From Caulobacter sp. 602-1 (GTDB lineage Bacteria > Pseudomonadota > Alphaproteobacteria > Caulobacterales > Caulobacteraceae), in assembly GCF_003931565.1 (NCBI RefSeq), contig NZ_RRYI01000005.1:62001-126000 (forward strand): 64,000 bases of DNA. Reading direction: 5' to 3'. Positions 1-64,000 of the stretch are shown here, one piece after another (positions within the stretch are counted from its first letter, which is position 1; every line of letters starts with the position of its first letter). The notes below the pieces were generated by a model. The model was not told the origin of the DNA. It saw only the letters and a list, made by a program, of their open reading frames with translations, and did not search any database. A program made the position numbers and the translations under genes.

Positions 1-2
1 TC

Positions 3-437
3 GACTACCAGTGGAAGACCGGCCGGCGCCTGGACGACATCAGCGCGGCGACCTTCTACCCGCTGTTCACCGGCGCGACGGACGAGCGGCGGGCCCACAC
101 CGTCGCCCAGAAGGCCTGGGACGTGCTGCTGGCGCCCGGCGGGCTGCGCACCACCACCGTCCGCACCGGTCAGCAGTGGGACACGCCCAACGGCTGGGCG
201 CCCTTGCAATGGGTGGCCGTCTCCGGACTGCGCCGCTACGGCGAGGACGCCCTGGCCGCGGAGATTTCCAAGCGCTGGCTGGCCACGGTCGAGCGCGAGT
301 ACCAGGCCAGCGGCAAGATGCTGGAGAAGTACGACGTCGAGGAGGCCAAGGCCGGCGGGGGCGGGGAGTATCCCACCCAGGACGGCTTCGGCTGGACCAA
401 CGGCGTGGCGCGGGCGTTGATGGAGCCGGCGAAGTAG
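3..437 (+). CDS. treA: Trehalase (GH37), C-terminal fragment
   Basis: This is the last 144 codons of a gene whose start lies before the window; the reading frame is open from base 3. It carries the GH37 trehalase signature QWDTPNGWAP and the C-terminal GGGGEYPTQDGFGWTNGV motif, which in the family contributes to the active site and ends the (alpha/alpha)6 barrel. Trehalases hydrolyse alpha,alpha-trehalose to two glucose molecules, usually in the periplasm when secreted; the signal peptide cannot be checked because the N-terminus is missing. The gene ends at TAG 435-437 and is followed by a strong stem-loop with a T-run. Confidence 0.93.
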   Translation, partial: DYQWKTGRRLDDISAATFYPLFTGATDERRAHTVAQKAWDVLLAPGGLRTTTVRTGQQWDTPNGWAPLQWVAVSGLRRYGEDALAAEISKRWLATVEREYQASGKMLEKYDVEEAKAGGGGEYPTQDGFGWTNGVARALMEPAK

Positions 438-452
438 TCAGCGCACAATTCC

Positions 453-500
453 TGTCATCCCGGCTCTCCGCTTCGCTGCGGCCGGGATGACAAGGTTTTT
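453..500 (+). terminator. Rho-independent terminator / intergenic palindrome after the trehalase
   Basis: TGTCATCCCGGC (453-464) is repeated perfectly inverted as GCCGGGATGACA (481-492), and five T follow at 496-500. It fits a terminator for the trehalase and could also end the convergent receptor gene that stops at 508. The TGTCATCCCGGC arm resembles dispersed palindromes found between genes in this bacterial group, so it may be a repeat recruited as a terminator. Confidence 0.75.
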
Positions 501-507
501 ATGGCCC

Positions 508-2856
508 TTAGAACTCGAAGCCGATCGTGCCGAACACCTGGCGCGGGGCGGACGAGTGAAACACCAGAATGGTCCCCGCCGCGTCGTCCGGCGCGAACAC
601 GCTGCTGTCGAAGTTCGAGGCGTAGCGCTTGTTCGTCAGGTTGGTGACGTTCAGCGACGCCTTGGCCCCCTTCATGAAGCCGACCGGGCTGAACCTGTAG
701 CTGACGCCCAGGTCGAAGGTGGTGACGCCGGCGAAGCTCTGGTCGTTGGTGTAGGTGTAGTAGCGGCGGCCGGTGTACTTGCCCTGCAGCGAGGCCGAGA
801 AGCCGCCTTGCTTCACGCTCAGCACGCTGGCCAGCATTTCCTTCGGCGTATCGACCTGCTGCTTGCCGGCCGTCTGCTTGATCACGCAGGTGGTCGTGCA
901 CCAGTTCAGGTCTTCGTCGTAGGTCGACTTGTTGTAGGAGGCCGAATTGTACCAGTTCAGCCACGACGTCGCCTTCCACAGCACGCCGATCTCGGCGCCC
1001 TTGCTGGTGACGCCTCCGGCGTTGTGGAAGGAGTTGCCGCAACCCGGGTTCTGCTGCTGGTTGGTCGGGCAGGGGTTGTACTGCAGCAGGCGGTTGTTGA
1101 ACTTCACGTCGTAGGCGGCGATCGAGACCTGAAGATTATCGCCGACATAGCGGTAACCGGCGTCGAAGCTCTTGGAGGTTTCCGGCTTCAGGTACTGGCC
1201 CTGGGCGTCCCAGACCGCTTGCGACACCGACTGTGGGCCCAGCTTAAAGCCGCCCTGGAACATGGCCATGTTCTCGGCGTAGCTGGCGAACACCTCGTGG
1301 CCCGGGGCGATACGGTAACGCGCGCCGATTTCCGGCAGGAAGTCGTCCTTGGCGTACAGCGTGCCGCTGGCGAACTGGCTGGACGCCGTCACCGGCGCCT
1401 TGGCGATCCCGCGCTGGGCCTCGGCGGCCGACTTGGCGTGGGTGCTCTTGAAGCCGAAGTCGATGCTGAGCGCGTCGTCCAGCAGGGTGACCGTGTCCTG
1501 GACGTAGAACTGCTGGGTCGTCCAGTTGGTCTGCTGAACCCACTGGGCGGTGTCGGGCTGACCCTTCAGGAACTTCGCCAGGCTGAACGGGCCGGTGACG
1601 TTGGTCCAGATGTAACGCGCGGCGCTGCTGGTGTTGTCTTCCAGCCAAAGGCCGGCCTGAATGTGGTTGAAGCCCAGCGTCCAGCCCACGTTCGCCACCA
1701 CGCCGGAGCGGTCGATGGTGTAGCGGGTGTCGCGGATCTGCACCGGCAGGTCGTCGGCGGTTGAGGTCGTGCCCTGGTTCGACAGGCCGGTGATGAAGTT
1801 GTTGCCCGCGCCCTCGTCGGTGTGGCGATAGACCTGCACGTGGCTGGTGAGGTTCTCGCGGATCTTGAAGTCGCCCGACAGGTAGTAGACCTCGTCGTTG
1901 CGCAGGATCTGGCCGTTGGTGAAGGTGACATCGGCCAGCTTCTCGGGCGCGGTCGAGGGGACGCATTTGGCCGCCAGCGAGGCCACCGAACAGGCGGCGC
2001 GGCCGACATAGGCGTCCCAGTTCGGCGCATAGCCGGCCCAGTCCCAGCCCAGGCGCGAGAGCATGTCCTTGGAGAGATAGGTGTCGTCGGCCTGGTTCGT
2101 GCGCGACACGTCCGCGAAGGCGGTGATGACGTTGTCGCCAAAGCGGTACTGGGCCTTGGCGTTCAGCTGCTTGCCGGTCGACTTGTTGTAGGCGCCCTGG
2201 TTCACGAACAGGTCCTGCTGGGCGTAGTGGCCCGAGACATAGGCCGAGAAGCCGCCGTGCTCGCCGGTGTCGAAGCGCATGAAGGTGCGGGCGGTGTCCT
2301 CGCTGCCCACGGTCCCGTTGATCGAGAAGCCCATGGTCTTCTTCGGATCGCTGGACGTGTAGATCAGCGCGCCGCCCAGGTTGCTGGTCGAGGGGATGGA
2401 CAGGCCGGCGATGCCGGTGGCCAGGTCGGCCCGGCCCAGGTTTTCCGAGATCAGGGCGCGGCTGATGGTCAGGCCGTTGTAGTTGTTGTAGGCGCCGTCG
2501 CCCAGCGGCATGCCGTCCAGCGAATAGCCGAGGTGGGTGGTGTTGAAGCCGCGCACCTGCAGCGACAGCGACTGCTCGTTGACGCCCAGGGCGTCGATCG
2601 ACTGGGCGCTGACGCCCGGCAGGAAGTTCAGGGCCTTCTGAATGCTCGTGCCCGGGGGCAGGACCTCCAGGCTCGACGGCGTCAGGGTGTTGACCGAGCG
2701 GGTCTGGCCGCTGCCAACGATGACGACCGCGTCGATCTCGTTGGCGTCGGCGGGTGCGTCCGCGACCTTCGGAGCGGGCGCACCGGCGGCCTGGACCTGG
2801 GTGGCGAACATCAGGCAGGCGGCGATAGCCACCACGCTGGCGGATCGGAGCAGCAT
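508..2856 (-). CDS. TonB-dependent outer-membrane receptor
   Basis: A 782-residue outer-membrane receptor for active uptake of a ligand, energised by TonB-ExbBD. The start chosen (ATG at 2856) gives a clean signal peptide (MLLRSASVVAIAACLMFATQVQA) and has a GGGGG ribosome-binding site just upstream; the reading frame stays open further upstream to 3033, but that extension is Arg-rich and implausible. A TonB-box-like AVVIVGSGQT stretch precedes the plug domain (about residues 45-160, with the FNTTHLGYSLDGMP segment), followed by a beta-barrel ending in the aromatic GTIGFEF. There is no FecI-type signalling domain. It is divergent from a secreted phytase-family esterase, so the two may serve the same substrate. 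The ligand is unknown. Confidence 0.93.
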   Translation of the reverse strand: MLLRSASVVAIAACLMFATQVQAAGAPAPKVADAPADANEIDAVVIVGSGQTRSVNTLTPSSLEVLPPGTSIQKALNFLPGVSAQSIDALGVNEQSLSLQVRGFNTTHLGYSLDGMPLGDGAYNNYNGLTISRALISENLGRADLATGIAGLSIPSTSNLGGALIYTSSDPKKTMGFSINGTVGSEDTARTFMRFDTGEHGGFSAYVSGHYAQQDLFVNQGAYNKSTGKQLNAKAQYRFGDNVITAFADVSRTNQADDTYLSKDMLSRLGWDWAGYAPNWDAYVGRAACSVASLAAKCVPSTAPEKLADVTFTNGQILRNDEVYYLSGDFKIRENLTSHVQVYRHTDEGAGNNFITGLSNQGTTSTADDLPVQIRDTRYTIDRSGVVANVGWTLGFNHIQAGLWLEDNTSSAARYIWTNVTGPFSLAKFLKGQPDTAQWVQQTNWTTQQFYVQDTVTLLDDALSIDFGFKSTHAKSAAEAQRGIAKAPVTASSQFASGTLYAKDDFLPEIGARYRIAPGHEVFASYAENMAMFQGGFKLGPQSVSQAVWDAQGQYLKPETSKSFDAGYRYVGDNLQVSIAAYDVKFNNRLLQYNPCPTNQQQNPGCGNSFHNAGGVTSKGAEIGVLWKATSWLNWYNSASYNKSTYDEDLNWCTTTCVIKQTAGKQQVDTPKEMLASVLSVKQGGFSASLQGKYTGRRYYTYTNDQSFAGVTTFDLGVSYRFSPVGFMKGAKASLNVTNLTNKRYASNFDSSVFAPDDAAGTILVFHSSAPRQVFGTIGFEF

Positions 2857-3059
2857 TTCGGATATCCCCCTAGATATCGCGCGCCACGCGGATTTTCGTC
2901 TACGGCGCCGATTGGTGTTGAGCGCCGCGTCTATTCCACAGCTTGATGACGGTTCTGCTGCGGTTGCGCGACGGTCTCTGTCACAAAACCTATGCAGACC
3001 CTCCCTAAGAGCGCGGCGAGTTCCACCGAACACTTCCGTGTCCTTTTCAGGAGCCCTCG
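2857..3059. promoter_or_regulatory. Divergent promoter region, receptor / phytase-like esterase
   Basis: This 203-base gap separates the two divergent starts and should hold both promoters. Two GATATC hexamers flank CCCCCTA (2861-2878) over the receptor ribosome-binding site; this may be chance. I see no recognised operator. Confidence 0.4.
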
Positions 3060-4544
3060 ATGTCGCGCCGTCGCCTTGCCGGAACCCTCGTGGGTCTCGC
3101 CGCCCTGGCCCTGGCGGCCGACGCCGGCGCCCAGTCGCGGACTTATGTCGCGCCGCATTGGGACAACACCCCCGGCGACGTCACCGTGGCGTTCGGCGGC
3201 AGGACCTATGTCAATCACGGCCTGGTGGCCGTGGGCTGGCTGCCCGCGGCGACGCGCGACTTCAACGGCGAGACCCTGGGCTCGTTCTCCAGCATGGCGC
3301 TGTCGAACTGGAAGAAGGCCGCCGACGGGTCCTATACCGGGACCTTGCGCACCCTGCCGGATCGCGGACCCAACAATGTCGGACCGTTCAAGAGCACGAC
3401 CGACTACGCCAACCGCGTCCACGAGCACGCGATCAAGCTGGTTCCCGGCAAGGGCCTGACCATCACGCCCACGGGCGGCTTCCTGTTGAAGGACCAGACC
3501 GGCCAGCCGTTCACCGGCATGGACCCGGGCGCCAACGTCGTCGAGCGGGGCGGCGTGCGCTATCCGTCGCCGGCCGGCGGCGAGGGGGCGGGCAAGCTCA
3601 GCCTGGACAGCGAGGCGATCGCCTACCTGCCGGACGGGAGCTTCTACGTCTCGGACGAATATGCGGCGGGCGTCTATCTGTTCGACAGGACCGGCACGCT
3701 GACCGGCGCGATCCAGACCGTCCCGGCGCTGCTGCCGATCAAGAAGGGCCAACTGAACTTCGGCGCCGAGAAGGCGCCCGAACAGGGCCGCCGCAACAAC
3801 CAGGGCCTGGAAGCGCTGACCATCAGCCCCGACGGCAAGCGCCTGATCGCCGTGCTGCAGAGCGCGACCGTGCAGGACTCCGCGTCGAACAACGCCACCC
3901 GCAACAACACCCGCGTGCTGGTCTATGACATCAGCAAGACCCGGCTGCCTAAGGCCCCGATCGGCCACTACGCGCTGCAGCTGCCGACCGTACGCGAGAA
4001 CGGCGACGGCCAGGCCGCCGACGTTACCGCCGCCCAGTCCGAGGCCGTGGCGCTCAGCGAGGACCGCCTGCTGGTCCTGGCGCGCGACGGCAATGGACGC
4101 GGCAAGGGCGCGCCCAATGCGCCGGTCTATAAGAGCATCCTGCTGGTCGATCTCGCCGGCGCCACCAACCTGGCCGGCACGCCCTACGAGCAGGGCGGCC
4201 AGCCGATCGCCAGGGACGGCGCGTTGAACCCCGACATCAAACCGGCCGCCCAGGCCGAGCTGGTCGACATCCTCAACCCCGTCCAGCTGGCCAGGTTCGG
4301 GATCAATCTGTCGGTCTCGCCCTCGACCCCGACCAGCCTGCCCGAGAAGATCGAGGCCATGGCCATCGGTTCGACGTTCGACAAGACCGGCGACGTCTTC
4401 CTGCTGGTCGGGTCGGACAACGACTTCGCCACGGCCAGGGGCCACGTGAACGGCCAGGACTTCGACGCCTCGCTGCATGGCGACACCGGGACCGGCGACA
4501 ACGACAACCTGGTGCTGGTCTACCGCCTGTCCCTGCCGAAGTGA
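3060..4544 (+). CDS. Secreted esterase-like protein of the phytase family (PF13449 type)
   Basis: A 494-residue exported protein. The ATG follows AGGAG by 7 bases, and the first 24 residues (ending ALAADAGAQ) form a signal peptide. The body looks like a beta-propeller, with segments such as LDSEAIAYLPDGSFYVSDEY, NNQGLEALTISPDGKRL and EKIEAMAIGS, which match the family annotated as esterase-like activity of phytase. Members are often periplasmic phosphoesterases, but few are characterised and I would not claim phytate as substrate. The divergent TonB receptor suggests hydrolysis coupled to uptake. A cobalamin riboswitch begins shortly after the stop codon and belongs to the next gene. Confidence 0.85.
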   Translation: MSRRRLAGTLVGLAALALAADAGAQSRTYVAPHWDNTPGDVTVAFGGRTYVNHGLVAVGWLPAATRDFNGETLGSFSSMALSNWKKAADGSYTGTLRTLPDRGPNNVGPFKSTTDYANRVHEHAIKLVPGKGLTITPTGGFLLKDQTGQPFTGMDPGANVVERGGVRYPSPAGGEGAGKLSLDSEAIAYLPDGSFYVSDEYAAGVYLFDRTGTLTGAIQTVPALLPIKKGQLNFGAEKAPEQGRRNNQGLEALTISPDGKRLIAVLQSATVQDSASNNATRNNTRVLVYDISKTRLPKAPIGHYALQLPTVRENGDGQAADVTAAQSEAVALSEDRLLVLARDGNGRGKGAPNAPVYKSILLVDLAGATNLAGTPYEQGGQPIARDGALNPDIKPAAQAELVDILNPVQLARFGINLSVSPSTPTSLPEKIEAMAIGSTFDKTGDVFLLVGSDNDFATARGHVNGQDFDASLHGDTGTGDNDNLVLVYRLSLPK

Positions 4545-4576
4545 GCTTGACCCTCCGGGCGGGCGCGCCTACCCCG

Positions 4577-4742
4577 GACGGCGAAGGCATGGAGGTCGAA
4601 AGACCTCCGGGAACGCGGTGACCAATCCGCGGCTGCCCCCGCAACTGTGATCGTCCGTCGATCGTCGCGGCACGCGCCACTGGGAGTGATCCTGGGAAGG
4701 CGCCGCGACGGGAGGGCGTAAGCCAGGAGACCGGCCTTCGTC
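4577..4742 (+). promoter_or_regulatory. Cobalamin (B12) riboswitch
   Basis: The leader has the conserved parts of the adenosylcobalamin riboswitch in order: a closing stem in which GGCGAAGG near 4580 pairs with CCTTCGTC at 4735-4742, a GGAGGTC-GAAA-GACCTCC hairpin (4591-4608), GGGAA...GGTG, AATCC, the GCTGCCCCCGCAACTGT core, GCCACTG, GGGAAGGC, and the B12 box AGCCAGGAGACCGGCC (4721-4736). In the family, binding of adenosylcobalamin represses the downstream gene, usually by hiding the ribosome-binding site. The cobO start is about 40 bases downstream, which fits translational control. Confidence 0.96.
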
Positions 4743-4783
4743 ATATCAACGCGGCCGGCGGGGTGTCCGGCGAGGGCAGGGTG

Positions 4784-5422
4784 ATGAACGAAGAAGTCCC
4801 GGACGGCGAGGCCGGCCAAGAGGCTGCGAAGAACGCGCGCCACAACGCCAGGATGAAGGTGATCCAGGCGGCGCGGGCCAAGATGATGGCCGAGCGCCAG
4901 ATCGAGAAGGGCCTGTTGATCGTCCATACGGGCGCGGGCAAGGGCAAGACGACGGCGGCCCTGGGCATGGTCTGCCGCGCCATCGGCCACGGCCAGCGCG
5001 TCAGCGTCATCCAGTTCATCAAGGGCGCGATGCAGACCGGCGAGAAGGTCGTGTTCGACGCCTTCCCGGACCAGGTCGAGTTCCGGCCGATGGGCGAGGG
5101 CTTCACCTGGGACACCCAGGACCGCGCCCGCGACATCGCCGTGGCCCGCGAGGCCTGGGAGGCCATCAAGGCCCGCATCGCCGATCCCGACTGGGACATG
5201 GTCGTCGCCGACGAGCTGAACATCATCCTGCGCTACGACTATCTGCCGCTCGATGAGGTGCTGGAGGTCCTGGTCAATCGGCCGGAGGGCAAGCACGTGG
5301 TCGTCACCGGCCGCAACGCGCCGGACGCCCTGATCGAGGCCGCCGACCTCGTCACCGAGATGGCCCAGGTCAAGCACCCGTTCCGCGCCGGGGTGAAGGC
5401 CCAGGCGGGGATCGAGTTTTGA
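4784..5422 (+). CDS. cobO: Cob(I)yrinic acid a,c-diamide adenosyltransferase
   Basis: Transfers the 5'-deoxyadenosyl group of ATP to cob(I)yrinic acid diamide or cobinamide in coenzyme B12 synthesis or salvage (CobO/CobA/BtuR family, about 200 residues). The nucleotide-binding loop GAGKGKTTAALG and the family segments VIQFIKGA, FTWDTQDR and DELNIIL are present. ATG 4784 follows GAGGG by 7 bases; a GTG at 4763 in the same frame would add 7 residues. The gene sits directly behind the riboswitch, so its expression is probably repressed by adenosylcobalamin. Its stop overlaps the TTG start of the next gene, which suggests translational coupling. Confidence 0.95.
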   Translation: MNEEVPDGEAGQEAAKNARHNARMKVIQAARAKMMAERQIEKGLLIVHTGAGKGKTTAALGMVCRAIGHGQRVSVIQFIKGAMQTGEKVVFDAFPDQVEFRPMGEGFTWDTQDRARDIAVAREAWEAIKARIADPDWDMVVADELNIILRYDYLPLDEVLEVLVNRPEGKHVVVTGRNAPDALIEAADLVTEMAQVKHPFRAGVKAQAGIEF

Positions 5423-5823
5423 CCGTTCTGCGCGCGGCCGACGACGGCCCGGCGGTGGTGGTCTGCAACACCTGCCGCGTTTCGGCCGAAGAGCGCGAAA
5501 CGCCCGAAGGCGTGCGCGGCGGGGCGCTGCTGGCGACGGCCCTGCGCGCGGCGGCGGCGGGCAGCGATGTGGCGATCCAGGAAATGCCCTGCCTGTTCAA
5601 CTGCGCCCAGCACTGCTCGATCCACCTGCGGGCGCCGGGCAAGATCGGCTATGTGCTGGGCCGGTTCGAACCGACCGCCGAGGCCGCGCGCGCGATCGTC
5701 GACTACGCCGTGGCCTATGCCGCCAGCGACGAGGGCGTGGTGCCGTACCGCCAGTGGCCGGAGGGCGTGAAGGGCCACTTCATCGTCCGGGTGCCCCCGG
5801 CCGGGAGGCTGGTGGGGGATTGA
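5419..5823 (+). CDS. DUF1636 protein, predicted metal-binding, cobalamin-linked
   Basis: A 134-residue cytosolic protein starting at TTG 5419, which overlaps the cobO stop. It has CNTC near the N-terminus and CLFNCAQHCS mid-protein, a cysteine pattern suited to an iron-sulfur cluster or metal; the family resembles small thioredoxin-fold ferredoxins. DUF1636 genes often lie in cobalamin operons, and here the gene is co-transcribed with cobO under the riboswitch. A role in cobalt reduction or delivery is a reasonable guess from context, not shown by the sequence. Confidence 0.85.
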   Translation: MTVLRAADDGPAVVVCNTCRVSAEERETPEGVRGGALLATALRAAAAGSDVAIQEMPCLFNCAQHCSIHLRAPGKIGYVLGRFEPTAEAARAIVDYAVAYAASDEGVVPYRQWPEGVKGHFIVRVPPAGRLVGD

Positions 5824-5856
5824 GACCCCCGGACAGGTGGGTTTCTACCTCGCGGC

Positions 5857-6039
5857 CTAGCGAACCGGTCGGCGCACCGTCCAGACCAGCAGCGCCGCCG
5901 ACAGCAGGACGCCGCTCACCACCACGCCGAAGGTGACCAGGCCGGCGCGGGTGGCGCGGGCCTCGGCGCGGGCGTGGAAGGGGCCGGCCTGGGCCTCGGC
6001 GAGGGCCGACAGGTCTTCACGCGCCAGGTCGTCGGACAT
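5857..6039 (-). CDS. Small single-pass membrane protein
   Basis: A 60-residue protein with a soluble N-terminal half rich in Ala, Glu and Arg, then one hydrophobic helix (about residues 33-52, GLVTFGVVVSGVLLSAALLV) ending in WTVRRPVR. The start codon has GGAG about 8 bases upstream. It lies 19 bases downstream of the penicillin-binding protein gene on the same strand and may share its transcript. I recognise no family. Confidence 0.6.
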   Translation of the reverse strand: MSDDLAREDLSALAEAQAGPFHARAEARATRAGLVTFGVVVSGVLLSAALLVWTVRRPVR

Positions 6040-6058
6040 GTCGGTCTCCTCGCGGGGG

Positions 6059-8311
6059 CTAGGGGCGCGGCTCGGGCGGCGGCGGCGCGATGGGGGCGAC
6101 CGGCGCGACGGGCGGCGGCGGGAGCGAGTCGGTGGGGACCGTCAGCGGGACCACCGGCAGGCCGTCGGGGCCGATCTCGCCTTCCAGCGGCAGGCCCAGG
6201 TCGTCCAGCGGGTCCTCGACGACCGCCGGGGCGGCGCTACGGCCCAGGGCCGACAACATGAAGGCCTTCCAGATCTTGGCGGGCTCGCCGCCGCCGACCA
6301 CGCCGTTCATCGAGCTGTTGTCGTCGTTGCCGACCCAGACCCCGACCACCAGGTCGTCGACGTAACCGACGAATAGGGCGTCGTGATAGTCCTGGGTGGT
6401 GCCGGTCTTGCCGTAGGCCCCGTCGATCGCCGCTTCCAGGCCCGTGCCGCGATGGGTGGCCGAGCGCAGCAGGTCGCGCATGCCGGCCAGCACCTTGGGA
6501 TCGTAGGCGGTGGTCTTGCCCTTCTGGAAGGTCTCCAGGGCGTGCGGGACGATCGGATATTCGCCGGCCGCGATGGAGGCGTAGGCTGCCGTCAGGCGCG
6601 TCAGGCTCATCGAACCGGTGCCCAGCGCCATGGTCAGGTCGTCGGGGATCTTCTCGGTGACGCCCAGCTGGCGGGCGACCTTGATCACCTTGGCGGGGCC
6701 GAGGTCGTGGGCCAGGCGCACGGCCGCGACGTTCGAAGACGCGGCGAAGGCGCTGATCAGCGGGATCTCGCGGTCGCGGTACTTGCCCTCGTGGTTCTTG
6801 GGCGTGTAGCCGCTGACCTGCACCGGGGTGTCGAGGATCGGGCTGGTCGTGGTCATGCCCGACTGCAGGGCGGCCAGGTAGACGAACAGCTTGAACGACG
6901 AGCCCGGCTGGCGCGCGCCATCGGCGCGGTTGAACTGGCTGGCGCCGTAGTCGCGGCCGCCGACCATGGCCACGACGCGGCCGTCCTTGCGCATGGCCAC
7001 CAGGGCGCCCTGGGTGATGTTCAGGACCTTGCCGTCGCGGGCGATGAAGTCGTTGAGGATCTTCTCGGCCTTAGCCTGCAGCGCGGGATCCAGGGTCGTC
7101 TTGACGATGGTCTCGCCATAGCGGGCGCCGATGGCGGCGCGGGCCTGGGGCAGGGCCCAGTCGGCGAAGTAGGAGCCGGTTGGCAGCTTGTCGGGGTTCT
7201 CGATGGCCGAGACCTCACCGACCGCGTCGGCCTGGGCCTGGGTGATGGTCTTGGTCTCGACCATGGCGCCCAGCACGACGCGCATCCGCTCGCGGGCGCC
7301 TTCGATGTTGTTGGTCGGGGCCAGGCGGGACGGGGCCTTGACCAGGCCGGCCAGCATGGCGGCCTCGCCGATCGACAGCTGCTCGGGCGGCTTGCCGAAA
7401 TAGTGCCGGGCCGCGGCGCGCAGGCCAAAGGCCCCGTCGCCGAAATAGACCGACGACAGGTAGCGCGACAGGATCTCGTCCTTGGAGAGGCGGGCCTCAA
7501 GATAGACCGCGATCAACGCCTCCTGCGCCTTGCGGCGCAGGTTGCGGTCACTGCTCAGGAAGGCGTTCTTGGCCAGCTGCTGGGTGATGGTCGAGCCGCC
7601 TTCCGAGACGCCGCCGGCCTGGGCGTTCTTGCCCAGCGCCCGCGCGATCGCCTTCGGGTCGACGCCCATGTGGCTGTAGAAACGACGGTCCTCGATGGCG
7701 ATGAAGGCGCCGGGCACGTATTTCGGCAGCTTGGCGACGTCGATCGGGGCTTCCTTGTAGGAGCCGCGGCGGGCGATCGGCGAGCCGTCATCAGCGACCA
7801 GAACGATGGCGGAATTGTTCAGCGGCTCGAGGGCGCGGCTCAGCGGCAGCGACCAGAACAGCGAGGCGACCAGCACGACCGCCAGCACCACGGCGGCGGC
7901 CGCGCCGATCAGCCAGGCGGGACGCTTCCAGATCGGCGGCTTGGCGGTCTTGACGGGCTCGGCCGGGGAGAGGGCGGCTTCCGGGATCGCCTCGACGGCT
8001 TCCGGCAGCTCGGTCTCGGCTTCGGGAGGGGGCGCTTCCTCGGGCGGGACCTCGGGTTCGGGCTCGACGACTGGCGCGGGGGCCGGGGTCTCTTCGACGA
8101 TGTCCGGGGTTTCGGCGACCGCCTCGACCGCCTCGACCGGCGGCTTGGGTGCGCGCGGCTTGCGCGGACGAGGCGGCTTGGGCGCGACGGGTTCGGACGA
8201 ACTCTCGGGCAGGACAGCCGCCGAGGTCATCGCGGCCTTGGCGCGCGGCTTCCGGGGCTTGCGCGGCTTCGGCGCCGGCGGGATGTCTTTGGGATCGGCG
8301 GGGTCGGACAT
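6059..8311 (-). CDS. Bifunctional class A penicillin-binding protein (PBP1A type)
   Basis: A 750-residue peptidoglycan synthase. Residues 1-130 are a cytoplasmic tail rich in Pro, Lys, Arg and later Glu (repeated PKPRKPR-type units). One membrane helix follows at about 134-155. The GT51 glycosyltransferase domain has EDRRFYSHMGVD, GGSTITQQLAKN and RKAQEALIA. The transpeptidase domain has the SxxK serine in GSSFK, the SSN of AASSNVAA and KTGTTQDYHDA. It polymerises lipid II in the periplasm and cross-links the chains. The tail is much longer than in enterobacterial PBP1a and may recruit cytoplasmic morphogenetic proteins. Caulobacter has several paralogs, so I do not assign a symbol. The last 30 residues are again Pro-rich. 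Confidence 0.95.
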   Translation of the reverse strand: MSDPADPKDIPPAPKPRKPRKPRAKAAMTSAAVLPESSSEPVAPKPPRPRKPRAPKPPVEAVEAVAETPDIVEETPAPAPVVEPEPEVPPEEAPPPEAETELPEAVEAIPEAALSPAEPVKTAKPPIWKRPAWLIGAAAAVVLAVVLVASLFWSLPLSRALEPLNNSAIVLVADDGSPIARRGSYKEAPIDVAKLPKYVPGAFIAIEDRRFYSHMGVDPKAIARALGKNAQAGGVSEGGSTITQQLAKNAFLSSDRNLRRKAQEALIAVYLEARLSKDEILSRYLSSVYFGDGAFGLRAAARHYFGKPPEQLSIGEAAMLAGLVKAPSRLAPTNNIEGARERMRVVLGAMVETKTITQAQADAVGEVSAIENPDKLPTGSYFADWALPQARAAIGARYGETIVKTTLDPALQAKAEKILNDFIARDGKVLNITQGALVAMRKDGRVVAMVGGRDYGASQFNRADGARQPGSSFKLFVYLAALQSGMTTTSPILDTPVQVSGYTPKNHEGKYRDREIPLISAFAASSNVAAVRLAHDLGPAKVIKVARQLGVTEKIPDDLTMALGTGSMSLTRLTAAYASIAAGEYPIVPHALETFQKGKTTAYDPKVLAGMRDLLRSATHRGTGLEAAIDGAYGKTGTTQDYHDALFVGYVDDLVVGVWVGNDDNSSMNGVVGGGEPAKIWKAFMLSALGRSAAPAVVEDPLDDLGLPLEGEIGPDGLPVVPLTVPTDSLPPPPVAPVAPIAPPPPEPRP

Positions 8312-8499
8312 GGACTGGCGCTCGCTTCGGGCCAGGCCCTCACTCGTCGAGCGCGCTCATTACCACACGGCCCCGGCAAGCCAAGCGCGTTGAAACCGAA
8401 GTTTCTTCCGCTCCGCCCTTGAATGGCGTTCGGCCAGGCATAGATGACCTCCGTGAGGCTGAGGCCTCTGCCCTTCCTGGGCGTTTCCTCCCCTACTTC

Positions 8500-8526
8500 T
8501 CAAGCCCGGCTTTCGCCGGGCTTTTT
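8500..8526. terminator. Stem-loop terminator between aceB and the PBP gene
   Basis: GCCCGGC and GCCGGGC pair around a four-base loop, which reads GAAA on the minus strand; five T follow on the plus strand. It lies about 40 bases beyond the aceB stop. The minus-strand loop suits aceB, but the longer T-run is on the plus strand, so direction is uncertain. The rest of the 252-base gap from 8312 to 8563 shows no gene; it should hold the PBP promoter. Confidence 0.6.
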
Positions 8527-8563
8527 CTTTGCGGTCATGCGTTCGGTTGGATCAGGCGGTTGG

Positions 8564-10141
8564 CTAGATCAGTTCGTAGGCCGGCAGGGTCAGGAATTCT
8601 TCCAGGTTGTCGGACAGCACCATGCGGGTGAAGAGCTCGGCGGCCGTCTCCAGGCGCGGCGAAGCGAAGTCGCGGCGTAGGTCGGCCATCTCCTGGGTGA
8701 ACAGGCTGATGAACAGTTCCGAGGTCAGCACGCGGCCGTCGTCCAGCGCCGCGGCCAGGCGGACCCACTGCCACAGCTGCGTGCGGCAGATCTCGGCCGT
8801 CGCGGCGTCCTCCATCAGGTTGTAGAGCGGCACCGCGCCCCGGCCTTCCAGCCAGGCCTGGGTATAGCGGACGCCGACGCGGATGTTCTCGCGCACGCCG
8901 GCCTCGGTGCGGACGCCCTCGTGCAGCTCCAGCATCTGGGCGGCGGTGATGTCGAGATCGGCGAGCAGCTTGTCGCGCTGATTGGCCGCCGGCATCAGGC
9001 GGTCGAAGACCTCCATGGCCACGGGCACCAGGTCGGGGTGGGCGACCCAGGTGCCGTCGTGGCCGGCCCCGGCTTCGCGTTCCTTGTCGGCCTTGACCTT
9101 GGCGAAGGCGGCCTGGTTGGCGGCGTCGTCGCCCTTGACCGGGATCTGGGCCGCCATGCCGCCCATGGCGAAGGCGCCCCGGCGATGGCAGGTCTGGATC
9201 AGCTTCAGCGAATAGGCGCCCAGGAAGGCCTTGCCCATGACCATGGCCGAGCGGTCCGGGGTCAGGAACTCGGGGCGGCGGCCCAGGCGCTTGATGAACG
9301 AGAAGATGTAGTCCCAGCGGCCGCAGTTCAGGCCGACGATATGGTCCTTCAGCTCGAACAGGATCTCGTCCATCTCGAAGGCGGCGGGGATGGTCTCGAT
9401 CAGCACCGTGGCCTTGATCGTGCCGACGGGCAGGCCCAGCGCCTCCTGGGCGCGGACGAACACCTCGTTCCAGAGGCGAGCCTCCAGATGGCTCTCCAGC
9501 TTGGGCAGGTAGAAATAGGGACCCGAGCCTTGCGCCAGAGTCGCCTTGGCGTTGTGGAAGGCGTAGAGGCCGAAGTCGAACAGCGCCCCGGCCACGGCCT
9601 GGCCGTCGACCTCCAGGTGGCGCTCCATCAGGTGCCAGCCGCGCGGGCGGATCTTCAGCACCGCCGGGGTCGGACCCATGGCGTAGGACTTGCCGGACTT
9701 GGCGTCGACGTGCGTGAGGTCGCCCGACCAGCGGTCCTTCAGATTGATCTGGCCCTCGACGACATTGGCCCAGGTCGGCGCCGTGGCGTCCTCGAAGTCG
9801 GCCATGAACACCTTGGCCCCGCAGTTCAGGGCGTTGATGATCATCTTGCGGTCGACCGGGCCGGTGATCTCGACGCGGCGGTCCAGCAGGTCGGCGGGGA
9901 CGGGGGCGACGGTCCAGTCGGCGGCCCGGATGTCGGCGGTCTGCGGCAGGAAGTCGGGCAGTTCGCCGGCGTCGAAGCGGGCCTGCCGCGCCTGGCGGGC
10001 GGCCAGCAGCTCGCGGCGGCGGGCGTCGAACCGGCGGTGCAGGTCGGCCACGAAGGCCAGGGCTTCCGGGGTGAGTACTTCCGCAGCTCGGCCTTCAACG
10101 GGACCGGTGACCTGGATGTTGGCGGCGATGTCGAGCGGCAT
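8564..10141 (-). CDS. aceB: Malate synthase A
   Basis: A 525-residue cytosolic enzyme that condenses glyoxylate with acetyl-CoA to malate, the second step of the glyoxylate shunt. The length matches the A-type (about 530 residues) rather than the 720-residue G-type. Recognisable segments include VFMADFEDATAPTW, RPRGWHLMERHLEVDG, VLIETIPAAFEMDEIL and GLNCGRWDYIFSFIK. The conserved C-terminal region around RVGVRYTQAWLEGRGAVPL carries the active-site neighbourhood. It lies downstream of aceA and a small conserved gene on the same strand, so it probably belongs to the aceA transcript. Confidence 0.97.
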   Translation of the reverse strand: MPLDIAANIQVTGPVEGRAAEVLTPEALAFVADLHRRFDARRRELLAARQARQARFDAGELPDFLPQTADIRAADWTVAPVPADLLDRRVEITGPVDRKMIINALNCGAKVFMADFEDATAPTWANVVEGQINLKDRWSGDLTHVDAKSGKSYAMGPTPAVLKIRPRGWHLMERHLEVDGQAVAGALFDFGLYAFHNAKATLAQGSGPYFYLPKLESHLEARLWNEVFVRAQEALGLPVGTIKATVLIETIPAAFEMDEILFELKDHIVGLNCGRWDYIFSFIKRLGRRPEFLTPDRSAMVMGKAFLGAYSLKLIQTCHRRGAFAMGGMAAQIPVKGDDAANQAAFAKVKADKEREAGAGHDGTWVAHPDLVPVAMEVFDRLMPAANQRDKLLADLDITAAQMLELHEGVRTEAGVRENIRVGVRYTQAWLEGRGAVPLYNLMEDAATAEICRTQLWQWVRLAAALDDGRVLTSELFISLFTQEMADLRRDFASPRLETAAELFTRMVLSDNLEEFLTLPAYELI

Positions 10142-10222
10142 GGGAAGCTTTCCGTGGCGGTGGGATCGGCTCCCCGGGAGGTCCGGGGAGCCATCTTCGG
10201 GACTCTGGTCGGTTATCTTTAG

Positions 10223-10456
10223 TTAGGCGCTCTTTTCGGCGCCCTTGTCACGGACGGTGGGGACGATCTGGTCGCCCCAGTTGCCCGAGCCGTCGTGGTG
10301 GCGCGAGGCGCGCACCAGCTCGACCGAGTAGCCGGCCTCGATGGCGCGGCGCACGGCCTCGTTGAGGCGGTGAGAGGCCTCGGCCACGCGGTCGACGGCG
10401 CGCTCCTTGGCGTCCGAGTTCGGCATGGCGGCGGGGGCGAAACGCGTGGCGGTCAT
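10223..10456 (-). CDS. Small conserved protein in the glyoxylate-shunt operon
   Basis: A 77-residue soluble protein with no signal peptide or membrane segment. It has a helical middle (AVDRVAEASHRLNEAVRRAIEAGYSVELVR) split by a Gly turn, and a polar C-terminus. It lies 37 bases after aceA and 81 bases before aceB, so expression should follow the shunt enzymes. I do not recognise a function; its position suggests an accessory or modulating role. Confidence 0.7.
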   Translation of the reverse strand: MTATRFAPAAMPNSDAKERAVDRVAEASHRLNEAVRRAIEAGYSVELVRASRHHDGSGNWGDQIVPTVRDKGAEKSA

Positions 10457-10493
10457 GGCTTTGGCTCCTCGATCGAAGGGAAGGGGTTCGCGG

Positions 10494-12113
10494 CTATTCG
10501 GCCGCGAACTGGTTCATGGTGTTGGCGTGGCCGCCGGCCTTCAGGGCGCGCTCGCCGGCGACCATCTCCTTGAAGGTGTCGCCGAGGTCCGAGCCGACCT
10601 CGTGCTGGTGCTTCACGGCCGAGACGCCGCGGCGGATCTCCTCGCGCTGCACCGTGTTGACATAGGCCTGCATCCGCTCCTCGCCGAAATAGCCGCGCGA
10701 CAGCTCGTCGACGCTCTTGGCGGTCAGGTGGAAGGTCGGCAGGGTGATCAGGTTGTGGAACACCCCGGCGCGGGCGGCGATGTCGACCTGGAAGCGGGCC
10801 AGGCGCTCGTCGGCCTCGCGGCCCAGGTCGCTCTTGTCGTACTCGGCCGACATCAGCGCGTTGCCTTCCGGGTAGCTGTCCTTGTGGATCTTGCCCTCGG
10901 CGATCCACTGGTCGCGCACCTGCTTGCGCAGATTGAGCGTCCAGTTGAACGACGGCGAGTTGTTGTAGGTCAGCTTGGCGTTGGGCACGACCTTGCGGAT
11001 CTCGTTCACCATCGAGGCGATCTCGTCGACATTGGGGGTGTCGGTCTCGATCCACAGCAGGTCGGCGCCGCCTTGCGTCAGGTTGGCGATGCAGTCCTCG
11101 ATGACGCGCTGGCGGCCGGTGCCGTCCTGGAAGGCGAACAGGCCGTTGGGCATGCGGACCGGCTTGACGAAGGCGCCGTCCTTCATGATCGCCAGCTCGC
11201 CGTCCTTCAGCGGGTTCTCCGGCGTGACGGGCTCGGTCTTCAGCCACTTGATGTAGTCGCTGGCCAGATCGCCCGGCTCCTGGCTGACCGGGATCTTCTG
11301 GGTCAGGCCCGCGCCCAAGCTGTCGGTGCGGGCGACGATGACGCCCTGGTCGACGCCCAGTTCCTCGAAGGCCAGGCGGCAGGCGCGCAGCTTCTCGATG
11401 AAGTCCTCGCGCGGCACGGTGACTTTGCCGTCCTGGTGGCCGCACTGCTTGGCGTCGCTGACCTGGTTCTCGATCTGCAGGCAGCAGGCGCCGGCCTTGA
11501 TCATCTCCTTGGCCAGCAGGTAGGTCGCGTGCTCGTTGCCGAAGCCGGCGTCGATGTCGGCGATGATCGGCACCACGTGGGTCTCGAAGTTGTCGATCGC
11601 CTTGATCGCGGCCTGCTCGGCGACCTGGTCGCCGGCCTTGCGGGCGGCGCTGAGGGTCTTGAAGAGGTCGTTGATGGCGACTTCATCGGCCTGGCGCAGC
11701 GAGACGTAGATCTCCTCGATCAGGTCGACGACCGAGGTCTTCTCGTGCATCGACTGGTCGGGCAGGTGGCCAAAGCGATTGCGCAGGCCCGCGACCATCC
11801 AGCCCGAGAGATAGACATAGGCGCCCTTCGTCGTGCCGCGCAGGCGCTTGACCGACTTGATCATCTGCTGGGCGTGGAAGCCCGACCAGCAACCCAGCGA
11901 CTGGGTGAACTTGCTGCTGTCGGCGTCGTAGGCGGCCATGTCGGCGCGCATGACCGGGGCCATGGCGCGGGCGATGTCCAGGTGGGTCGGGAAGGTGTTC
12001 TGCAGCTTCAGCTGGATGACGTCGTCGATGCCGACGCCGCCCGGCAGAACGCCATCGGGATAGCGCGCCAGCAGGGCGTCGCGGTGTTCGGCATAGGTCT
12101 TGCGCTGCGTCAT
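10494..12113 (-). CDS. aceA: Isocitrate lyase
   Basis: Cleaves isocitrate to succinate and glyoxylate, the committing step of the glyoxylate shunt for growth on acetate or fatty acids. At 539 residues it belongs to the longer bacterial subgroup rather than the 430-residue E. coli type. The catalytic loop reads KQCGH (KKCGH in most family members), preceded by the IADIDAGFGN metal-binding segment. The C-terminal half has ETDTPNV, NNSPSFNW and FHLTAKSVDELSRGYF. It is the first gene of a minus-strand operon and is divergent from an XRE-type regulator, with a palindrome in the 164-base gap. Confidence 0.97.
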   Translation of the reverse strand: MTQRKTYAEHRDALLARYPDGVLPGGVGIDDVIQLKLQNTFPTHLDIARAMAPVMRADMAAYDADSSKFTQSLGCWSGFHAQQMIKSVKRLRGTTKGAYVYLSGWMVAGLRNRFGHLPDQSMHEKTSVVDLIEEIYVSLRQADEVAINDLFKTLSAARKAGDQVAEQAAIKAIDNFETHVVPIIADIDAGFGNEHATYLLAKEMIKAGACCLQIENQVSDAKQCGHQDGKVTVPREDFIEKLRACRLAFEELGVDQGVIVARTDSLGAGLTQKIPVSQEPGDLASDYIKWLKTEPVTPENPLKDGELAIMKDGAFVKPVRMPNGLFAFQDGTGRQRVIEDCIANLTQGGADLLWIETDTPNVDEIASMVNEIRKVVPNAKLTYNNSPSFNWTLNLRKQVRDQWIAEGKIHKDSYPEGNALMSAEYDKSDLGREADERLARFQVDIAARAGVFHNLITLPTFHLTAKSVDELSRGYFGEERMQAYVNTVQREEIRRGVSAVKHQHEVGSDLGDTFKEMVAGERALKAGGHANTMNQFAAE

Positions 12114-12228
12114 GGTCGTTCGATCCCACTACGGGGCCCGGGCTGGTAAGCCTTGCGGGCCAAGGAAAACTCGTCCTGGCGAGCTAACGCCGCGCCGCGG
12201 GATCGGTCGAACCTATTGAAGGCAATTT

Positions 12229-12266
12229 GTCACGGAATGACTTTGTAAAATCTGTAAAGTCGTGAC
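12229..12266. promoter_or_regulatory. Nested palindromic operator candidate, aceA / regulator
   Basis: GACTTT and AAAGTC (ends 12239 and 12261) form an inverted repeat around GTAAAATCTGT, inside a second inverted repeat GTCACG (12229-12234) / CGTGAC (12261-12266). The TTTGTAAA core resembles the TTTGCAAA-like site of RamB-type regulators of glyoxylate genes. It lies 12 bases before the regulator start, so binding should repress the regulator and could control the divergent aceA promoter. Confidence 0.6.
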
Positions 12267-12277
12267 AGATTGACCGA

Positions 12278-13720
12278 ATGGCGGTGCTGGAAAAGAAGCA
12301 AAACGACAAGAAGCTGTTCCTCGGGGGACGGCTGAAGCGGCTGCGGCGCGACCTGGGCGTGACCCAGGCGCGGATGGCCGAGGAGCTGGGCGTCTCGGCC
12401 AGCTACCTCAACCTGCTGGAGCGCAACCAGCGGCCGGTCACCGCGCAGATCCTGCTGCGGCTGGCCGACGCCTATGACCTGGACCTGCGCAGCCTGTCGG
12501 CCGACGACCCGGGCGGCGGGGCGGGACTGGAAGAGGTGCTGGCCGACAAGATGTTCGCGGATCTCGGCGTCTCGCGTCATGAGGCCGCCGAGGTCGCCGA
12601 GCTGTCGCCGGGCCTGGCCGAGGCCATGACGCGGCTCTATCGCGCCTATCTGGATCGCGGCCGGATGATCGACCTGGGCGCCTTCGAGCGCCCGGACGGG
12701 ACGGGGCCGGCCTCGGAGCAATCGTCGCCGACGGATTGGGTCCGCGACCTGGTCGGCGCCCAGCGCAACCACTTCGCCGAGCTGGAGACCCTGGCCGAGA
12801 AGATCGTCGCCCAGCTGAAGGCCGACCCGCAGGACCTGGCGCCGGCGGTCCGCGAGCGCCTGCAGAGCCGGTTCGGCATCCAGACCCGGATCATGCCGGT
12901 CGAGGTGATGACCGGCTCGCTGCGCCGCTACGACCATCACCGCAAGCGCCTGATGCTGTCGGAGACCCTGGCCCACGCCAGCCGCACCTTCGGCATGTGC
13001 TATCAGTTGGGGCTGATGGAGGGCGGGGAGGTGCTGTCGGACCTGACCGACCGCTTCAAGGCCCCCGACCGGGCCACGCGCCAGCTGCTCAAGGTGTTTC
13101 TCGACAGCTACCTGGCCGCCGCGATCATGATGCCCTACGAGCCGTTCCTGGCCGCCATGGAGGCCAGCGGCTACGACATCGAGCGGGTGCGGCCGCGCTT
13201 TGGCATCAGCTACGAGCAGGCCGCCCAGCGGCTGACCACCCTGGGGCGTTCGGGCTCGCGCGGCGTGCCGTTCTTCATGATGCGGCTGGACGCGGCGGGG
13301 AACATCTCCAAGCGCTTCGCGGCCGGGCCCTTTCCGTTCTCGCGCTTCGGCGGGGCCTGTCCGCGCTGGAACGTCCACGACAGCTTCAAGACCCCGGGGC
13401 GCATCGTCACCCAGGTGATCGAGACCCCGGACGGCGAGCGCTACTTCACCCTGTCGCGGACGGTGCGGCGGACCTCCGGCCTGCAGGCGGGACTGGAGGA
13501 CGAACTGGTCGTCGGCCTGGGCTGCGAGCTGAAATACGCGTCGAAGCTGGTCCATGCGCGGGGCCTGGACATGGCCGCGCCGATCACCGTCGAGATCGGG
13601 CCCTCGTGCCGGATCTGCGAACGCCCGGCCTGTCCCCAGCGTGCGGCGGCGCCGATCAATCGCACTCTGCTGGTCGAGGAGACCAGCAAGTCGCTATCGC
13701 CATTTCCTTTCGCTCGCTAG
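12278..13720 (+). CDS. XRE-family regulator, short-chain fatty acyl-CoA type (ScfR/RamB-like)
   Basis: A 480-residue transcription factor. Residues 15-75 are an HTH_3 domain (LKRLRRDLGVTQARMAEELG...SASYLNLLERNQRPVT). The middle has an ImmA/IrrE-like fold and the C-terminal DUF2083 region has four conserved cysteines in CELKYASK and CRICERPACPQR, probably a metal site. Family members such as RamB and short-chain acyl-CoA regulators control glyoxylate-shunt and propionate genes. Its divergent position to aceA and the palindrome upstream support a local role, as activator or repressor. Confidence 0.88.
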   Translation: MAVLEKKQNDKKLFLGGRLKRLRRDLGVTQARMAEELGVSASYLNLLERNQRPVTAQILLRLADAYDLDLRSLSADDPGGGAGLEEVLADKMFADLGVSRHEAAEVAELSPGLAEAMTRLYRAYLDRGRMIDLGAFERPDGTGPASEQSSPTDWVRDLVGAQRNHFAELETLAEKIVAQLKADPQDLAPAVRERLQSRFGIQTRIMPVEVMTGSLRRYDHHRKRLMLSETLAHASRTFGMCYQLGLMEGGEVLSDLTDRFKAPDRATRQLLKVFLDSYLAAAIMMPYEPFLAAMEASGYDIERVRPRFGISYEQAAQRLTTLGRSGSRGVPFFMMRLDAAGNISKRFAAGPFPFSRFGGACPRWNVHDSFKTPGRIVTQVIETPDGERYFTLSRTVRRTSGLQAGLEDELVVGLGCELKYASKLVHARGLDMAAPITVEIGPSCRICERPACPQRAAAPINRTLLVEETSKSLSPFPFAR

Positions 13721-13761
13721 ACGTTCTGAACCGAAGCCATCCTGGCGGATTGTTAGGCGGC

Positions 13762-13780
13762 GCGACCGGTTCTCGGTCGC
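13762..13780 (+). terminator. Weak stem-loop after the regulator
   Basis: GCGACCG and CGGTCGC pair around a five-base loop, followed by CCCATTT. The stem is good but the T-run is poor, so termination here is only possible. Confidence 0.35.
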
Positions 13781-13798
13781 CCCATTTCCGGGATCACC

Positions 13799-14578
13799 AT
13801 GCGTTTCGACGTCGAAGCCTCGCTCACCTATGACTTCGCGACCCCGTGCGAGGTGCTGCTGCTGGTCGAGGCCGCCCATGGGCCCGACCAGGTGGTGGGG
13901 CTGGAAGCCCTGACCTTCTGGCCTAATGTCGACGCCGTGCGGGTCGACGATCCGGTGACGTTCGAGCGGCGCACGGTGTTCACGGCCACGGGAACGGTCA
14001 ACGCCCTCTACCGCGCCCAGGTGGAGGTCATGCGACGCGACCACGACCTGGCCGACGCGCCGGCCATGGCCATCCGCGACCTGCCCAGCGAGGTGCTGCC
14101 CTTCCTGCGCGCCAGCCGCTACAGCCCGTCCGACCGGCTTGAGCCGTTCGTCGAGCGCGAGTTCGGCCAGCTCCAGGGCGGGGCCAAGGTCCAGGCGATG
14201 CTGGACTGGATCGGCGAGCACATCGACTATCTGGGCGGGGTCAGCAACTCGGGCACGACGGCGATCGACACCCTGGTCGACCGGGCCGGCGTCTGCCGCG
14301 ACTTCACGCACCTGATCATCGGCCTGTGCCGCGCCGCCGACATCCCCGCGCGAGCGGTCAGCGCCTATGCCTGGAAGCTGGAGCCGCCGGACCTGCACGC
14401 CATCGCCGAGGTCTATCTGGGCGGCCGCTGGCGCCTGGTCGACGCCACGGGCAAGGCGCCGATCGACGGCCTGGTGCGGGTCGCCACGGGGCGTGACGCG
14501 GCCGACATCGCCTTCATGACCATCTTCGGCCGCGCCGCCCTGATCGAGCAGAGCTTCTCGATCCGAGAGGCGCCCTGA
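13799..14578 (+). CDS. Transglutaminase-like cysteine protease-fold protein
   Basis: A 259-residue cytosolic protein with no signal peptide. The N-terminal 100 residues are a beta-rich domain typical of bacterial transglutaminase-like proteins. The catalytic-type triad is visible: Cys in AGVCRDFTHL, His in DLHAIAEVYL, and Asp in RWRLVDATG. Such enzymes may cleave or cross-link peptides; the substrate of this one cannot be told. It is separated from its neighbours by 78- and 85-base gaps and appears to be a single-gene unit. Confidence 0.88.
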   Translation: MRFDVEASLTYDFATPCEVLLLVEAAHGPDQVVGLEALTFWPNVDAVRVDDPVTFERRTVFTATGTVNALYRAQVEVMRRDHDLADAPAMAIRDLPSEVLPFLRASRYSPSDRLEPFVEREFGQLQGGAKVQAMLDWIGEHIDYLGGVSNSGTTAIDTLVDRAGVCRDFTHLIIGLCRAADIPARAVSAYAWKLEPPDLHAIAEVYLGGRWRLVDATGKAPIDGLVRVATGRDAADIAFMTIFGRAALIEQSFSIREAP

Positions 14579-14663
14579 GCTCGACCCTCGACGCCGAACT
14601 GTCATCAAGCTGTCGCCAAGACGCCCTAGGTCCGCCCGCCAACGCTGGGTTGGGGTCTTCGCC

Positions 14664-15857
14664 ATGTCCGTTCGTCATCGCCTGGCCGTGGCCGCTTCGA
14701 TCCTAGCCTTGTGCATCGGCGGTCCGGCGCTCGCCGAGGGGGGCCTGGCCAACCTGCCGCTGACCCAGAACGGCGGGACCTGGAAGGCCGGCCACGTGCA
14801 GGGCGTCGCCGTCGATGTGCGGGGCGGCTTCATCTACTACTCGTTCACGACCCTGCTGGCGAAGTACGACTTCAGCGGCAAGCTGATCGGCACGCTGGTC
14901 GGCTGGACCGGACACCTCGGCGACCTCGACTTCAACCCGGCCGACGGCAAGGTCTACGGCTCGCTGGAGTACAAGGAAGACAAGGCCTTCTACATCGCCG
15001 TGATCGACGTGGCCCGGCTGGACCGCGTCGGCGTCGAGGCGTCCGGCAGCGCGCTTTTCCGCACCGTCTACCTGCCCGAGGTGGTCAAGGATTACAGCGC
15101 CGACCTGAACGGCGACGGCGTGTTCGAGGGCGATGACGGCAAGTTCAAGGGCGACGTCGTGGCCTCGCCCGATCACCGTTACGACGCCTCGGGCGTCGAC
15201 GGCGTGTCGTTCGGTCCGGCGTTCGGCCACACGGATGGCAGGCGCTACCTGACGGTAGCCTACGGCGTCTATGGCAATACCACCCGGACCGACAACGACC
15301 AGCAGGTGCTGCTGCAGTACGACGTCACGGACTGGGACCGCTACGCCAGTCCGCTGACCGAGGCCGCGCCGCATCACAATGGCCCGGCGACGGCGGACGC
15401 CAAGGTCTTCATCCGCACCGGCAACACCCGCTACGGCGTCCAGAACCTGGCCTATGACGACGCCTCCAAGCGCTGGTTCATGGGCGTCTATCCGGGCCAG
15501 AAGCCCAATTGGCCGAACTATGGGCTCTACGCCTTCGACGCCGCCGCGCAGCCGAAGACCGGCGACCTGATCGGCGTGAAGGCGGGGCGGGGCTGGGAGC
15601 AGGGGAGGGTTCTGCCGCTCGCCGACGACGGCCTGAAGGATCCCGCCACCGGCGTGCGCGGCTGGAACCAGAAGGCCGATGTCGGGCTGCAGCCGGTCGG
15701 CGACGGCCTGTTCTATCTGGCGGTCAACGCCAAGACGCCCGACGGCCAGACGGCCGACCTGACGCTCAATCGCTGGACCGGCGACGCCCACAAGCCGTTC
15801 GTTCCCGTCACCGCCGACGAGTTGCGAAAGCTGGCGGACAACCCTGCCGCGCGGTGA
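14664..15857 (+). CDS. Secreted protein of unknown function, propeller-like
   Basis: A 397-residue protein with a signal peptide of about 24 residues (ending GGPALA). The rest has regularly spaced strand-like units (AVDVRGGFIYYSF, DLDFNPADGKVYGSLEY, NLAYDDASKRWFMGVY), which suggests a beta-propeller, and an Asp-rich stretch DLNGDGVFEGDDGKFKGD that could bind calcium. I do not recognise the family. The ribosome-binding site is weak. There is no clear operon partner; the sigma factor gene starts 70 bases downstream. Confidence 0.75.
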   Translation: MSVRHRLAVAASILALCIGGPALAEGGLANLPLTQNGGTWKAGHVQGVAVDVRGGFIYYSFTTLLAKYDFSGKLIGTLVGWTGHLGDLDFNPADGKVYGSLEYKEDKAFYIAVIDVARLDRVGVEASGSALFRTVYLPEVVKDYSADLNGDGVFEGDDGKFKGDVVASPDHRYDASGVDGVSFGPAFGHTDGRRYLTVAYGVYGNTTRTDNDQQVLLQYDVTDWDRYASPLTEAAPHHNGPATADAKVFIRTGNTRYGVQNLAYDDASKRWFMGVYPGQKPNWPNYGLYAFDAAAQPKTGDLIGVKAGRGWEQGRVLPLADDGLKDPATGVRGWNQKADVGLQPVGDGLFYLAVNAKTPDGQTADLTLNRWTGDAHKPFVPVTADELRKLADNPAAR

Positions 15858-15927
15858 GGTCTGACTGTCACAATAGGGCTCTAGGCGAAGGCTCCGTGGT
15901 GAGACGAATCCAGTCAGCGGGTGGACG

Positions 15928-16530
15928 ATGAGCGGCGCCGACAGGGAAAGAACACGGTGGTTCCTGCGCAACATCCTGCCGCACGAATCCGCTCTGCGGG
16001 GCTGGCTGTCGCGCGGCGTTCCGGTCGGGATCGATCCCGACGACGTCATCCAGGAGGCCTATGCGGTCCTGGCCGAACAGGAGAGCGTCGAGGGCATCCG
16101 CCATCCGCGCGCCTATCTCTTCCAAGTGGCCCGCTCGATCGTGGTGCGCCACGTGCGCCGGGCCCGCATCGTCTCGATCCAGACGGTCGAGGACCTGGAG
16201 CGGCTGGAGCATCCCGACGAGGCGGCCTCGCCGGAGCGCCTGGCCATCGATCGGGACGAACTTCGACGGTTGGCCCAGGCGATCGCGGCCATGCCGGCCA
16301 AGACCCGAGAGGCCTTCGTGCTCAGGCGGGTCAAGGGCCTGCCCCAGCGCGAGATCGCCGCGCGGATGCGAATTTCGGAGAATACGGTCGAGACTCACAT
16401 ATCCCGGGGCGTCCTATTCCTGATTGATTGGTTCGGGCGTAGCGGAAACAGGCGGTCCCAAACCTCTAGGACCTTGGAAGCGGAGATTGCCCCGGTCGAT
16501 GGCCCAGCGAGAATCCAGTCGAGACATTGA
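15928..16530 (+). CDS. ECF-type RNA polymerase sigma factor (FecI-like)
   Basis: A 200-residue sigma factor with region 2 (IDPDDVIQEAYAVLAEQ...PRAYLFQVARSIVVRH) and region 4 (IAAMPAKTREAFVLRRVKGLPQREIAARMRISENTVETHISRG). It is followed in overlap by a FecR-type protein and then by a TonB receptor with a signalling domain, so it probably transcribes that receptor in response to an extracellular ligand. The C-terminal 35 residues extend past region 4 and overlap the fecR start. Confidence 0.93.
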   Translation: MSGADRERTRWFLRNILPHESALRGWLSRGVPVGIDPDDVIQEAYAVLAEQESVEGIRHPRAYLFQVARSIVVRHVRRARIVSIQTVEDLERLEHPDEAASPERLAIDRDELRRLAQAIAAMPAKTREAFVLRRVKGLPQREIAARMRISENTVETHISRGVLFLIDWFGRSGNRRSQTSRTLEAEIAPVDGPARIQSRH

Positions 16531-17485
16531 TCAGACGGCGTCCGACTGGACGGCGCGGCTGGATCGCGGACCGTTGTCCGTGGAGGAAGAACACGCTTTC
16601 CAGGCCTGGCTGGCGGGGGATCCGCGCCGCAAGGGCGCGATGCTGCGCGCCCGGGCGATGGCGATGATGAGCGAGTCCGCCCAGGCGCTGGGCGACGACT
16701 TCGACCCCGCCGACTTCGCCGCGCCGAAGGTCGCGCGCCTGTCGCGCCGCCAGGCCCTGATCTGGGGCGGCGGCGCGGCGGCGGCGTCGCTGGCCGCCCT
16801 GGCCGTCGGCCTGCCGGCCGCCGCGGGAACGGTGATCAGCACCGAGCGCGGCGAGATCCGCCTGGCGCCGCTGAAGGACGGCTCGACCGTCCTGCTCAAC
16901 ACCGAGACCAGGATCCGGGTCCGCTACGACAAGGGACGGCGGATCGTCGCCCTGCTGGAGGGCGAGGCCTATTTCTCGGTCGCGCGCGACGACCGTAGAC
17001 CGTTCATCGTCGAGGTCGACGGCCGGCGGCTGAGCACGGCCCAGGCCAATTTCCGCGTCCGCAAGCTGGAGCGGGCGCCGGTCGACGTGCTGGTCAACCA
17101 GGGTTTGGTCGAGGTCGCGCCGACCTCGGTCTCGGCACAGGCGGTCCGGCTGGCCGACAACACGCGGCTGATGCTGTCGGATCGTCCCGGGGGCGAACGC
17201 CCGCGGGCGGTCGCGCCGGAGGTTGTCACCCGCGAGCTGGCCTGGCGCGAAGGCAAGCTGGCCTTCGAGGGCGAGACGCTGAGTCAGGCGGCGGAGGTTT
17301 TCGCCCGCTACAGCGACACTCGCATCCAGATCGGCGACCCCGTTCTGGCGCGCGAACCGGTCACCGGCCTGTTCGCCGCCAATGATCCCGTGGGCTTCAG
17401 CCGCGCCATCGCGCGGGTGTTCGACGCCAGGCTGGAGCAGCGCGGCGACACGGTGGTGCTGAGCCCCCGATCCGTCGCCGAATAA
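16499..17485 (+). CDS. FecR-family anti-sigma/sigma regulator
   Basis: A 328-residue inner-membrane protein. The cytoplasmic N-terminal part (DUF4880-like: TASDWTARLDRGPLSVEEEHAFQAWLAGD) precedes one membrane segment at about residues 88-110. The periplasmic part has the FecR motif with ERGEIRLAPLKDGSTVLLNTET and FSVARDDRRPFIVEV, and an STN-like C-terminus (LAFEGETLSQAAEVFARYSDT). It should relay ligand occupancy of the receptor to the ECF sigma. I chose ATG 16499 over an upstream start at 16424 because the extra residues lie inside the sigma gene and match nothing. It overlaps the sigma gene by 32 bases. Confidence 0.92.
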   Translation: MAQRESSRDIDQTASDWTARLDRGPLSVEEEHAFQAWLAGDPRRKGAMLRARAMAMMSESAQALGDDFDPADFAAPKVARLSRRQALIWGGGAAAASLAALAVGLPAAAGTVISTERGEIRLAPLKDGSTVLLNTETRIRVRYDKGRRIVALLEGEAYFSVARDDRRPFIVEVDGRRLSTAQANFRVRKLERAPVDVLVNQGLVEVAPTSVSAQAVRLADNTRLMLSDRPGGERPRAVAPEVVTRELAWREGKLAFEGETLSQAAEVFARYSDTRIQIGDPVLAREPVTGLFAANDPVGFSRAIARVFDARLEQRGDTVVLSPRSVAE

Positions 17486-17577
17486 GAAGTTTTTATTACC
17501 GTTAGCGGAAGGCCTCGGCCGGTTCCTCTCAATCGCGAAGGTCGCGACCAACGCGATGACCTTGGGGGTGCTTGCCT

Positions 17578-20500
17578 ATGATTTCCCGTTACTCCGTCCT
17601 CGCCTGCGGGACGTCGATCGTGGCGCTCGCGATCGCCGCGCCCTCCTTCGCGCAGGAGCGCGTCTTTGACGTTCCGGCCCAGGCGGCCGTCCGCGCCATT
17701 CCCGAGCTGGCCCGTCAGGGCCAGGTGCAGATCGTGGCTCCGGCCCGCGACCTCGGCGGCATTCAGACCCCGGCCGTGAAGGGCACGATGGACGTCCGCG
17801 CGGCGCTGCGTCGCCTGATCGCGGGCACGCCGCTGCGGATCGACACCGACGACGGCCAGGTCATTACCCTGAAGGCCGCGTCCGCCGTGGGCGTCGCGCG
17901 CCCCCAGGCCGGCGCGGGCGCGGTGCGCGGCCGGGTCTTCAACACCGCGACCCATGAGTACGTCCGCAACGCCGAGATCCGCGTCGAGGGCACGCCGATC
18001 GTCGCCCTGTCCGAGAACGGCGGCGACTTTCGACTGACCGGCGTGCCGGCCGGCGACGTCACCGTCGTGGTCAAGTACGCCGGCCTGCAGGAGTCCAGAC
18101 AGATCGTCACGGTCGCCCCGGACCAGACGACCACCGTCGAGTTCTCGCTGCAGCCGCCGGCCTCGGCCCTGGCCAGCGAAGGCGTCGAGGCGGTGACGAT
18201 CACCGCCAAGCGCGAAGGCCAGGCCGCCGCCATCATGGAGCGCCGCGCCTCGACCAACGCCAAGACCGTCGTGGCCGCCGACAACTTCGGCGCCCTGACC
18301 ATGGGCGACGTCGGCGAGTTCATGAAGAACATGCCCGGCCTGTCGCTGGACTATACCGAGGTCGACGCCACCGCCGTCCGCATCGGCGGCCTCGATCCCA
18401 AGTACTCGACCTTCACCACCGACGGCGCACGCATGGCCACGGCCACGTCGAACAACAACGCCGGCCGCCAGAACTCCTTCGAGCAGATGTCGATCACCGG
18501 CATCGACTCGATCGAGCTGAACAACACCCTGCAGGCCAATATGGACGCCGACAGCCCCGGCGGGTCCATCAACCTGCGCAGCAAGTACGCCTTCCAGCGC
18601 AATGGCCGCCTGCTGCGCTTCCAGGTCGGCGGCGTCGGCACGTCCGACTCCACGCTGTCGCGCCAGTATCTGCCGGACGACAAGAAGCACTCGACGATCT
18701 TCCCGTCCGCCCAGGTCGGCTACGCCGACGTGTTCCTGGACGGTCGTCTCGGCGTCGCCTTCAACGCCAGCTACAACGCCAACTTCGTCCAGCAGGACCG
18801 CATCCAGACCGACTGGTCTTATCTGGCCAATGGCCGGATCATTCCGTACCAACTGATGTACCGCCCGGGTCCGAAGCTGACCCACCGCAAGGCGGCCAAT
18901 CTCAGCGTCGACTACAAGATCACCGACCAGCTGGCGCTGTCGCTGCGCAGCACCTACTCGTTCTACGACGTCGAGTACTTCAATCAGTACACCTACCTGA
19001 TCTTCGGCACGACGACGGCCACCCAGGCCACGGCGGACTCGACCGGCACGCACATCGTCGTCAATCCGAACGGGACCAACACGCGGCTGCACACCCAGTA
19101 TTCGCACCGCTACGCCGGCACCCCGGCCTGGCTGTTCGCGCCGAAGCTGGAATATCGCGGCGACACCTTCGAGGCTTTGCTGAGAGCAAGCTATTCCAGC
19201 TCGGAATTCAATTTCGAGGACAACGACCGGGGCTTCTTCGTCCGCACCGACAGCTACCTGACCCGGATCGGCTTCACCCTGGACCGCGCGTCGGAGGACA
19301 CCAACGCCTGGACGCTGAAGCAGACGGCGGGCCGGCCGTGGGGCGACCCGGCCAGCTTCAACCGCGACGACGACATCGGCAACAACATCCGTACGTCGCA
19401 GTCGAACGCCAACAACCAGATGTACGGCGCCAATCTGGACCTGAAGAAGAAGCTCGCCTTCGGTCAGGTCCAGCTCAAGGTGCTGGCGGGCGCGGGCTAT
19501 CGCACCAACGCTTGGAAGACCGTCGAGGGCTCGTACAAGCAGTTCCAGTACGTCGGCCCGACCGGCGACCTGAGCCAGAAGGCGCCGGAAGCCATGATCC
19601 CGGCCACCCAGCACTACGCGTTCAAGATCCACGGCTTCGACGCCGGCAACCTGAACGACCAGCACTGGCGCGCCGACAGCAACTACGGCGTCTACGACAT
19701 CTACGCTCAGCACCCCGACTACTTCGTGCCCGACACCGTCGGCAACCTGAAGCGCCAGCTGGATAACAACAAGAAGATCGGCGAGGAGGTCAGCGCGGCC
19801 TATGCCGAGGTGCAGCCGCGCGTCGGCAAGGCCCAGTTCGACCTTGGCCTGCGCTACGAAAAGACCAAGACCCAGGCGCGCGTCGCCGACATCCGCTCGG
19901 CCAAGGAGGTGACGGCCGCGGGCCTGTCGACCAGCACCGTCGCCGGCCTGCTGTACCAGTATCGCAACGGGACCTACACGACCCGCGAGGGTGAGTATGA
20001 CGACTGGTTCTGGAGCGGCGGCGTCAAGTACGACCTGACCAAGAAGCTTGTCGGCCAACTGGCCTTCAGCCAGTCGATCCTGCGCCCGGACTACGGCAAC
20101 CTGGGCGGCGTGGTGGCCGTGGACGACAACAACCTGATCGTCACCGTGCCCAACCCGCTGCTGAAGCCGGAGCATTCGACCAAGACCTTCGCCAGCCTGC
20201 AGTACTATCTCGAGCCGTCGGGCGTCATCGCCCTCTCGGCCTATCAGCTGGACGTGAAGGACATGCAGGTGACGGGGATCACCGTCGATCCCGCCGACGT
20301 CGGCTACAATCCCGCCGACTACGCCGGCTACACTTTCCGCAGCGCCCAGAACCTGCCGGGCACCAGCACCAACAAGGGCGTCACGCTGGAATACGACCAG
20401 CAGCTGACCTTCCTGCCGGGCGCGTTGCGCGGCCTGGGCCTGCGGGCCTCGGTGACCAAGGTCGATCCGGACGGCGAGCGCGTGAACCTGCCCAAGACCT

Positions 20501-20814
20501 CGGCCAACTGGGGTCTGCGCTACAGCTACGGCAAGTTCGACATTCAGCTGACCGGCAACTACCAGTCGTCGGCCCGCACCAGCGCGCTGAGCAACACGCC
20601 GACCACCGCCAACAACGGCATCCTCTACCGCGCGTCGCGCGAGCTGTGGAACGTCAGCGCCAGCTACAAGATCAATCGTCAGTTCGAAGTGATGCTGGCC
20701 GGCCGCAACATCTTCAACGCGCCGGACATCGTCTACTCGAACGACCGCAGCCGGGTGCAGCAGTACAGCATCTACGGCTCGATGTGGAACGTGGGGATCA
20801 AGGGCACCTTCTAG
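17578..20814 (+). CDS. TonB-dependent transducer (STN domain, CarboxypepD-like domain, plug, barrel)
   Basis: A 1078-residue outer-membrane receptor. After a signal peptide (ends PSFAQ), residues 27-100 are an STN signalling domain (VFDVPAQAAVRAIPELARQG...ALRRLIAGTPLRIDTDDGQ) that contacts FecR. A carboxypeptidase-regulatory-like beta-sandwich follows (VRGRVFNTATHEYVRNAEIRV). Then come the plug (about 215-340) and the barrel. ATG 17578 has GGGGG nine bases upstream; TTG 17572 is less likely. The sigma, FecR and receptor order indicates ligand-induced autoregulation. A PhoD phosphatase follows directly, which points to an organophosphate rather than a siderophore as ligand, though that is inference. 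Confidence 0.94.
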   Translation: MISRYSVLACGTSIVALAIAAPSFAQERVFDVPAQAAVRAIPELARQGQVQIVAPARDLGGIQTPAVKGTMDVRAALRRLIAGTPLRIDTDDGQVITLKAASAVGVARPQAGAGAVRGRVFNTATHEYVRNAEIRVEGTPIVALSENGGDFRLTGVPAGDVTVVVKYAGLQESRQIVTVAPDQTTTVEFSLQPPASALASEGVEAVTITAKREGQAAAIMERRASTNAKTVVAADNFGALTMGDVGEFMKNMPGLSLDYTEVDATAVRIGGLDPKYSTFTTDGARMATATSNNNAGRQNSFEQMSITGIDSIELNNTLQANMDADSPGGSINLRSKYAFQRNGRLLRFQVGGVGTSDSTLSRQYLPDDKKHSTIFPSAQVGYADVFLDGRLGVAFNASYNANFVQQDRIQTDWSYLANGRIIPYQLMYRPGPKLTHRKAANLSVDYKITDQLALSLRSTYSFYDVEYFNQYTYLIFGTTTATQATADSTGTHIVVNPNGTNTRLHTQYSHRYAGTPAWLFAPKLEYRGDTFEALLRASYSSSEFNFEDNDRGFFVRTDSYLTRIGFTLDRASEDTNAWTLKQTAGRPWGDPASFNRDDDIGNNIRTSQSNANNQMYGANLDLKKKLAFGQVQLKVLAGAGYRTNAWKTVEGSYKQFQYVGPTGDLSQKAPEAMIPATQHYAFKIHGFDAGNLNDQHWRADSNYGVYDIYAQHPDYFVPDTVGNLKRQLDNNKKIGEEVSAAYAEVQPRVGKAQFDLGLRYEKTKTQARVADIRSAKEVTAAGLSTSTVAGLLYQYRNGTYTTREGEYDDWFWSGGVKYDLTKKLVGQLAFSQSILRPDYGNLGGVVAVDDNNLIVTVPNPLLKPEHSTKTFASLQYYLEPSGVIALSAYQLDVKDMQVTGITVDPADVGYNPADYAGYTFRSAQNLPGTSTNKGVTLEYDQQLTFLPGALRGLGLRASVTKVDPDGERVNLPKTSANWGLRYSYGKFDIQLTGNYQSSARTSALSNTPTTANNGILYRASRELWNVSASYKINRQFEVMLAGRNIFNAPDIVYSNDRSRVQQYSIYGSMWNVGIKGTF

Positions 20815-20830
20815 GTCGCCGATCCCTTCC

Positions 20831-20861
20831 ATGGCCGCGCCTCTCCCCTGGGCGCGGCCAT
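20831..20861 (+). terminator. Stem-loop between the receptor and phoD
   Basis: ATGGCCGCGCC pairs with GGCGCGGCCAT around a nine-base loop, 16 bases after the receptor stop and 36 before the phoD start. There is no long T-run, so it may attenuate or stabilise the receptor transcript rather than end it fully. Confidence 0.5.
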
Positions 20862-20896
20862 CTCCTTTCCCAAATCCACAGCCCGAGGATCGCGTC

Positions 20897-22525
20897 ATGG
20901 TTCTGAAAATCGATCGCCGCCGCCTGGTCCTGGCCGGCGGCCTGGGCGCCGCCGCCTTCCTGTCGCCGCTGGGCCGCGCGCTGGCCGCCGAGGTGCTGGG
21001 CGCCACGGGTTTCACCCACGGCGTCGCCAGCGGCGAGCCGGGCGCGGACTCCATGCTGCTGTGGACCCGCTATGTCCCGGCGGCGGGCGAGAGCACGCCG
21101 ACCCTGCAGGTCGAGGTCGCCCAGGACCCGAACTTCGCCAAGGTGGTGGCCGGCGGCGTCGTCCGCACGGGCGCCTATCGCGACTGGACGGCCAAGATCA
21201 CGGTCGATGGGCTGAAGCCCGGCGCGATCCACTGGTATCGCTTCATCGCCCCGAACGGCGCCAAGTCCCCGGTCGGCCGCACCAAGACCCTGCCATTGGG
21301 GCCGGTGGATCGCTTCAATCTGGCGGTCTTCTCATGCGCCAACCTGCCCGTGGGCTGGTTCAACGCCTATGGCCACGCCGCCGCGCGCGACGATCTGGAT
21401 CTGTGGCTGCACACCGGCGACTACATCTATGAATACGGCGTGGCCTCGACCCGCGACAGCGACTGGGCCGATGGCCGCAAGGCGATGCTGCAACCGGTCA
21501 CCGAGATCCTGAGCCTGGCCGACTACCGCCTCCGCTATGCCTGCTATCGCGCGGACCCGGACCTGCAACGGCTGCACCAGATGGCCCCGATGGTCGGCTT
21601 CTGGGACGACCACGAGTCGGCCAATGACAGCTGGGAGGGCGGGGCGCAGAACCACCAGGCCGCCACCGAGGGCGACTGGGGCGTCCGCAAGGCCGCCGCC
21701 ATGCAGGTCTATCGCGAGTGGATGCCGGTCTCCGAGGAGCCGTGGAAGGCCTACCAGATCGGCGCGCTGGCCACGCTCTACCGCACCGAGTCGCGCCTGC
21801 TGGGTCGCACCCAGCAGATCAGCATGGGCGCGGCGTTCAAGGCCGAGAACCCGGACGCGGCGCTGAAGGCGTTCCGCGACGGGCCCTGGAGGGATCCCTC
21901 GGCGACCATGCTGGGCTCGACCCAGGAGAGCTGGCTGAACCACGCCCTGAAAACCAATAAGGGCTGGCAGATGGTCGGCATGGGCACGATCCTGGGCCGC
22001 ACCGTCATGCCCAAGGACGCCGTCGACTGGCTGCGCCCCGACGCGACCGAGAAGAGCATCAACAGCTTCCGCGACAATGTCCGCGCCGCCCAGGCGGGCC
22101 TGCCGATGTGGATGGACCGCTGGGACGGCTATCCGGCGGCGCGCTCGCGGCTACTGAAGGCGGCGCAGGGCGCCGACGCCGACCTGGTCATGCTGTCGGG
22201 CGACAGCCACAACGCCTGGGCCTATGGCCTGGTGGAGGACGGCCGCCCGGCGGGGGTCGAGTTCGCCGGCCATAGCGTCACCTCGAATGGGATGGAGCGC
22301 ACCTTCGCGTCCGATCCGAAGGCGGTGGCGGCGGGCTTCATGGCCGCCAATCCCGAGATGAAGTGGGCCGACACCAGCCAGCGCGGCTACATGATGCTGC
22401 GGATCACGCCCAAGCGCGTGACCGGCGAGTGGCTGTTCATGCAAACCATCAAGGCGCGGAGCCTCGCGGTCGCGGGCTCGCACCGGATGACGGTGGAACG
22501 CGGGCGGAAGGTGTTCGCGGGCTAG
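20897..22525 (+). CDS. phoD: PhoD-type alkaline phosphatase / phosphodiesterase
   Basis: A 542-residue exported enzyme. The N-terminus KIDRRRLVLAGGLGAAAF is a twin-arginine signal, as usual for PhoD, which is folded with iron and calcium before export. Conserved parts are an N-terminal sandwich domain (THGVASGEPGADSMLLWTRY), FSCANLPVGWFNAY, LHTGDYIYEY, GFWDDHESANDSW and LSGDSHNAWAY, which supply the metal ligands. It releases phosphate from phosphomono- and diesters. ATG 20897 has GAGG at the right distance; the frame is open upstream but without a signal. Its position after a signalling TonB receptor suggests joint scavenging of organic phosphate. Confidence 0.94.
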   Translation: MVLKIDRRRLVLAGGLGAAAFLSPLGRALAAEVLGATGFTHGVASGEPGADSMLLWTRYVPAAGESTPTLQVEVAQDPNFAKVVAGGVVRTGAYRDWTAKITVDGLKPGAIHWYRFIAPNGAKSPVGRTKTLPLGPVDRFNLAVFSCANLPVGWFNAYGHAAARDDLDLWLHTGDYIYEYGVASTRDSDWADGRKAMLQPVTEILSLADYRLRYACYRADPDLQRLHQMAPMVGFWDDHESANDSWEGGAQNHQAATEGDWGVRKAAAMQVYREWMPVSEEPWKAYQIGALATLYRTESRLLGRTQQISMGAAFKAENPDAALKAFRDGPWRDPSATMLGSTQESWLNHALKTNKGWQMVGMGTILGRTVMPKDAVDWLRPDATEKSINSFRDNVRAAQAGLPMWMDRWDGYPAARSRLLKAAQGADADLVMLSGDSHNAWAYGLVEDGRPAGVEFAGHSVTSNGMERTFASDPKAVAAGFMAANPEMKWADTSQRGYMMLRITPKRVTGEWLFMQTIKARSLAVAGSHRMTVERGRKVFAG

Positions 22526-22624
22526 AGCATTTTCCGATCCAACTGGATCGGTGAAATGCTCCAGCGTTCTGTTTTGGCGCATTTTCTGACGACGAACCGG
22601 CATCCACTTCGTCGGAAAATGCTC
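22525..22624. repeat. Long intergenic palindromic repeat
   Basis: GAGCATTTTCCGA (22525-22537) recurs inverted as TCGGAAAATGCTC (22612-22624). Inside are two smaller hairpins: CCGATCC-AACT-GGATCGG (22534-22551) and a GACGAA/TTCGTC pair near 22587-22613. The element fills the whole gap between two convergent genes and its outer arms include bases of both stop codons. It resembles dispersed palindromic elements of alphaproteobacterial genomes and may also act as a bidirectional terminator. Confidence 0.8.
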
Positions 22625-23766
22625 TAACCCTCGACCGCGATCGGCACGCGCACCGTGAAGGTGCTGCCCTGGTCCTGACCGGCGCTTTCCACGCTCAGCG
22701 TGCCGCCGTGCAGGGCCACCAGCTGCTTGGCCAGGGCCAGGCCGATGCCAAGGCCCCCCTGGGCCTTGGTCAGGTGGTCCTCGACCTGGGCGAAGATCTC
22801 GAAGATCCGCGACTGCATGTCAGGCGGGACGCCGACGCCGGTGTCGGCGACGCGGATCTCGGCCATGATCCCGTTCGCGCCGGCGCTCAGCGTCACCGTT
22901 CCACCCTCGGGGGTGTATTTGGCGGCGTTGTTGAGCAGGTTGGAGACCACCTGGGCCAGGCGCGTGTGATCGGCGTCCAGCCAGATCGGCTCGGCCGGCA
23001 TCTCGGCCACGAACTGGTGTTTTCCGGCGTCGAGATTGTGCTGGCTGGCCTCGATGGCCGAACGCAGCACCTCCGTCAGTTCGATCCGCTGCTTGCGCAG
23101 AGAGATCTTACCCTGGCTGACGCGCGAGACGTCCAGCAGGTCGTCGACCAGGTGCGACAGGTGGGTCAGCATCCGGTCCATGCGGGTGCGGATGTCGTTG
23201 GCGCGTTCGGGCGCGATGTCCTTGCCCAGCAGGTGCAGGCCGCCGCTTAAGGCCGCGACCGGGTTGCGCAGCTCATGAGCCAGGACGGCCAGGAAGCTGT
23301 CCTTGTGCCGGTCGGCGCGGCGCAGGGCCTGGGCGGCGGCCTCCAATTCGTCGCGCTGGGCCTCGATCTGCTGACGCTGGCGATAGAGGTCGAAGAAAAC
23401 CGCCGCCTTGCTGCGCAGGATGTCGGCCTCGATCGGCTTCTGGATGAAGTCGACCGCGCCCGCTTCATAGCCTCGGAACCGGCGCGTGGCGTCGGCCACG
23501 CCGGCGGTGACGAAGATGATCGGCACGTGGCTGGTGCGAGCGGCGCCGCGCATGAACTCGGCCAGTTCGAACCCGTTCATGTCCGGCATCTGCACGTCCA
23601 GCAGGGCCAGGGCCACGTCATGGACCAACAGCAGTTCCAGGGCCTGCTCGCCCGAGCGCGCCTTCAGGCAGGTGAGGCCCTCGCGCTGCAGCAGGGCTTC
23701 CAGCGCCAGCAGGTTCTCTTCCAGGTCATCGACCAGCAGGAAGTTGATCGGTTTGTCCGCCGTCAT
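22624..23766 (-). CDS. Response-regulator/histidine-kinase fusion
   Basis: A 380-residue cytosolic protein. Residues 8-125 form a receiver domain (FLLVDDLEENLLALEALL, phospho-Asp in LALLDVQMPDMNG, Lys in FIQKP). A coiled linker (YRQRQQIEAQRDELEAAAQA) leads to HisKA with the phospho-His in FLAVLAHELRNPVAAL, then a HATPase with NLLNNAAKYTPEGG, DTGVGVP and GGLGIGLALAKQL. It has no membrane segment. Its start overlaps the cheB stop by four bases (ATGA), so it is the last gene of a four-gene operon. It probably receives phosphate or a signal from the hybrid kinase at the head of the operon; the output is unknown. Confidence 0.94.
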   Translation of the reverse strand: MTADKPINFLLVDDLEENLLALEALLQREGLTCLKARSGEQALELLLVHDVALALLDVQMPDMNGFELAEFMRGAARTSHVPIIFVTAGVADATRRFRGYEAGAVDFIQKPIEADILRSKAAVFFDLYRQRQQIEAQRDELEAAAQALRRADRHKDSFLAVLAHELRNPVAALSGGLHLLGKDIAPERANDIRTRMDRMLTHLSHLVDDLLDVSRVSQGKISLRKQRIELTEVLRSAIEASQHNLDAGKHQFVAEMPAEPIWLDADHTRLAQVVSNLLNNAAKYTPEGGTVTLSAGANGIMAEIRVADTGVGVPPDMQSRIFEIFAQVEDHLTKAQGGLGIGLALAKQLVALHGGTLSVESAGQDQGSTFTVRVPIAVEG

Positions 23767-24341
23767 CGCGCGGTCCCCAGACTCGACAAAAAGAATACGA
23801 TTTGGTCGTGGCTCATGATCCTCGCCGAGGGGGTGGCCTCCAGCGCCGCTGTCGGCATGGCCGAGGCGTAGGCCCCGTCCGGGTTCTCGACGATCGCCAC
23901 GCCGCCGACGTCCGCCACGGCCTTGAGCCCTGCGGCCCCGTCGTGATTGGCGCCGGTGAGGATGACGCCCGCGAGGGCGGATCCATAATAGTCCGCCGCG
24001 CTTTCGAACAACACGTCGATCGAGGGGCGGGAATAGTTCACCGGCTCGTCGGTCGACAGGGCCACGCACCCGTCGGTCTCGACCAGCATGTGATAGTCCG
24101 AGGGGGCGAAATAGGCGACGCCGTTCTCGACGGGCTCCTTGTCCTCGGCTTCCTTGACCTTGATCCGGCACTTGGACTGGAACAGCGGCACCAGCATGTT
24201 GGAGCGGTCGGGCGGCACGTGCACGACCACCAGCACGGGCAGCGAGAAGCTGGCGGGCAGGGCGGGCAGGATGGCCAGCAGCGCCTGCACCGCGCCGGCC
24301 GAGGCCCCGATCGCGACGGCCTGGATCGGCGTCCCGCTCAT
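23763..24341 (-). CDS. Stand-alone CheB methylesterase domain
   Basis: A 192-residue CheB catalytic domain without the usual N-terminal receiver. The catalytic triad fits Ser in AIGASAGAVQAL, His in VVHVPPDRSN, and Asp in GANHDGAAGLK. CheB enzymes demethylate or deamidate chemoreceptor glutamates; stand-alone ones often pair with CheR and large kinases outside chemotaxis clusters. It overlaps both neighbours by four bases. No receptor with methylation helices is encoded nearby, so its target may lie in the hybrid kinase coiled coil or elsewhere. Confidence 0.92.
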   Translation of the reverse strand: MSGTPIQAVAIGASAGAVQALLAILPALPASFSLPVLVVVHVPPDRSNMLVPLFQSKCRIKVKEAEDKEPVENGVAYFAPSDYHMLVETDGCVALSTDEPVNYSRPSIDVLFESAADYYGSALAGVILTGANHDGAAGLKAVADVGGVAIVENPDGAYASAMPTAALEATPSARIMSHDQIVFFLSSLGTAR

Positions 24342-25159
24342 GGCTCGCGCCTCTGGTAGATCTTCTCGCCCGGCACGAAATCGGTGAAGGCGCCGGCGTG
24401 GCTGGAAAAGCGCAGGCTCTCCTTCGAGCCCAGGCCCAGGAAGCCCTTGCGGGTGAGGGAGTCGCGGAACAGGCCGATGGCGCGGTCCTGCAACGGACGA
24501 TCGAAATAGATCATCACGTTGCGGCACGAGATCAGGTGCATCTCGGCGAACACCGCGTCGGTGACCAGGCTGTGGTCCGAGAACACCACCCGGTCGCGCA
24601 GGCTCTTGTCGAACGCGGCCCGGCCATAGGCGGCGGTGTAGTAGTCCGAGAGCGAGGACTTGCCGCCGGACTTCTGGTGGTTCTCGGTGAACTTGCGGAT
24701 GCGGTCGATCGTGTAGACGCCGGCCTCGGCGGCGGCCAGCGCCTCGGGATTGATGTCGGTCGCGTAGAAGATCGTCCGGTCGTAGAGGCCTTCCTCCTTG
24801 AAGAGGATGGCCAGCGAATAGACCTCCTCGCCGGTGCTGCTGCCCGCGATCCAGATCTTCAGCGACGGATAGGTCCGCAGGTGCGGCAGCACCTTCTCGC
24901 GCAGGGCCTTGAAGTAGGTCGGGTCGCGGAACATCTCGCTGACCTGCACGGTCAGGAAGTCCAGCAGGCGCGGCAGCATCGAGGCGTCGTGCAGCACGCG
25001 ATCCTGCATCGCCGAGATGGTCGCGAAGCCCAGATGCAGGCGCGCCTGGATCAGTCGCCGCTTGATCGACGCCCGCGCGTAGTGGCGGAAGTCGTAGTGG
25101 TAGCGCTGGAACAGCGCCTCCAGCAGCAGCTGGATTTCAAGGTCTTCGATCTCGGACAC
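24338..25159 (-). CDS. CheR-type SAM-dependent methyltransferase
   Basis: A 273-residue CheR. The N-terminal helical domain (YHYDFRHYARASIKRRLIQARLH) is followed by a methyltransferase fold with WIAGSSTGEEVYSLAI (SAM-binding motif I), FYATDINPEALAAAE and LISCRNVMIYFD. It should methylate glutamates on a sensory protein, opposed by the adjacent CheB. It begins 3 bases after the hybrid-kinase gene ends and overlaps cheB by four bases, so all are one transcript. Confidence 0.94.
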   Translation of the reverse strand: MSEIEDLEIQLLLEALFQRYHYDFRHYARASIKRRLIQARLHLGFATISAMQDRVLHDASMLPRLLDFLTVQVSEMFRDPTYFKALREKVLPHLRTYPSLKIWIAGSSTGEEVYSLAILFKEEGLYDRTIFYATDINPEALAAAEAGVYTIDRIRKFTENHQKSGGKSSLSDYYTAAYGRAAFDKSLRDRVVFSDHSLVTDAVFAEMHLISCRNVMIYFDRPLQDRAIGLFRDSLTRKGFLGLGSKESLRFSSHAGAFTDFVPGEKIYQRREP

Positions 25160-25162
25160 CGG

Positions 25163-28100
25163 CTACCTCGGCATCCAGACCCGGACCAGCGACAGCAGCT
25201 TGTCCACGTCGATCGGCTTGGCCATGTAGTCGCTGGCGCCGGCGGCGATGCAGCGCGCCTGGTCGTCGGGCATGGCCTTGGCGGTCAGCATCAGGATGGG
25301 CAGCTTGGCCCAGCGAGCGTCCTCGCGGATCTCGCGGGTGGCGGTCAGGCCGTCCTTGACCGGCATCATCACGTCCATCAGCACCAGGTCGATGGCGTTG
25401 GCCGGGTCGCCCTGGGCCGAGCGGTCGAGGGCTTCGATGGCCTCCTTGCCGTTGCGGGCGATCTCGACGACGGCGCCGCGCGGCTCCAGCACATTGGTCA
25501 GCGAATACACGTTGCGGATGTCGTCCTCGACGATCAGCACGCGGCGGCCTTCCAGCACCGCGTCGCGGTTGCGGGCCTTCTTGATCATCTTCTGCTGCTC
25601 GGGCGGCAGCTCCGACACGACCTGGTGCAGGAACAGCGAGACCTCGTCCAGCAGGCGCTCGGGCGACTTGGCGCCCTTGATGATGATCGAGCTGGAATAG
25701 CGGCGCAGGCGCTGTTCGTCGTCGGCCGACAGATCGTGGCCGGTATAGACGATGACCGGCGGGAAGGCGTGATCGCCGTCCTGGCTGAGCGTCTCCAGCA
25801 GGCTGAAACCCGAGGCGTCCGGCAGGGACAGGTCCAGCACCATGCAGTCGAAGGTCTGGGTCTTGAGGGCTTCCAGGCACTCGGCGGCGGTGCCGACGCC
25901 GACGGTCTCGACATCGCCCGAGGACAGCAGCTTGCCGACGGCGTCGCGCTGCACGTCGTCGTCCTCGACGATCAGCACGCGACGCACCGTGCTGGACAGC
26001 TTCGATTGCAGGTTGGTCAAGACCTGGGCCAGGTCGTCGCGCTTGACGGGCTTGACCATGTAGCCGATCGCACCCAGCGACAGGGCGGTCTGGCTGTGGT
26101 CGGCGCCCGAGATCACGTGGATCGGGATATGACGCGTGGCGTCATCGCGCTTGAGGCGATCCAGCACCATCAGGCCGGACTCGTCGGGCAGGCCGACGTC
26201 CAGGACCACGGCGCTGGGCTTGAACTGGCGGGCCAGCTTCAGGGCGTCCTCGGCGGTGCCGGCGACCAGGCACTGGAAACCCAGCTCGCGCGACAGGTCG
26301 CGGACGATGCTGGCGAACTTGTCGTCGTCCTCGATGACCAGCAGCACGCGGCGGCCGTTGGCCAGCTGGTCGCGGTCGTCCTCGATCGTGCGGGTCATGG
26401 GCGCGGCGGCGCGCGCGCGGGCCGGGGCCGCCGGGACCGCGGGAGCGGGCGCGGGAGAGGCCGAAGGTTCAGGACGCGGCGCGACGCGGGCCGGATCGTA
26501 GGATCGCGGGATGGTGACGGTGAAGGTGCTGCCTTCGCCCGGCGTGCTCTCCAGCGCGATCTTGCCGCCCAGCAGGCGCGACAGCTCCCGGCTGATCGAC
26601 AGGCCCAGGCCCGTGCCGCCATACTTGCGGCTGATGGTGCCGTCAGCCTGGCGGAAGGCCTCGAAGATGCTCTCCTGCTGCTCGCGGGCGACGCCGATGC
26701 CGGTGTCGGTAACGGCGAAGGCGATCTCGTTGTCGCCAGTCGGGGTGATGGCCAGCGTCACACGGCCGGCCTGAGTGAACTTGAAGGCGTTCGACAGCAG
26801 GTTCTTGAGGATCTGCTCCAGGCGTTGGCGGTCGGTTTCCAGCAGGGTCGGGGTGTCGGTCGCGACCTTGATCTCGAAGCCCAGCTGGCGCTCGTCGGCC
26901 AGCGGCTGGAACAGTGACCGCAGGTCGTTGGTCAGGCGCTGCAGCGGCACGCTCTCGGGGCGCACCTCGATGTGGCCGGCCTCGATCTTCGACAGATCCA
27001 GGATGTCGTTGATCAGCGTCAGGAGGTCGTTGCCCGAGGATTCGATCGTCTGGGCGAACTTGACCTGCTCGCTGGACAGATTGCCGGCCGGGTTGTCGCT
27101 GAGCAGCTTCGACAGGATCAGCAGCGAGTTGAGCGGCGTCCGCAGCTCGTGCGACATGTTGGCCAGGAAGTCGGACTTGTACTGGCTGGCCTGGGCCAGT
27201 TCGCGCGCCTTCAGCTGCACGGCCGCGCCGGTGCGCTCCAGTTCGTCGCGCTGGGCCTCCAGGGTCTGGGCCTGTTCCTCCAGTTGGCTGTTGGTCTGTT
27301 CCAGCTCGACCTGCTGCTGCTCGAGGCGGATCTGGGATTCCTTCAGGGCGCGGCCTTGTTCTTCCAGCTCCTCGTTGGAGACGCGCAGCTCCTCGCTCTG
27401 GACTTGCAGTTCCTCGGACTGGCGCTGGGTTTCCTCCAGGGCGCTCTGCAGTTGCGAGCGGTAGCGAGCCGAGCGCAGGGAAACGCCGATCGAGGTCGAG
27501 ACCTGGTTCAGCAGCTCCAGGACCTGGTCATCGACCGCGTGCAGGAAGCCCAGTTCGATGACGGCGTTGACGATGTCGTCGGCGTGGGTCGGCACCAGCA
27601 CGAGGTGCTTGGGCTTGTCGTGGCCCAGGGCCGAGCCGATGGTCAGATAGCCGTCGGGCACGTCGCGGACGACGGTGGCGTGGCCTTCGGCCGCCACCTT
27701 GCCCAGCAAGCCCTCCTTGATGTTGAAATGCAGCGGCGTGTCGGCGTCGGCCGGAATGCCCAGGGCGGCGGCGCGGTAGAAGCGGCCGTTCTCGCCCTTG
27801 AACAGCGCGCCCGCCTGGAAGCCGACATAGCGCGACAGGAAGTGAAGGATGCTGTCGCTCAGCTCCTCGACCGTCTTGTCGCCCATCATCACTTCCGAGA
27901 GGCCGACCTGGCCGGCCTGCAGCCACTGCTGACGGGCGCGGGCCTGGCTGCTGCGGCGGATCAGGGCGAAGACGGCGAAGGTCAGCGCCGCGCCCAGCAC
28001 GGCCGACAACACGCTGCTGATCAAGGCCGTGCGATGGGCGATGTCCATCTCGGTCAGACGGATGTCGCGCAGGCGGTTTTCCTCCGCGCGCATGACGTCG

Positions 28101-28603
28101 ATCTGCTGGCGGATGGCGTCCATCTCGGCCTTGCCGCGATCGGTGTTGACGACGGCCAGAGCGGCCTGCGGACCCTGGCTGCCGCGCAGGGCGACGGTTT
28201 CGGCCAGCTCGGACAGCTTGGCGTCGATGTGGCGCCTGAGCTGGGCGTGATTGGCCTGCTGGATGGGATTGTCCTTGGTCAGCGAGCCGACCGCCTCGGT
28301 TCGCGTGGCGACGTCGGTCACCGCGCGCTGGTAAGGGGCGAGATAGCGGTCGTTGCCGGTCAGCAGATAGCCTCGCTGTCCGGTCTCGGCGTCCTGGGTG
28401 GTGGACAGCAGGTCGTCCAGCGCGATCAGCACCTCGTGGGTGTGCCAGATCTTCTCGCTGTTGATCCGCAGCGTCTCGATGTTGCGATAGGCGATCGTGC
28501 CGCTGATCAGGAAGAAGGCCAGGGCCAGACCCATGCCCAGCGCCGACCATAGCTCCGTTCGGGCGCCGGTCTTGGACGCGTTGCGCGGTTCGATCAGGGA
28601 CAT
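25163..28603 (-). CDS. Hybrid sensor histidine kinase with CHASE3 domain and three receivers
   Basis: A 1146-residue inner-membrane kinase and first gene of the signalling operon. A membrane helix (about 20-42) precedes a periplasmic CHASE3-type helical sensor (DLLSTTQDAETGQRGYLLTG), and a second helix lies near 195-215. A GAF-like domain (about 230-375) and a long Gln/Glu-rich coiled coil (about 380-475) come next. HisKA has FLANMSHELRTPLNSL; the HATPase has NLLSNAFKFT, DTGIGVA and GGTGLGLSISREL. Three receivers follow with phospho-Asp in VVLDVGLPD, MVLDLSLPD and VLMDVMMPV. The coiled coil is a plausible methylation region for the operon CheR/CheB. The stimulus is unknown. Confidence 0.95.
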   Translation of the reverse strand: MSLIEPRNASKTGARTELWSALGMGLALAFFLISGTIAYRNIETLRINSEKIWHTHEVLIALDDLLSTTQDAETGQRGYLLTGNDRYLAPYQRAVTDVATRTEAVGSLTKDNPIQQANHAQLRRHIDAKLSELAETVALRGSQGPQAALAVVNTDRGKAEMDAIRQQIDVMRAEENRLRDIRLTEMDIAHRTALISSVLSAVLGAALTFAVFALIRRSSQARARQQWLQAGQVGLSEVMMGDKTVEELSDSILHFLSRYVGFQAGALFKGENGRFYRAAALGIPADADTPLHFNIKEGLLGKVAAEGHATVVRDVPDGYLTIGSALGHDKPKHLVLVPTHADDIVNAVIELGFLHAVDDQVLELLNQVSTSIGVSLRSARYRSQLQSALEETQRQSEELQVQSEELRVSNEELEEQGRALKESQIRLEQQQVELEQTNSQLEEQAQTLEAQRDELERTGAAVQLKARELAQASQYKSDFLANMSHELRTPLNSLLILSKLLSDNPAGNLSSEQVKFAQTIESSGNDLLTLINDILDLSKIEAGHIEVRPESVPLQRLTNDLRSLFQPLADERQLGFEIKVATDTPTLLETDRQRLEQILKNLLSNAFKFTQAGRVTLAITPTGDNEIAFAVTDTGIGVAREQQESIFEAFRQADGTISRKYGGTGLGLSISRELSRLLGGKIALESTPGEGSTFTVTIPRSYDPARVAPRPEPSASPAPAPAVPAAPARARAAAPMTRTIEDDRDQLANGRRVLLVIEDDDKFASIVRDLSRELGFQCLVAGTAEDALKLARQFKPSAVVLDVGLPDESGLMVLDRLKRDDATRHIPIHVISGADHSQTALSLGAIGYMVKPVKRDDLAQVLTNLQSKLSSTVRRVLIVEDDDVQRDAVGKLLSSGDVETVGVGTAAECLEALKTQTFDCMVLDLSLPDASGFSLLETLSQDGDHAFPPVIVYTGHDLSADDEQRLRRYSSSIIIKGAKSPERLLDEVSLFLHQVVSELPPEQQKMIKKARNRDAVLEGRRVLIVEDDIRNVYSLTNVLEPRGAVVEIARNGKEAIEALDRSAQGDPANAIDLVLMDVMMPVKDGLTATREIREDARWAKLPILMLTAKAMPDDQARCIAAGASDYMAKPIDVDKLLSLVRVWMPR

Positions 28604-29036
28604 GCGATTCTCGACGTGGGAGCTGTGCGGCGGGGTCCGCCCGAGACGACGGACGATGGCGGGATGAACGATCTTGCGGAAATCAGCAAGCGCGCGGGAG
28701 GGGCAGGGGCGGTCCCGCCCCGACAGGCCGGTAGCCGTGTTCGCGCGCGGGGACCGTCGGCCCGTCGACGCAAAGCTGCCTGATACGCTTGAAACTCACT
28801 GGATATCCCCGACCGCGCGCCCCTGAACGCGAGCCTCTAACGGCGCAAGGCGGTTAAGGTTCCCTCCGATCGGCGAGAAGCTTGGCCGAAGCAGGGGGCG
28901 CGGCGAACCGCTGGCGCATCCCACATCCCGCGGCCGCTGTCGCGGCCTTGGGCTCGCTCCATTCTTCAATCTGGACCTTGCCAGAATACATAACGTATAC
29001 GATCAATCCAAACGCAAGCCACGCAAGGAGAGGCGC
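28604..29036. promoter_or_regulatory. Divergent intergenic region with GTATAC operator (site 1)
   Basis: This 433-base gap separates the hybrid kinase from the alpha/beta-hydrolase. I see no credible gene in it. The sequence ATAACGTATACGATC (28990-29004), with core GTATAC at 28995-29000, lies 37 bases before the hydrolase start. It is almost identical to site 2 at 30675-30690 and is the first of six related sites in the hydroxyproline/peptide cluster. AAGGAG at 29026-29031 is the hydrolase ribosome-binding site. Confidence 0.7.
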
Positions 29037-30137
29037 ATGAGGATCCTGGCCACCGCGTTCACCGCGCTCATCCTGGCGTCTCCCTTCCTGGCCATGGGCG
29101 GTTCGGCCGGCGCGGCGACGCCCTATGAGCGGCAGGTCACCCAGGGCGACTATGTCGTCCCCAACTTCACGTTCAAATCCGGCGAGACCCTGCCCAGCCT
29201 CAGGCTGCACTATCGTACGCTGGGTCAGCCGAAGCGCGACGCCCAGGGGCGCGTGACCAACGCGGTGATGGTGCTGCATGGCACCGGCGGCACGGGCGCG
29301 CAGTTCCTGCAGCCGCAGTTCGCCGACGAGCTGTATGGCCCGGGCCAGCCGCTGGACATCACCCGCTACTACATCATTCTGCCCGACGGCATCGGCCACG
29401 GCGGCTCGTCGAAGCCCAGCAACGGCCTGCGCGCCAAGTTTCCCCACTACGGCTACGCCGACATGGTCGAGGCCCAGCGCTTGCTGCTGGTGGATGGTCT
29501 GAAGGTCGACCGCCTGCGCCTGCTGATGGGCACCTCGATGGGCTGCATGCACGGCTTCATGTGGGGCGAGCTGCATCCGCAATTCGCGCAGGCGATCATG
29601 CCCATGGCCTGCCTGCCCGTGCAGATCGCCGGCCTGAACCGCGTCTGGCGCAAGGCGGCGATGGAGTCGATCAAGGCCGACCCGGCCTGGCGCGGCGGCG
29701 ACTACGACCAGCAGCCGGTGCTGGGCCTGCGCGGGGCGGTCAACCTGATGATCGTCGCGGGCTCGGCCCCGCCGGCCTGGCAGCAACAGGCGCCCACGCG
29801 CGACGCGGCCGACGCCTTCTTCGAGGATCGCTTCGCCAAGGACCTGCCCACGCGCGACGCCAACGACATGCTCTATCAGGTGGCCGCGTCCAGCGACTAC
29901 GATCCGTCGGCGGATCTGGAGAAGATCACCGCGCCCATGACCTGGGTGAATTCCAGCGACGACTTCATCAACCCACCCAGCCTGGGCATCGCCGAGCCGG
30001 CGGCCAAACGGCTGAAGAACGGCAAGTTCATCCTGATCCAAGCCACGCCCGAAACGCGCGGCCACGGCACGCACACCTGGGCCAAGTTCTGGAAAAAGGA
30101 TCTGGTCGAGCTGCTGGCGCGCTCCGAGGCGCCATAG
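29037..30137 (+). CDS. Secreted alpha/beta-hydrolase of the homoserine acetyltransferase-like family
   Basis: A 366-residue exported protein (signal peptide ends near GGSAGAA). The fold resembles MetX: HGTGGTGAQF oxyanion region, nucleophile Ser167 in GTSMGCMHGF, Asp in VNSSDDFINPP and His in RGHGTHTWAKF. MetX itself is cytosolic, so an exported member is more likely a hydrolase of esters or amides than an acetyltransferase. A GTATAC operator lies in its promoter, which puts it in the predicted hydroxyproline/peptide regulon. It ends three bases from the convergent SnoaL-like gene. The exact substrate is unknown. Confidence 0.86.
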   Translation: MRILATAFTALILASPFLAMGGSAGAATPYERQVTQGDYVVPNFTFKSGETLPSLRLHYRTLGQPKRDAQGRVTNAVMVLHGTGGTGAQFLQPQFADELYGPGQPLDITRYYIILPDGIGHGGSSKPSNGLRAKFPHYGYADMVEAQRLLLVDGLKVDRLRLLMGTSMGCMHGFMWGELHPQFAQAIMPMACLPVQIAGLNRVWRKAAMESIKADPAWRGGDYDQQPVLGLRGAVNLMIVAGSAPPAWQQQAPTRDAADAFFEDRFAKDLPTRDANDMLYQVAASSDYDPSADLEKITAPMTWVNSSDDFINPPSLGIAEPAAKRLKNGKFILIQATPETRGHGTHTWAKFWKKDLVELLARSEAP

Positions 30138-30140
30138 GGA

Positions 30141-30644
30141 TCAGGCCGGGGAGGGGCCTTCCTCGGCCGAGACGTGGTTCAGGGCGATCACCCATCGCCC
30201 GGCCACCTTGCGCATCAGCCGCGTGTTGATACCGCGTTGGGCCTGCTTGGGGCGGGTGAGTTCGTAGCGGCTGATCAGCTGGGCGGCGTCGGGCCCCAGA
30301 ATCTCGACCTTGATGTCGTGGAACCGCACCTGGCCGCGGGTGTCGGCCGAGGCGCCGTAGTCGCGGACATAGTGGTCCAGCGTGCCTTGCCAGCCGTTCT
30401 GGAACCGGCCTTTCGACACGAACACCACCCCCGGATTGAGAAAGCCGGCCATGTAGCCGGGGAAGTCGCCGCGGTTCCACGCCGCCTGCATGTCGGTGAT
30501 GACCTTGAGGATCGCGGCGGTCTCGGCCGCTTCGTCCATCACGCGGGAACATGTCCTGGGCGCGGCCAAGGCCGGCGCCGCCGTCATGGCCAGAGCCAGC
30601 GCCGCCAGGCCACGCCGGCTGGCGCCTTTGATCGATGCGTCCAT
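30141..30644 (-). CDS. Secreted SnoaL/NTF2-like protein (DUF4440 type)
   Basis: A 167-residue exported protein with an N-terminal signal (SRRGLAALALAMTAAPALAA, possibly twin-arginine). The mature part has the cone-shaped NTF2 fold pattern: DMQAAWNRGDFPGYMAGFLNPGVVFVSKGR, LDHYVRDYG, ISRYELTRP and RWVIALNHVSAE. Family members include small isomerases, hydrolases and ligand binders; function here cannot be told. Its promoter carries GTATAC operator site 2, so it is predicted to be co-regulated with the peptide cluster. Confidence 0.84.
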   Translation of the reverse strand: MDASIKGASRRGLAALALAMTAAPALAAPRTCSRVMDEAAETAAILKVITDMQAAWNRGDFPGYMAGFLNPGVVFVSKGRFQNGWQGTLDHYVRDYGASADTRGQVRFHDIKVEILGPDAAQLISRYELTRPKQAQRGINTRLMRKVAGRWVIALNHVSAEEGPSPA

Positions 30645-31200
30645 CAGCTTTGAACTCCCTGTTGTCTTGCCACCATAACGTATACGATATTATAAATATC
30701 GACGTATGGGGAAGCTGGAAATGCCAACTGTCCAGCCCGCAACGGCGCGCGGTTGGCTCCATGTGGCGTTCACCGAGGCCCGGGAACGCGCCGCCGTCCG
30801 TCAAGGCGGCGTCGGCGTCGCGGCCTGCCTGGCCTTGAAGCAAGCTCTGTCGCGCCGGTCGTCGCCGGTCGTTCGCGAGAAGAGGCGCCGGACGAAGGCC
30901 GGATCGTGAGCGCGACCTGACCATAAGAGCGGCAGGTCGGCGGCCAGCCTTCCAACCGTTCACAAATCGGAAACATGGGCTTGACCAATTTCCGATCCAA
31001 TATACCGTATTCTGTATACGGTATGGATCGAGAAGAGCTCTTGGTCCTGAACCCGTCCTAGACGGTGCTTGTCTTCAAGGGATGAGTATCGAGCACTCTC
31101 GCGTGTCCTGTCGGTGATGTGCGCTGCGTGCTTGCATTTGTTTGGTGAGAACTAACGGTCCGAAAACACCTACGAAATCGATCAAAATTGGGGGATGAGC
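30645..31200. promoter_or_regulatory. Divergent control region with two GTATAC operators (sites 2 and 3)
   Basis: This 556-base gap lies between the SnoaL-like gene and the TonB receptor. Site 2 (30675-30690) reads ATAACGTATACGATAT and is followed by AATATCGACGTAT, a second half-site. Site 3 (31002-31024) is a palindrome, ATACCGTA and TACGGTAT around seven bases, with core GTATAC at 31014-31019 and outer GATCC/GGATC arms. A 67-codon frame at 30706-30909 has no homology I recognise and is probably not a gene. The receptor leader after site 3 is about 170 bases and has GGGGG at 31190-31194. Confidence 0.75.
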
Positions 31201-34128
31201 ATGAGAAGTGGTGATCAGAATACGGGCGAGGCTCGGAAAAATCTTCGCTCTATCGTTCTATGTTCCAGCATGATCGGCGGGTTCCTGGCGATCGGAGCGC
31301 CAGCGCTGGCCCAGACGACGCCGGGCGACGCGCCCGCGACGGTCGAGGAGATCGTCGTCACCGGCTCCCGCCTGACGCGGACGGACCTGACGGCGCCCAG
31401 CCCGACCACGGTGGTCGGTGAGATGGAGATCAAGCAGTCGGGCAACGTCACGCTCGAAAAGACCCTGAACCAGTTTCCGCAGTTGGCCGCGGGCAACACC
31501 TCGACCGTAAACAACGGCGGCGGCTCGGGCGTACTGACGGCCAACCTGCGCGGCCTGGGTTCGACCCGGACCCTGGTGCTGGTGAACGGCCGGCGCTTCA
31601 TCCCGGCCAACTCTGCGGCCGACGTCGACTTGGCCAGCATCCCGGATACGCTGATCAAGCGGACCGAAATCATCACCGGCGGCGCCTCGGCTGTCTACGG
31701 CTCGGACGCCATCGCTGGCGCGGTCAATTTCATTCTCAAGGACAATTTCGAGGGCCTGGAAGCCTCGGGTCAGTATGGGGTCACCGATCGCGGCGACGCC
31801 AAGTCCAAGAAGCTGGACCTGACGATGGGCGCCAACCTGGACGGCGGACGCGGCAATGTCGCCATGTCGCTGTCCTACACCAAGCAGGACCCGATCACCC
31901 AGAACGACCGCGACTTCTCCAAGATCCCGCTGGGCGAGGTGAACGGCGCCCTGGTCTATTCGGGTTCGGGCAGCATTCCCGGCACCCGCGTGCCGCTCAG
32001 CGCCACGCAACGCGCCCAGCTGGTGGGCGTCAACCTCACCCCCAGCGGCACGTGCACCTCGGTCACCGGCATCCGCTTCGGCGCGAACGGCGTGGTCCTG
32101 CCGTACTGCCAGCCGGAGGACACCTATAACTACGCGCCGTTCAACCTGCTGCAGCGGCCGCTCGAGCGTTACAACGTCTCGACCATCGGCCACTATAACC
32201 TCACAGACCACGTCACGGCCTATGCCGAGGCGTTCTTCGTCAACTCGCGCAACAACTCGATCCTGGCCCCGGACTCGTTCACGCCGGTGACGCCGGGCGC
32301 GGCGTCCTCGACCCTGCTGGTGCCCAACTACGCCAGCAACGCGGCGCTGACGCCGGCGCTGCGGCAGTTCTTCGTCGACAACGCCGCGATCTTCGACCCG
32401 AACCGCACCGGCACGGCCTCGGTGGTCGGCGGCGGGCGGCGCGCCGACGAGCTGGGCACCCGCAACTCGTTCTACGAGCGCCAGTCCTACGAGATCACCA
32501 CCGGCCTGCGTGGCGATTTCGAGGTGATGGACCACACCTGGCGGTGGGACGCCTTCTACCAGTACATGCGCAACCGCACCGACACCCACAACGAAGGCAC
32601 GATCAACCAGACGCGCCTCAGCCAGGGCCTGGACGCCATCGTTAATTCGGCCGGCCAGGTGGTGTGCCGCAGCGGCGCCCAGGGCTGCGTTCCGGTGTCG
32701 ATCTTCGGCCTGGGCTCGATCAGCGCCGCGGCCGGCAAGTTCCTGACTCCCGATCGCGAATCTCACGACATCTTCGAGCGTCAGGTCGGCGGCGGCTCGC
32801 TCAGCGGTACGCTGTTCACCCTGCCGGCCGGTCCGGTCGCCGTCGCCGCCGGCGCCGAATATCGCAAGGACCAGTACGCCTCGACTCCCAGCGCCTTCGA
32901 CCTGAACGGCGAGTACGGCGCGGCGTCCTCCAACGCCCTGAAGGGCTCGTTCGACGTCAAGGAAGTCTTCGGCGAGCTGCGCGTGCCGATCCTGGCCGAC
33001 CTGCCGTTCGTCAAGACCCTGGCCGTCGAGGGCGCGGCTCGCTACTCGGACTATTCGTCGATCGGCGGCGTGTTTGCGTGGAAGGCTGGCGGCGAGTACG
33101 CGCCAATCGAGTGGGTCCGGTTCCGCGGCGCCTATAACCGCGCGATCCGCGCGCCCAATATCGCCGAGCTCTACGCGGCGCGGGCGCAGGGCTTCACCGG
33201 CGGCACCGACCCCTGCGCCACGGCCCAGAAGCCGACGGCCGCCCAGAAGCAGCTCTGCATCGCCCAGGGCGTTCCGGCCGCCGACATCGAGACCTTCACC
33301 CAGGCCACGCTGGGCCTCACCCAGGAAAGCGGCGGCAATCCGAACCTGACCGAGGAGAAGTCCAGCACCTTCACGATCGGCGCGGTCATCTCGCCGCCGA
33401 TCATCCCGCGCCTGAACATCACGGTCGACTACTTCAACGTCGAGGTGAAGAACGCGATCACGACGATCAACGCCCAGCAGACGCTGAACGACTGCTTCAC
33501 CAACCTCAACCTCAGCAGCGTCACCTGTCAGGCGATCAAGCGCCTGCCGAGCGGCCAGATCGACTTCGTCCGCACCAGCAACAGCAATATCGGCCAGTTG
33601 AAGGTTCGCGGCGTCGACGCCCAGGTCGACTACCGCCTGCCCCTGCCGTCGATGCTGGAGCTGGGCGGGCCGGCCAACCTGTCGCTGACCGCGGTGGCCA
33701 GCTGGCTGTTCGAGCGTTCGACCCAGGTTCTGGCCAACCAGAAGCCGCAGGACTGCGCCGGCTTCTACGGCGCGGGCTGCTCCAGCGGCACCGGCGGTTT
33801 CATCACCCCGGACTTCAAGCTGAACCTCAGCGCCAACTACGCCAGCGGCGACGTCACCCTGCGCCTGGCGGCCCGGATGATCGGCGACCTGGAGCTGTAC
33901 CCGACCGCGACCAACGTCGTGAAGAAGGTCGATCCCACCTGGTACGTCGACGGCTCGTTCGCGGTGAACGTGACCAAGCAGGTGAGCCTGTTCGGCGGGG
34001 TCAACAACCTGTTCGACAAGCAGCCGCCGATCCTGGGCACCACCCTGGTCGGCGACGCCAACACCGACGTGTCGCTCTTCGACACGCTGGGCCGGCGCTA
34101 CTTCATGGGGGCGCGACTGCGCTTCTAG
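31201..34128 (+). CDS. TonB-dependent receptor, predicted peptide/glycopeptide importer
   Basis: A 975-residue outer-membrane receptor. The signal peptide (to about residue 37, GAPALAQ) is followed by a TonB-box-like VEEIVVTGSR and a plug domain (about 55-180, with NLRGLGSTRTLVLVNGRRF and GGASAVYGSDAIAGAVNFIL). The barrel ends in YFMGARLRF. ATG 31201 has GGGGG six bases upstream; ATG 31195 abuts that site and is less likely. It has no STN domain, so it should be controlled by the GTATAC palindrome rather than by FecIR. It heads a long run of secreted peptidases and GH127, whose products or substrates it probably imports. Confidence 0.93.
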   Translation: MRSGDQNTGEARKNLRSIVLCSSMIGGFLAIGAPALAQTTPGDAPATVEEIVVTGSRLTRTDLTAPSPTTVVGEMEIKQSGNVTLEKTLNQFPQLAAGNTSTVNNGGGSGVLTANLRGLGSTRTLVLVNGRRFIPANSAADVDLASIPDTLIKRTEIITGGASAVYGSDAIAGAVNFILKDNFEGLEASGQYGVTDRGDAKSKKLDLTMGANLDGGRGNVAMSLSYTKQDPITQNDRDFSKIPLGEVNGALVYSGSGSIPGTRVPLSATQRAQLVGVNLTPSGTCTSVTGIRFGANGVVLPYCQPEDTYNYAPFNLLQRPLERYNVSTIGHYNLTDHVTAYAEAFFVNSRNNSILAPDSFTPVTPGAASSTLLVPNYASNAALTPALRQFFVDNAAIFDPNRTGTASVVGGGRRADELGTRNSFYERQSYEITTGLRGDFEVMDHTWRWDAFYQYMRNRTDTHNEGTINQTRLSQGLDAIVNSAGQVVCRSGAQGCVPVSIFGLGSISAAAGKFLTPDRESHDIFERQVGGGSLSGTLFTLPAGPVAVAAGAEYRKDQYASTPSAFDLNGEYGAASSNALKGSFDVKEVFGELRVPILADLPFVKTLAVEGAARYSDYSSIGGVFAWKAGGEYAPIEWVRFRGAYNRAIRAPNIAELYAARAQGFTGGTDPCATAQKPTAAQKQLCIAQGVPAADIETFTQATLGLTQESGGNPNLTEEKSSTFTIGAVISPPIIPRLNITVDYFNVEVKNAITTINAQQTLNDCFTNLNLSSVTCQAIKRLPSGQIDFVRTSNSNIGQLKVRGVDAQVDYRLPLPSMLELGGPANLSLTAVASWLFERSTQVLANQKPQDCAGFYGAGCSSGTGGFITPDFKLNLSANYASGDVTLRLAARMIGDLELYPTATNVVKKVDPTWYVDGSFAVNVTKQVSLFGGVNNLFDKQPPILGTTLVGDANTDVSLFDTLGRRYFMGARLRF

Positions 34129-34140
34129 GCGAGTGTCGAG

Positions 34141-34165
34141 GGCCGCGGGCGAAACGCTCGCGGCC
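34141..34165 (+). terminator. Stem-loop after the receptor (attenuator-like)
   Basis: GGCCGCG (34141-34147) pairs with CGCGGCC (34159-34165) around 11 bases, followed by TTT. It sits 12 bases after the receptor stop and 24 bases before the next start. It could lower read-through so that the receptor is made in excess over the enzymes downstream. Confidence 0.45.
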
Positions 34166-34189
34166 TTTCGATCCTGGGGAGGGGAAACG

Positions 34190-35851
<1,662 letters not shown>

Positions 35852-35885
35852 TTTTCGTTGGTTCGCGTGACGTGGGAGTAGGGGC

Positions 35886-37673
35886 ATGAGCAAGGTTTCG
35901 ATGGGACGGGCGATCGCGGCGGCCTTGCTGGCCGCGACTGTCATGGCGAGCGCCGGACAGGCCTCCGCTCAGGCCGGCGCCGCCGACGCGCGGCTGAAGG
36001 CGCTGTACGAGCGGGAGTGGGCCTGGCGGCAGGGCGAGCTGGGCCGGGTCCGCGACGAAAACGGCCGCTGGGGCGACGGCGCCGACCATCTTCCGCGCGT
36101 CGACGCCAAGAGCCAGGCCGCGCGCCTGGCCTACTGGACCGCCGTCCTGGCCGAGCTGGACAAGATCCCGGTCGACCAGCTGTCGTCGGAGGAGAAGATC
36201 AACGCCGAGATCTTCCGCGCCTCGGTGAAGTCCCTGGCCGACAACGCCCGCTTCAAGACCTATGAGGCGCCGTTCAACGCCGACACCTTCTTCTGGTCGG
36301 GCCTGGCCCCGCGCGGCGCGCTGAAGACGGCCAAGGACTACCGCAACTACATCGCCCGGATGCGCGACATCCCGCGCTATTTCGACGAACAGACCGCCAA
36401 TATGCGCAGCGGCCTCAAGCGCGGCTTCAGCGTGCCGCGCGTGGTGGTCACCGGCCGCGACAAGACCATCGAACCCAACCTGTCGACCGGCGCGGACAAT
36501 CCGTTCCTGGCCCCGTTCGAGACCATGCCGGCCTCGATCCCGGCCGAGGAGCAGGCCGCCCTCAAGGCCGAGGCCCAGCAAGTGGTCACCGGGACGGTGA
36601 TCCCGGCCTACGCCAAGCTGCTGGCCTTCATCCGCGACGAGTACATGAAGCAGGCCCGCACCAGTCTGGCGGCCGAGGTCGAGCCGGACGGCAAGGCCTT
36701 CTACCAGGCCCAGATCCAGGGCTTCACGACGCTCGATCTAACGCCCGAGCAGATCCACAAGATCGGCCTCGAGGAGGTCGCGCGGATCAGCGCCGAGATG
36801 GAGACGGTGAAGGCCCAGACCGGCTTCAAGGGTACGATGCCGGAGTTCCTGAAGTTCCTGCGCACCGACCCGCAGTTCTATCCGAAGACGCCCAAGGAGC
36901 TGCTGTCGTTCTCGGCCTATGTGGCCAAGCGCGTCGACGGCAAGCTGGCCGACACCATCGGCTTCCTGCCGCGCCGGCGCTTCGCGATCCTGCCCGTGCC
37001 GCCGGCCCTGGCGCCGATCTACACCGGCGGTCGCGGCGGCCTCGACAGCTGCCTGATGAACACCTACGACCTGCCGTCGCGGCCGCTGTACACCCTGACC
37101 GCCCTGACCCTGCACGAGTGTAATCCGGGCCACGCCTTCCAGGCGGCGGTGGCGGCCGAGGCCAAGAACCGCCCCGACTTCCGCCGCCAGACCTCGTTCT
37201 CGGGCTATGGCGAGGGCTGGGCGCTCTACATGGAGTGGCTGGGCACGAAGATGGGCGTCTACGACACGCCCTATGAGAATTTCGGCCGGCTGTCCTACGA
37301 GATCTGGCGGGCCAGCCGCCTGGTGATCGACACGGGCATCCACCACTACGGCTGGACCCGCGCGCAAGCCCAACAGTACCTGCGCGACCACACCGCGCTG
37401 TCCGAGCACGAGATCGAGACCGAGATCGACCGCTACATCGCCTGGCCCGGCCAGGCCGTGGCCTACAAGCTGGGCGAGATGGTGATCCGCAGGAAGCGGG
37501 CAGAGGCCGAGGCCAAGCTGGGGCCCAAGTTCGACCAGCGCAACTTCCACGACGCGATCCTGGCGCTGGGGTCCGTGCCGCTGTCGACGCTCGAGGCGCG
37601 GCTGGACCAGTTCATCGCCGACGGCGGGGTCAATCCGCCGGGCTTCAATCCGGCCCTGCCCGAAACCAAGTAG
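35886..37673 (+). CDS. DUF885 secreted metallopeptidase, paralog 1
   Basis: A 595-residue exported protein with a signal ending ASAQA. DUF885 proteins are zinc-dependent peptidase-like enzymes; the metal site is HECNPGHAFQ with downstream FSGYGEGWALYMEWLG supplying the Glu. The family DxRLKxLYExEWxWR start and the C-terminal AYKLGEMVIRRKRAEAEAKLG are intact. It is the first of three tandem paralogs in this cluster. The family has been linked to cleavage of small or unusual peptides, but specificity is not visible from sequence. It follows the amidohydrolase by 34 bases and GH127 starts 12 bases after it. Confidence 0.9.
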   Translation: MSKVSMGRAIAAALLAATVMASAGQASAQAGAADARLKALYEREWAWRQGELGRVRDENGRWGDGADHLPRVDAKSQAARLAYWTAVLAELDKIPVDQLSSEEKINAEIFRASVKSLADNARFKTYEAPFNADTFFWSGLAPRGALKTAKDYRNYIARMRDIPRYFDEQTANMRSGLKRGFSVPRVVVTGRDKTIEPNLSTGADNPFLAPFETMPASIPAEEQAALKAEAQQVVTGTVIPAYAKLLAFIRDEYMKQARTSLAAEVEPDGKAFYQAQIQGFTTLDLTPEQIHKIGLEEVARISAEMETVKAQTGFKGTMPEFLKFLRTDPQFYPKTPKELLSFSAYVAKRVDGKLADTIGFLPRRRFAILPVPPALAPIYTGGRGGLDSCLMNTYDLPSRPLYTLTALTLHECNPGHAFQAAVAAEAKNRPDFRRQTSFSGYGEGWALYMEWLGTKMGVYDTPYENFGRLSYEIWRASRLVIDTGIHHYGWTRAQAQQYLRDHTALSEHEIETEIDRYIAWPGQAVAYKLGEMVIRRKRAEAEAKLGPKFDQRNFHDAILALGSVPLSTLEARLDQFIADGGVNPPGFNPALPETK

Positions 37674-37685
37674 GGAGCAGGCGCC

Positions 37686-40058
37686 GTGGAGTCGATCGAT
37701 CGACGCATGTTGCTGGCCATGGCCGGCTTGGCCGCCTCGGCGCCGTCGCTGCTGAGCGCCGCGCCGCTGGCCCCGCTCGGTCCGGCCAGCCCGTTGCCGC
37801 TGGCCGACGTGCGGCTGCTGGATTCGCCGTGGCTGACGGCGGTGGAGGCCAATCGGCGCTACCTCCACGCCCTGGAGCCCGACCGGCTGCTGCACAACTT
37901 CCGCACCAGCGCGGGGCTGCCGGCCAAGGGCGCGGTCTATGGCGGGTGGGAGAGCGACACCATCGCTGGCCACACCCTGGGCCACTACCTGACGGCCCTG
38001 TCGCTGATGTACGCCCAGACCGGCGACTTCGAGTGTAGGCGGCGGGTCGACTACATCGTCGGCGAACTGGCGGTGGTCCAGGCCGCCCATGGCGACGGTT
38101 ATGTCGCCGGCTTCACGCGCAAGCGCGGCGACGTGGTCGAGGACGGCAAGGCGATCTTCCCCGAGCTGATCGCCGGCGACATCCGCTCGATGGGCTTCGA
38201 TCTCAACGGCAGCTGGGTGCCGCTTTACAACTGGCACAAGCTGTTCGCCGGTCTGTTCGACGCCCAGCTCCATTGCGACAATCAACAGGCCCTGAACGTC
38301 GCCGTCGCCCTGGGCGGCTACATCGACGCCGTCTTCGTCCAGCTGAACGACGCCCAGGTCCAGACGGTCCTCGACTGCGAGCACGGCGGCATCAACGAGA
38401 GCTTCGCCGAGCTCTACGCCCGCACCCGGGATCCGCGCTGGCTGGACCTGGCCGAGCGCCTGCGCCACGCCAAGGTCCTGGACCCGCTGAGCCAGCGCCG
38501 CGACTCCCTGCCGTGGATCCACGCCAACACCCAGATCCCCAAGGTCATCGGCCTGGCGCGGCTGCATGAGCTGACCGGCAAGGCCGACCAGGCCGTGGCG
38601 GCGCACTTCTTCTGGGAGACGGTGACCCGCGACTACAGCTACGTGATCGGCGGCAACGCCGACCGGGAATACTTCACCGCGCCCCGCACCATCTCGCGCC
38701 ACATCACCGAGCAGACCTGCGAGAGCTGCAACACCTACAACATGCTGAAGCTGACCCGGCATCTCTATGGCTGGCGGCCCCGGGCGGCGCTGTTCGACTA
38801 TTACGAGCGCGCGCACATCAACCACATCCTGGCCCATCAGGACCCGTCGACCGGCATGTTCGCCTACATGGTCCCGCTGATGTCGGGCTCGGCGCGCCGG
38901 TTCTCGCGGCCGTTCGACGACTTCTGGTGCTGCGTCGGCTCGGGCATGGAAAGCCACGCCAAGCACGGCGACTCCATCTGGTGGCGCAGCGGCGACACCC
39001 TGCTGGTCAATCTCTACATCCCCTCGACCGCCCGCTGGGCCGAGCAGGGGGCGACCTTCCGGATGGAGACCGCCTATCCGTTCGGCGAGCGGGTCGAGAT
39101 CGTGGTCGAGGACTTGGGCGGTCCAAGGGAGGGGAAGGACTTCGGCCTGGCCCTGCGCGTCCCCGGCTGGTGCCAGGGCGCGCGGGTCAGCGTCAACGGC
39201 GAGGCGATGTCGGCGGGACCGGCCGGCGACTACACGGTCCTGCGCCGCGCCTGGCGCAAGGGCGACCGGGTCACGCTGGACCTGCCCATGACGCTGCGCA
39301 CCGAGGCGACGGTCGACGACTCCTCCGTGCTGGCCGTGCTGAAAGGGCCCGTGGTCCTGGCCGCCGACCTTGGACCCTCCAGCCAGCCCTATGACGGACC
39401 CGCGCCGGCGCTGGTCGCCCGCGATCCTCTGACGGGCTTCGTTCCCGTCGAGCCGACGCTGGGCCGGTACCGGACAAAGGGGATCGGCAAACCCGCCGAC
39501 CTGTCGTTCGCGCCGTTCTTCCAGCAGCGCGACCGCCGCACCGCGGTCTATTTCGCCACTTTCGACGAGGCTGGCTGGAAGAAGCAGCAGGTCGCCTACG
39601 CGGCCGAGCAGGCGCGCTTGCAGGACCTGGCGCGGCGCTCGGTCGACGTCATGCACCTGGGCGAGATGCAGGCCGAACGCGATCACGGGCTGGTCGCCAA
39701 GAACAGCTACGCCGTCACCTATCGCGGCCGCCATGGGCGCGATGCGCGCACCTTCGGCTTCTTCGAATACAGGGCTGCGGTGAAGCCGGGGCCGCTGATC
39801 CTGCAAGCCACTTTTTGGGGCGAGGAGCGCAATAAGCGCTTCGACATCCTGATCGATGGCGTCCGCATCGCGACCCAGGCGCTGACCGGTCAGCATCCGG
39901 GCGATTTCTTCGATGTGGACTATCCGATCCCGCAAGAATTGACCCGGGGCAAGGGAAGCGTGACCGTGCGCTTCCAGCCCGCCGATGACACGACCCGCTG
40001 TGGTCCGGTCTTCGGCGTGCGGATCTATGCGCCGGCGGGGTCTTCGAGAACAACCTGA
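37686..40058 (+). CDS. GH127-like beta-L-arabinofuranosidase (DUF1680)
   Basis: A 790-residue exported glycosidase with an RRMLLAMAGLAAS twin-arginine-like signal. The (alpha/alpha)6 barrel has GHTLGHYLTALSLMYAQTGD and LYNWHKLFAGLFDAQ. The zinc/nucleophile site of GH127 is visible: Glu346 and Cys348 in CESCNTYNMLK, and the Cys pair 415-416 in FWCCVGSGMESH, matching Glu338, Cys340, Cys417 and Cys418 of Bifidobacterium HypBA1. Glu328 is a candidate acid/base. HypBA1 removes beta-L-arabinofuranose from hydroxyproline-linked chains of plant extensins. Lying among prolyl-type peptidases and hydroxyproline catabolism, that activity is the best guess; other GH127 members act on other sugars. Confidence 0.88.
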   Translation: MESIDRRMLLAMAGLAASAPSLLSAAPLAPLGPASPLPLADVRLLDSPWLTAVEANRRYLHALEPDRLLHNFRTSAGLPAKGAVYGGWESDTIAGHTLGHYLTALSLMYAQTGDFECRRRVDYIVGELAVVQAAHGDGYVAGFTRKRGDVVEDGKAIFPELIAGDIRSMGFDLNGSWVPLYNWHKLFAGLFDAQLHCDNQQALNVAVALGGYIDAVFVQLNDAQVQTVLDCEHGGINESFAELYARTRDPRWLDLAERLRHAKVLDPLSQRRDSLPWIHANTQIPKVIGLARLHELTGKADQAVAAHFFWETVTRDYSYVIGGNADREYFTAPRTISRHITEQTCESCNTYNMLKLTRHLYGWRPRAALFDYYERAHINHILAHQDPSTGMFAYMVPLMSGSARRFSRPFDDFWCCVGSGMESHAKHGDSIWWRSGDTLLVNLYIPSTARWAEQGATFRMETAYPFGERVEIVVEDLGGPREGKDFGLALRVPGWCQGARVSVNGEAMSAGPAGDYTVLRRAWRKGDRVTLDLPMTLRTEATVDDSSVLAVLKGPVVLAADLGPSSQPYDGPAPALVARDPLTGFVPVEPTLGRYRTKGIGKPADLSFAPFFQQRDRRTAVYFATFDEAGWKKQQVAYAAEQARLQDLARRSVDVMHLGEMQAERDHGLVAKNSYAVTYRGRHGRDARTFGFFEYRAAVKPGPLILQATFWGEERNKRFDILIDGVRIATQALTGQHPGDFFDVDYPIPQELTRGKGSVTVRFQPADDTTRCGPVFGVRIYAPAGSSRTT

Positions 40059-40083
40059 CCAGGGCATGGGGAGGAGGGGCGTT

Positions 40084-41853
40084 ATGAAACGAGTTTCGGG
40101 ATTGGCGATCGCGCTGGGCATGGCGCTGGTCGCTCAGCCGGCGCTGGCGCAGACCAAGCCGGCAAAGCCCGCCATGAGCGCCGCCACCAGCGCCGACGCG
40201 CGCCTGAAGGCGCTCTATGACGCCGAGTGGAACTGGCGCGCCCAGGAGTTCGGCCGCGACGCCGACGACGAGGGCGGCGGCCTGGGCGATCGCCTGCCGC
40301 ATGTCGATCCCGTCAGCCAGCAGCGCCGGCTCACCTATTGGACGAACGCCCTGGCGCAGCTGGACAAGATCCCCGTCGACCAGCTGTCGCCCGAGGAGAA
40401 GGTCAACGCCGCGGTGTTCCGCACCGCACTGGAAGCCTTCGTCAGCCAGATCAAGTTCAAGGAATACGAGGACCCGTTCGGCTTCTGGACCTGGATGGCG
40501 CCGCGAACGGGCTTCGGGACCGTCGCCGAGTACCGCGCCTATCTGGGCCGGCTGCGCGACATGCCGCGCTATGTCGACGAGCAGATCGCCAACATGAAGT
40601 CCGGGCAGGCGCGCGGCTTCACCAAGGCCAGGGCGTCGATCGAGGGCCGCCACACCACCATCGCCCCGCTGGCGTCGAGCGACCCGGCGGCAAATCCGTT
40701 CTTCGGCCCGTTCGCCAACATGCCGTCGTCCATCCCGGCCGGTGAGCGCGACAAGCTGATGGAAGAGGGCAGGGCCGCCGTTACCGGCGCCGCCGCGCCG
40801 GCCTTCGGCAAGCTGCTGGCCTATGTGCGCGACGACTACATTCCGCACGCCCGGACCAATACCGCCGCCGAGAGCCTGCCGGACGGCAAGGCCTTCTACC
40901 AGGCCAAGATCCGCGAATACACGACCACCGACCTGACGGCCGAGCAGATCCACCAGATCGGCCTGAAAGAGGTGGCGCGCATCGACGCCGACATGCAGGC
41001 GACGATGAAGCAGGCGGGCTGGACCGGCGACTTCCAGGGCTTCCTCAAGTACCTGAAGACCGACCCGCAGTTCTACGCCAAGACGCCCTACGAGCTGATC
41101 GCCAAGTCTGCCTATGTGGCCAACAAGGCCAATGGCCAGCTGAAGTTCACCATTGGCCTGCTGCCGCGCTATCGCTTCACCATCGTGCCGACGCCGGCGG
41201 CGATCGCGCCGTTCGGGACGGGCGGCAATGGCGGCCTCGAGAGCTGCCTGATGAACACCTACAACCTGCCGGCCCGGCCGCTCTACACCATCCCGCCCTT
41301 GACCCTGCACGAATGCGTGCCGGGCCACAGCTTCCAGGCCGCCCTGGCGCTGGAAGGCCCCAACCGCCCGGCGATCCGCAAGCGCACTTACTTCTCGGGC
41401 TATGGCGAGGGCTGGGCGCTCTACATGGAGTGGCTCGGGACCAAGATGGGCGTCTACGAGACGCCCTATGACGAGTTCGGCCGCGAGACCTACGAGATGT
41501 GGCGCGCCGCCCGCTTGGTCGTCGACACCGGCCTGCATCACATGGGCTGGTCGCGCCAGCAGGCGCTGGACTACCTGTCCAGCCACACCGCCCTGTCCGA
41601 TCACGAGGTGACCATCGAGGTCGACCGCTACATCAACGATCCCGGTCAGGCCCTGGCCTACAAGCTGGGCGAGATGCTGATCCGCCGCAAGCGCGCGGAG
41701 GCCGAGGCCAAGCTGGGCGCCAACTTCGACCAGCGCTGGTTCCACGACGTCATCCTGGGCCTGGGCTCGGTGCCGCTGCCGACCCTGGAAAAGGCCATCG
41801 ACGACTGGATCGCCGGCGGCGGCAAGAATCCCAACCCCGCGACCGTTTCCTGA
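40084..41853 (+). CDS. DUF885 secreted metallopeptidase, paralog 2
   Basis: A 589-residue exported protein (signal ends PALAQ). ATG 40084 has GGGGAGGAGGGG upstream; the frame is open further upstream but inside the GH127 gene. The metal site reads HECVPGHSFQ, with Val replacing the Asn of paralogs 1 and 3, and FSGYGEGWALYMEWLG follows. The region aligned to FNADTFFWSGL is shortened (DPFGFWTWMAPRTGF), so the substrate pocket may differ. It follows GH127 by 25 bases in the same transcript. Confidence 0.9.
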   Translation: MKRVSGLAIALGMALVAQPALAQTKPAKPAMSAATSADARLKALYDAEWNWRAQEFGRDADDEGGGLGDRLPHVDPVSQQRRLTYWTNALAQLDKIPVDQLSPEEKVNAAVFRTALEAFVSQIKFKEYEDPFGFWTWMAPRTGFGTVAEYRAYLGRLRDMPRYVDEQIANMKSGQARGFTKARASIEGRHTTIAPLASSDPAANPFFGPFANMPSSIPAGERDKLMEEGRAAVTGAAAPAFGKLLAYVRDDYIPHARTNTAAESLPDGKAFYQAKIREYTTTDLTAEQIHQIGLKEVARIDADMQATMKQAGWTGDFQGFLKYLKTDPQFYAKTPYELIAKSAYVANKANGQLKFTIGLLPRYRFTIVPTPAAIAPFGTGGNGGLESCLMNTYNLPARPLYTIPPLTLHECVPGHSFQAALALEGPNRPAIRKRTYFSGYGEGWALYMEWLGTKMGVYETPYDEFGRETYEMWRAARLVVDTGLHHMGWSRQQALDYLSSHTALSDHEVTIEVDRYINDPGQALAYKLGEMLIRRKRAEAEAKLGANFDQRWFHDVILGLGSVPLPTLEKAIDDWIAGGGKNPNPATVS

Positions 41854-41899
41854 CCCTAGTCCCTGAACATTTCCCGCCCGCTCTGGATGGAGACTTCCC

Positions 41900-43681
41900 T
41901 TGTTCGTTCGCTCCCTGATGCTTGTCTCCGCCCTGGCCTTGATGGCCGGCGCTCCGGCGGTCGCCCTGGCCCAGACCGCCGCGCCGGCCGCCGCTTCGGC
42001 CAGCGACGCCGACAGCCGCCTGAAGGCGCTCTATGACACCGAGTGGGCCTGGCGGCAGAAGGAGTTCGGGCGACTGGCCAGTGACGCGCCGTTCAGCGGC
42101 GGCGCCGGCCAGCTGCAGCATGTCGATGCGGCCACCCAGGAGGCCCGCCTGGCCTACTGGACCAAGACCCTGGCCGAGCTGAACAAGATCCCGGTCGACC
42201 AGCTGTCGCCCGAGGAGAAGATCAACGCGGCGGTGTTCCGCACCAGCCTCGAGGCCTTCGTCGCCCAGGGCAAGTACCGGACCTGGGAAGCGCCGTTCAA
42301 CGCCGACAGTCAGTTTTGGTCCGGCCTGTCCGCGCGCAGCGGCTATTCCAGCGCCGAAGGCTATCGCCGCTACATCGGCCGCATGCGCGACGTCCCGCGC
42401 TATTTCGACGAGCAGATCGCCAACATGAAGGCCGGCGTGGCGCGCGGTTTCACCGTCCCGCGCGAGGCCCTGAGCGGCCGAGACGCCACGATCGCCGCCT
42501 TCACCGATCCCGACCCGGCCAAGAACGGCTTCTACGAGGCCTTCGCCAACATGCCCTCGTCGATCCCGGCCGAAGACCAGGAGAAACTGCGCGCCGAGGC
42601 CCGGCAGGTGATCGCCCAGTCGGTGGCGCCGGCCTACCAGAAACTGCTGGCCTATTATCGCGACGAGTACCTGCCCAAGGCCCGCAAGACGATCGCCGCC
42701 GAGGCCTTGCCGGACGGCAAGGCCTACTATCAGGCGCAGATCAAGGAGTTCACGACCACCGACCTGACCGCCGAACAGATCCACCAGATCGGCCTGTCGG
42801 AGGTGGCGCGGATCTCGGCCGAGATGGAGAAGGTCAAGGAACAGAGCGGCTTCAAGGGCGACATGCCCGCCTTCCTGAAGTTCCTGCGCACCGACCCGCA
42901 GTTCTACGCCAAGACCCCGGACGAACTGCTGGGCGTGTCGGCCTATGTGGCCAAGCGCGTGGACGGCAAGCTGAAGGACACCATCGGCCTGTTGCCGCGC
43001 TACCGCTTCACCATCGTGCCGGTGCCGGCCGCCATCGCGCCGTACTACACGTCCGGCCGGGGCGGGCTGGAATCCTGCCAGATGAACACCTACGACCTGC
43101 CGTCGCGGCCGCTGTACCAGATCCCGGCCCTGACCCTGCACGAGTGCAATCCGGGCCACAGCTTCCAGGCCGCCGTGGCCCTGGAGCAGACCGGTCGGCC
43201 GGCTTTCCGCAAGCAGACCTACTTCTCGGGCTATGGCGAGGGCTGGGCGCTCTACATGGAGTGGCTGGGGACCAAGATGGGCATCTACCGGACGCCCTAT
43301 GAGGACTTTGGCCGCCTGTCGTTCGAGATGTGGCGCGCCGCGCGCCTGGTGATCGACACCGGCATCCACCATTACGGCTGGACCCGCCAGCAGGCCATCG
43401 ACTACCTGGCCAGCCACACGGCGCTGGCCCAGCACGACATCGAGACCGAGGTCGACCGCTACATCAGCTGGCCGGGCCAGGCCCTGGCCTACAAGCTGGG
43501 CGAACTGAGCATCCGCAAGAAGCGCGCCGAGGCCGAGGCCAAGCTGGGTCCCAAGTTCGACCAGCGCAAGTTCCACGACGTCATCCTGGCGCTCGGCTCC
43601 GTGCCGCTGCCGGTGCTGGAGGCGCGGATCGACAAGTACATCGCCGACGGCGGCGCCAGCCCGACGACGCCAGCCCCCTAG
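41900..43681 (+). CDS. DUF885 secreted metallopeptidase, paralog 3
   Basis: A 593-residue exported protein. TTG 41900 is chosen because GGAG lies seven bases upstream and it gives a full signal peptide (FVRSLMLVSALALMAGAPAV); ATG 41918 would truncate it. The metal site is HECNPGHSFQ and the GYGEGWALYMEWLG segment is intact. It is closer to paralog 1 than to paralog 2 by eye (FNADSQFWSGLSARSGY, EVARISAEME). All three paralogs keep catalytic residues, so they have probably diverged in specificity rather than decayed. Confidence 0.9.
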   Translation: MFVRSLMLVSALALMAGAPAVALAQTAAPAAASASDADSRLKALYDTEWAWRQKEFGRLASDAPFSGGAGQLQHVDAATQEARLAYWTKTLAELNKIPVDQLSPEEKINAAVFRTSLEAFVAQGKYRTWEAPFNADSQFWSGLSARSGYSSAEGYRRYIGRMRDVPRYFDEQIANMKAGVARGFTVPREALSGRDATIAAFTDPDPAKNGFYEAFANMPSSIPAEDQEKLRAEARQVIAQSVAPAYQKLLAYYRDEYLPKARKTIAAEALPDGKAYYQAQIKEFTTTDLTAEQIHQIGLSEVARISAEMEKVKEQSGFKGDMPAFLKFLRTDPQFYAKTPDELLGVSAYVAKRVDGKLKDTIGLLPRYRFTIVPVPAAIAPYYTSGRGGLESCQMNTYDLPSRPLYQIPALTLHECNPGHSFQAAVALEQTGRPAFRKQTYFSGYGEGWALYMEWLGTKMGIYRTPYEDFGRLSFEMWRAARLVIDTGIHHYGWTRQQAIDYLASHTALAQHDIETEVDRYISWPGQALAYKLGELSIRKKRAEAEAKLGPKFDQRKFHDVILALGSVPLPVLEARIDKYIADGGASPTTPAP

Positions 43682-43725
43682 GACCTTCCCGAAGACCAGA
43701 CCAAGACTTCCATCCGGAGATTTCC

Positions 43726-45315
43726 ATGCGTGCGTATCCCCTCATAGCCGCCCTGGGCCTGGCCGCCCTCGCGGCGCAGCCCGTCCTGGCCCAGGAAAAG
43801 CCGCCGGCCGTCGAGGCCCCGGCCAAGGGTTCCGAAAAGGCCGCCAAGGCCGACGCCCCCGACCTGGCCCAGGCCAGCGCCGAGGAGGACGCCCAGCCCA
43901 GGCGCGGTTCGGTGACGGTCGGCGGCAAGGTCATCGGCTATACCGTCACCCCCGGCACCGTCGTCATCCGCAACGACGACGGCGAGGCGGTGGCCAGCAT
44001 GTTCTACGTCGCCTACGTGGCCGACCGTCCCAAGGGCTCGGCGCCGCGTCCTGTGACCTTCACCTATAACGGCGGCCCGGGCTCCTCGAGCATGTGGCTG
44101 CACATGGGCTCGATCGGTCCCGTGCACGTCGAGACGCCGCTGGTCGAGGTCGCCGCGCCGGCGCCCTACAAGATCACCGAGAACCACGAGACGATGCTGG
44201 ACAAGACCGACATCGTCTTCATCGACGCCATCGGCACGGGCCTGTCGCGGCCGATCGGCAAGTCGAAGGGACCGGAGTTCTATGGCGTCGACCAGGACAT
44301 CGACGCCTTCGCGCGCGGGGTCATGCGCTACCTGACGATCAACGACCGCTGGGACAGCCCCAAGTTCCTGTTCGGCGAGAGCTACGGCACCCTGCGCTCG
44401 GCCGGCCTGGTCCACGCCCTGCAGGAGCGCGGCGTGCAGGTCAACGGCGTCGTCCTGCTGTCGTCGATCCTGAACTACGGCATCCGCCAGCCGGGCTTCG
44501 ACCAGATCTTCGTCACCTACCTGCCCAGCTACGCGGCCACGGCCTGGTACCACAACCGCCTGCAAAACCGCCCGGCGGCGCTGGAGCCGTTCCTTACCGA
44601 GGTGCGCGAATGGGCCCGCGGGCCCTATGCCACGGCCATGGCCAAGGGCTCGGACCTCAGCGACGCCGAACGCTCGGCCATCGCCAAGCAGATGAGCGCC
44701 TATACGGGTCTGTCCGAGAAGTTCCTGCTCAGCGTCGACTTGCGTGTCGAGCTCGGCCGGTTCCGCAAGGAGCTGTTGCGTGACCAGTCGCGCACCGTTG
44801 GCCGCCTGGACTCGCGCTTCAAGGGCATCGACGTCGATGATGGCGGCGACGGTCCCGAGTTCGACGCCACCGACACCTCGATCAGCGGGGCCTATATCGG
44901 CGCGCTGAACAAGTATCTGTTCGGCACCCTGGGCTATAAGACCAAGCTCAGCTACCGCCCGAACTACTACGCCCAGATCGGCGGCGGAAAGTGGGACCAG
45001 AAGCACAGGGCGCCGGGCGGACGCGGAGGCGGCGCTCAGATGGCCCTGGCCGACACCGCGCTCGACCTGTCGATGGCCATGCGCCAGAACCCGAAGCTGA
45101 AGGTGCTGTCGCAGAACGGCTATTACGACATGGCCACGCCGTTCTTCGGGGCGGAGTATGACCTGAAGCACATGCAGATCGATCCGAGCCTGCAGAAGAA
45201 CCTGACCTACAAGTACTACGAGTCCGGGCACATGGTTTACATCAACCCGGCGGTCACCACGCAGTTCAAGAAGGACCTCGACGCCTTCTACGACAGCGCG
45301 ACACAAGGCAACTGA
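43726..45315 (+). CDS. S10-family serine carboxypeptidase
   Basis: A 529-residue exported enzyme (signal ends PVLAQ), followed by a low-complexity Ala/Lys/Glu linker to about residue 58. The S10 signature is clear: oxyanion GGPGSSSMWLHMGSIGP, nucleophile Ser219 in LFGESYGTLR, Asp468 in GYYDMATPFF and His502 in ESGHMVYINP. These enzymes remove C-terminal residues, best at acid pH; some release residues next to proline. It ends the plus-strand receptor-peptidase-GH127 run and is followed by a strong terminator. Confidence 0.94.
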   Translation: MRAYPLIAALGLAALAAQPVLAQEKPPAVEAPAKGSEKAAKADAPDLAQASAEEDAQPRRGSVTVGGKVIGYTVTPGTVVIRNDDGEAVASMFYVAYVADRPKGSAPRPVTFTYNGGPGSSSMWLHMGSIGPVHVETPLVEVAAPAPYKITENHETMLDKTDIVFIDAIGTGLSRPIGKSKGPEFYGVDQDIDAFARGVMRYLTINDRWDSPKFLFGESYGTLRSAGLVHALQERGVQVNGVVLLSSILNYGIRQPGFDQIFVTYLPSYAATAWYHNRLQNRPAALEPFLTEVREWARGPYATAMAKGSDLSDAERSAIAKQMSAYTGLSEKFLLSVDLRVELGRFRKELLRDQSRTVGRLDSRFKGIDVDDGGDGPEFDATDTSISGAYIGALNKYLFGTLGYKTKLSYRPNYYAQIGGGKWDQKHRAPGGRGGGAQMALADTALDLSMAMRQNPKLKVLSQNGYYDMATPFFGAEYDLKHMQIDPSLQKNLTYKYYESGHMVYINPAVTTQFKKDLDAFYDSATQGN

Positions 45316-45338
45316 ACGGGCCGCTCGGCTGACTGAAG

Positions 45339-45371
45339 ACGCTCCCGATCTCACCGATCGGGAGCGTTTTT
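45339..45371. terminator. Strong rho-independent terminator between convergent genes
   Basis: ACGCTCCCGAT (45339-45349) pairs with ATCGGGAGCGT (45357-45367) and five T follow to 45371. It ends the plus-strand operon that began at the receptor and may also serve the convergent dipeptidyl peptidase gene, which stops at 45376. Confidence 0.9.
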
Positions 45372-45375
45372 CCTC

Positions 45376-47673
45376 TCAGCGCGCCGCCACCGGCGTGACC
45401 ATCGCGCGCGCGTTCCAGTTCGGCGGCTCCTGGCCGGCCAGGTGGCGCAGGAAGAACTCGAATTCCTTGCGCTGGCCGTAGTCGATCGGGCCGGTGGAGC
45501 GGCCGACGGAATGGCCTTCGCCCGGCACGACCAGCAGGTCGAATTCCTTGTCGGCCTTGATCAGGGCGTCGGCGAACTGCAGGGTCGAGGCGGGGTCGAC
45601 GTTCTTGTCCTGCTCGCCGACGATCATCAGCAGCTTGCCCTGCAGGCGCCAGGCGTTGTCGATCGCCGAGGCGTCCGAATAGCTCTGGTCGACGGGCCAG
45701 CCCAGCCACTGCTCGTTCCAGCTGATCTTGTCCATGCGGTTGTCGAAGCAGCCGGCGAAGGCCACCCCGACCTTGTAGAACTCCGGATGGTAGAGCAGGG
45801 CCAGGGCCGTCGACTGGCCGCCGGCCGAGCCGCCGTAGATGCCGACGCGACTGATGTCGTACCCGGGATACTTGGCCGCCACGGCCTTGTGCCAGAGGAT
45901 CCGGTCGGGGAAGCCGGAGTCGGCCAGGTTCTTCCAGGCCACGTCGTGGAAGGCCTTCGAGCGGTTCAGCGTGCCCATGCCGTCGATCTGCACGACGATG
46001 AAGCCCAGATCCGCCAGGGACTGCATGCCCACCACCTTGTCGCCGCCCGCGTGATAGCCGAACGGCCACCAGGTCTTGGGCACGAAGCTGGAATGCGGGC
46101 CGGCATAGATGTTCTCGATCACCGGATAGCGCTTGGTGGGATCGAAATTCCGTGGGCGGACGATCAGGCCGTGGATGTCGGTTTTCCCGTCGCGGCCCTT
46201 GGCGACGAACGGCTCTGGCGGCTTGAAACCGGCGGCGACCAGCTGGCTGATGTCGGGTTTCTCGAGCATGGCGACCAGGCCGCCGTCACTCGTGCGGCGC
46301 AGCTCCGAGACCGGCGGCAGGTCGACGCGGGAATAGGTGTCGACATAGAGGCTGGCGTCCGGCGACAGGGCCACGTCGTGATAGGCGTCGGCGCTGGTCA
46401 GGGCCGTCAGCCCCTTGCCGTCGAAGCCGATGCGATAGACGTGCTGGAAGTAGGGATCCTGACCGGCGACCATGCCGCTGGCGGCGAAGTAGATCTGGCG
46501 CTTGGCCTCGTCGACCTTCAGCACTTGGCGCACCACCCAGGGGCCCTTGGTGATCTGGGTCTTCACAGCGCCGGTCTTGCCGTCGAACAGGTAAAGGTGG
46601 TTCCAGCCGTCGCGCTCGGACATCCAAAGGACCTCGCGGCCGTTGTCGATGTCCTGCCGGAAGCGGCGGCCCTCATTGATGAAGGTCTTGGCCGTCTCGG
46701 TGACCACGGCGCGCGGCTGGCCGGTTCTGGCGTCGATCTCGATCACGCGGGCCAACTGGTGGCCGCGCTGCTCGTAGATGAAGGACACCGTGGCGCTGTC
46801 CTTGCGCCATTCCAGCTTGGAGAGGTCGTAAGGGTTGGCGAACAGGTCGTCCGGCGTCGGCAACTGCTTGCCTTCGGCCGCCAGGAAGACGACCGGCCGC
46901 TCGATGTCCACCGCGTCGCCGGGCTTCGGATAGAGCTGGGTCTGGAGCTTGGGCTGCACCTGATCGGCGGGACGGGCCTCGACGCGATAGACGATGCGCC
47001 GGAAGCCGGGGCGCACGCGATAGGCGGCCAGCTTGGCCGAGTCCGGCGACCAGACGATCGACTCCGGATCGTAGAAGTTGGCCTCCGAGCCGTCGGTGCT
47101 GATCCGTTTCCAGGCTCCGCCGACCGGGCGCACGGCGATGTTGAAGTTCTCGACACGCGCCTCCCACTGGCCGTCGGGCGAGCGGCGCGGATGGTTGTCG
47201 GCCGGGACGGACAGGTCGCGCACCACGCCGAAGCCGCTGGGCCGACCTGGCCGGGGCGCCTCGGCGCAGCTGTAGTCGGTCAGCGTACAGCGCCAACCGG
47301 CTTCATTGAACGCGAAACGGATCGCCGCGCCCTTGTCGGCGAAGGTGAAGGTCTCGAACGGCAGCCGCAGCGGGTCGAAGGTCGTGTTGGCGGCCTTGCC
47401 GAGGCCGGCGGCGATGCGGGCCTGGTCGAAGCTGGGCGTCTTGGCGCCGGTCTTGACGTCGTAGGTGACGAAGGCGAAGCCGCCCTCGACCGTCTTGCGG
47501 TAGAATAGCTTGTCGTCGCCCGACCACCCGGCCGGATCGGCGACGTCGCGGGTCAGGTACATCTGCGTCTCGCGCAGCCGCAGCGAGCGCGTCATGTCCT
47601 GAGCCGTCACCTGCGCAAGGACCGGTGTCGCCTGCAGGGTCAACGCCAGTACGATCAATCCGCCAGTCCGCAT
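45376..47673 (-). CDS. S9-family dipeptidyl peptidase (DPP IV-like)
   Basis: A 765-residue exported prolyl peptidase with a signal ending TPVLAQ. The N-terminal 480 residues form an eight-bladed-type propeller (DPP IV N-terminal domain: [31 protein letters not shown]). The catalytic domain has Ser616 in YGGSAGGQS, Asp689 in VGEQDKNVD and His721 in [13 protein letters not shown] enzymes release Xaa-Pro dipeptides from peptide N-termini, which would feed the M24 peptidase and amidohydrolases here. The start ATG 47673 has GGGGA upstream. Its promoter shares operator site 4 with the divergent gene. Confidence 0.94.
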
Positions 47674-47701
47674 GTACAGTCCCCAGGACGCTCGTCGAGT
47701 T

Positions 47702-47722
47702 ATCGTATTATGTATACGGTGA
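47702..47722. promoter_or_regulatory. GTATAC operator (site 4) between divergent genes
   Basis: ATCGTATTATGTATACGGTGA has its core GTATAC at 47712-47717. It shares CGTATT-N-TGTATACGGT with site 3. The gap between the two starts is only 84 bases, so one bound regulator could block both the dipeptidyl peptidase and the duplicated secreted protein. Confidence 0.72.
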
Positions 47723-47757
47723 GGCTTGGCGAGGTGAAGCCCAAAGGGGAGGGAAGC

Positions 47758-48981
47758 ATGTCGGTATTTCGCAAGGCGCTGGCCGGGACGGCCCTGACGC
47801 TGCTGCTGGCGGGGCCGCTCCAAGCGCAGACGGCCGCCACGCCGCCGCAACAGACCGAGTCCGACGGCTACACGCGCTATGAACTGCTGGGCCCGGGCAG
47901 TCACAAGTTCCGGATCGTCTACGAGATCACCGCCAGCACGCCAGGGGCGAGCGCCTACTACAATCCCATCCGGCCCGGCAGCGTGGCCACCGACGAAAGC
48001 GTCAGCGACCGCGCCACCGGCAAGCCGCTGAAGTTCGACGTGGTCGGCGGCGATGTCGCCAAGGCCGGCGGGGTGCGCGGGGCCAGTCCCGACGGCAGCT
48101 ACATCCGCGTCGAGCTGGCCCATCCGGTGCCGGCCGACGGCGGCGAGGGCCGGGTGCTGATCGACAAGACCTATGAGGACGCCAAGAGCTACTATCAGGA
48201 GGGCGAGCTGATCGTCTTCGACCGGCCGCTGGGCGTGAAGCGCAACGCGGTGGTTCTGCCGGCGGGCTACGAGCTGGTGTCCTGCAACTATCCGGCCCAG
48301 GTGCTGCAGGAGGCCGACGGCCGCCTCAAGATCGCCTTCTGGAACAACACCCCGGCCCAGGCGCCGCTAGTGGTCAAGGCGCGGCCTTCGCCGAACCTGA
48401 AATCTGGCGCCTCGTCACAGGCCAAGGCGCTGGACGAGCGCGCCCACCAGAGCCGCGAGATCGCGTACTTCCTGCAGCCGCCGGAAACCCACAGCTTCGA
48501 TCTCTATCACGACTACACCGAGACCCGGCCGGGCGTGGGCGTCTATGTCAATATCGTCCGGGCCGGCAGCGCCGCCTCCAAGCCATCGGCGCGCAACCTC
48601 GACACCGGCGCGGCCCTGAAGTGGGAGATGCTGAAGGGCGCCGACATCCTGAAGGCCGCGCCCGACCAGAAGGGCGTCACGCCCGAGACCGAGGCTATCG
48701 TTTTCCACTTCGATCCCGTGAAGCCGGGCCAGAGCGCTCGCCTGCGCTTCAGCGAGACCTATACCGACGCCGAGCGCTACACGCTGGTCGGCGACGAGCT
48801 GGTCTGGCGGCGGTCATTCGGCCGGCCGCTGAACACCGTGGTGCTGCCCGCCGGCTGGGTGCTGACCAACAGCTCCGTCCCGGCCACGGTCAAGACCTTG
48901 CAAGACGGCCGCGTCCAGCTGGAGTTCATCAACCCCCGCACCGACGAGATCGACACCATCATCACGGCGCGACGGCGCTAG
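47758..48981 (+). CDS. Secreted protein of unknown function with two internal repeats
   Basis: A 407-residue exported protein; the signal ends LQAQ and GGGGAGGG precedes ATG 47758. The mature protein is two homologous halves, about residues 38-215 and 225-405. Matching positions include [20 protein letters not shown] / [33 protein letters not shown] / [25 protein letters not shown] / [12 protein letters not shown] and [20 protein letters not shown] / [20 protein letters not shown]. The pattern is of two beta-sandwich domains. I recognise no family. Shared operator and export suggest a binding or enzymatic role in the same peptide/glycopeptide pathway. Confidence 0.82.
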
Positions 48982-50461
48982 GTTTTTTATAGAACACCGG
49001 CCGCTCGGGCAGGGCGGCCGGGTCGACCCAGTGGCCCTGGGCGATGACCCCGTCGATCCTCTCGATGTTGCGGATGTCTGCCAGCGGATCGGCGGACAGC
49101 AGCACCAGATCGGCGATCCTGCCGGGCGCGATGGTTCCGAGGTCTGGCATGGCCGCCGCGGCCGCGCCGGTCTTGGTCGCCGCGACGATCGCCTGCATCG
49201 GCGTCAGGCCCAGCTCCACGAAGCCTTCGATGGCGCGCAGCGTGGCGATGCCAGGCTCGGCCGCGTCGGGCTTCGGGGCGCGGCGAAACTCCGGCGCGTC
49301 GCCGAAGAAGGCGTCGGTGGCGGGCGTCACCCGGCAACCGGCCTTGATCAGGCGCTCGGCGTTGCGGCGCTGGATGTCCTCGTTGTCGCCCAGCATGTCC
49401 AGCCGCCGCCAGCGTTCGGCGCTGGTGGTCGCGGCCGGCAGCTTGTCGATCTGTCCTTGCGCCTCGGTGCGCTTGGCCAGGTGCTTTTCCCGCGCGGCGC
49501 CGGTGATCATGTTGGCGCGCACGCCGCATAGCACGTTCTTGTCGACGATCAGCCGGATCAGGTCGTCGGGCAGGTCGCGGCTCATCAGTTCGGGATGCTG
49601 GATCAGGTCGATGCCGGCCTCGACGGCGAGGCGCAGGCCTTCGGAGCTGGTGGCGTGGGTCTCGACCAGCTTGCCGCGCTTGTGAGCTTCTCCGACGATC
49701 ACCGCCTGCTGGCGCGGCGAGAAGCCGATCAGCGAGGGGCGGACGAAATGGCTGGTGCCGCCGTATTTGATGAAGTCGACGCCCTTGTCGAGATAGCGGT
49801 TCATGGCGACCCGCAGCTCGTCCGGGGTCATGTCCATGATCTCCTCACCCATGTCCTGGGCCAGCAGGTCGTTCCATTGCTCTTGAAAGACCGACAGGTC
49901 GGAATCCTTGGTCAGCGAGAACGACAGCGAGAACGGACCGCTCCAGCCCAGGATATTGCCGGCGGCCTTGATGCGCGCGCCGACCGCTTCGCCCCGGTCG
50001 ATGCGGTCGCGGACCGCCAGGGTCGGTGGCAGGACGCCATAGCTGTCGCGCACCGTGGTGACGCCGTACTTGAGGGCGCGCTGGGCGAACTCCAGCGCCA
50101 GCTCCTCGCCCCGATCGGCGTATTTCAGCGAGGTGTCGCGGCGCGCCGGCGTGCCGTAGACAGAGACGTGGGCGTTGCTGTCGATGAAGCCGGGCAGCAG
50201 ATAGCGGCCTCGGCCGTCAATGACGCGGACCTTCCTCGGCGGCTTGGCCGGCGTGTCGCCGATCGAGACGATGCGGCCGTTCTCGATCCGCACGGCGGCG
50301 TTGGGCCGAGGCGGGGCGCCTGTGCCGTCGATCACCGTGACGCCGGTGATGAGAAGAGGCTCTTGCGGCCTAGGCGCGGCCTGCGCGCAGAACCCCGACA
50401 GCCAGAGGACCAATCCTGAGGCGGCGGCGATCGCCGACCGTTGCGTCAATCCGCGCGCCAT
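48962..50461 (-). CDS. Secreted amidohydrolase, prolidase-like, with altered HxH
   Basis: A 499-residue exported protein (signal ends AQAA). It belongs to the same amidohydrolase subgroup as the gene at 34190-35851 but is well diverged. The lysine (VDFIKYGG), two His (VETHATS, DLIQHPE) and Asp (TPATDAFFG) metal ligands are present. The first ligand motif reads GFIDSNAHV, so the first His of HxH is Asn; some members of this subgroup share this. Its 3' end overlaps the convergent gene by 20 bases. Operator site 5 lies 33 bases upstream of its start, so it has its own regulated promoter although it follows the GntR gene on the same strand. Confidence 0.87.
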   Translation of the reverse strand: MARGLTQRSAIAAASGLVLWLSGFCAQAAPRPQEPLLITGVTVIDGTGAPPRPNAAVRIENGRIVSIGDTPAKPPRKVRVIDGRGRYLLPGFIDSNAHVSVYGTPARRDTSLKYADRGEELALEFAQRALKYGVTTVRDSYGVLPPTLAVRDRIDRGEAVGARIKAAGNILGWSGPFSLSFSLTKDSDLSVFQEQWNDLLAQDMGEEIMDMTPDELRVAMNRYLDKGVDFIKYGGTSHFVRPSLIGFSPRQQAVIVGEAHKRGKLVETHATSSEGLRLAVEAGIDLIQHPELMSRDLPDDLIRLIVDKNVLCGVRANMITGAAREKHLAKRTEAQGQIDKLPAATTSAERWRRLDMLGDNEDIQRRNAERLIKAGCRVTPATDAFFGDAPEFRRAPKPDAAEPGIATLRAIEGFVELGLTPMQAIVAATKTGAAAAAMPDLGTIAPGRIADLVLLSADPLADIRNIERIDGVIAQGHWVDPAALPERPVFYKKPSAVAP

Positions 50462-50490
50462 GGCTCATCCCCAAGCTTCTCAAGCTGGGG

Positions 50491-50515
50491 ACTGTATACG
50501 GTATCATATCGTACG
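50491..50515. promoter_or_regulatory. GTATAC operator (site 5) upstream of the amidohydrolase
   Basis: CTGTATACGGTATCATATCGTACG has core GTATAC at 50494-50499 and a second half-site CATATCGTAC. It fits the T-x-GT-nn-AC pattern of FadR-type GntR regulators. A small hairpin, CCCCAAGCTT/AAGCTGGGG (50469-50490), lies between it and the start codon at 50461. Confidence 0.72.
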
Positions 50516-50530
50516 CAATAAGCGCGGCGC

Positions 50531-51178
50531 CTAGGCCGACAGCTGCTGCTTCAGGTCCTTCATCGTGCCGCGGATGTGGGCGGCGGTCAGGGACTCGACC
50601 TTGGCGGCGTCGCCCTTCAGCCAGGCGTCGAGAAGCTCGCGATGCTCCTCGGCCGCACGGGCTTCCCGGCCATAGGGCTCCAGGTGGACGCGCACATAGC
50701 GCTCGGCCAGGACCTGAAGGCGTTCCAGCAGCTGATAGGTGACCAGGCCGCCCGAAGGCCGGATCATGGCCATGTGGAAGGCGCGGTTCATCGACACGTG
50801 ATCGCCCGGGGCGCCGCTCTGCTGGGCCGTCTCGAGGGCGGCCAGGGCGGCCTTGACCACCTGCTGATCCTCGGGCGTGGCCTTCTTGCAGCCCGCGGCC
50901 GTCGCGCCGGGCTCCAGCTTGAGGCGCAGATCGAACACCTCGTGCGCCTCGTCGACCGACAGCGGCCGAACGACATAGCCGCGGTTCGGGTAGGAGCTGA
51001 GCAGGCCGTCCTGCTCCAGCCGGCTCAGGGCCTCGCGCAGCGGGATCTTGCTGACCCCCAGCTCCTCGGCGATCGTGTCCTGTCGCACCGGCGTCCCAGG
51101 GGCCATCTGGCCCAGCAGGATACGCTTGCGGACCAGCTCATAGGTCTGGTCGGAGAGGGTGCGGACGACGATGGTCAT
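50531..51178 (-). CDS. GntR/FCD-family transcriptional regulator of the cluster
   Basis: A 215-residue FadR-subfamily regulator. Residues 10-75 are the winged helix (QTYELVRKRILLGQMAPGTPVRQDTIAEELGVSKIPLREALSRLEQDGLL). The FCD effector domain has EVFDLRLKLEPGA, the metal/ligand-type segment MNRAFHMAM and an EEHRELLDAW His. Such regulators usually repress and are released by a pathway intermediate. It is the third gene of the deaminase-epimerase-gntR transcript, and the GTATAC motif found at six promoters of this region fits the known FadR-type operator shape, so it is the likely binder; the ligand may be hydroxyproline or a downstream compound. Confidence 0.93.
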   Translation of the reverse strand: MTIVVRTLSDQTYELVRKRILLGQMAPGTPVRQDTIAEELGVSKIPLREALSRLEQDGLLSSYPNRGYVVRPLSVDEAHEVFDLRLKLEPGATAAGCKKATPEDQQVVKAALAALETAQQSGAPGDHVSMNRAFHMAMIRPSGGLVTYQLLERLQVLAERYVRVHLEPYGREARAAEEHRELLDAWLKGDAAKVESLTAAHIRGTMKDLKQQLSA

Positions 51179-51290
51179 CGGGTGGGCGTGTCTCTCAAGA
51201 AGCGCAAAGGCTTGGCGGCGCGAAGCGCGCCCTCAACGGTCATAGGTCCCTGTAACCGGCCAGTGCAAACAAGAAATCGTCGACCGCGCC

Positions 51291-52301
51291 CTAAACGACT
51301 TGAAAACCTCGCCAGAACTGGTCTGCCTGATCGATCCAGATCGTATTGAAGCCGGTCGAGATCGCCGAGCCCTCGACGGAGGGAATGATCGCGGCCTGAT
51401 CCCCGATTGCGGTTTCCGCCTCGACCTTGCCGATGAAGCGGCTGCGAATGAAGCTTTCATGCACGAAGGTCTCGCCGACCTTGAGCCTGTTCTTGGCGTG
51501 GAGATGGGCCAGGCGGGCCGAGGTGCCGGTGCCGCAGGGGCTGCGATCGATGGCCTTGTCGCCGTAGAACACCGCGTTGCGCCCATCGGCTTTGCCGTCT
51601 GCGCCTTCCGTGCTGGGACCGTCGGCCCACAAGACGTGGCTGACCCCGCGAATGGTCGGATCCAGCGGGTGGATGGGCGTGGTCTTCTCGCGCACCAATT
51701 CGCGGACGATGGGGCTGTAGCGCAGGATGTCCTGAGCGCTGAACGCGTCCAGGCCCTTGTACGCGCCCTGCGGCTCGACGATGGCGTAGAAGTTGCCGCC
51801 ATAGGCGACGTCCAGCTTCAGCGGACCCAGGCCCGGAACGTCGATCTCGATGTCGGTCACCGCCAGATAGGCCGGCACATTGACGATCTTCACCGCCGTG
51901 ACCTTGTCGCCCGCCGTCTTGTATTCGATGTCGATGACGCCGGCCGGCACTTCCAGCTTCAGGCGGCCCGGGACGCGCGGGGTGATCAGGCCGTTCTCCA
52001 GGGCGAAGGTGACCATGCCGATCGTGCCATGGCCGCACATCGGCAGGCAGCCGCTGGTCTCGACGAACAGGATGCCGGCCTCGGTGTCGTCGCGGGTGGG
52101 GGGATAGAGGAAGCCGCCGGACATCATGTCGTGGCCTCGCGGCTCGAACATGAGGCCCGTGCGGATCCAGTCGAAGCGCTCCAGGAAGTCCTGGCGGCGC
52201 TCGCTCATCGACGCGCCCCGGAGCAGGGGCGCGCCGCCGACGATCAGCCGTACGGGATTGCCGGCGGTGTGGCCGTCAATGCAGAAGAAGGTGTGACGCA
52301 T
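51291..52301 (-). CDS. lhpA: 4-hydroxyproline 2-epimerase
   Basis: A 336-residue proline-racemase-superfamily enzyme converting trans-4-hydroxy-L-proline to cis-4-hydroxy-D-proline. Both catalytic cysteines are present, Cys89 in LPMCGHGTIG and Cys256 in DRSPCGTGTSA, which rules out the dehydratase-type members with Thr or Ser. The N-terminal FCIDGHTAGNPVR is typical of the epimerases. It lies 30 bases after the DapA-family deaminase gene and 112 bases before gntR on one transcript. A flavoprotein dehydrogenase gene is divergent, giving successive pathway steps. Proline racemase activity is the alternative, less likely in this context. Confidence 0.94.
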   Translation of the reverse strand: MRHTFFCIDGHTAGNPVRLIVGGAPLLRGASMSERRQDFLERFDWIRTGLMFEPRGHDMMSGGFLYPPTRDDTEAGILFVETSGCLPMCGHGTIGMVTFALENGLITPRVPGRLKLEVPAGVIDIEYKTAGDKVTAVKIVNVPAYLAVTDIEIDVPGLGPLKLDVAYGGNFYAIVEPQGAYKGLDAFSAQDILRYSPIVRELVREKTTPIHPLDPTIRGVSHVLWADGPSTEGADGKADGRNAVFYGDKAIDRSPCGTGTSARLAHLHAKNRLKVGETFVHESFIRSRFIGKVEAETAIGDQAAIIPSVEGSAISTGFNTIWIDQADQFWRGFQVV

Positions 52302-52331
52302 GGCTGATCGACAGTCCTGGTTGATCGGGGC

Positions 52332-53231
52332 CTAGCCGACGGGACGGGTGGCGGCGGCCTTCTCGACCATGGCCGTCACCTCGGCGCGACGGGCCCCGGC
52401 CAGCGGCAGGCGCGGCGTGCGGACGCGCTCGGAGCCCCGGCCCATGATCTGCTCGGCCAGCTTGATAGACTGGACGAGATCATGTTCGGCGTCGAGGTGC
52501 AGCAGCGGCATGAACCAGCGGTAGATTCGCAGGGCTTCGGCCAGGTCGCCCCGGTCGATGGCGGCCACCAGGGCCACCGATTCCTGCGGGAAGGCGCTGG
52601 TCAGGCCCGAGACCCAGCCGTGGGCGCCCAGCAGCAGACCCTCCAGCGCGACGTCGTCGAGACCGGCCATCAGGATGTAGCGATCGCCGAAGACGTTGAG
52701 CAGGTCGGTGAAGCGGCGGGTGTCGGGCGCGCTTTCCTTGACCGCCACGATATTGGGCACGTCCGCCAGGCGCTGCAGCACGCTGGTGGTAATCGAGACG
52801 CGATAGGCCGGCGGGTTGTTGTAGAGCATCATCGGCAGGCTGGTGGCCGCCGCGACCGTGCGGAAGTGGTGCTCCAGCTCCAGCTCGGTCGGCACATAGA
52901 CCATGGCCGGCAGCACCATGAGGGCGTCGGCGCCGAGGGCTTCGGCGTCCTTGGCGAACTTGGCGGCGCGGTCGGTGGTCATTTCCGAGACACCGACCAC
53001 CACCGGAACGCGCCCCGCGACCACTTCGACGGCGGCTTTCAGCGCCGCGCGCTTCTCATCGGCTTCAAGCGAGTTGTTTTCGCCGCAGGTGCCGAGCACG
53101 ATGAGCCCATGGACGCCGTCCTTGATCAGGGCGTCGAGGACGCCCTGGCTCGCCTCGAAGTCGATGGACGAGTCCGCATTGAATTGAGTGGTCGCCGCTG
53201 GATAGACGCCGCGCCAGGAGATCGAATTCAT
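52332..53231 (-). CDS. DapA-family lyase, probable 1-pyrroline-4-hydroxy-2-carboxylate deaminase
   Basis: A 299-residue class I aldolase-fold protein. The Schiff-base Lys165 (IVAVKES) and Tyr137 (MMLYNNPPAY) are in place; the dihydrodipicolinate synthase GTTGE motif reads GTCGEN. In hydroxyproline pathways this family deaminates pyrroline-hydroxycarboxylate to 2-oxoglutarate semialdehyde (called LhpC or HypD). Neighbouring epimerase and D-amino-acid dehydrogenase support that role over lysine synthesis. ATG 53231 is preferred to upstream in-frame starts because it has GAGGT upstream and matches the family N-terminus. Site 6 lies in its promoter. Confidence 0.9.
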   Translation of the reverse strand: MNSISWRGVYPAATTQFNADSSIDFEASQGVLDALIKDGVHGLIVLGTCGENNSLEADEKRAALKAAVEVVAGRVPVVVGVSEMTTDRAAKFAKDAEALGADALMVLPAMVYVPTELELEHHFRTVAAATSLPMMLYNNPPAYRVSITTSVLQRLADVPNIVAVKESAPDTRRFTDLLNVFGDRYILMAGLDDVALEGLLLGAHGWVSGLTSAFPQESVALVAAIDRGDLAEALRIYRWFMPLLHLDAEHDLVQSIKLAEQIMGRGSERVRTPRLPLAGARRAEVTAMVEKAAATRPVG

Positions 53232-53258
53232 ACCGCTTGCACCTCTGTGATGTTCGTC

Positions 53259-53280
53259 TACCATATACGATATGAGATCT
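53259..53280. promoter_or_regulatory. GTATAC-like operator (site 6) between deaminase and dehydrogenase genes
   Basis: TACCATATACGATATGAGATC is the variant with ATATAC in place of GTATAC (53263-53268), followed by GATAT as in site 2. The minus strand reads CATATCGTATATGG, which matches the second half-site of site 5. The divergent starts are 75 bases apart, so one site can control both catabolic operons. Confidence 0.7.
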
Positions 53281-53306
53281 CGAGGTAAAGGCCTGGTGGC
53301 TGTCCA

Positions 53307-54587
53307 ATGAGTATAGTCGTTGTCGGCGGAGGCGTGGTGGGGCTTGCCTGCGCGTTGGATCTCCGACGCGCGGGCGCTGACGTGCTGCTCATCGACGAGG
53401 GCGCCGGTCCATCGGCGTCCTGGGGCAATGCCGGCCATATCGCCATCGAACAGGTCGAACCGATCGCCTCGATGAAGGCGTTGAGATCGGCGCCGACGCG
53501 CTGGTTCCCGCGCGGCGGGGCCCTGGACTTCAGATTCGCGGACATTCTCTCATGGGGCGGCTGGGCGGGGCGGTATGTCCAGGCCTGCGCGCCGGACGCC
53601 TTCGATCACGGAAAGGCGGCGCTGGGCGCCTTGCTCGCCGACGCGATCCCGGCCTGGCGACGTCTCGCCGCGGCGGCCGGCCGGCCCGACCTGCTGAGCG
53701 AGCGCGGCCACATCGTGGTCTGGGAGAGCCTGGCCAGCGCCGAAAAGGGCAGGGCGGCCTGGGGCGCGGCCGACATCGGCCAGGCGCGAACGCGCGACCT
53801 GCGAGGCGTCGAGCTGCTGGAGGTCGCCAGCCGTCTGGCCGTCGCTCCGGCGGGCGGCCTGCGTTTCGAGAACAGCGGGCAGATCAGCGATCCTGGCCTG
53901 GCCCTGCGGACCCTGCGCGACGCCTTCGTGGCCCTGGGCGGCACGATTCGTTCGGCCAGGGTCACGGCGCTGAGGCTCGAGGGCGGTCGCGCGGTCGTGG
54001 CCCTGGACGACGGCGAGGCGCCGCGAGCGGACCAGATCGTCCTGGCCGCCGGAGTCGGCAGCGGGCGGCTGATGCGAGGCCTGGGCCATGTCGCGCCCAT
54101 CGTCGCCGAGCGCGGCTATCACATCGAGGGCGAGGTCCTCGAAGGCGATGGACGCGCGTGGGGTGACCTGCCGCCGGTGGTCTTCGAGGACCGGTCGATG
54201 ATCGTCACCCGGTTCGGCGACCGGCTGAGGGCGGCCAGCTTCGTCGAGTTCGCCCGCCAGGATTCTCCGGCCGATCCACGCAAATGGGCGCGCCTGCATC
54301 GGCATGTGGGCGCGCTGGGCCTGCCGATGGCGGCGTCGCGCAGCCAGTGGATGGGCGCGCGGCCGACCTTGCCCGACTACCTGCCGGCCATCGGCGTCAG
54401 CCGCCGTGCGTCCAACCTGATCTACGCCTTCGGCCACCAGCATCTGGGTCTGACCCTGGCGGCGACGACCGGCGAGATCGTCACCGCCCTGGCCGGCGGC
54501 GGCGCGGCGGCGGTTGACCTGGCGCCGTTCGACCTGGACCGTTTCGCCCCCGGCGCCGCGCGCCGCGCCAAGGAGATCGCCGCATGA
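53307..54587 (+). CDS. FAD-dependent D-amino-acid dehydrogenase, probable D-hydroxyproline dehydrogenase
   Basis: A 426-residue flavoprotein of the DAO family. The dinucleotide-binding motif VVVGGGVVGL (residues 4-13) is at the N-terminus and the second FAD segment is near the C-terminus (MGARPTLPDYLPAIG, FGHQHLGLTLAATTG). In the hydroxyproline pathway it would oxidise cis-4-hydroxy-D-proline to pyrroline-4-hydroxy-2-carboxylate, passing electrons to the respiratory chain. It is the single-subunit type, not the three-part LhpBEF type. No good ribosome-binding site is visible before ATG 53307. Its stop overlaps the next start (ATGA). Confidence 0.92.
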   Translation: MSIVVVGGGVVGLACALDLRRAGADVLLIDEGAGPSASWGNAGHIAIEQVEPIASMKALRSAPTRWFPRGGALDFRFADILSWGGWAGRYVQACAPDAFDHGKAALGALLADAIPAWRRLAAAAGRPDLLSERGHIVVWESLASAEKGRAAWGAADIGQARTRDLRGVELLEVASRLAVAPAGGLRFENSGQISDPGLALRTLRDAFVALGGTIRSARVTALRLEGGRAVVALDDGEAPRADQIVLAAGVGSGRLMRGLGHVAPIVAERGYHIEGEVLEGDGRAWGDLPPVVFEDRSMIVTRFGDRLRAASFVEFARQDSPADPRKWARLHRHVGALGLPMAASRSQWMGARPTLPDYLPAIGVSRRASNLIYAFGHQHLGLTLAATTGEIVTALAGGGAAAVDLAPFDLDRFAPGAARRAKEIAA

Positions 54588-55786
54588 CGACCGGCATTGG
54601 CGGATCTTCCGCCGAACAGGAACTCGCTGACCTCGCGCCGCCGCCCGGCCGGCCCGCGCCGATCGACGCTGCCGAGCGCCGGGCGCGCCTGGCCAAGGCG
54701 CGGGGCCTGACGCGGGCGCTGGGCGCCCAGGCGCTGCTGATCGGCGCCGGCGCCAGCCTGCGCTATTTCACCGGCGTGACCTGGGGTGCGACCGAGCGAC
54801 TGGTCGCCATGCTGCTGCCCGTCGAGGGCGAGCCGATGATGATCTGCCCGGCCTTCGAGCTGGGCTCGCTGGAAGCCAGCCTGGGCGTCGAGGCCGAGAT
54901 CCGTCTCTGGCAGGAGGACGAGCCGCCGGGCGCGCTGGTCGCCGAGATGCTGAAGGCGCTGGGCGTCACGACCCTGGCCTTCGACCCGGCCCTGTCCTTC
55001 CAGGCCTTCGACGACGTCCGCCGGGCCGCGCCCGACCTCACCGTGCTGAACGCCGCGCCCGTCGTCGACGGCTGCCGCGGGATCAAGTCGCCGGCCGAGC
55101 TCGCTTTGCTGCAATACGCCAAGAGCCTGACCCTGGAGGTCCATCGCCGCGCCGCCGCGATCCTGCGCCCCGGGATCACCACCGGCGAGGTCAAGCGCTT
55201 CATCGACACGGCCCACCGCGCCTGCGGGGCCGACAACGGCTCGACCTTCTGCGCGGTGCAGTTCGGCGTCGCCAGCGCCTATCCGCATGGCGTGCCGGGC
55301 GAGCAGAGCCTGGCGGACGGCGATCTCGTGCTGATCGACACCGGCTGTCAGATCGACGGCTACCATTCCGACATCACCCGCACCTACGTCTTCGGGACGC
55401 CCAGCGCCGAGCACCGGCGGATCTGGGACATCGAGCACGAGGCCCAGGCCGCAGCCTTCGCGGCCGTGCGGCCCGGCGTGCCGTGCGAAGTGATCGACCA
55501 GACGGCGCGCGAGGTGCTGCAACGCCATGGCCTGGGCCCCGACTACGCCTTGCCCGGCCTGCCGCATCGCACCGGCCACGGCATCGGCCTCTCCATCCAT
55601 GAAGGCCCGTATCTGGTACGCGGCGACACGACCCCGCTGGCGGTCGGCATGTGCTTTTCCAACGAGCCGATGATCGTGCTGCCCGACCAGTTCGGCGTCC
55701 GGCTCGAAGACCATTTCCATGTCACGCCCGACGGCGCGGCCTGGTTCACCAAGCCTTCGGCCGCGATCGACAGGCCGTTTTCGTAA
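54584..55786 (+). CDS. M24-family Xaa-Pro peptidase
   Basis: A 400-residue cytosolic metallopeptidase with a creatinase-like N-terminal domain and the pita-bread domain. The five metal ligands are visible: Asp252 (LIDTGCQ), Asp263 (YHSDITRTY), His332 (HRTGHGIGL), Glu361 (SNEPMIV) and Glu375 (VRLEDHFHV). It should split Xaa-Pro or Xaa-hydroxyproline dipeptides after import. There is no signal peptide, so it acts after transport. Its start overlaps the dehydrogenase stop by four bases, and the permease follows by 52 bases, forming one operon for import, cleavage and oxidation. Confidence 0.93.
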   Translation: MTTGIGGSSAEQELADLAPPPGRPAPIDAAERRARLAKARGLTRALGAQALLIGAGASLRYFTGVTWGATERLVAMLLPVEGEPMMICPAFELGSLEASLGVEAEIRLWQEDEPPGALVAEMLKALGVTTLAFDPALSFQAFDDVRRAAPDLTVLNAAPVVDGCRGIKSPAELALLQYAKSLTLEVHRRAAAILRPGITTGEVKRFIDTAHRACGADNGSTFCAVQFGVASAYPHGVPGEQSLADGDLVLIDTGCQIDGYHSDITRTYVFGTPSAEHRRIWDIEHEAQAAAFAAVRPGVPCEVIDQTAREVLQRHGLGPDYALPGLPHRTGHGIGLSIHEGPYLVRGDTTPLAVGMCFSNEPMIVLPDQFGVRLEDHFHVTPDGAAWFTKPSAAIDRPFS

Positions 55787-55838
55787 AGCGCGGACCGGCG
55801 AGGGGGCCGGGCGCGACAACAACAGGGGACTGGGACTG

Positions 55839-57260
55839 ATGACCTTCTGGACGCGCCGCAAGGCGCTGGACGCGGTGCTCCGCGTCGAGGAAAGCCGCCG
55901 CCTCAAGCCGACGCTGAGTTGGCCGCACCTGATCGCCCTGGGCATCGGCGCGATCATCGGCACGGGCATCTACACCCTGACCGGCATCGGCGCGGAACGG
56001 GCCGGTCCCGCCGTGATCCTGGCCTTCGCGGCCTGCGGCGTGCTCTGCGTGTTCGCCGCCCTGACCTATGCCGAGATGGCCACCATGATCCCGGCGGCCG
56101 GCAGCGCCTACACCTACGCCTACGCCGTGCTGGGCGAGGGGCTGGCCTGGATCGTCGGCTGGAGCCTCGTCCTGGAATATTCGGTGACCTGCAGCGCCGT
56201 GGCGGTGGGCTGGTCGGGCTACATGGTCGGGCTTCTGAAGAGCGCGGGCGTAACCCTGCCGGCGGCCCTGCTGGCCGGACCGCACGGCGGCGGCGTCGTC
56301 AACCTGCCGGCGGTGCTGATCGTGCTGGCGGTCACCGCCCTGCTGATCCGCGGCGCCAAGGAGAGCGCGGTGGTCAACATCGCCCTGGTGGCCATCAAGA
56401 TCCTGGCCCTGGCCGTGTTCGTGATGCTGACCATCACCGCGCTGAAGCCCGAGAACTTCACCCCCTTCATGCCCTACGGCTTCGCGTCCGAGACCGTGAA
56501 CGGCCACACCCGCGGCGTCATGGCGGCGGCGGCCATCGTGTTCTTCGCCTTCTTCGGCTTCGACGCGGTCTCGACCTCGGCCGAGGAGGTGAAGAACCCC
56601 AAGCGCGACCTGACCATCGGCATCGTCGGCTCGATGGTCGTCAGCACCCTGATCTACATGCTGGTCGCCACCTGCGCGGTCGGGGCCTGGGCCTATAGCG
56701 AGTTCGCCCGCAGCGGCGAGCCGCTGGCCTTCATCCTGCGCAGCCTGAACCACCCCTGGGCGGCGGTGGCCATCGCGGCGGCGGCCGTCATCGCCCTGCC
56801 CAGCGTCATCCTGGTGATGATGTTCGGCCAGACGCGGGTATTCTTCGTGATGTCGCGCGACGGCCTGCTGCCGCACGGCCTGAGCCGTCTGCACGAGCGT
56901 CGCGGCACGCCGGTGAAGCTGACCCTGATGGTCGGCGCCTTCGTGGCTGTGGTCGCGGGCCTGTTCCGACTGGACGAGATCGCCGAGCTGTCGAACGCCG
57001 GCACCCTGCTGGCCTTCATCTGCGTGGCCGTCTGCGTGATGGTTCTGCGCGTGACCAAGCCCGACCTGCCGCGCCTGTTCCGCTGCCCGGCCGTGTGGGT
57101 GGTCGGTCCGCTGGCGGTGGTCGGCTGCCTCTACTTCATGATCAGCCTGCCGCCGGCGACGCTTGGCCGCTTCCTGGCGTGGAACGTGGTCGGGATCGTC
57201 GTCTACCTGCTCTACGGCCGTCGCAAGAGCTTCCTCAACACGCCTTCGACGGCGAGCTGA
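55839..57260 (+). CDS. APC-family amino-acid permease
   Basis: A 473-residue inner-membrane transporter with 12 predicted helices. It resembles the cationic amino-acid transporter/YfnA group: LSWPHLIALGIGAIIGTGIYTLTG at helix 1 and FFAFFGFDAVSTSAEEVKNPKRDL at helix 6. The frame is open upstream, but ATG 55839 with AGGGGA nine bases before gives the natural N-terminus. It is the last gene of the dehydrogenase-peptidase-permease operon, so proline, hydroxyproline or a related amino acid is the probable substrate. Confidence 0.92.
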   Translation: MTFWTRRKALDAVLRVEESRRLKPTLSWPHLIALGIGAIIGTGIYTLTGIGAERAGPAVILAFAACGVLCVFAALTYAEMATMIPAAGSAYTYAYAVLGEGLAWIVGWSLVLEYSVTCSAVAVGWSGYMVGLLKSAGVTLPAALLAGPHGGGVVNLPAVLIVLAVTALLIRGAKESAVVNIALVAIKILALAVFVMLTITALKPENFTPFMPYGFASETVNGHTRGVMAAAAIVFFAFFGFDAVSTSAEEVKNPKRDLTIGIVGSMVVSTLIYMLVATCAVGAWAYSEFARSGEPLAFILRSLNHPWAAVAIAAAAVIALPSVILVMMFGQTRVFFVMSRDGLLPHGLSRLHERRGTPVKLTLMVGAFVAVVAGLFRLDEIAELSNAGTLLAFICVAVCVMVLRVTKPDLPRLFRCPAVWVVGPLAVVGCLYFMISLPPATLGRFLAWNVVGIVVYLLYGRRKSFLNTPSTAS

Positions 57261-57271
57261 GGTCGGTATCA

Positions 57272-57295
57272 CGTCGGCGGCGGACGCCGCCGACG
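57272..57295. terminator. Stem-loop between convergent genes
   Basis: CGTCGGCGGC and GCCGCCGACG pair perfectly around GGAC in the 37-base gap between the permease and the phosphoesterase. It lacks a T-run but is stable and placed to end both transcripts. Confidence 0.55.
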
Positions 57296-57297
57296 CG

Positions 57298-59283
57298 CTA
57301 CTGGTTCTTGAACCTGTCCCAGTGCTCGAAGTCGAAGGTCGGCTTCGGACGGGTCGGCCGAACCTCGAACACCAGGGTGTCGCGGGACGGCGCGCCCTGG
57401 TCACGGGTGACCGTGACGACCGCCGTGTGCATCCCTTCGGCCATGTCCCTGGGCAGGTCGTAGCGCCAGATGTGCGGAGAGTGGTCGGCGCGCGAGCCGC
57501 GCGGCTGGGGCGGCATCGGGGGCAGGCGCTTCTGGCGGCCTTGGACGTAGCCTTGAGTCTCGGGATCGCCCGAGCGGCTCTGGATCGCCGCGCGGGCCAT
57601 GGTCAGCTGGCGCTGCAGGGCGAACGGATCCGACCAGGTCGCGCCGCTGTGGACGGTTTCGCCCTTCATCTCCTGGGTGCGGGTCATCGGCCGGGGCGCG
57701 CCGCCGTCGATGGCGACCAGGACCTTGGTCGTGGAGTCGCCCATCCACACGTCGGCGGTCAGCCAGCTCTGGCCAGCCAAGTCGGTCGGGGTCAGCAGCT
57801 TGACGTCCGGCAGGTCCTGGACACTGAGCGGCGGCACGGGGTCGCGCTTGTCCTCCGGCGCGTCGCGCCAGGCGAAGATCTTGTCGGCCCAGTCGCGGAA
57901 GGCCGGAGTGCTGACCGACAGCCACATGGCCCGGTCGCGCGGCAGGCCGCTGGCGCGGTAGTCGAGCGTGTAGGTCGTCCCTTTGACCACGAAGTCGACA
58001 TAGCCGCGCGGCGAGCCGTCGCCCTGGATGCTCATCGGCGCGCCGTCGATGTCGTAGTCGCCGCCCCACCAGTCGCCGGCGACGGCGCCGGCCACCAGGT
58101 GGCGGAACGGGATGGTCGAGACGCCGACGTTTTCCTTCCAGCCGGCCATCGAGTCGCCGGGCGCCATGTTCTCCAGCGTGTGGCTATGGCCGGTCAGGGA
58201 CAGGGCCGGTCGCCCCTTCACCAGGGCGTAGAGCTCGTCAAGATTGGCCGTCTGGTGGGGCTGTGACTCGCTGTTGTCGAAGCCGACGAACGGGATGTGG
58301 GCGGCGAACACGACCAGCTTCTTCGGATCGGTGGTCTTCAGCACGTTCTCGATGAAGGTCATCTGGTCCGGCAGCAGGCGGCCGGCATAGGTCTTCCAGT
58401 ACTGCTTGCAGAACGGCCGCTCGCGCGCCTCGCGGGGATCCTCGCCGCAGGGGAACGAGACGTTGTCCAGCACGATGAACACCGCCTGGCCCATCTCGAA
58501 CGCGTAGTTGTTGGGGCCATACAGCCGCCGCCACGTGTCGGAGCTGTCGATGTCGTGGTCGGCGTCGTGGTCGTAGTCGTGATTGCCCTGCACCCACCAT
58601 TGCGGGACGCCGATCGCGCCCATCACCTCGGCCGTGCGCGGAATCAGGTGCAGGTCGTCGCTGACGATGTCGCCCAGGGCCAGCAGGCAGGCCGGCTTCT
58701 TGGGCGCGTTGACCAGTTCGCGGACCAGGGAGTCGCGGACATAGCCGACCTCGATATTGGACGCCGGCTGGACGTCGCCCAGCACCGCGCAGTCGAAGGT
58801 CTGACCGGATTCTGTGGGAATGATCGGAAAGTTGATCGCCGAGGGCAGGGGGCCGGTCGGCGGCAGGCCGCCATAGCGCAGGGCCTTGGGCGTGCCGGCC
58901 GGCTTGTGCTGATAGGCGAACCGGGGAACCCAGCGCGTGTCGGTGGGCACGCGCCAGCCGCTGGGCTGGATCACGAACACCGCCATGTCCGGGCGGACCG
59001 GGAGAACGTAGCGGCCCGCCTTGTCGGTCAGCACGACCTCGCGGCTGTTGGAGACCTTCACCCCGGCCACGCCGCGTTCACTCGCGTCCAGGCGGCCGTT
59101 GCGGTTGACGTCATCGAATACGACGCCGGCGATCGTCCTGTCGTCCGTCCGCGCGTCGCGGCGCACGTCGATGTCGGCGAAATAGGGTGTCGTCGGGTTC
59201 GCCGGCGCGGCCAGGGCGGCGCTGGCGCATCCGCCGAGGATCGTTGCGCACAGCAGGGCGATCGGCAGGGAAGTCTTGGTCAC
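57298..59283 (-). CDS. Secreted calcineurin-like phosphoesterase, probable lipoprotein
   Basis: A 661-residue exported protein. GTG 59283 with AAGAGG seven bases upstream gives a signal that ends in a possible lipobox (ILGGCASAA). After it comes a carboxypeptidase-regulatory-like domain (IAGVVFDDVNRNGRLDASERGVAGVKV). The metallophosphoesterase core follows: CAVLGDVQ, LLALGDIVSDD, WWVQGNHDYDHD, VVFAAHIPF and SLTGHSHTLEN. A C-terminal beta domain of about 200 residues ends the protein. It should hydrolyse phosphoesters outside the inner membrane. It is divergent from a TonB receptor, and a DeoR regulator follows the receptor, suggesting a phosphorylated organic substrate. Confidence 0.91.
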   Translation of the reverse strand: MTKTSLPIALLCATILGGCASAALAAPANPTTPYFADIDVRRDARTDDRTIAGVVFDDVNRNGRLDASERGVAGVKVSNSREVVLTDKAGRYVLPVRPDMAVFVIQPSGWRVPTDTRWVPRFAYQHKPAGTPKALRYGGLPPTGPLPSAINFPIIPTESGQTFDCAVLGDVQPASNIEVGYVRDSLVRELVNAPKKPACLLALGDIVSDDLHLIPRTAEVMGAIGVPQWWVQGNHDYDHDADHDIDSSDTWRRLYGPNNYAFEMGQAVFIVLDNVSFPCGEDPREARERPFCKQYWKTYAGRLLPDQMTFIENVLKTTDPKKLVVFAAHIPFVGFDNSESQPHQTANLDELYALVKGRPALSLTGHSHTLENMAPGDSMAGWKENVGVSTIPFRHLVAGAVAGDWWGGDYDIDGAPMSIQGDGSPRGYVDFVVKGTTYTLDYRASGLPRDRAMWLSVSTPAFRDWADKIFAWRDAPEDKRDPVPPLSVQDLPDVKLLTPTDLAGQSWLTADVWMGDSTTKVLVAIDGGAPRPMTRTQEMKGETVHSGATWSDPFALQRQLTMARAAIQSRSGDPETQGYVQGRQKRLPPMPPQPRGSRADHSPHIWRYDLPRDMAEGMHTAVVTVTRDQGAPSRDTLVFEVRPTRPKPTFDFEHWDRFKNQ

Positions 59284-59581
59284 GACAAGCCTCTTGGCTG
59301 AAGACGCCCCTGTTTGGCGGACGTCTGACACATCCCGATGAAGGTCCGCGCGCTGGCGGCGATCTGACTGCCGGCGAGGCCTTCCGTGTGGGGATTTGAG
59401 AGGTTTGTGGCCAAGGTGCTCGCAAATCGCAAGCCAATCTCGCGTGACATGAACATGAAATCAACAAATGTCACATCACATCCACAAATCGCGCCTAAGG
59501 GAGACCGTGGCGAGGGGGCGGCGGCCGGCAGGACGGTCGCAACGCTCGTCGGGCACAAATTTCTCTTTGGGAGAGTCGGTC
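59284..59581. promoter_or_regulatory. Divergent control region, phosphoesterase / TonB receptor
   Basis: This 298-base gap has no credible gene. An inverted repeat GTGACAT (59444-59450) / ATGTCAC (59468-59474) with a 17-base spacer is a candidate operator, possibly for the DeoR protein encoded downstream. GGGAG at 59569-59573 is the receptor ribosome-binding site. Confidence 0.5.
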
Positions 59582-62500
59582 GTGAGGCAACACACTCGAG
59601 CCGGGCGGCGCCTGAGCGGCGTCATGGCGCTGCGGGCGCTGGCCCTGGTCAGCACGAGCATTACGGCGGTCGCGCTGATGACGGCGCCGGCCTTCGCCGA
59701 GGACTACACCAACGTCCAGGCTTCGGGCCGCGTGCAGTCGGCCGAAGGCAAGCCGATCGCCGGAGCGGTGGTGCAACTGACCTCGGAAAGCCTGGGCGTG
59801 AAGCGTGCGGCGACCACCAACGCCAGCGGCGCCTATGTCATCCCGCAGCTGGCCCCGGGGGGCTATGCGGTGTCGGTGTCCGCCGACGGCTATGACGCCT
59901 ACACGGAAAGCGGCGTGCTGATCAGCCGCGCGGGGGCGTCCAACCTCTTCACCCTGGCGCCCGTCGGCTCGGTCGAGGCCATCGTGGTCAAGGCCGGGCG
60001 CATGCGCACGCCGGACTTCGAGATCACCACCACCGGCGCGGCGATCGAGATCGGCGAACTGGTCGAGCGCGTGCCGGTCGGCCGCTCGCTGCGCGACATC
60101 GCCTTGATGTCGCCGGGCGTCGTGCAGGGCTCGTCCTCGGCCAACGGCAGCTTCGCCAACCAGATCTCGATCTCGGGCGCCAGCTTCATCGAGAACGCCT
60201 TCTTCGTGAACGGCCTGAACATCACCAACTTCCGCATGGGCCTGTTGCCCGTGGAAGTGCCGTTCGACTTCTACAAGTCGGTGGAAGTGAAGACCGGCGG
60301 CTATCCGGCCGAGTTCGGCCGCTCGACCGGCGGCTTCGTCAACGCCGTCACCAAGTCGGGCACCAACGTCTTCCACGGCGGCGTGACGGCGACCTGGGAG
60401 CCAGGCGACCTGCGCGACAGCGCGCCTAACACCTTCCGCAACAATTTCCAGGACTCCACGTCCAGCCGCGAGGAGTGGGTGGCCGAGCTGGGCGGGCCGA
60501 TCATCAAGGATCGCCTGTTCTTCTACGGCCTCTACAACCAGCGCAAGCTGAAGAGTTTCACGCCCCAGGCTACCGGCGCCAACGCCACCCGGGTCAGCGA
60601 CGACGCGCCGTTCTGGGGCGGCAAGCTGGACGGCTGGCTGACCTCCAAGCAGCACCTGGAGTTCACCTATTTCGACACCACCAAGGACGTGCGTAACCGC
60701 AGCCTGAACTACGATCCGACGACCAAGACGGTCGGCGCGGAGACGGGCGGCACCAATCAGCGCTCGGGCGGCGAGAACTATATCGGCCGCTACACCGGCA
60801 CCTTCACGCCCTGGTTCACCCTGTCGGCGGCCTATGGCGTCAACAAGTTCCGCGACGGCCAACTGCCGCTGGATACGACCCACGAGCAGGTCGTCGACTA
60901 CCGGACCAACACCGCCGGGGTGAATATCGGCCTGAACAAGGTCACCGACGCCCAGTCGTTCAATGACGACAAGCGCACGTTCTATCGCGCCGACGCCGAC
61001 TTCAACTTCGACCTGTTCGGCGCCCACCACCTGCGCATCGGCTACGACCACGAAAAGAATACGGCGACCCAGTTCTTCGAGACGATCGGACGGGGGGCCT
61101 TCAAGCTGTACCGCTCGAACGGTTCGGACCAGAGCAATCTGCCCGCCGGCGTCGAGTACGTGACGACCCGCGTCTATCGCAACAGCGGCAGCTTCGGCAC
61201 CGTCAACCAGGCCTTCTACGCCCAGGATCAATGGTCGCTGTTCAACGACCGCCTGCAGGTCGAGGCGGGCGTCCGCAACGACCGCTTCGACAACCGTAAC
61301 GCCGAGAACAAGAGCTTCTACGATCCGGGCGACCAGTGGGCGCCGCGCCTGTCGGTCTCCGGCGATCCCTTCGGCGACGGCAAGTCAAAGCTGTACGGTT
61401 TCTTCGGCCGCTACTACCTGCCGCTGCCCAGCGACCTGTCGCTGAAGTTCGCCGGCTCGCTGGTCACCTACACCCGCTACAATCTGCTCAACGGCGTCGG
61501 CGCCAATGGCGACCCGTCCATCGGCGCGGCGATCACCACGGCTAACGGCGTCTCGGCCTGCCCGGATACGGGCGTGTCGAACTGCCTGGTCTCGGCCTCG
61601 GGCCTAGTGGCCGACACCGCCGAGTCGATCGCCCATAACCTCAAGCCCCAGTCGGCCGACGAGTTCGTGCTGGGCTATGAGCGCCGGGTCGGCGACCTGA
61701 TCAAGGTAGGCGCCTATTTCACCCATCGCGAGCTGAACAACATCGTCGAGGACGTGGCCATCGACACCGGCGCGCGCGCCTATTGCGTGAAAGCCGGCTT
61801 CAGCGCCGCCCAGTGCCAGTCGAGCTTCGGCGGCGGTCGCCAGTGGGTGATCGTCAACCCGGGCGAGGACGTGAAGATCCGCCTCAACAGCCTGCCCGAC
61901 GGCTCAAAGCCGGTCGTCACCCTGTCGGCGGCGGACCTGACCTATCCCAAGCCCAAGCGCGACTACAACGCCATGACCTTCACCTTCGACCGGGCTTACG
62001 ACGGCCAGTGGTCGGTGTCGGGCTCGTACACCTGGGCCAGCCTGAAGGGGAACTACGAGGGCGGCGTGCGCTCGGAGAACGGCCAGCTGGCGATCAACAC
62101 CACGGCCGACTTCGACTCGCCGGGCTTCCTGAACGGCGCCGACGGCTACCTGCCCAACCATCGCCGCCACACGTTCAAGGCCTATGGCAGCTACAAGGTC
62201 AACGACTGGCTGACCCTGGGCGGCAACGGCCTGGTCCAGTCGCCGCGCAAGTACAGCTGCATCGGCATCGTGCCCAAGGCCGTCGACGCCACCGCCTATG
62301 GCTATCAGGGCTACGGCTTCTACTGCCAGGGCAAGGTGGTCGAGCGCGGCTCGGCCTTCGAGGGCGACTGGGTGACCCAGTTCAACGCCTCGGCGGTGGT
62401 GACCTTGCCGACGCCGGGCGACCGGTTCGACGCCTCGCTGCGGCTGGACGTCTTCAACCTGTTCAACTCGCACGCGGTGACCGCCTATCACGAGTTCGGC

Positions 62501-62599
62501 GACGTGGGCGGCAGCGGCGCGGCGGACACCAACTTCCGCAAGCCGGTCGATTACCAGACCCCGCGCTACGCGCGGATCCAGTTGCGCGTCGCCTTCTAG
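59582..62599 (+). CDS. TonB-dependent receptor with N-terminal CarboxypepD-like domain
   Basis: A 1005-residue outer-membrane receptor. GTG 59582 is preferred to the upstream ATG at 59468 because GGGAG lies eight bases before it; the signal then ends TAPAFAED. A carboxypeptidase-regulatory-like domain (ASGRVQSAEGKPIAGAVVQL...YVIPQLAPGGYAVSV) precedes the plug (SISGASFIENAFFVNGLNI, VKTGGYPAEFGRSTGGFVNA), in the style of oar-type receptors. The barrel ends in IQLRVAF. There is no STN domain. It is paired with a secreted phosphoesterase and a DeoR regulator; the ligand is unknown. Confidence 0.93.
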   Translation: MRQHTRAGRRLSGVMALRALALVSTSITAVALMTAPAFAEDYTNVQASGRVQSAEGKPIAGAVVQLTSESLGVKRAATTNASGAYVIPQLAPGGYAVSVSADGYDAYTESGVLISRAGASNLFTLAPVGSVEAIVVKAGRMRTPDFEITTTGAAIEIGELVERVPVGRSLRDIALMSPGVVQGSSSANGSFANQISISGASFIENAFFVNGLNITNFRMGLLPVEVPFDFYKSVEVKTGGYPAEFGRSTGGFVNAVTKSGTNVFHGGVTATWEPGDLRDSAPNTFRNNFQDSTSSREEWVAELGGPIIKDRLFFYGLYNQRKLKSFTPQATGANATRVSDDAPFWGGKLDGWLTSKQHLEFTYFDTTKDVRNRSLNYDPTTKTVGAETGGTNQRSGGENYIGRYTGTFTPWFTLSAAYGVNKFRDGQLPLDTTHEQVVDYRTNTAGVNIGLNKVTDAQSFNDDKRTFYRADADFNFDLFGAHHLRIGYDHEKNTATQFFETIGRGAFKLYRSNGSDQSNLPAGVEYVTTRVYRNSGSFGTVNQAFYAQDQWSLFNDRLQVEAGVRNDRFDNRNAENKSFYDPGDQWAPRLSVSGDPFGDGKSKLYGFFGRYYLPLPSDLSLKFAGSLVTYTRYNLLNGVGANGDPSIGAAITTANGVSACPDTGVSNCLVSASGLVADTAESIAHNLKPQSADEFVLGYERRVGDLIKVGAYFTHRELNNIVEDVAIDTGARAYCVKAGFSAAQCQSSFGGGRQWVIVNPGEDVKIRLNSLPDGSKPVVTLSAADLTYPKPKRDYNAMTFTFDRAYDGQWSVSGSYTWASLKGNYEGGVRSENGQLAINTTADFDSPGFLNGADGYLPNHRRHTFKAYGSYKVNDWLTLGGNGLVQSPRKYSCIGIVPKAVDATAYGYQGYGFYCQGKVVERGSAFEGDWVTQFNASAVVTLPTPGDRFDASLRLDVFNLFNSHAVTAYHEFGDVGGSGAADTNFRKPVDYQTPRYARIQLRVAF

Positions 62600-62610
62600 G
62601 ACGCGCGCGT

Positions 62611-62645
62611 CCCCGGCCGGTCTCCCCAATCCCCGCCGGCCGGGG
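62611..62645 (+). terminator. Stem-loop after the receptor
   Basis: CCCCGGCCGG (62611-62620) pairs with CCGGCCGGGG (62636-62645) around 15 bases. There is no T-run. It lies 62 bases before the DeoR start and may partly end or protect the receptor message. Confidence 0.5.
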
Positions 62646-62707
62646 GCGCACTTCATCTATCGGGACTCACGGCATAGTGTCGCGCGGCCCGCGGAGACGG
62701 ACAGAGA

Positions 62708-63463
62708 ATGCTCAAACGCTACGATCGTCAGCGCGATATCCTGAATCTGCTGGAGCCGAACCAGACGCGCGCCATCACCGACATCGCCAAGGCGCTGTCG
62801 GTCTCGGAAGAGACGATCCGGCGCGAGCTGCGGGTGATGGAGGAGGCCGGGACGATCGTGCGCCTGCACGGCGCCGTCCGCCTGCCGCCGCAGGAGATCG
62901 AAGGCCCGTTCGATCTGCGCATGCAGAAGAACGTCGCCGGCAAGACCCGCATCGCCGAGGCGGTCGTCAAGTTCATCTCGGACGGCGACACCCTGTTCCT
63001 CGACAGCGGCTCGACGTCCTGCTTCGTGGCCAAGGCCCTGGGCGAGCATCGCCAGCTGAAGATCATCACCAATTCCCTGGCCGTGGCCCAGGCGGTGCGC
63101 AAGGATCGCGGCCACACCCTGTTCCTGGCCGGCGGCGAGCTGAACGCGGCCTACCAGTCGTTCTCCGATCGTTACGCCCAGGACTTCCTGGCGGGCTTCC
63201 GGCCCAGCCTGTCGGTGCTGACCGTCGGCGCGGTCAGTCTGGAGCATGGCCTGATGGACCACTCGCCCAGCGAGGCGATCATGAGCCGCATCGCCTATTC
63301 GACGGCCAGCCGCGTGCTGCTGGCGGTGGATGAGGGCAAGTTCGGCCGCATCGGCCTGGTCCACACCGCCTCGTTGAAGGATGTCGACATCCTGGTCACG
63401 GACGCCGCGCTGAGCCCGGCGTTCCAGGACGCCTTTTCCCATGCCGAGGTCGTGGTGGCCTAG
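62708..63463 (+). CDS. DeoR-family transcriptional regulator (GlpR-like)
   Basis: A 251-residue regulator. The DeoR winged helix spans residues 6-58 (RQRDILNLLEPNQTRAITDIAKALSVSEETIRRELRVMEEAGTIVRLHGA). The sugar-phosphate-binding domain has the family LFLDSGSTSCFVAKAL and ITNSLAVAQAV motifs. DeoR proteins normally repress and are induced by phosphorylated sugars or glycerol phosphate. It follows the TonB receptor on the same strand and lies near a divergent phosphoesterase, so a phosphorylated product of that system is a logical effector. Confidence 0.92.
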   Translation: MLKRYDRQRDILNLLEPNQTRAITDIAKALSVSEETIRRELRVMEEAGTIVRLHGAVRLPPQEIEGPFDLRMQKNVAGKTRIAEAVVKFISDGDTLFLDSGSTSCFVAKALGEHRQLKIITNSLAVAQAVRKDRGHTLFLAGGELNAAYQSFSDRYAQDFLAGFRPSLSVLTVGAVSLEHGLMDHSPSEAIMSRIAYSTASRVLLAVDEGKFGRIGLVHTASLKDVDILVTDAALSPAFQDAFSHAEVVVA

Positions 63464-63494
63464 GGACCGCCGCCGGGCCTGTCGCCATCGGGCC

Positions 63495-63869
63495 TCAGGT
63501 CGACGGCGCGGCGCTTTGACGCCAGGCGCGCGTAGCGAATTCGACGCTCCACAGCGCCGCCAGGATCGTCGAGACGACGAGCAGGGCGTTGAAGCCGCGC
63601 TCCCAGATCAGGCGTTGGTCCACGGCCTTGATGGCGGGGAGGGTGGTGCAGCGGCCTTCCGCCTTCACGGGGGACGGACCCTTGAGCGCTTCAAGACGGG
63701 CCAGGCGCTCGCTGGTGGCGCGCACTTCGACGCACCGCGTCCAATCCCCCCCGAGGGCGATGGCGTAGGACTTCAAGGGCGGGTCGCGCAGGAGGTCCGT
63801 GACGGAAAAGCCTACGGCGCCGACATAGGCCATCGCGCACAGCGCCATCAGAAGCTTTCGGCTGACCAC
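63495..63869 (-). CDS. Small membrane protein of unknown function
   Basis: A 124-residue protein with two hydrophobic helices (about residues 5-25 and 94-112) flanking a polar loop with two cysteines (TRCVEV, GRCTTLP) that could form a disulfide if periplasmic. I recognise no family. It is convergent with the DeoR gene, 31 bases away. The remaining 131 bases to the window end show no gene; they probably hold its promoter. Confidence 0.6.
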   Translation of the reverse strand: MVSRKLLMALCAMAYVGAVGFSVTDLLRDPPLKSYAIALGGDWTRCVEVRATSERLARLEALKGPSPVKAEGRCTTLPAIKAVDQRLIWERGFNALLVVSTILAALWSVEFATRAWRQSAAPST

Positions 63870-64000
63870 GTCGACATTCCAATTCTGGCGGAGGCGGAAA
63901 ACCGCGGAGAGCGTCGGTCCGAACCCTTGGGCCGCCCGGCAATTTGCTGGTGGTGTGGTGGGCGTCCCCGGCTTCGGGACCTTGGACCGTTCGCGGAGGA

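Follow-up and report, generated by a model that had tools for sequence, protein, structure and literature searches.

The gene at positions 37686-40058 of the window, the 64,000-nucleotide stretch of Caulobacter sp. 602-1 DNA analyzed here, probably encodes a Zn-dependent retaining beta-L-arabinofuranosidase with C415 as the nucleophile that is part of a utilization locus for hydroxyproline-rich plant glycoproteins of the extensin type. This reading of the locus is based on its genes and their families, a conserved active site, a predicted fold, and a linkage that recurs in other genomes. Extensins are plant wall proteins that resist digestion, and to our knowledge few bacterial routes for their use have been described.

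The open reading frame on the forward strand starts with GTG and encodes 790 amino acids without an internal stop. As the sequence-only reading had stated, it lies between two genes for DUF885 proteins, 12 bases behind the end of the upstream ORF at 37673 and 25 bases before the ATG of the downstream gene at 40084, a start that was picked by eye inside a longer ORF and is preceded by the stretch GGAGGAGGGG. Given this spacing, it is plausible that the glycosidase and DUF885 genes are transcribed into one message; a scan of the region for operon signals yielded one promoter-like site where 1.2 were expected and nine terminator-like sites where 8.2 were expected, which is the level of shuffled sequence. 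The protein carries a twin-arginine signal, is probably Tat-exported to the periplasm, and matches PF07944, PF20736 and PF20620, each above cut-off.

PF07944 spans GH127 and GH146, and the whole clan shares the Zn site. The enzyme had been placed in GH127; judged by sequence and predicted fold, it is a GH146 enzyme of the BT0349 type, and GH127 membership was rejected because GH146 is nearer in both phmmer search and fold overlay. BT0349 scored 474 bits (full-length match, 38% identity, E 6e-141), compared with 162 bits for Bll3HypBA1 and 86 bits for the best GH127 enzyme, Ara127N. The predicted model (pLDDT 87) overlaid the BT0349 structures 8qf8, 6yqh and 5opj with Z 45-47 and rmsd 5.2-5.3 over 722-723 residues, and the (alpha/alpha)6 barrel, the beta-sandwiches and the helix linker and jelly roll of BT0349 type were all present (Z 47.3, rmsd 5.3, 722 aligned, model residues 32-782). 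The structural comparison proposed with HypBA1 held insofar as the model overlays both GH127 and GH146 enzymes, with HypBA1 a distant relative (19% identity) and BT0349 the nearer one. An NCBIfam model for aceric acid hydrolase was also rejected (72 bits, cut-off 950).

The Zn site of HypBA1 is reported to consist of E338, C340, C417 and C418 (PMC10728902), and the Glu-x-Cys and Cys-Cys residues noted earlier at nearly the same numbers are indeed the Zn-site residues E346-x-C348 and C415-C416. All four were unchanged in 84/84 rows (the window enzyme and 83 close relatives) and in 14/14 more distant paralogues, so the match is not due to chance. Together with E328 they were aligned and invariant in 98/98 rows, giving a Zn site, a cysteine nucleophile and a separate acid/base Glu; the weak or split GH matches L096, L097, L103 and L104 were excluded from the tree and the residue counts. 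The residues C415, E328, E346, C348, W177, E232 and Q662 correspond to C416, E320, E339, C341, W162, E217 and Q689 of BT0349, where E320, E339 and C341 are numbers derived from the printed alignment; the region of the HypBA1 substrate residues H142, Y145, H194 and R273 is poorly covered by the printed Ara127N alignment. Relatives retain the twin-arginine signal and all catalytic residues, and the conserved Zn, nucleophile and acid/base residues, with the overlay of the model on solved GH146 and GH127 enzymes, support the view already taken from the sequence of an intact retaining cysteine glycosidase that is predicted to be active.

A gene set for 4-hydroxyproline (4-Hyp) catabolism, absent from the original observation, was identified at 50531-57260, 11 kb downstream of the GH146 gene. 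On the reverse strand it comprises a GntR/FCD regulator (50531-51178; PF00392, PF07729), a 4-hydroxyproline epimerase (51291-52301) and a DHDPS-family protein (52332-53438; PF00701 from residue 76), which is a probable 1-pyrroline-4-hydroxy-2-carboxylate deaminase and probably starts later than its ORF. On the forward strand follow a FAD-dependent oxidoreductase of the DAO family, a probable D-hydroxyproline dehydrogenase (53307-54587; PF01266), an M24 peptidase, a probable cytosolic prolidase (54584-55786; PF00557, PF01321), and an APC-family amino acid permease (55719-57260; PF13520). The epimerase scored 537.9 bits with NF010578 (cut-off 376), contains two cysteines of catalytic type (MCGHG, SPCGTG) and is the sole Pro_racemase family match in the window genome. 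The DAO, M24 and DHDPS proteins score under the specific equivalog cut-offs, among them D-amino acid dehydrogenase models for the first and Xaa-Pro dipeptidase models for the second. Regarding a 2-oxoglutarate semialdehyde dehydrogenase, no Aldedh match was found among the 39 window ORFs scanned, and an Aldedh gene was present in 7 of 79 related flanks. A HypBA2- or HypAA-like gene for the prior trimming of longer Ara3-4 chains was not seen in the window.

The earlier suggestion of a glycopeptide substrate gains support from the recurrence of this linkage to 4-Hyp catabolism and prolidase. We surveyed the flanks of 79 named relatives up to 10 kb per side (16 flanks were shortened) and found the epimerase in 31, DHDPS in 31, DAO in 32, M24 in 30 and DUF885 in 44; GH146 occurs in all of these loci by construction because it anchored the search. 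Whole-genome searches of 41 of the other 48 relatives revealed 11 more with the epimerase 9.2-23 kb from GH146, contig identity in these longer-range cases being based on matching contig numbers and spacing. An epimerase above cut-off was found in 16 of the genomes searched whole, namely the 11 linked ones, L022 at a distance of 27.8 kb, and L029, L031, L075 and L079 on a differently numbered contig. No epimerase was located within 25 kb in 37/79 relatives, seven of which were examined at the flank only, and five of the 37 carry one above cut-off farther away or on another contig. The enzymes of the Duganella/Oxalobacteraceae group, 57-62% identical, have neither DUF885 nor Hyp genes in their flanks, and 19 genomes of this group that were searched contain only an epimerase relative below cut-off (208-243 bits).

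At the level of the order, all 13 genomes with a close GH146 (at least 850 bits) possess the epimerase, compared with 56 of 398 overall, and in 10 of the 13 both genes lie within 18 kb on one contig. The Fisher test gave p 2e-12, or 2e-11 when the genome of the window was left out, a value that overstates the case because kinship is ignored. Among the matches listed for the phylum, the epimerase was present in 3/3 other genomes with a close GH146, all within 13 kb, versus 51/397; also among the matches listed, two genomes have a more distant GH146, one of 733 bits at 18.3 kb and one of 404 bits at 11.4 kb from an epimerase relative below cut-off, which means that close and distant GH146 are not completely separated. 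DUF885 and epimerase linkage were also compared by independent contrasts on a quick GH146 tree that carries a long-branch warning. The outcome, 3.5 versus 1.0 of 6 usable pairs, does not reach significance (p 0.375), and the two linkages co-vary only weakly when relatedness is taken into account. In this tree 16/98 rows were unlabelled for epimerase and 10/98 for DUF885, mostly from short contigs, including for epimerase L070, whose gene was later located 9.2 kb away. A GH27 alpha-galactosidase homologue and GH43 occur in 4/4 same-genus loci of close homologues, and GH27, GH43 and GH2 genes were found in some related loci. DUF5695 was present in 24/79 related flanks; a search for it matched neither the window genome nor any control genome.

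More distant GH146 paralogues served as a control. None of their 14 examined flanks contains the 4-Hyp set, and GH51 occurs in 5/14; the window genome's own paralogue adjoins two GH43 enzymes, a GH51-type enzyme, LacI and a TonB receptor, an arabinan-type cluster. Catalytic residues are identical between paralogues and the linked clade, so the checked active-site residues alone cannot tell Hyp from arabinan. This leaves some room for a BT0349-like action on beta-linked arabinofuranose of pectic arabinan or RG-I side chains in an incidental peptidase setting, all the more as BT0349, the closest relative of solved structure, has the W162/W177 position and the jelly-roll lid in common with our enzyme. 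We nevertheless consider this unlikely, since the genome already has its other GH146 in an arabinan-type cluster, homologues of that paralogue's GH51 or GH43 partners were not found in the 79 relatives' flanks, and the Hyp linkage is widely recurrent.

Three DUF885 genes on the forward strand surround or follow the glycosidase gene: a (35886-37673; PF05960 E 1.2e-147, with a Sec-like signal peptide by eye), b (40084-41853; E 1.4e-138 for the longer ORF that begins at 39985, the start being set by eye from the RBS-like GGAGGAGGGG) and c (41900-43681); both flanking neighbours match PF05960 at E < 1e-130. Their description as metallopeptidases was partly upheld: the model of c has an M32/M3/M2-like fold, whereas the canonical HEXXH is absent from the DUF885 proteins and HExxPGH, as in a, takes its place, with H414, E415, P418, G419 and H420 (numbering of c) invariant in 21/21. 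The best matches were the DUF885 structures 3o0y, 3iuk and 3u24 (Z 39.2, 33.1 and 30.6), which share family and fold and whose entry titles name no function. The remaining 47/47 listed matches are zinc peptidases, which we take to be of the MATCAP, M32, M3, M2 (ACE, ACE2) and M1 kinds, at Z 13.8-9.1 and rmsd 3.9-6.7, moderate values given that helical folds may reach about 13 by chance. Peptidase activity of the DUF885 proteins is thus suggested by the model.

Further genes for the processing of peptides are located on both sides. Upstream, on the forward strand, a TonB-dependent receptor with plug and barrel (31195-34128; PF07715, PF00593) is a probable outer-membrane entry and is followed by an amidohydrolase (34133-35851; PF01979) weakly like amidohydrolase-type Xaa-Pro dipeptidases (NF051886 68.6 bits, far under the cut-off of 500). 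Downstream, an S10 serine carboxypeptidase-like ORF (43330-45315, forward; PF00450 E 1.1e-7) overlaps DUF885 c, and its true start, judging by its signal-like sequence, is probably Met133 at about 43726. The reverse strand carries an S9 peptidase of the DPP-IV/prolyl-oligopeptidase family (45376-48123; PF00930, PF00326), with a probably non-coding N-terminal part and a signal-like Met151, and a second amidohydrolase (48962-50461; PF01979), somewhat like the same dipeptidases (NF051886 148 bits, under the cut-off of 500). Because peptidases and amino acid catabolism make up most of the genes, and collagen also yields 4-Hyp, the locus might serve proline/hydroxyproline peptides in general, e.g. 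those of collagen or gelatin, and the arabinosidase might be a mere passenger; the twin-arginine signal, the retention of every catalytic residue, and the GH27, GH43 and GH2 genes of some related loci make this improbable. Removal of beta-1,3-linked Araf from arabinogalactan protein is hardly credible: Bll3HypBA1 is a GH146 enzyme reported to act on this substrate, but its I522, to which the preference for beta-1,3 linkages is ascribed (PMC10850190), is replaced by W177 here, as in BT0349, and overlay identity is only 27-28%.

We therefore favor a putatively inducible locus for extensin-type glycoproteins, in which the TonB receptor would admit glycopeptides and the arabinosidase would take beta-L-Araf off hydroxyproline. 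The bared peptide may then be trimmed by periplasmic DUF885, S10, S9 and amidohydrolase-type enzymes, and small products would be imported by the permease. Hyp, presumably liberated by the M24 prolidase, could be converted towards 2-oxoglutarate via 4-Hyp epimerase, D-Hyp dehydrogenase and the DHDPS-type deaminase. More tentatively, and with clear reservations, the DUF885 proteins may be prolyl/hydroxyprolyl zinc peptidases, with HExxPGH as a stretched site, that partner GH146 on arabinosylated Hyp peptides and form, with the 4-Hyp operon, a self-contained system of Alpha- and Gammaproteobacteria that mineralizes sugar, peptide bond and amino acid of hydroxyproline-rich glycoproteins and possibly also consumes arabinosylated plant peptide hormones. 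The linkage predicts a natural substrate for one GH146 branch, suggests a class of substrates on which the unassigned DUF885 family could be tested, and splits two GH146 paralogues of one genome by role, Hyp glycoprotein versus arabinan. A kit combining sugar removal, peptide cleavage and Hyp burning was not found described in the open-access literature searched.

Among known systems, BT0349/BtGH146 of Bacteroides thetaiotaomicron resembles our enzyme in family, jelly-roll lid architecture, nucleophile Cys, Zn site, acid/base Glu and the W162 and E217 equivalents, and we know of no partner in Hyp catabolism for it. It differs in sequence (38% identity) and in its reported setting in an RG-I locus (PMC10850190). 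XeHypBA1 (XCV2724) of Xanthomonas euvesicatoria is, by published description, a GH146 enzyme of similar length (cloned residues 44-791) that, like the GH146 enzyme Bll4HypBA1, cleaves Araf-beta-Hyp (PMC6085000, PMC10850190). A prolyl oligopeptidase gene, reported as frameshifted, adjoins the related xehypAA, and the system differs by GH121 and GH43 partner enzymes and an HrpX-type promoter box; 'catabolism', 'gene cluster' and 'GH146' are terms that the main text of that paper does not use (PMC6085000). HypBA1 of Bifidobacterium longum is described as belonging to a system that acts on hydroxyproline-rich glycoproteins at the level of the sugar only (PMC5928203, PMC8106489). This enzyme shares the clan, the Zn(Cys3Glu) site and the cysteine nucleophile, and differs by low identity (19%), apparently other sugar-binding residues, a dimeric state and its GH127 listing. 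Known 4-Hyp catabolic operons contain an epimerase, a D-Hyp dehydrogenase, a deaminase and a semialdehyde dehydrogenase. The window resembles them in that epimerase, DAO and DHDPS genes are packed together with a GntR/FCD regulator, and differs in that no semialdehyde dehydrogenase was seen within it and in that an arabinosidase and prolyl-type peptidases are encoded nearby.

The GH146 gene at 37686-40058 (+) is an intact ORF of 790 aa in a window of 67.8% G+C (G000:C197:62001-126000), taken from an assembly of 5.44 Mb and 99.99% completeness. DUF885 genes flank it on both sides, separated from it by 12 and 25 bases, so that the arrangement described by the sequence-only reading, a glycosidase between DUF885 paralogs, is sound. 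A third DUF885 gene follows the pair at 41900. According to Pfam, amidohydrolase and TonB-dependent receptor genes lie upstream of these genes, and an S10-like peptidase gene as well as an S9 peptidase gene on the other strand are located downstream. The closest named relatives of the enzyme belong to Sphingopyxis and other Sphingomonadales (at most 78% identity).

The enzyme had initially been labelled GH127, which needs correction. Its Pfam domains are PF07944, PF20736 and PF20620, the first of which carries the GH127 name yet takes in GH146 as well. Among solved structures, the top match was the GH146 enzyme BT0349 (5opj, E 6e-141), spanning the barrel and then the C-terminal domain, followed by the GH146 enzyme Bll3HypBA1 (1.5e-46); GH127 Ara127N was much weaker (1.2e-23). 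An AlphaFold2 model built from 27 sequences (mean pLDDT 87) overlaid on BT0349 with Z 47.3 and rmsd 5.3 over 722 residues (38% identity), and on HypBA1 with Z 37.6 and rmsd 3.5 over 538 residues (19% identity). Because BT0349 ranks best by sequence and overlay, with Ara127N and HypBA1 behind, the window enzyme is a GH146 member. With BT0349 numbering taken as chain number + 2, as counted along the printed alignment, window C415 corresponds to C416, the nucleophile according to excerpts of PMC10728902, and W177, E232 and Q662 correspond to W162, E217 and Q689. E328 aligns to Bll3HypBA1 E694, given as the acid/base in the available part of PMC10850190, and E346, C348 and C416 align to E723, C725 and C805 of that enzyme (same excerpt). 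No variation was seen at the catalytic and Zn positions across 84 aligned sequences, those of the window enzyme and its 83 close relatives, or across 14 paralogues. The jelly-roll lid that closes over the active site of BT0349 (PMC10850190, in part) suggests by analogy that the window enzyme would act on small substrates.

In the alignment, 82 of these 84 sequences share the twin-arginine pair at residues 6-7 and the remaining two have a gap there; a stricter pattern, applied to the first 60 residues of each called ORF, matched 76/84, the misses being mainly N-termini that are cut or over-long. This conserved pair supports the GTG start and suggests that the enzyme would be exported by Tat, folded and metal-loaded.

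The proposed glycopeptide substrate is well supported, since the window also contains hydroxyproline (Hyp) genes. In the Pfam scan of 39 window ORFs, genes for a GntR/FCD regulator, proline-racemase-family, DHDPS-family and DAO-family proteins, an M24 peptidase and an amino acid permease were located within 50531-57260. The racemase-family protein, the only hit for this family genome-wide, passes the 4-hydroxyproline epimerase model NF010578 (537.9 vs a curated cut-off of 376). Together, the epimerase, DHDPS and DAO genes match the epimerase pathway known for 4-Hyp degradation; its final semialdehyde dehydrogenase was not seen among the 39 ORFs. The gene at 47710-48981, located between the groups of peptidase and Hyp genes, encodes a secreted-looking protein of 423 aa with no Pfam or NCBIfam match. 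The DUF885 proteins are likely to act as peptidases, as predicted from the model of the third one (pLDDT 87.5), which matches all three solved DUF885 structures as well as MATCAP and the M32, M3 and M2 zinc peptidases (Z 9-14). Their motif is HExxPGH, not HEXXH, and Sec-like signal sequences were seen by eye at the start of all three. Elsewhere in the window, the genes at 8564-13720, of the malate synthase and isocitrate lyase families together with a divergent ScfR-type regulator, make up a glyoxylate-shunt-like cluster, and consecutive genes for an ECF sigma factor, FecR, a TonB receptor of CarboxypepD type and a PhoD phosphatase (15928-22525) resemble a signalled phosphate-scavenging unit.

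The linkage of GH146 and Hyp genes recurs in relatives. The flanks of 79 named GH146 relatives (at most 10 kb each side; 16 stretches cut short) contained the epimerase in 31, DHDPS in 31, DAO in 32, M24 in 30 and DUF885 in 44 cases, in several gene orders and in genera including Sphingopyxis, Sphingobium, Sphingomonas, Asticcacaulis, Nitrospirillum, Niveispirillum and Steroidobacter. An aldehyde dehydrogenase was present in seven flanks and a POT peptide transporter in six. An Ldh_2-family protein (23/79; L003:8867-9883), perhaps a 1-pyrroline-2-carboxylate reductase, often adjoins the GH146 or prolidase gene, and DUF5695 (PF18951, about 900 aa; 24/79; L030:12404-15157 (-)), a frequent neighbour of GH146, is possibly another component of the same system for hydroxyproline-rich glycoproteins. 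Scores to the window epimerase were at least 459 bits for 27 of the 31 flank epimerases and 160-188 for four, including that of Steroidobacter L016, which best fits another 4-Hyp epimerase model (408 vs a cut-off of 450). Epimerases of Steroidobacter/Peristeroidobacter near GH146 (L016:15054-16019, also L017 and L019) are distant from that of the window. For the remaining 48 relatives, 41 genomes were searched whole and L008, L018, L040, L062, L063, L071 and L076 by flank only. An epimerase over the cut-off was found in 16/41, in 11 of them 9.2-23 kb from GH146, and the L062 flank has DHDPS, DAO and M24 up to the contig end. At the order level (398 genomes), 13 genomes had a GH146 that scored 850 bits or more to the window enzyme, and all of them had an over-cut-off epimerase, vs 56/398 overall; in 10/13 the two genes shared a contig, 0.8-17.5 kb apart. 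In genomes limited to a more distant GH146 of 700-830 bits, the epimerase occurred in 2/13, on another contig. Among the matches listed at the phylum level (397 genomes), a GH146 reaching 850 bits occurred in three genomes besides the window's own, all with an epimerase 2.8-12.8 kb away (overall 51/397).

Several observations limit this linkage. Duganella/Oxalobacteraceae enzymes, 57-62% identical to the window GH146, have neither DUF885 nor Hyp genes in their flanks, and the 19 genomes searched contained an epimerase relative only below the cut-off. Seven changes suffice to place the Hyp label on the GH146 tree, vs 27 in shuffles, so that it follows kinship; once kinship was allowed for, DUF885 and epimerase linkage showed no significant co-variation on this tree. 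The linkage may extend past the close GH146 clade, because two genomes of the phylum have a more distant GH146 whose distance to an epimerase relative scoring below the 4-Hyp cut-off is 18 kb (G549:C1:122814-144350) and 11 kb (G829:C14:179547-193439).

Around 14 more distant GH146 paralogues, flanks of at most about 11 kb each side contained none of the hydroxyproline-rich glycoprotein set; five had GH51 homologues and two arabinan-type GH43. The genome's second GH146 (8836-12189 (-) in L114, G000:C175:598300-618200) adjoins two GH43, a GH51-type enzyme, LacI and a TonB receptor, an arabinan-type cluster; no Hyp genes were found in this stretch, nor homologues of its GH43 or GH51 in the 79 flanks by best-hit assignment. 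All four same-genus loci of close homologues carry DUF885, GH43 and a GH27 alpha-galactosidase homologue (Pfam check in one, L107). Hyp genes were within the stretches taken in two; another stretch stops at the contig end, and the fourth locus has the epimerase on another contig. A GH27 homologue lies near the GH146 gene in L105-L108 and L019. Extensin carries alpha-galactose on serine and arabinofuranose chains on hydroxyproline, and GH27 near GH146 would suit the former. The arabinofuranose chains on Hyp of extensin are also described in excerpts of PMC6085000.

The literature covered comprised parts of PMC10850190, PMC10728902, PMC6085000, PMC4454575, PMC5928203, PMC8106489, PMC12542648 and PMC8478523. 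In the portions of open-access literature covered, no locus was found that joins hydroxyproline epimerase, proline racemase or hydroxyproline catabolism with arabinofuranosidase or extensin, and no open-access paper was found with DUF885 or PF05960 in title or abstract. The enzyme itself is not a new kind. XeHypBA1 and Bll4HypBA1 act on Araf-beta-Hyp (excerpts of PMC6085000 and PMC10850190). A prolyl oligopeptidase gene that adjoins xehypAA is described as frameshifted and is a suspected helper for hydroxyproline-rich glycoproteins (PMC6085000, in part), extensin use in Latescibacteria has been proposed from GH127 (PMC4454575, in part), and the bifidobacterial system for these glycoproteins, as far as the excerpts of PMC5928203 and PMC8106489 describe it, concerns sugars. 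The locus described here is a coherent, testable system that contains DUF885 as a candidate peptidase family.
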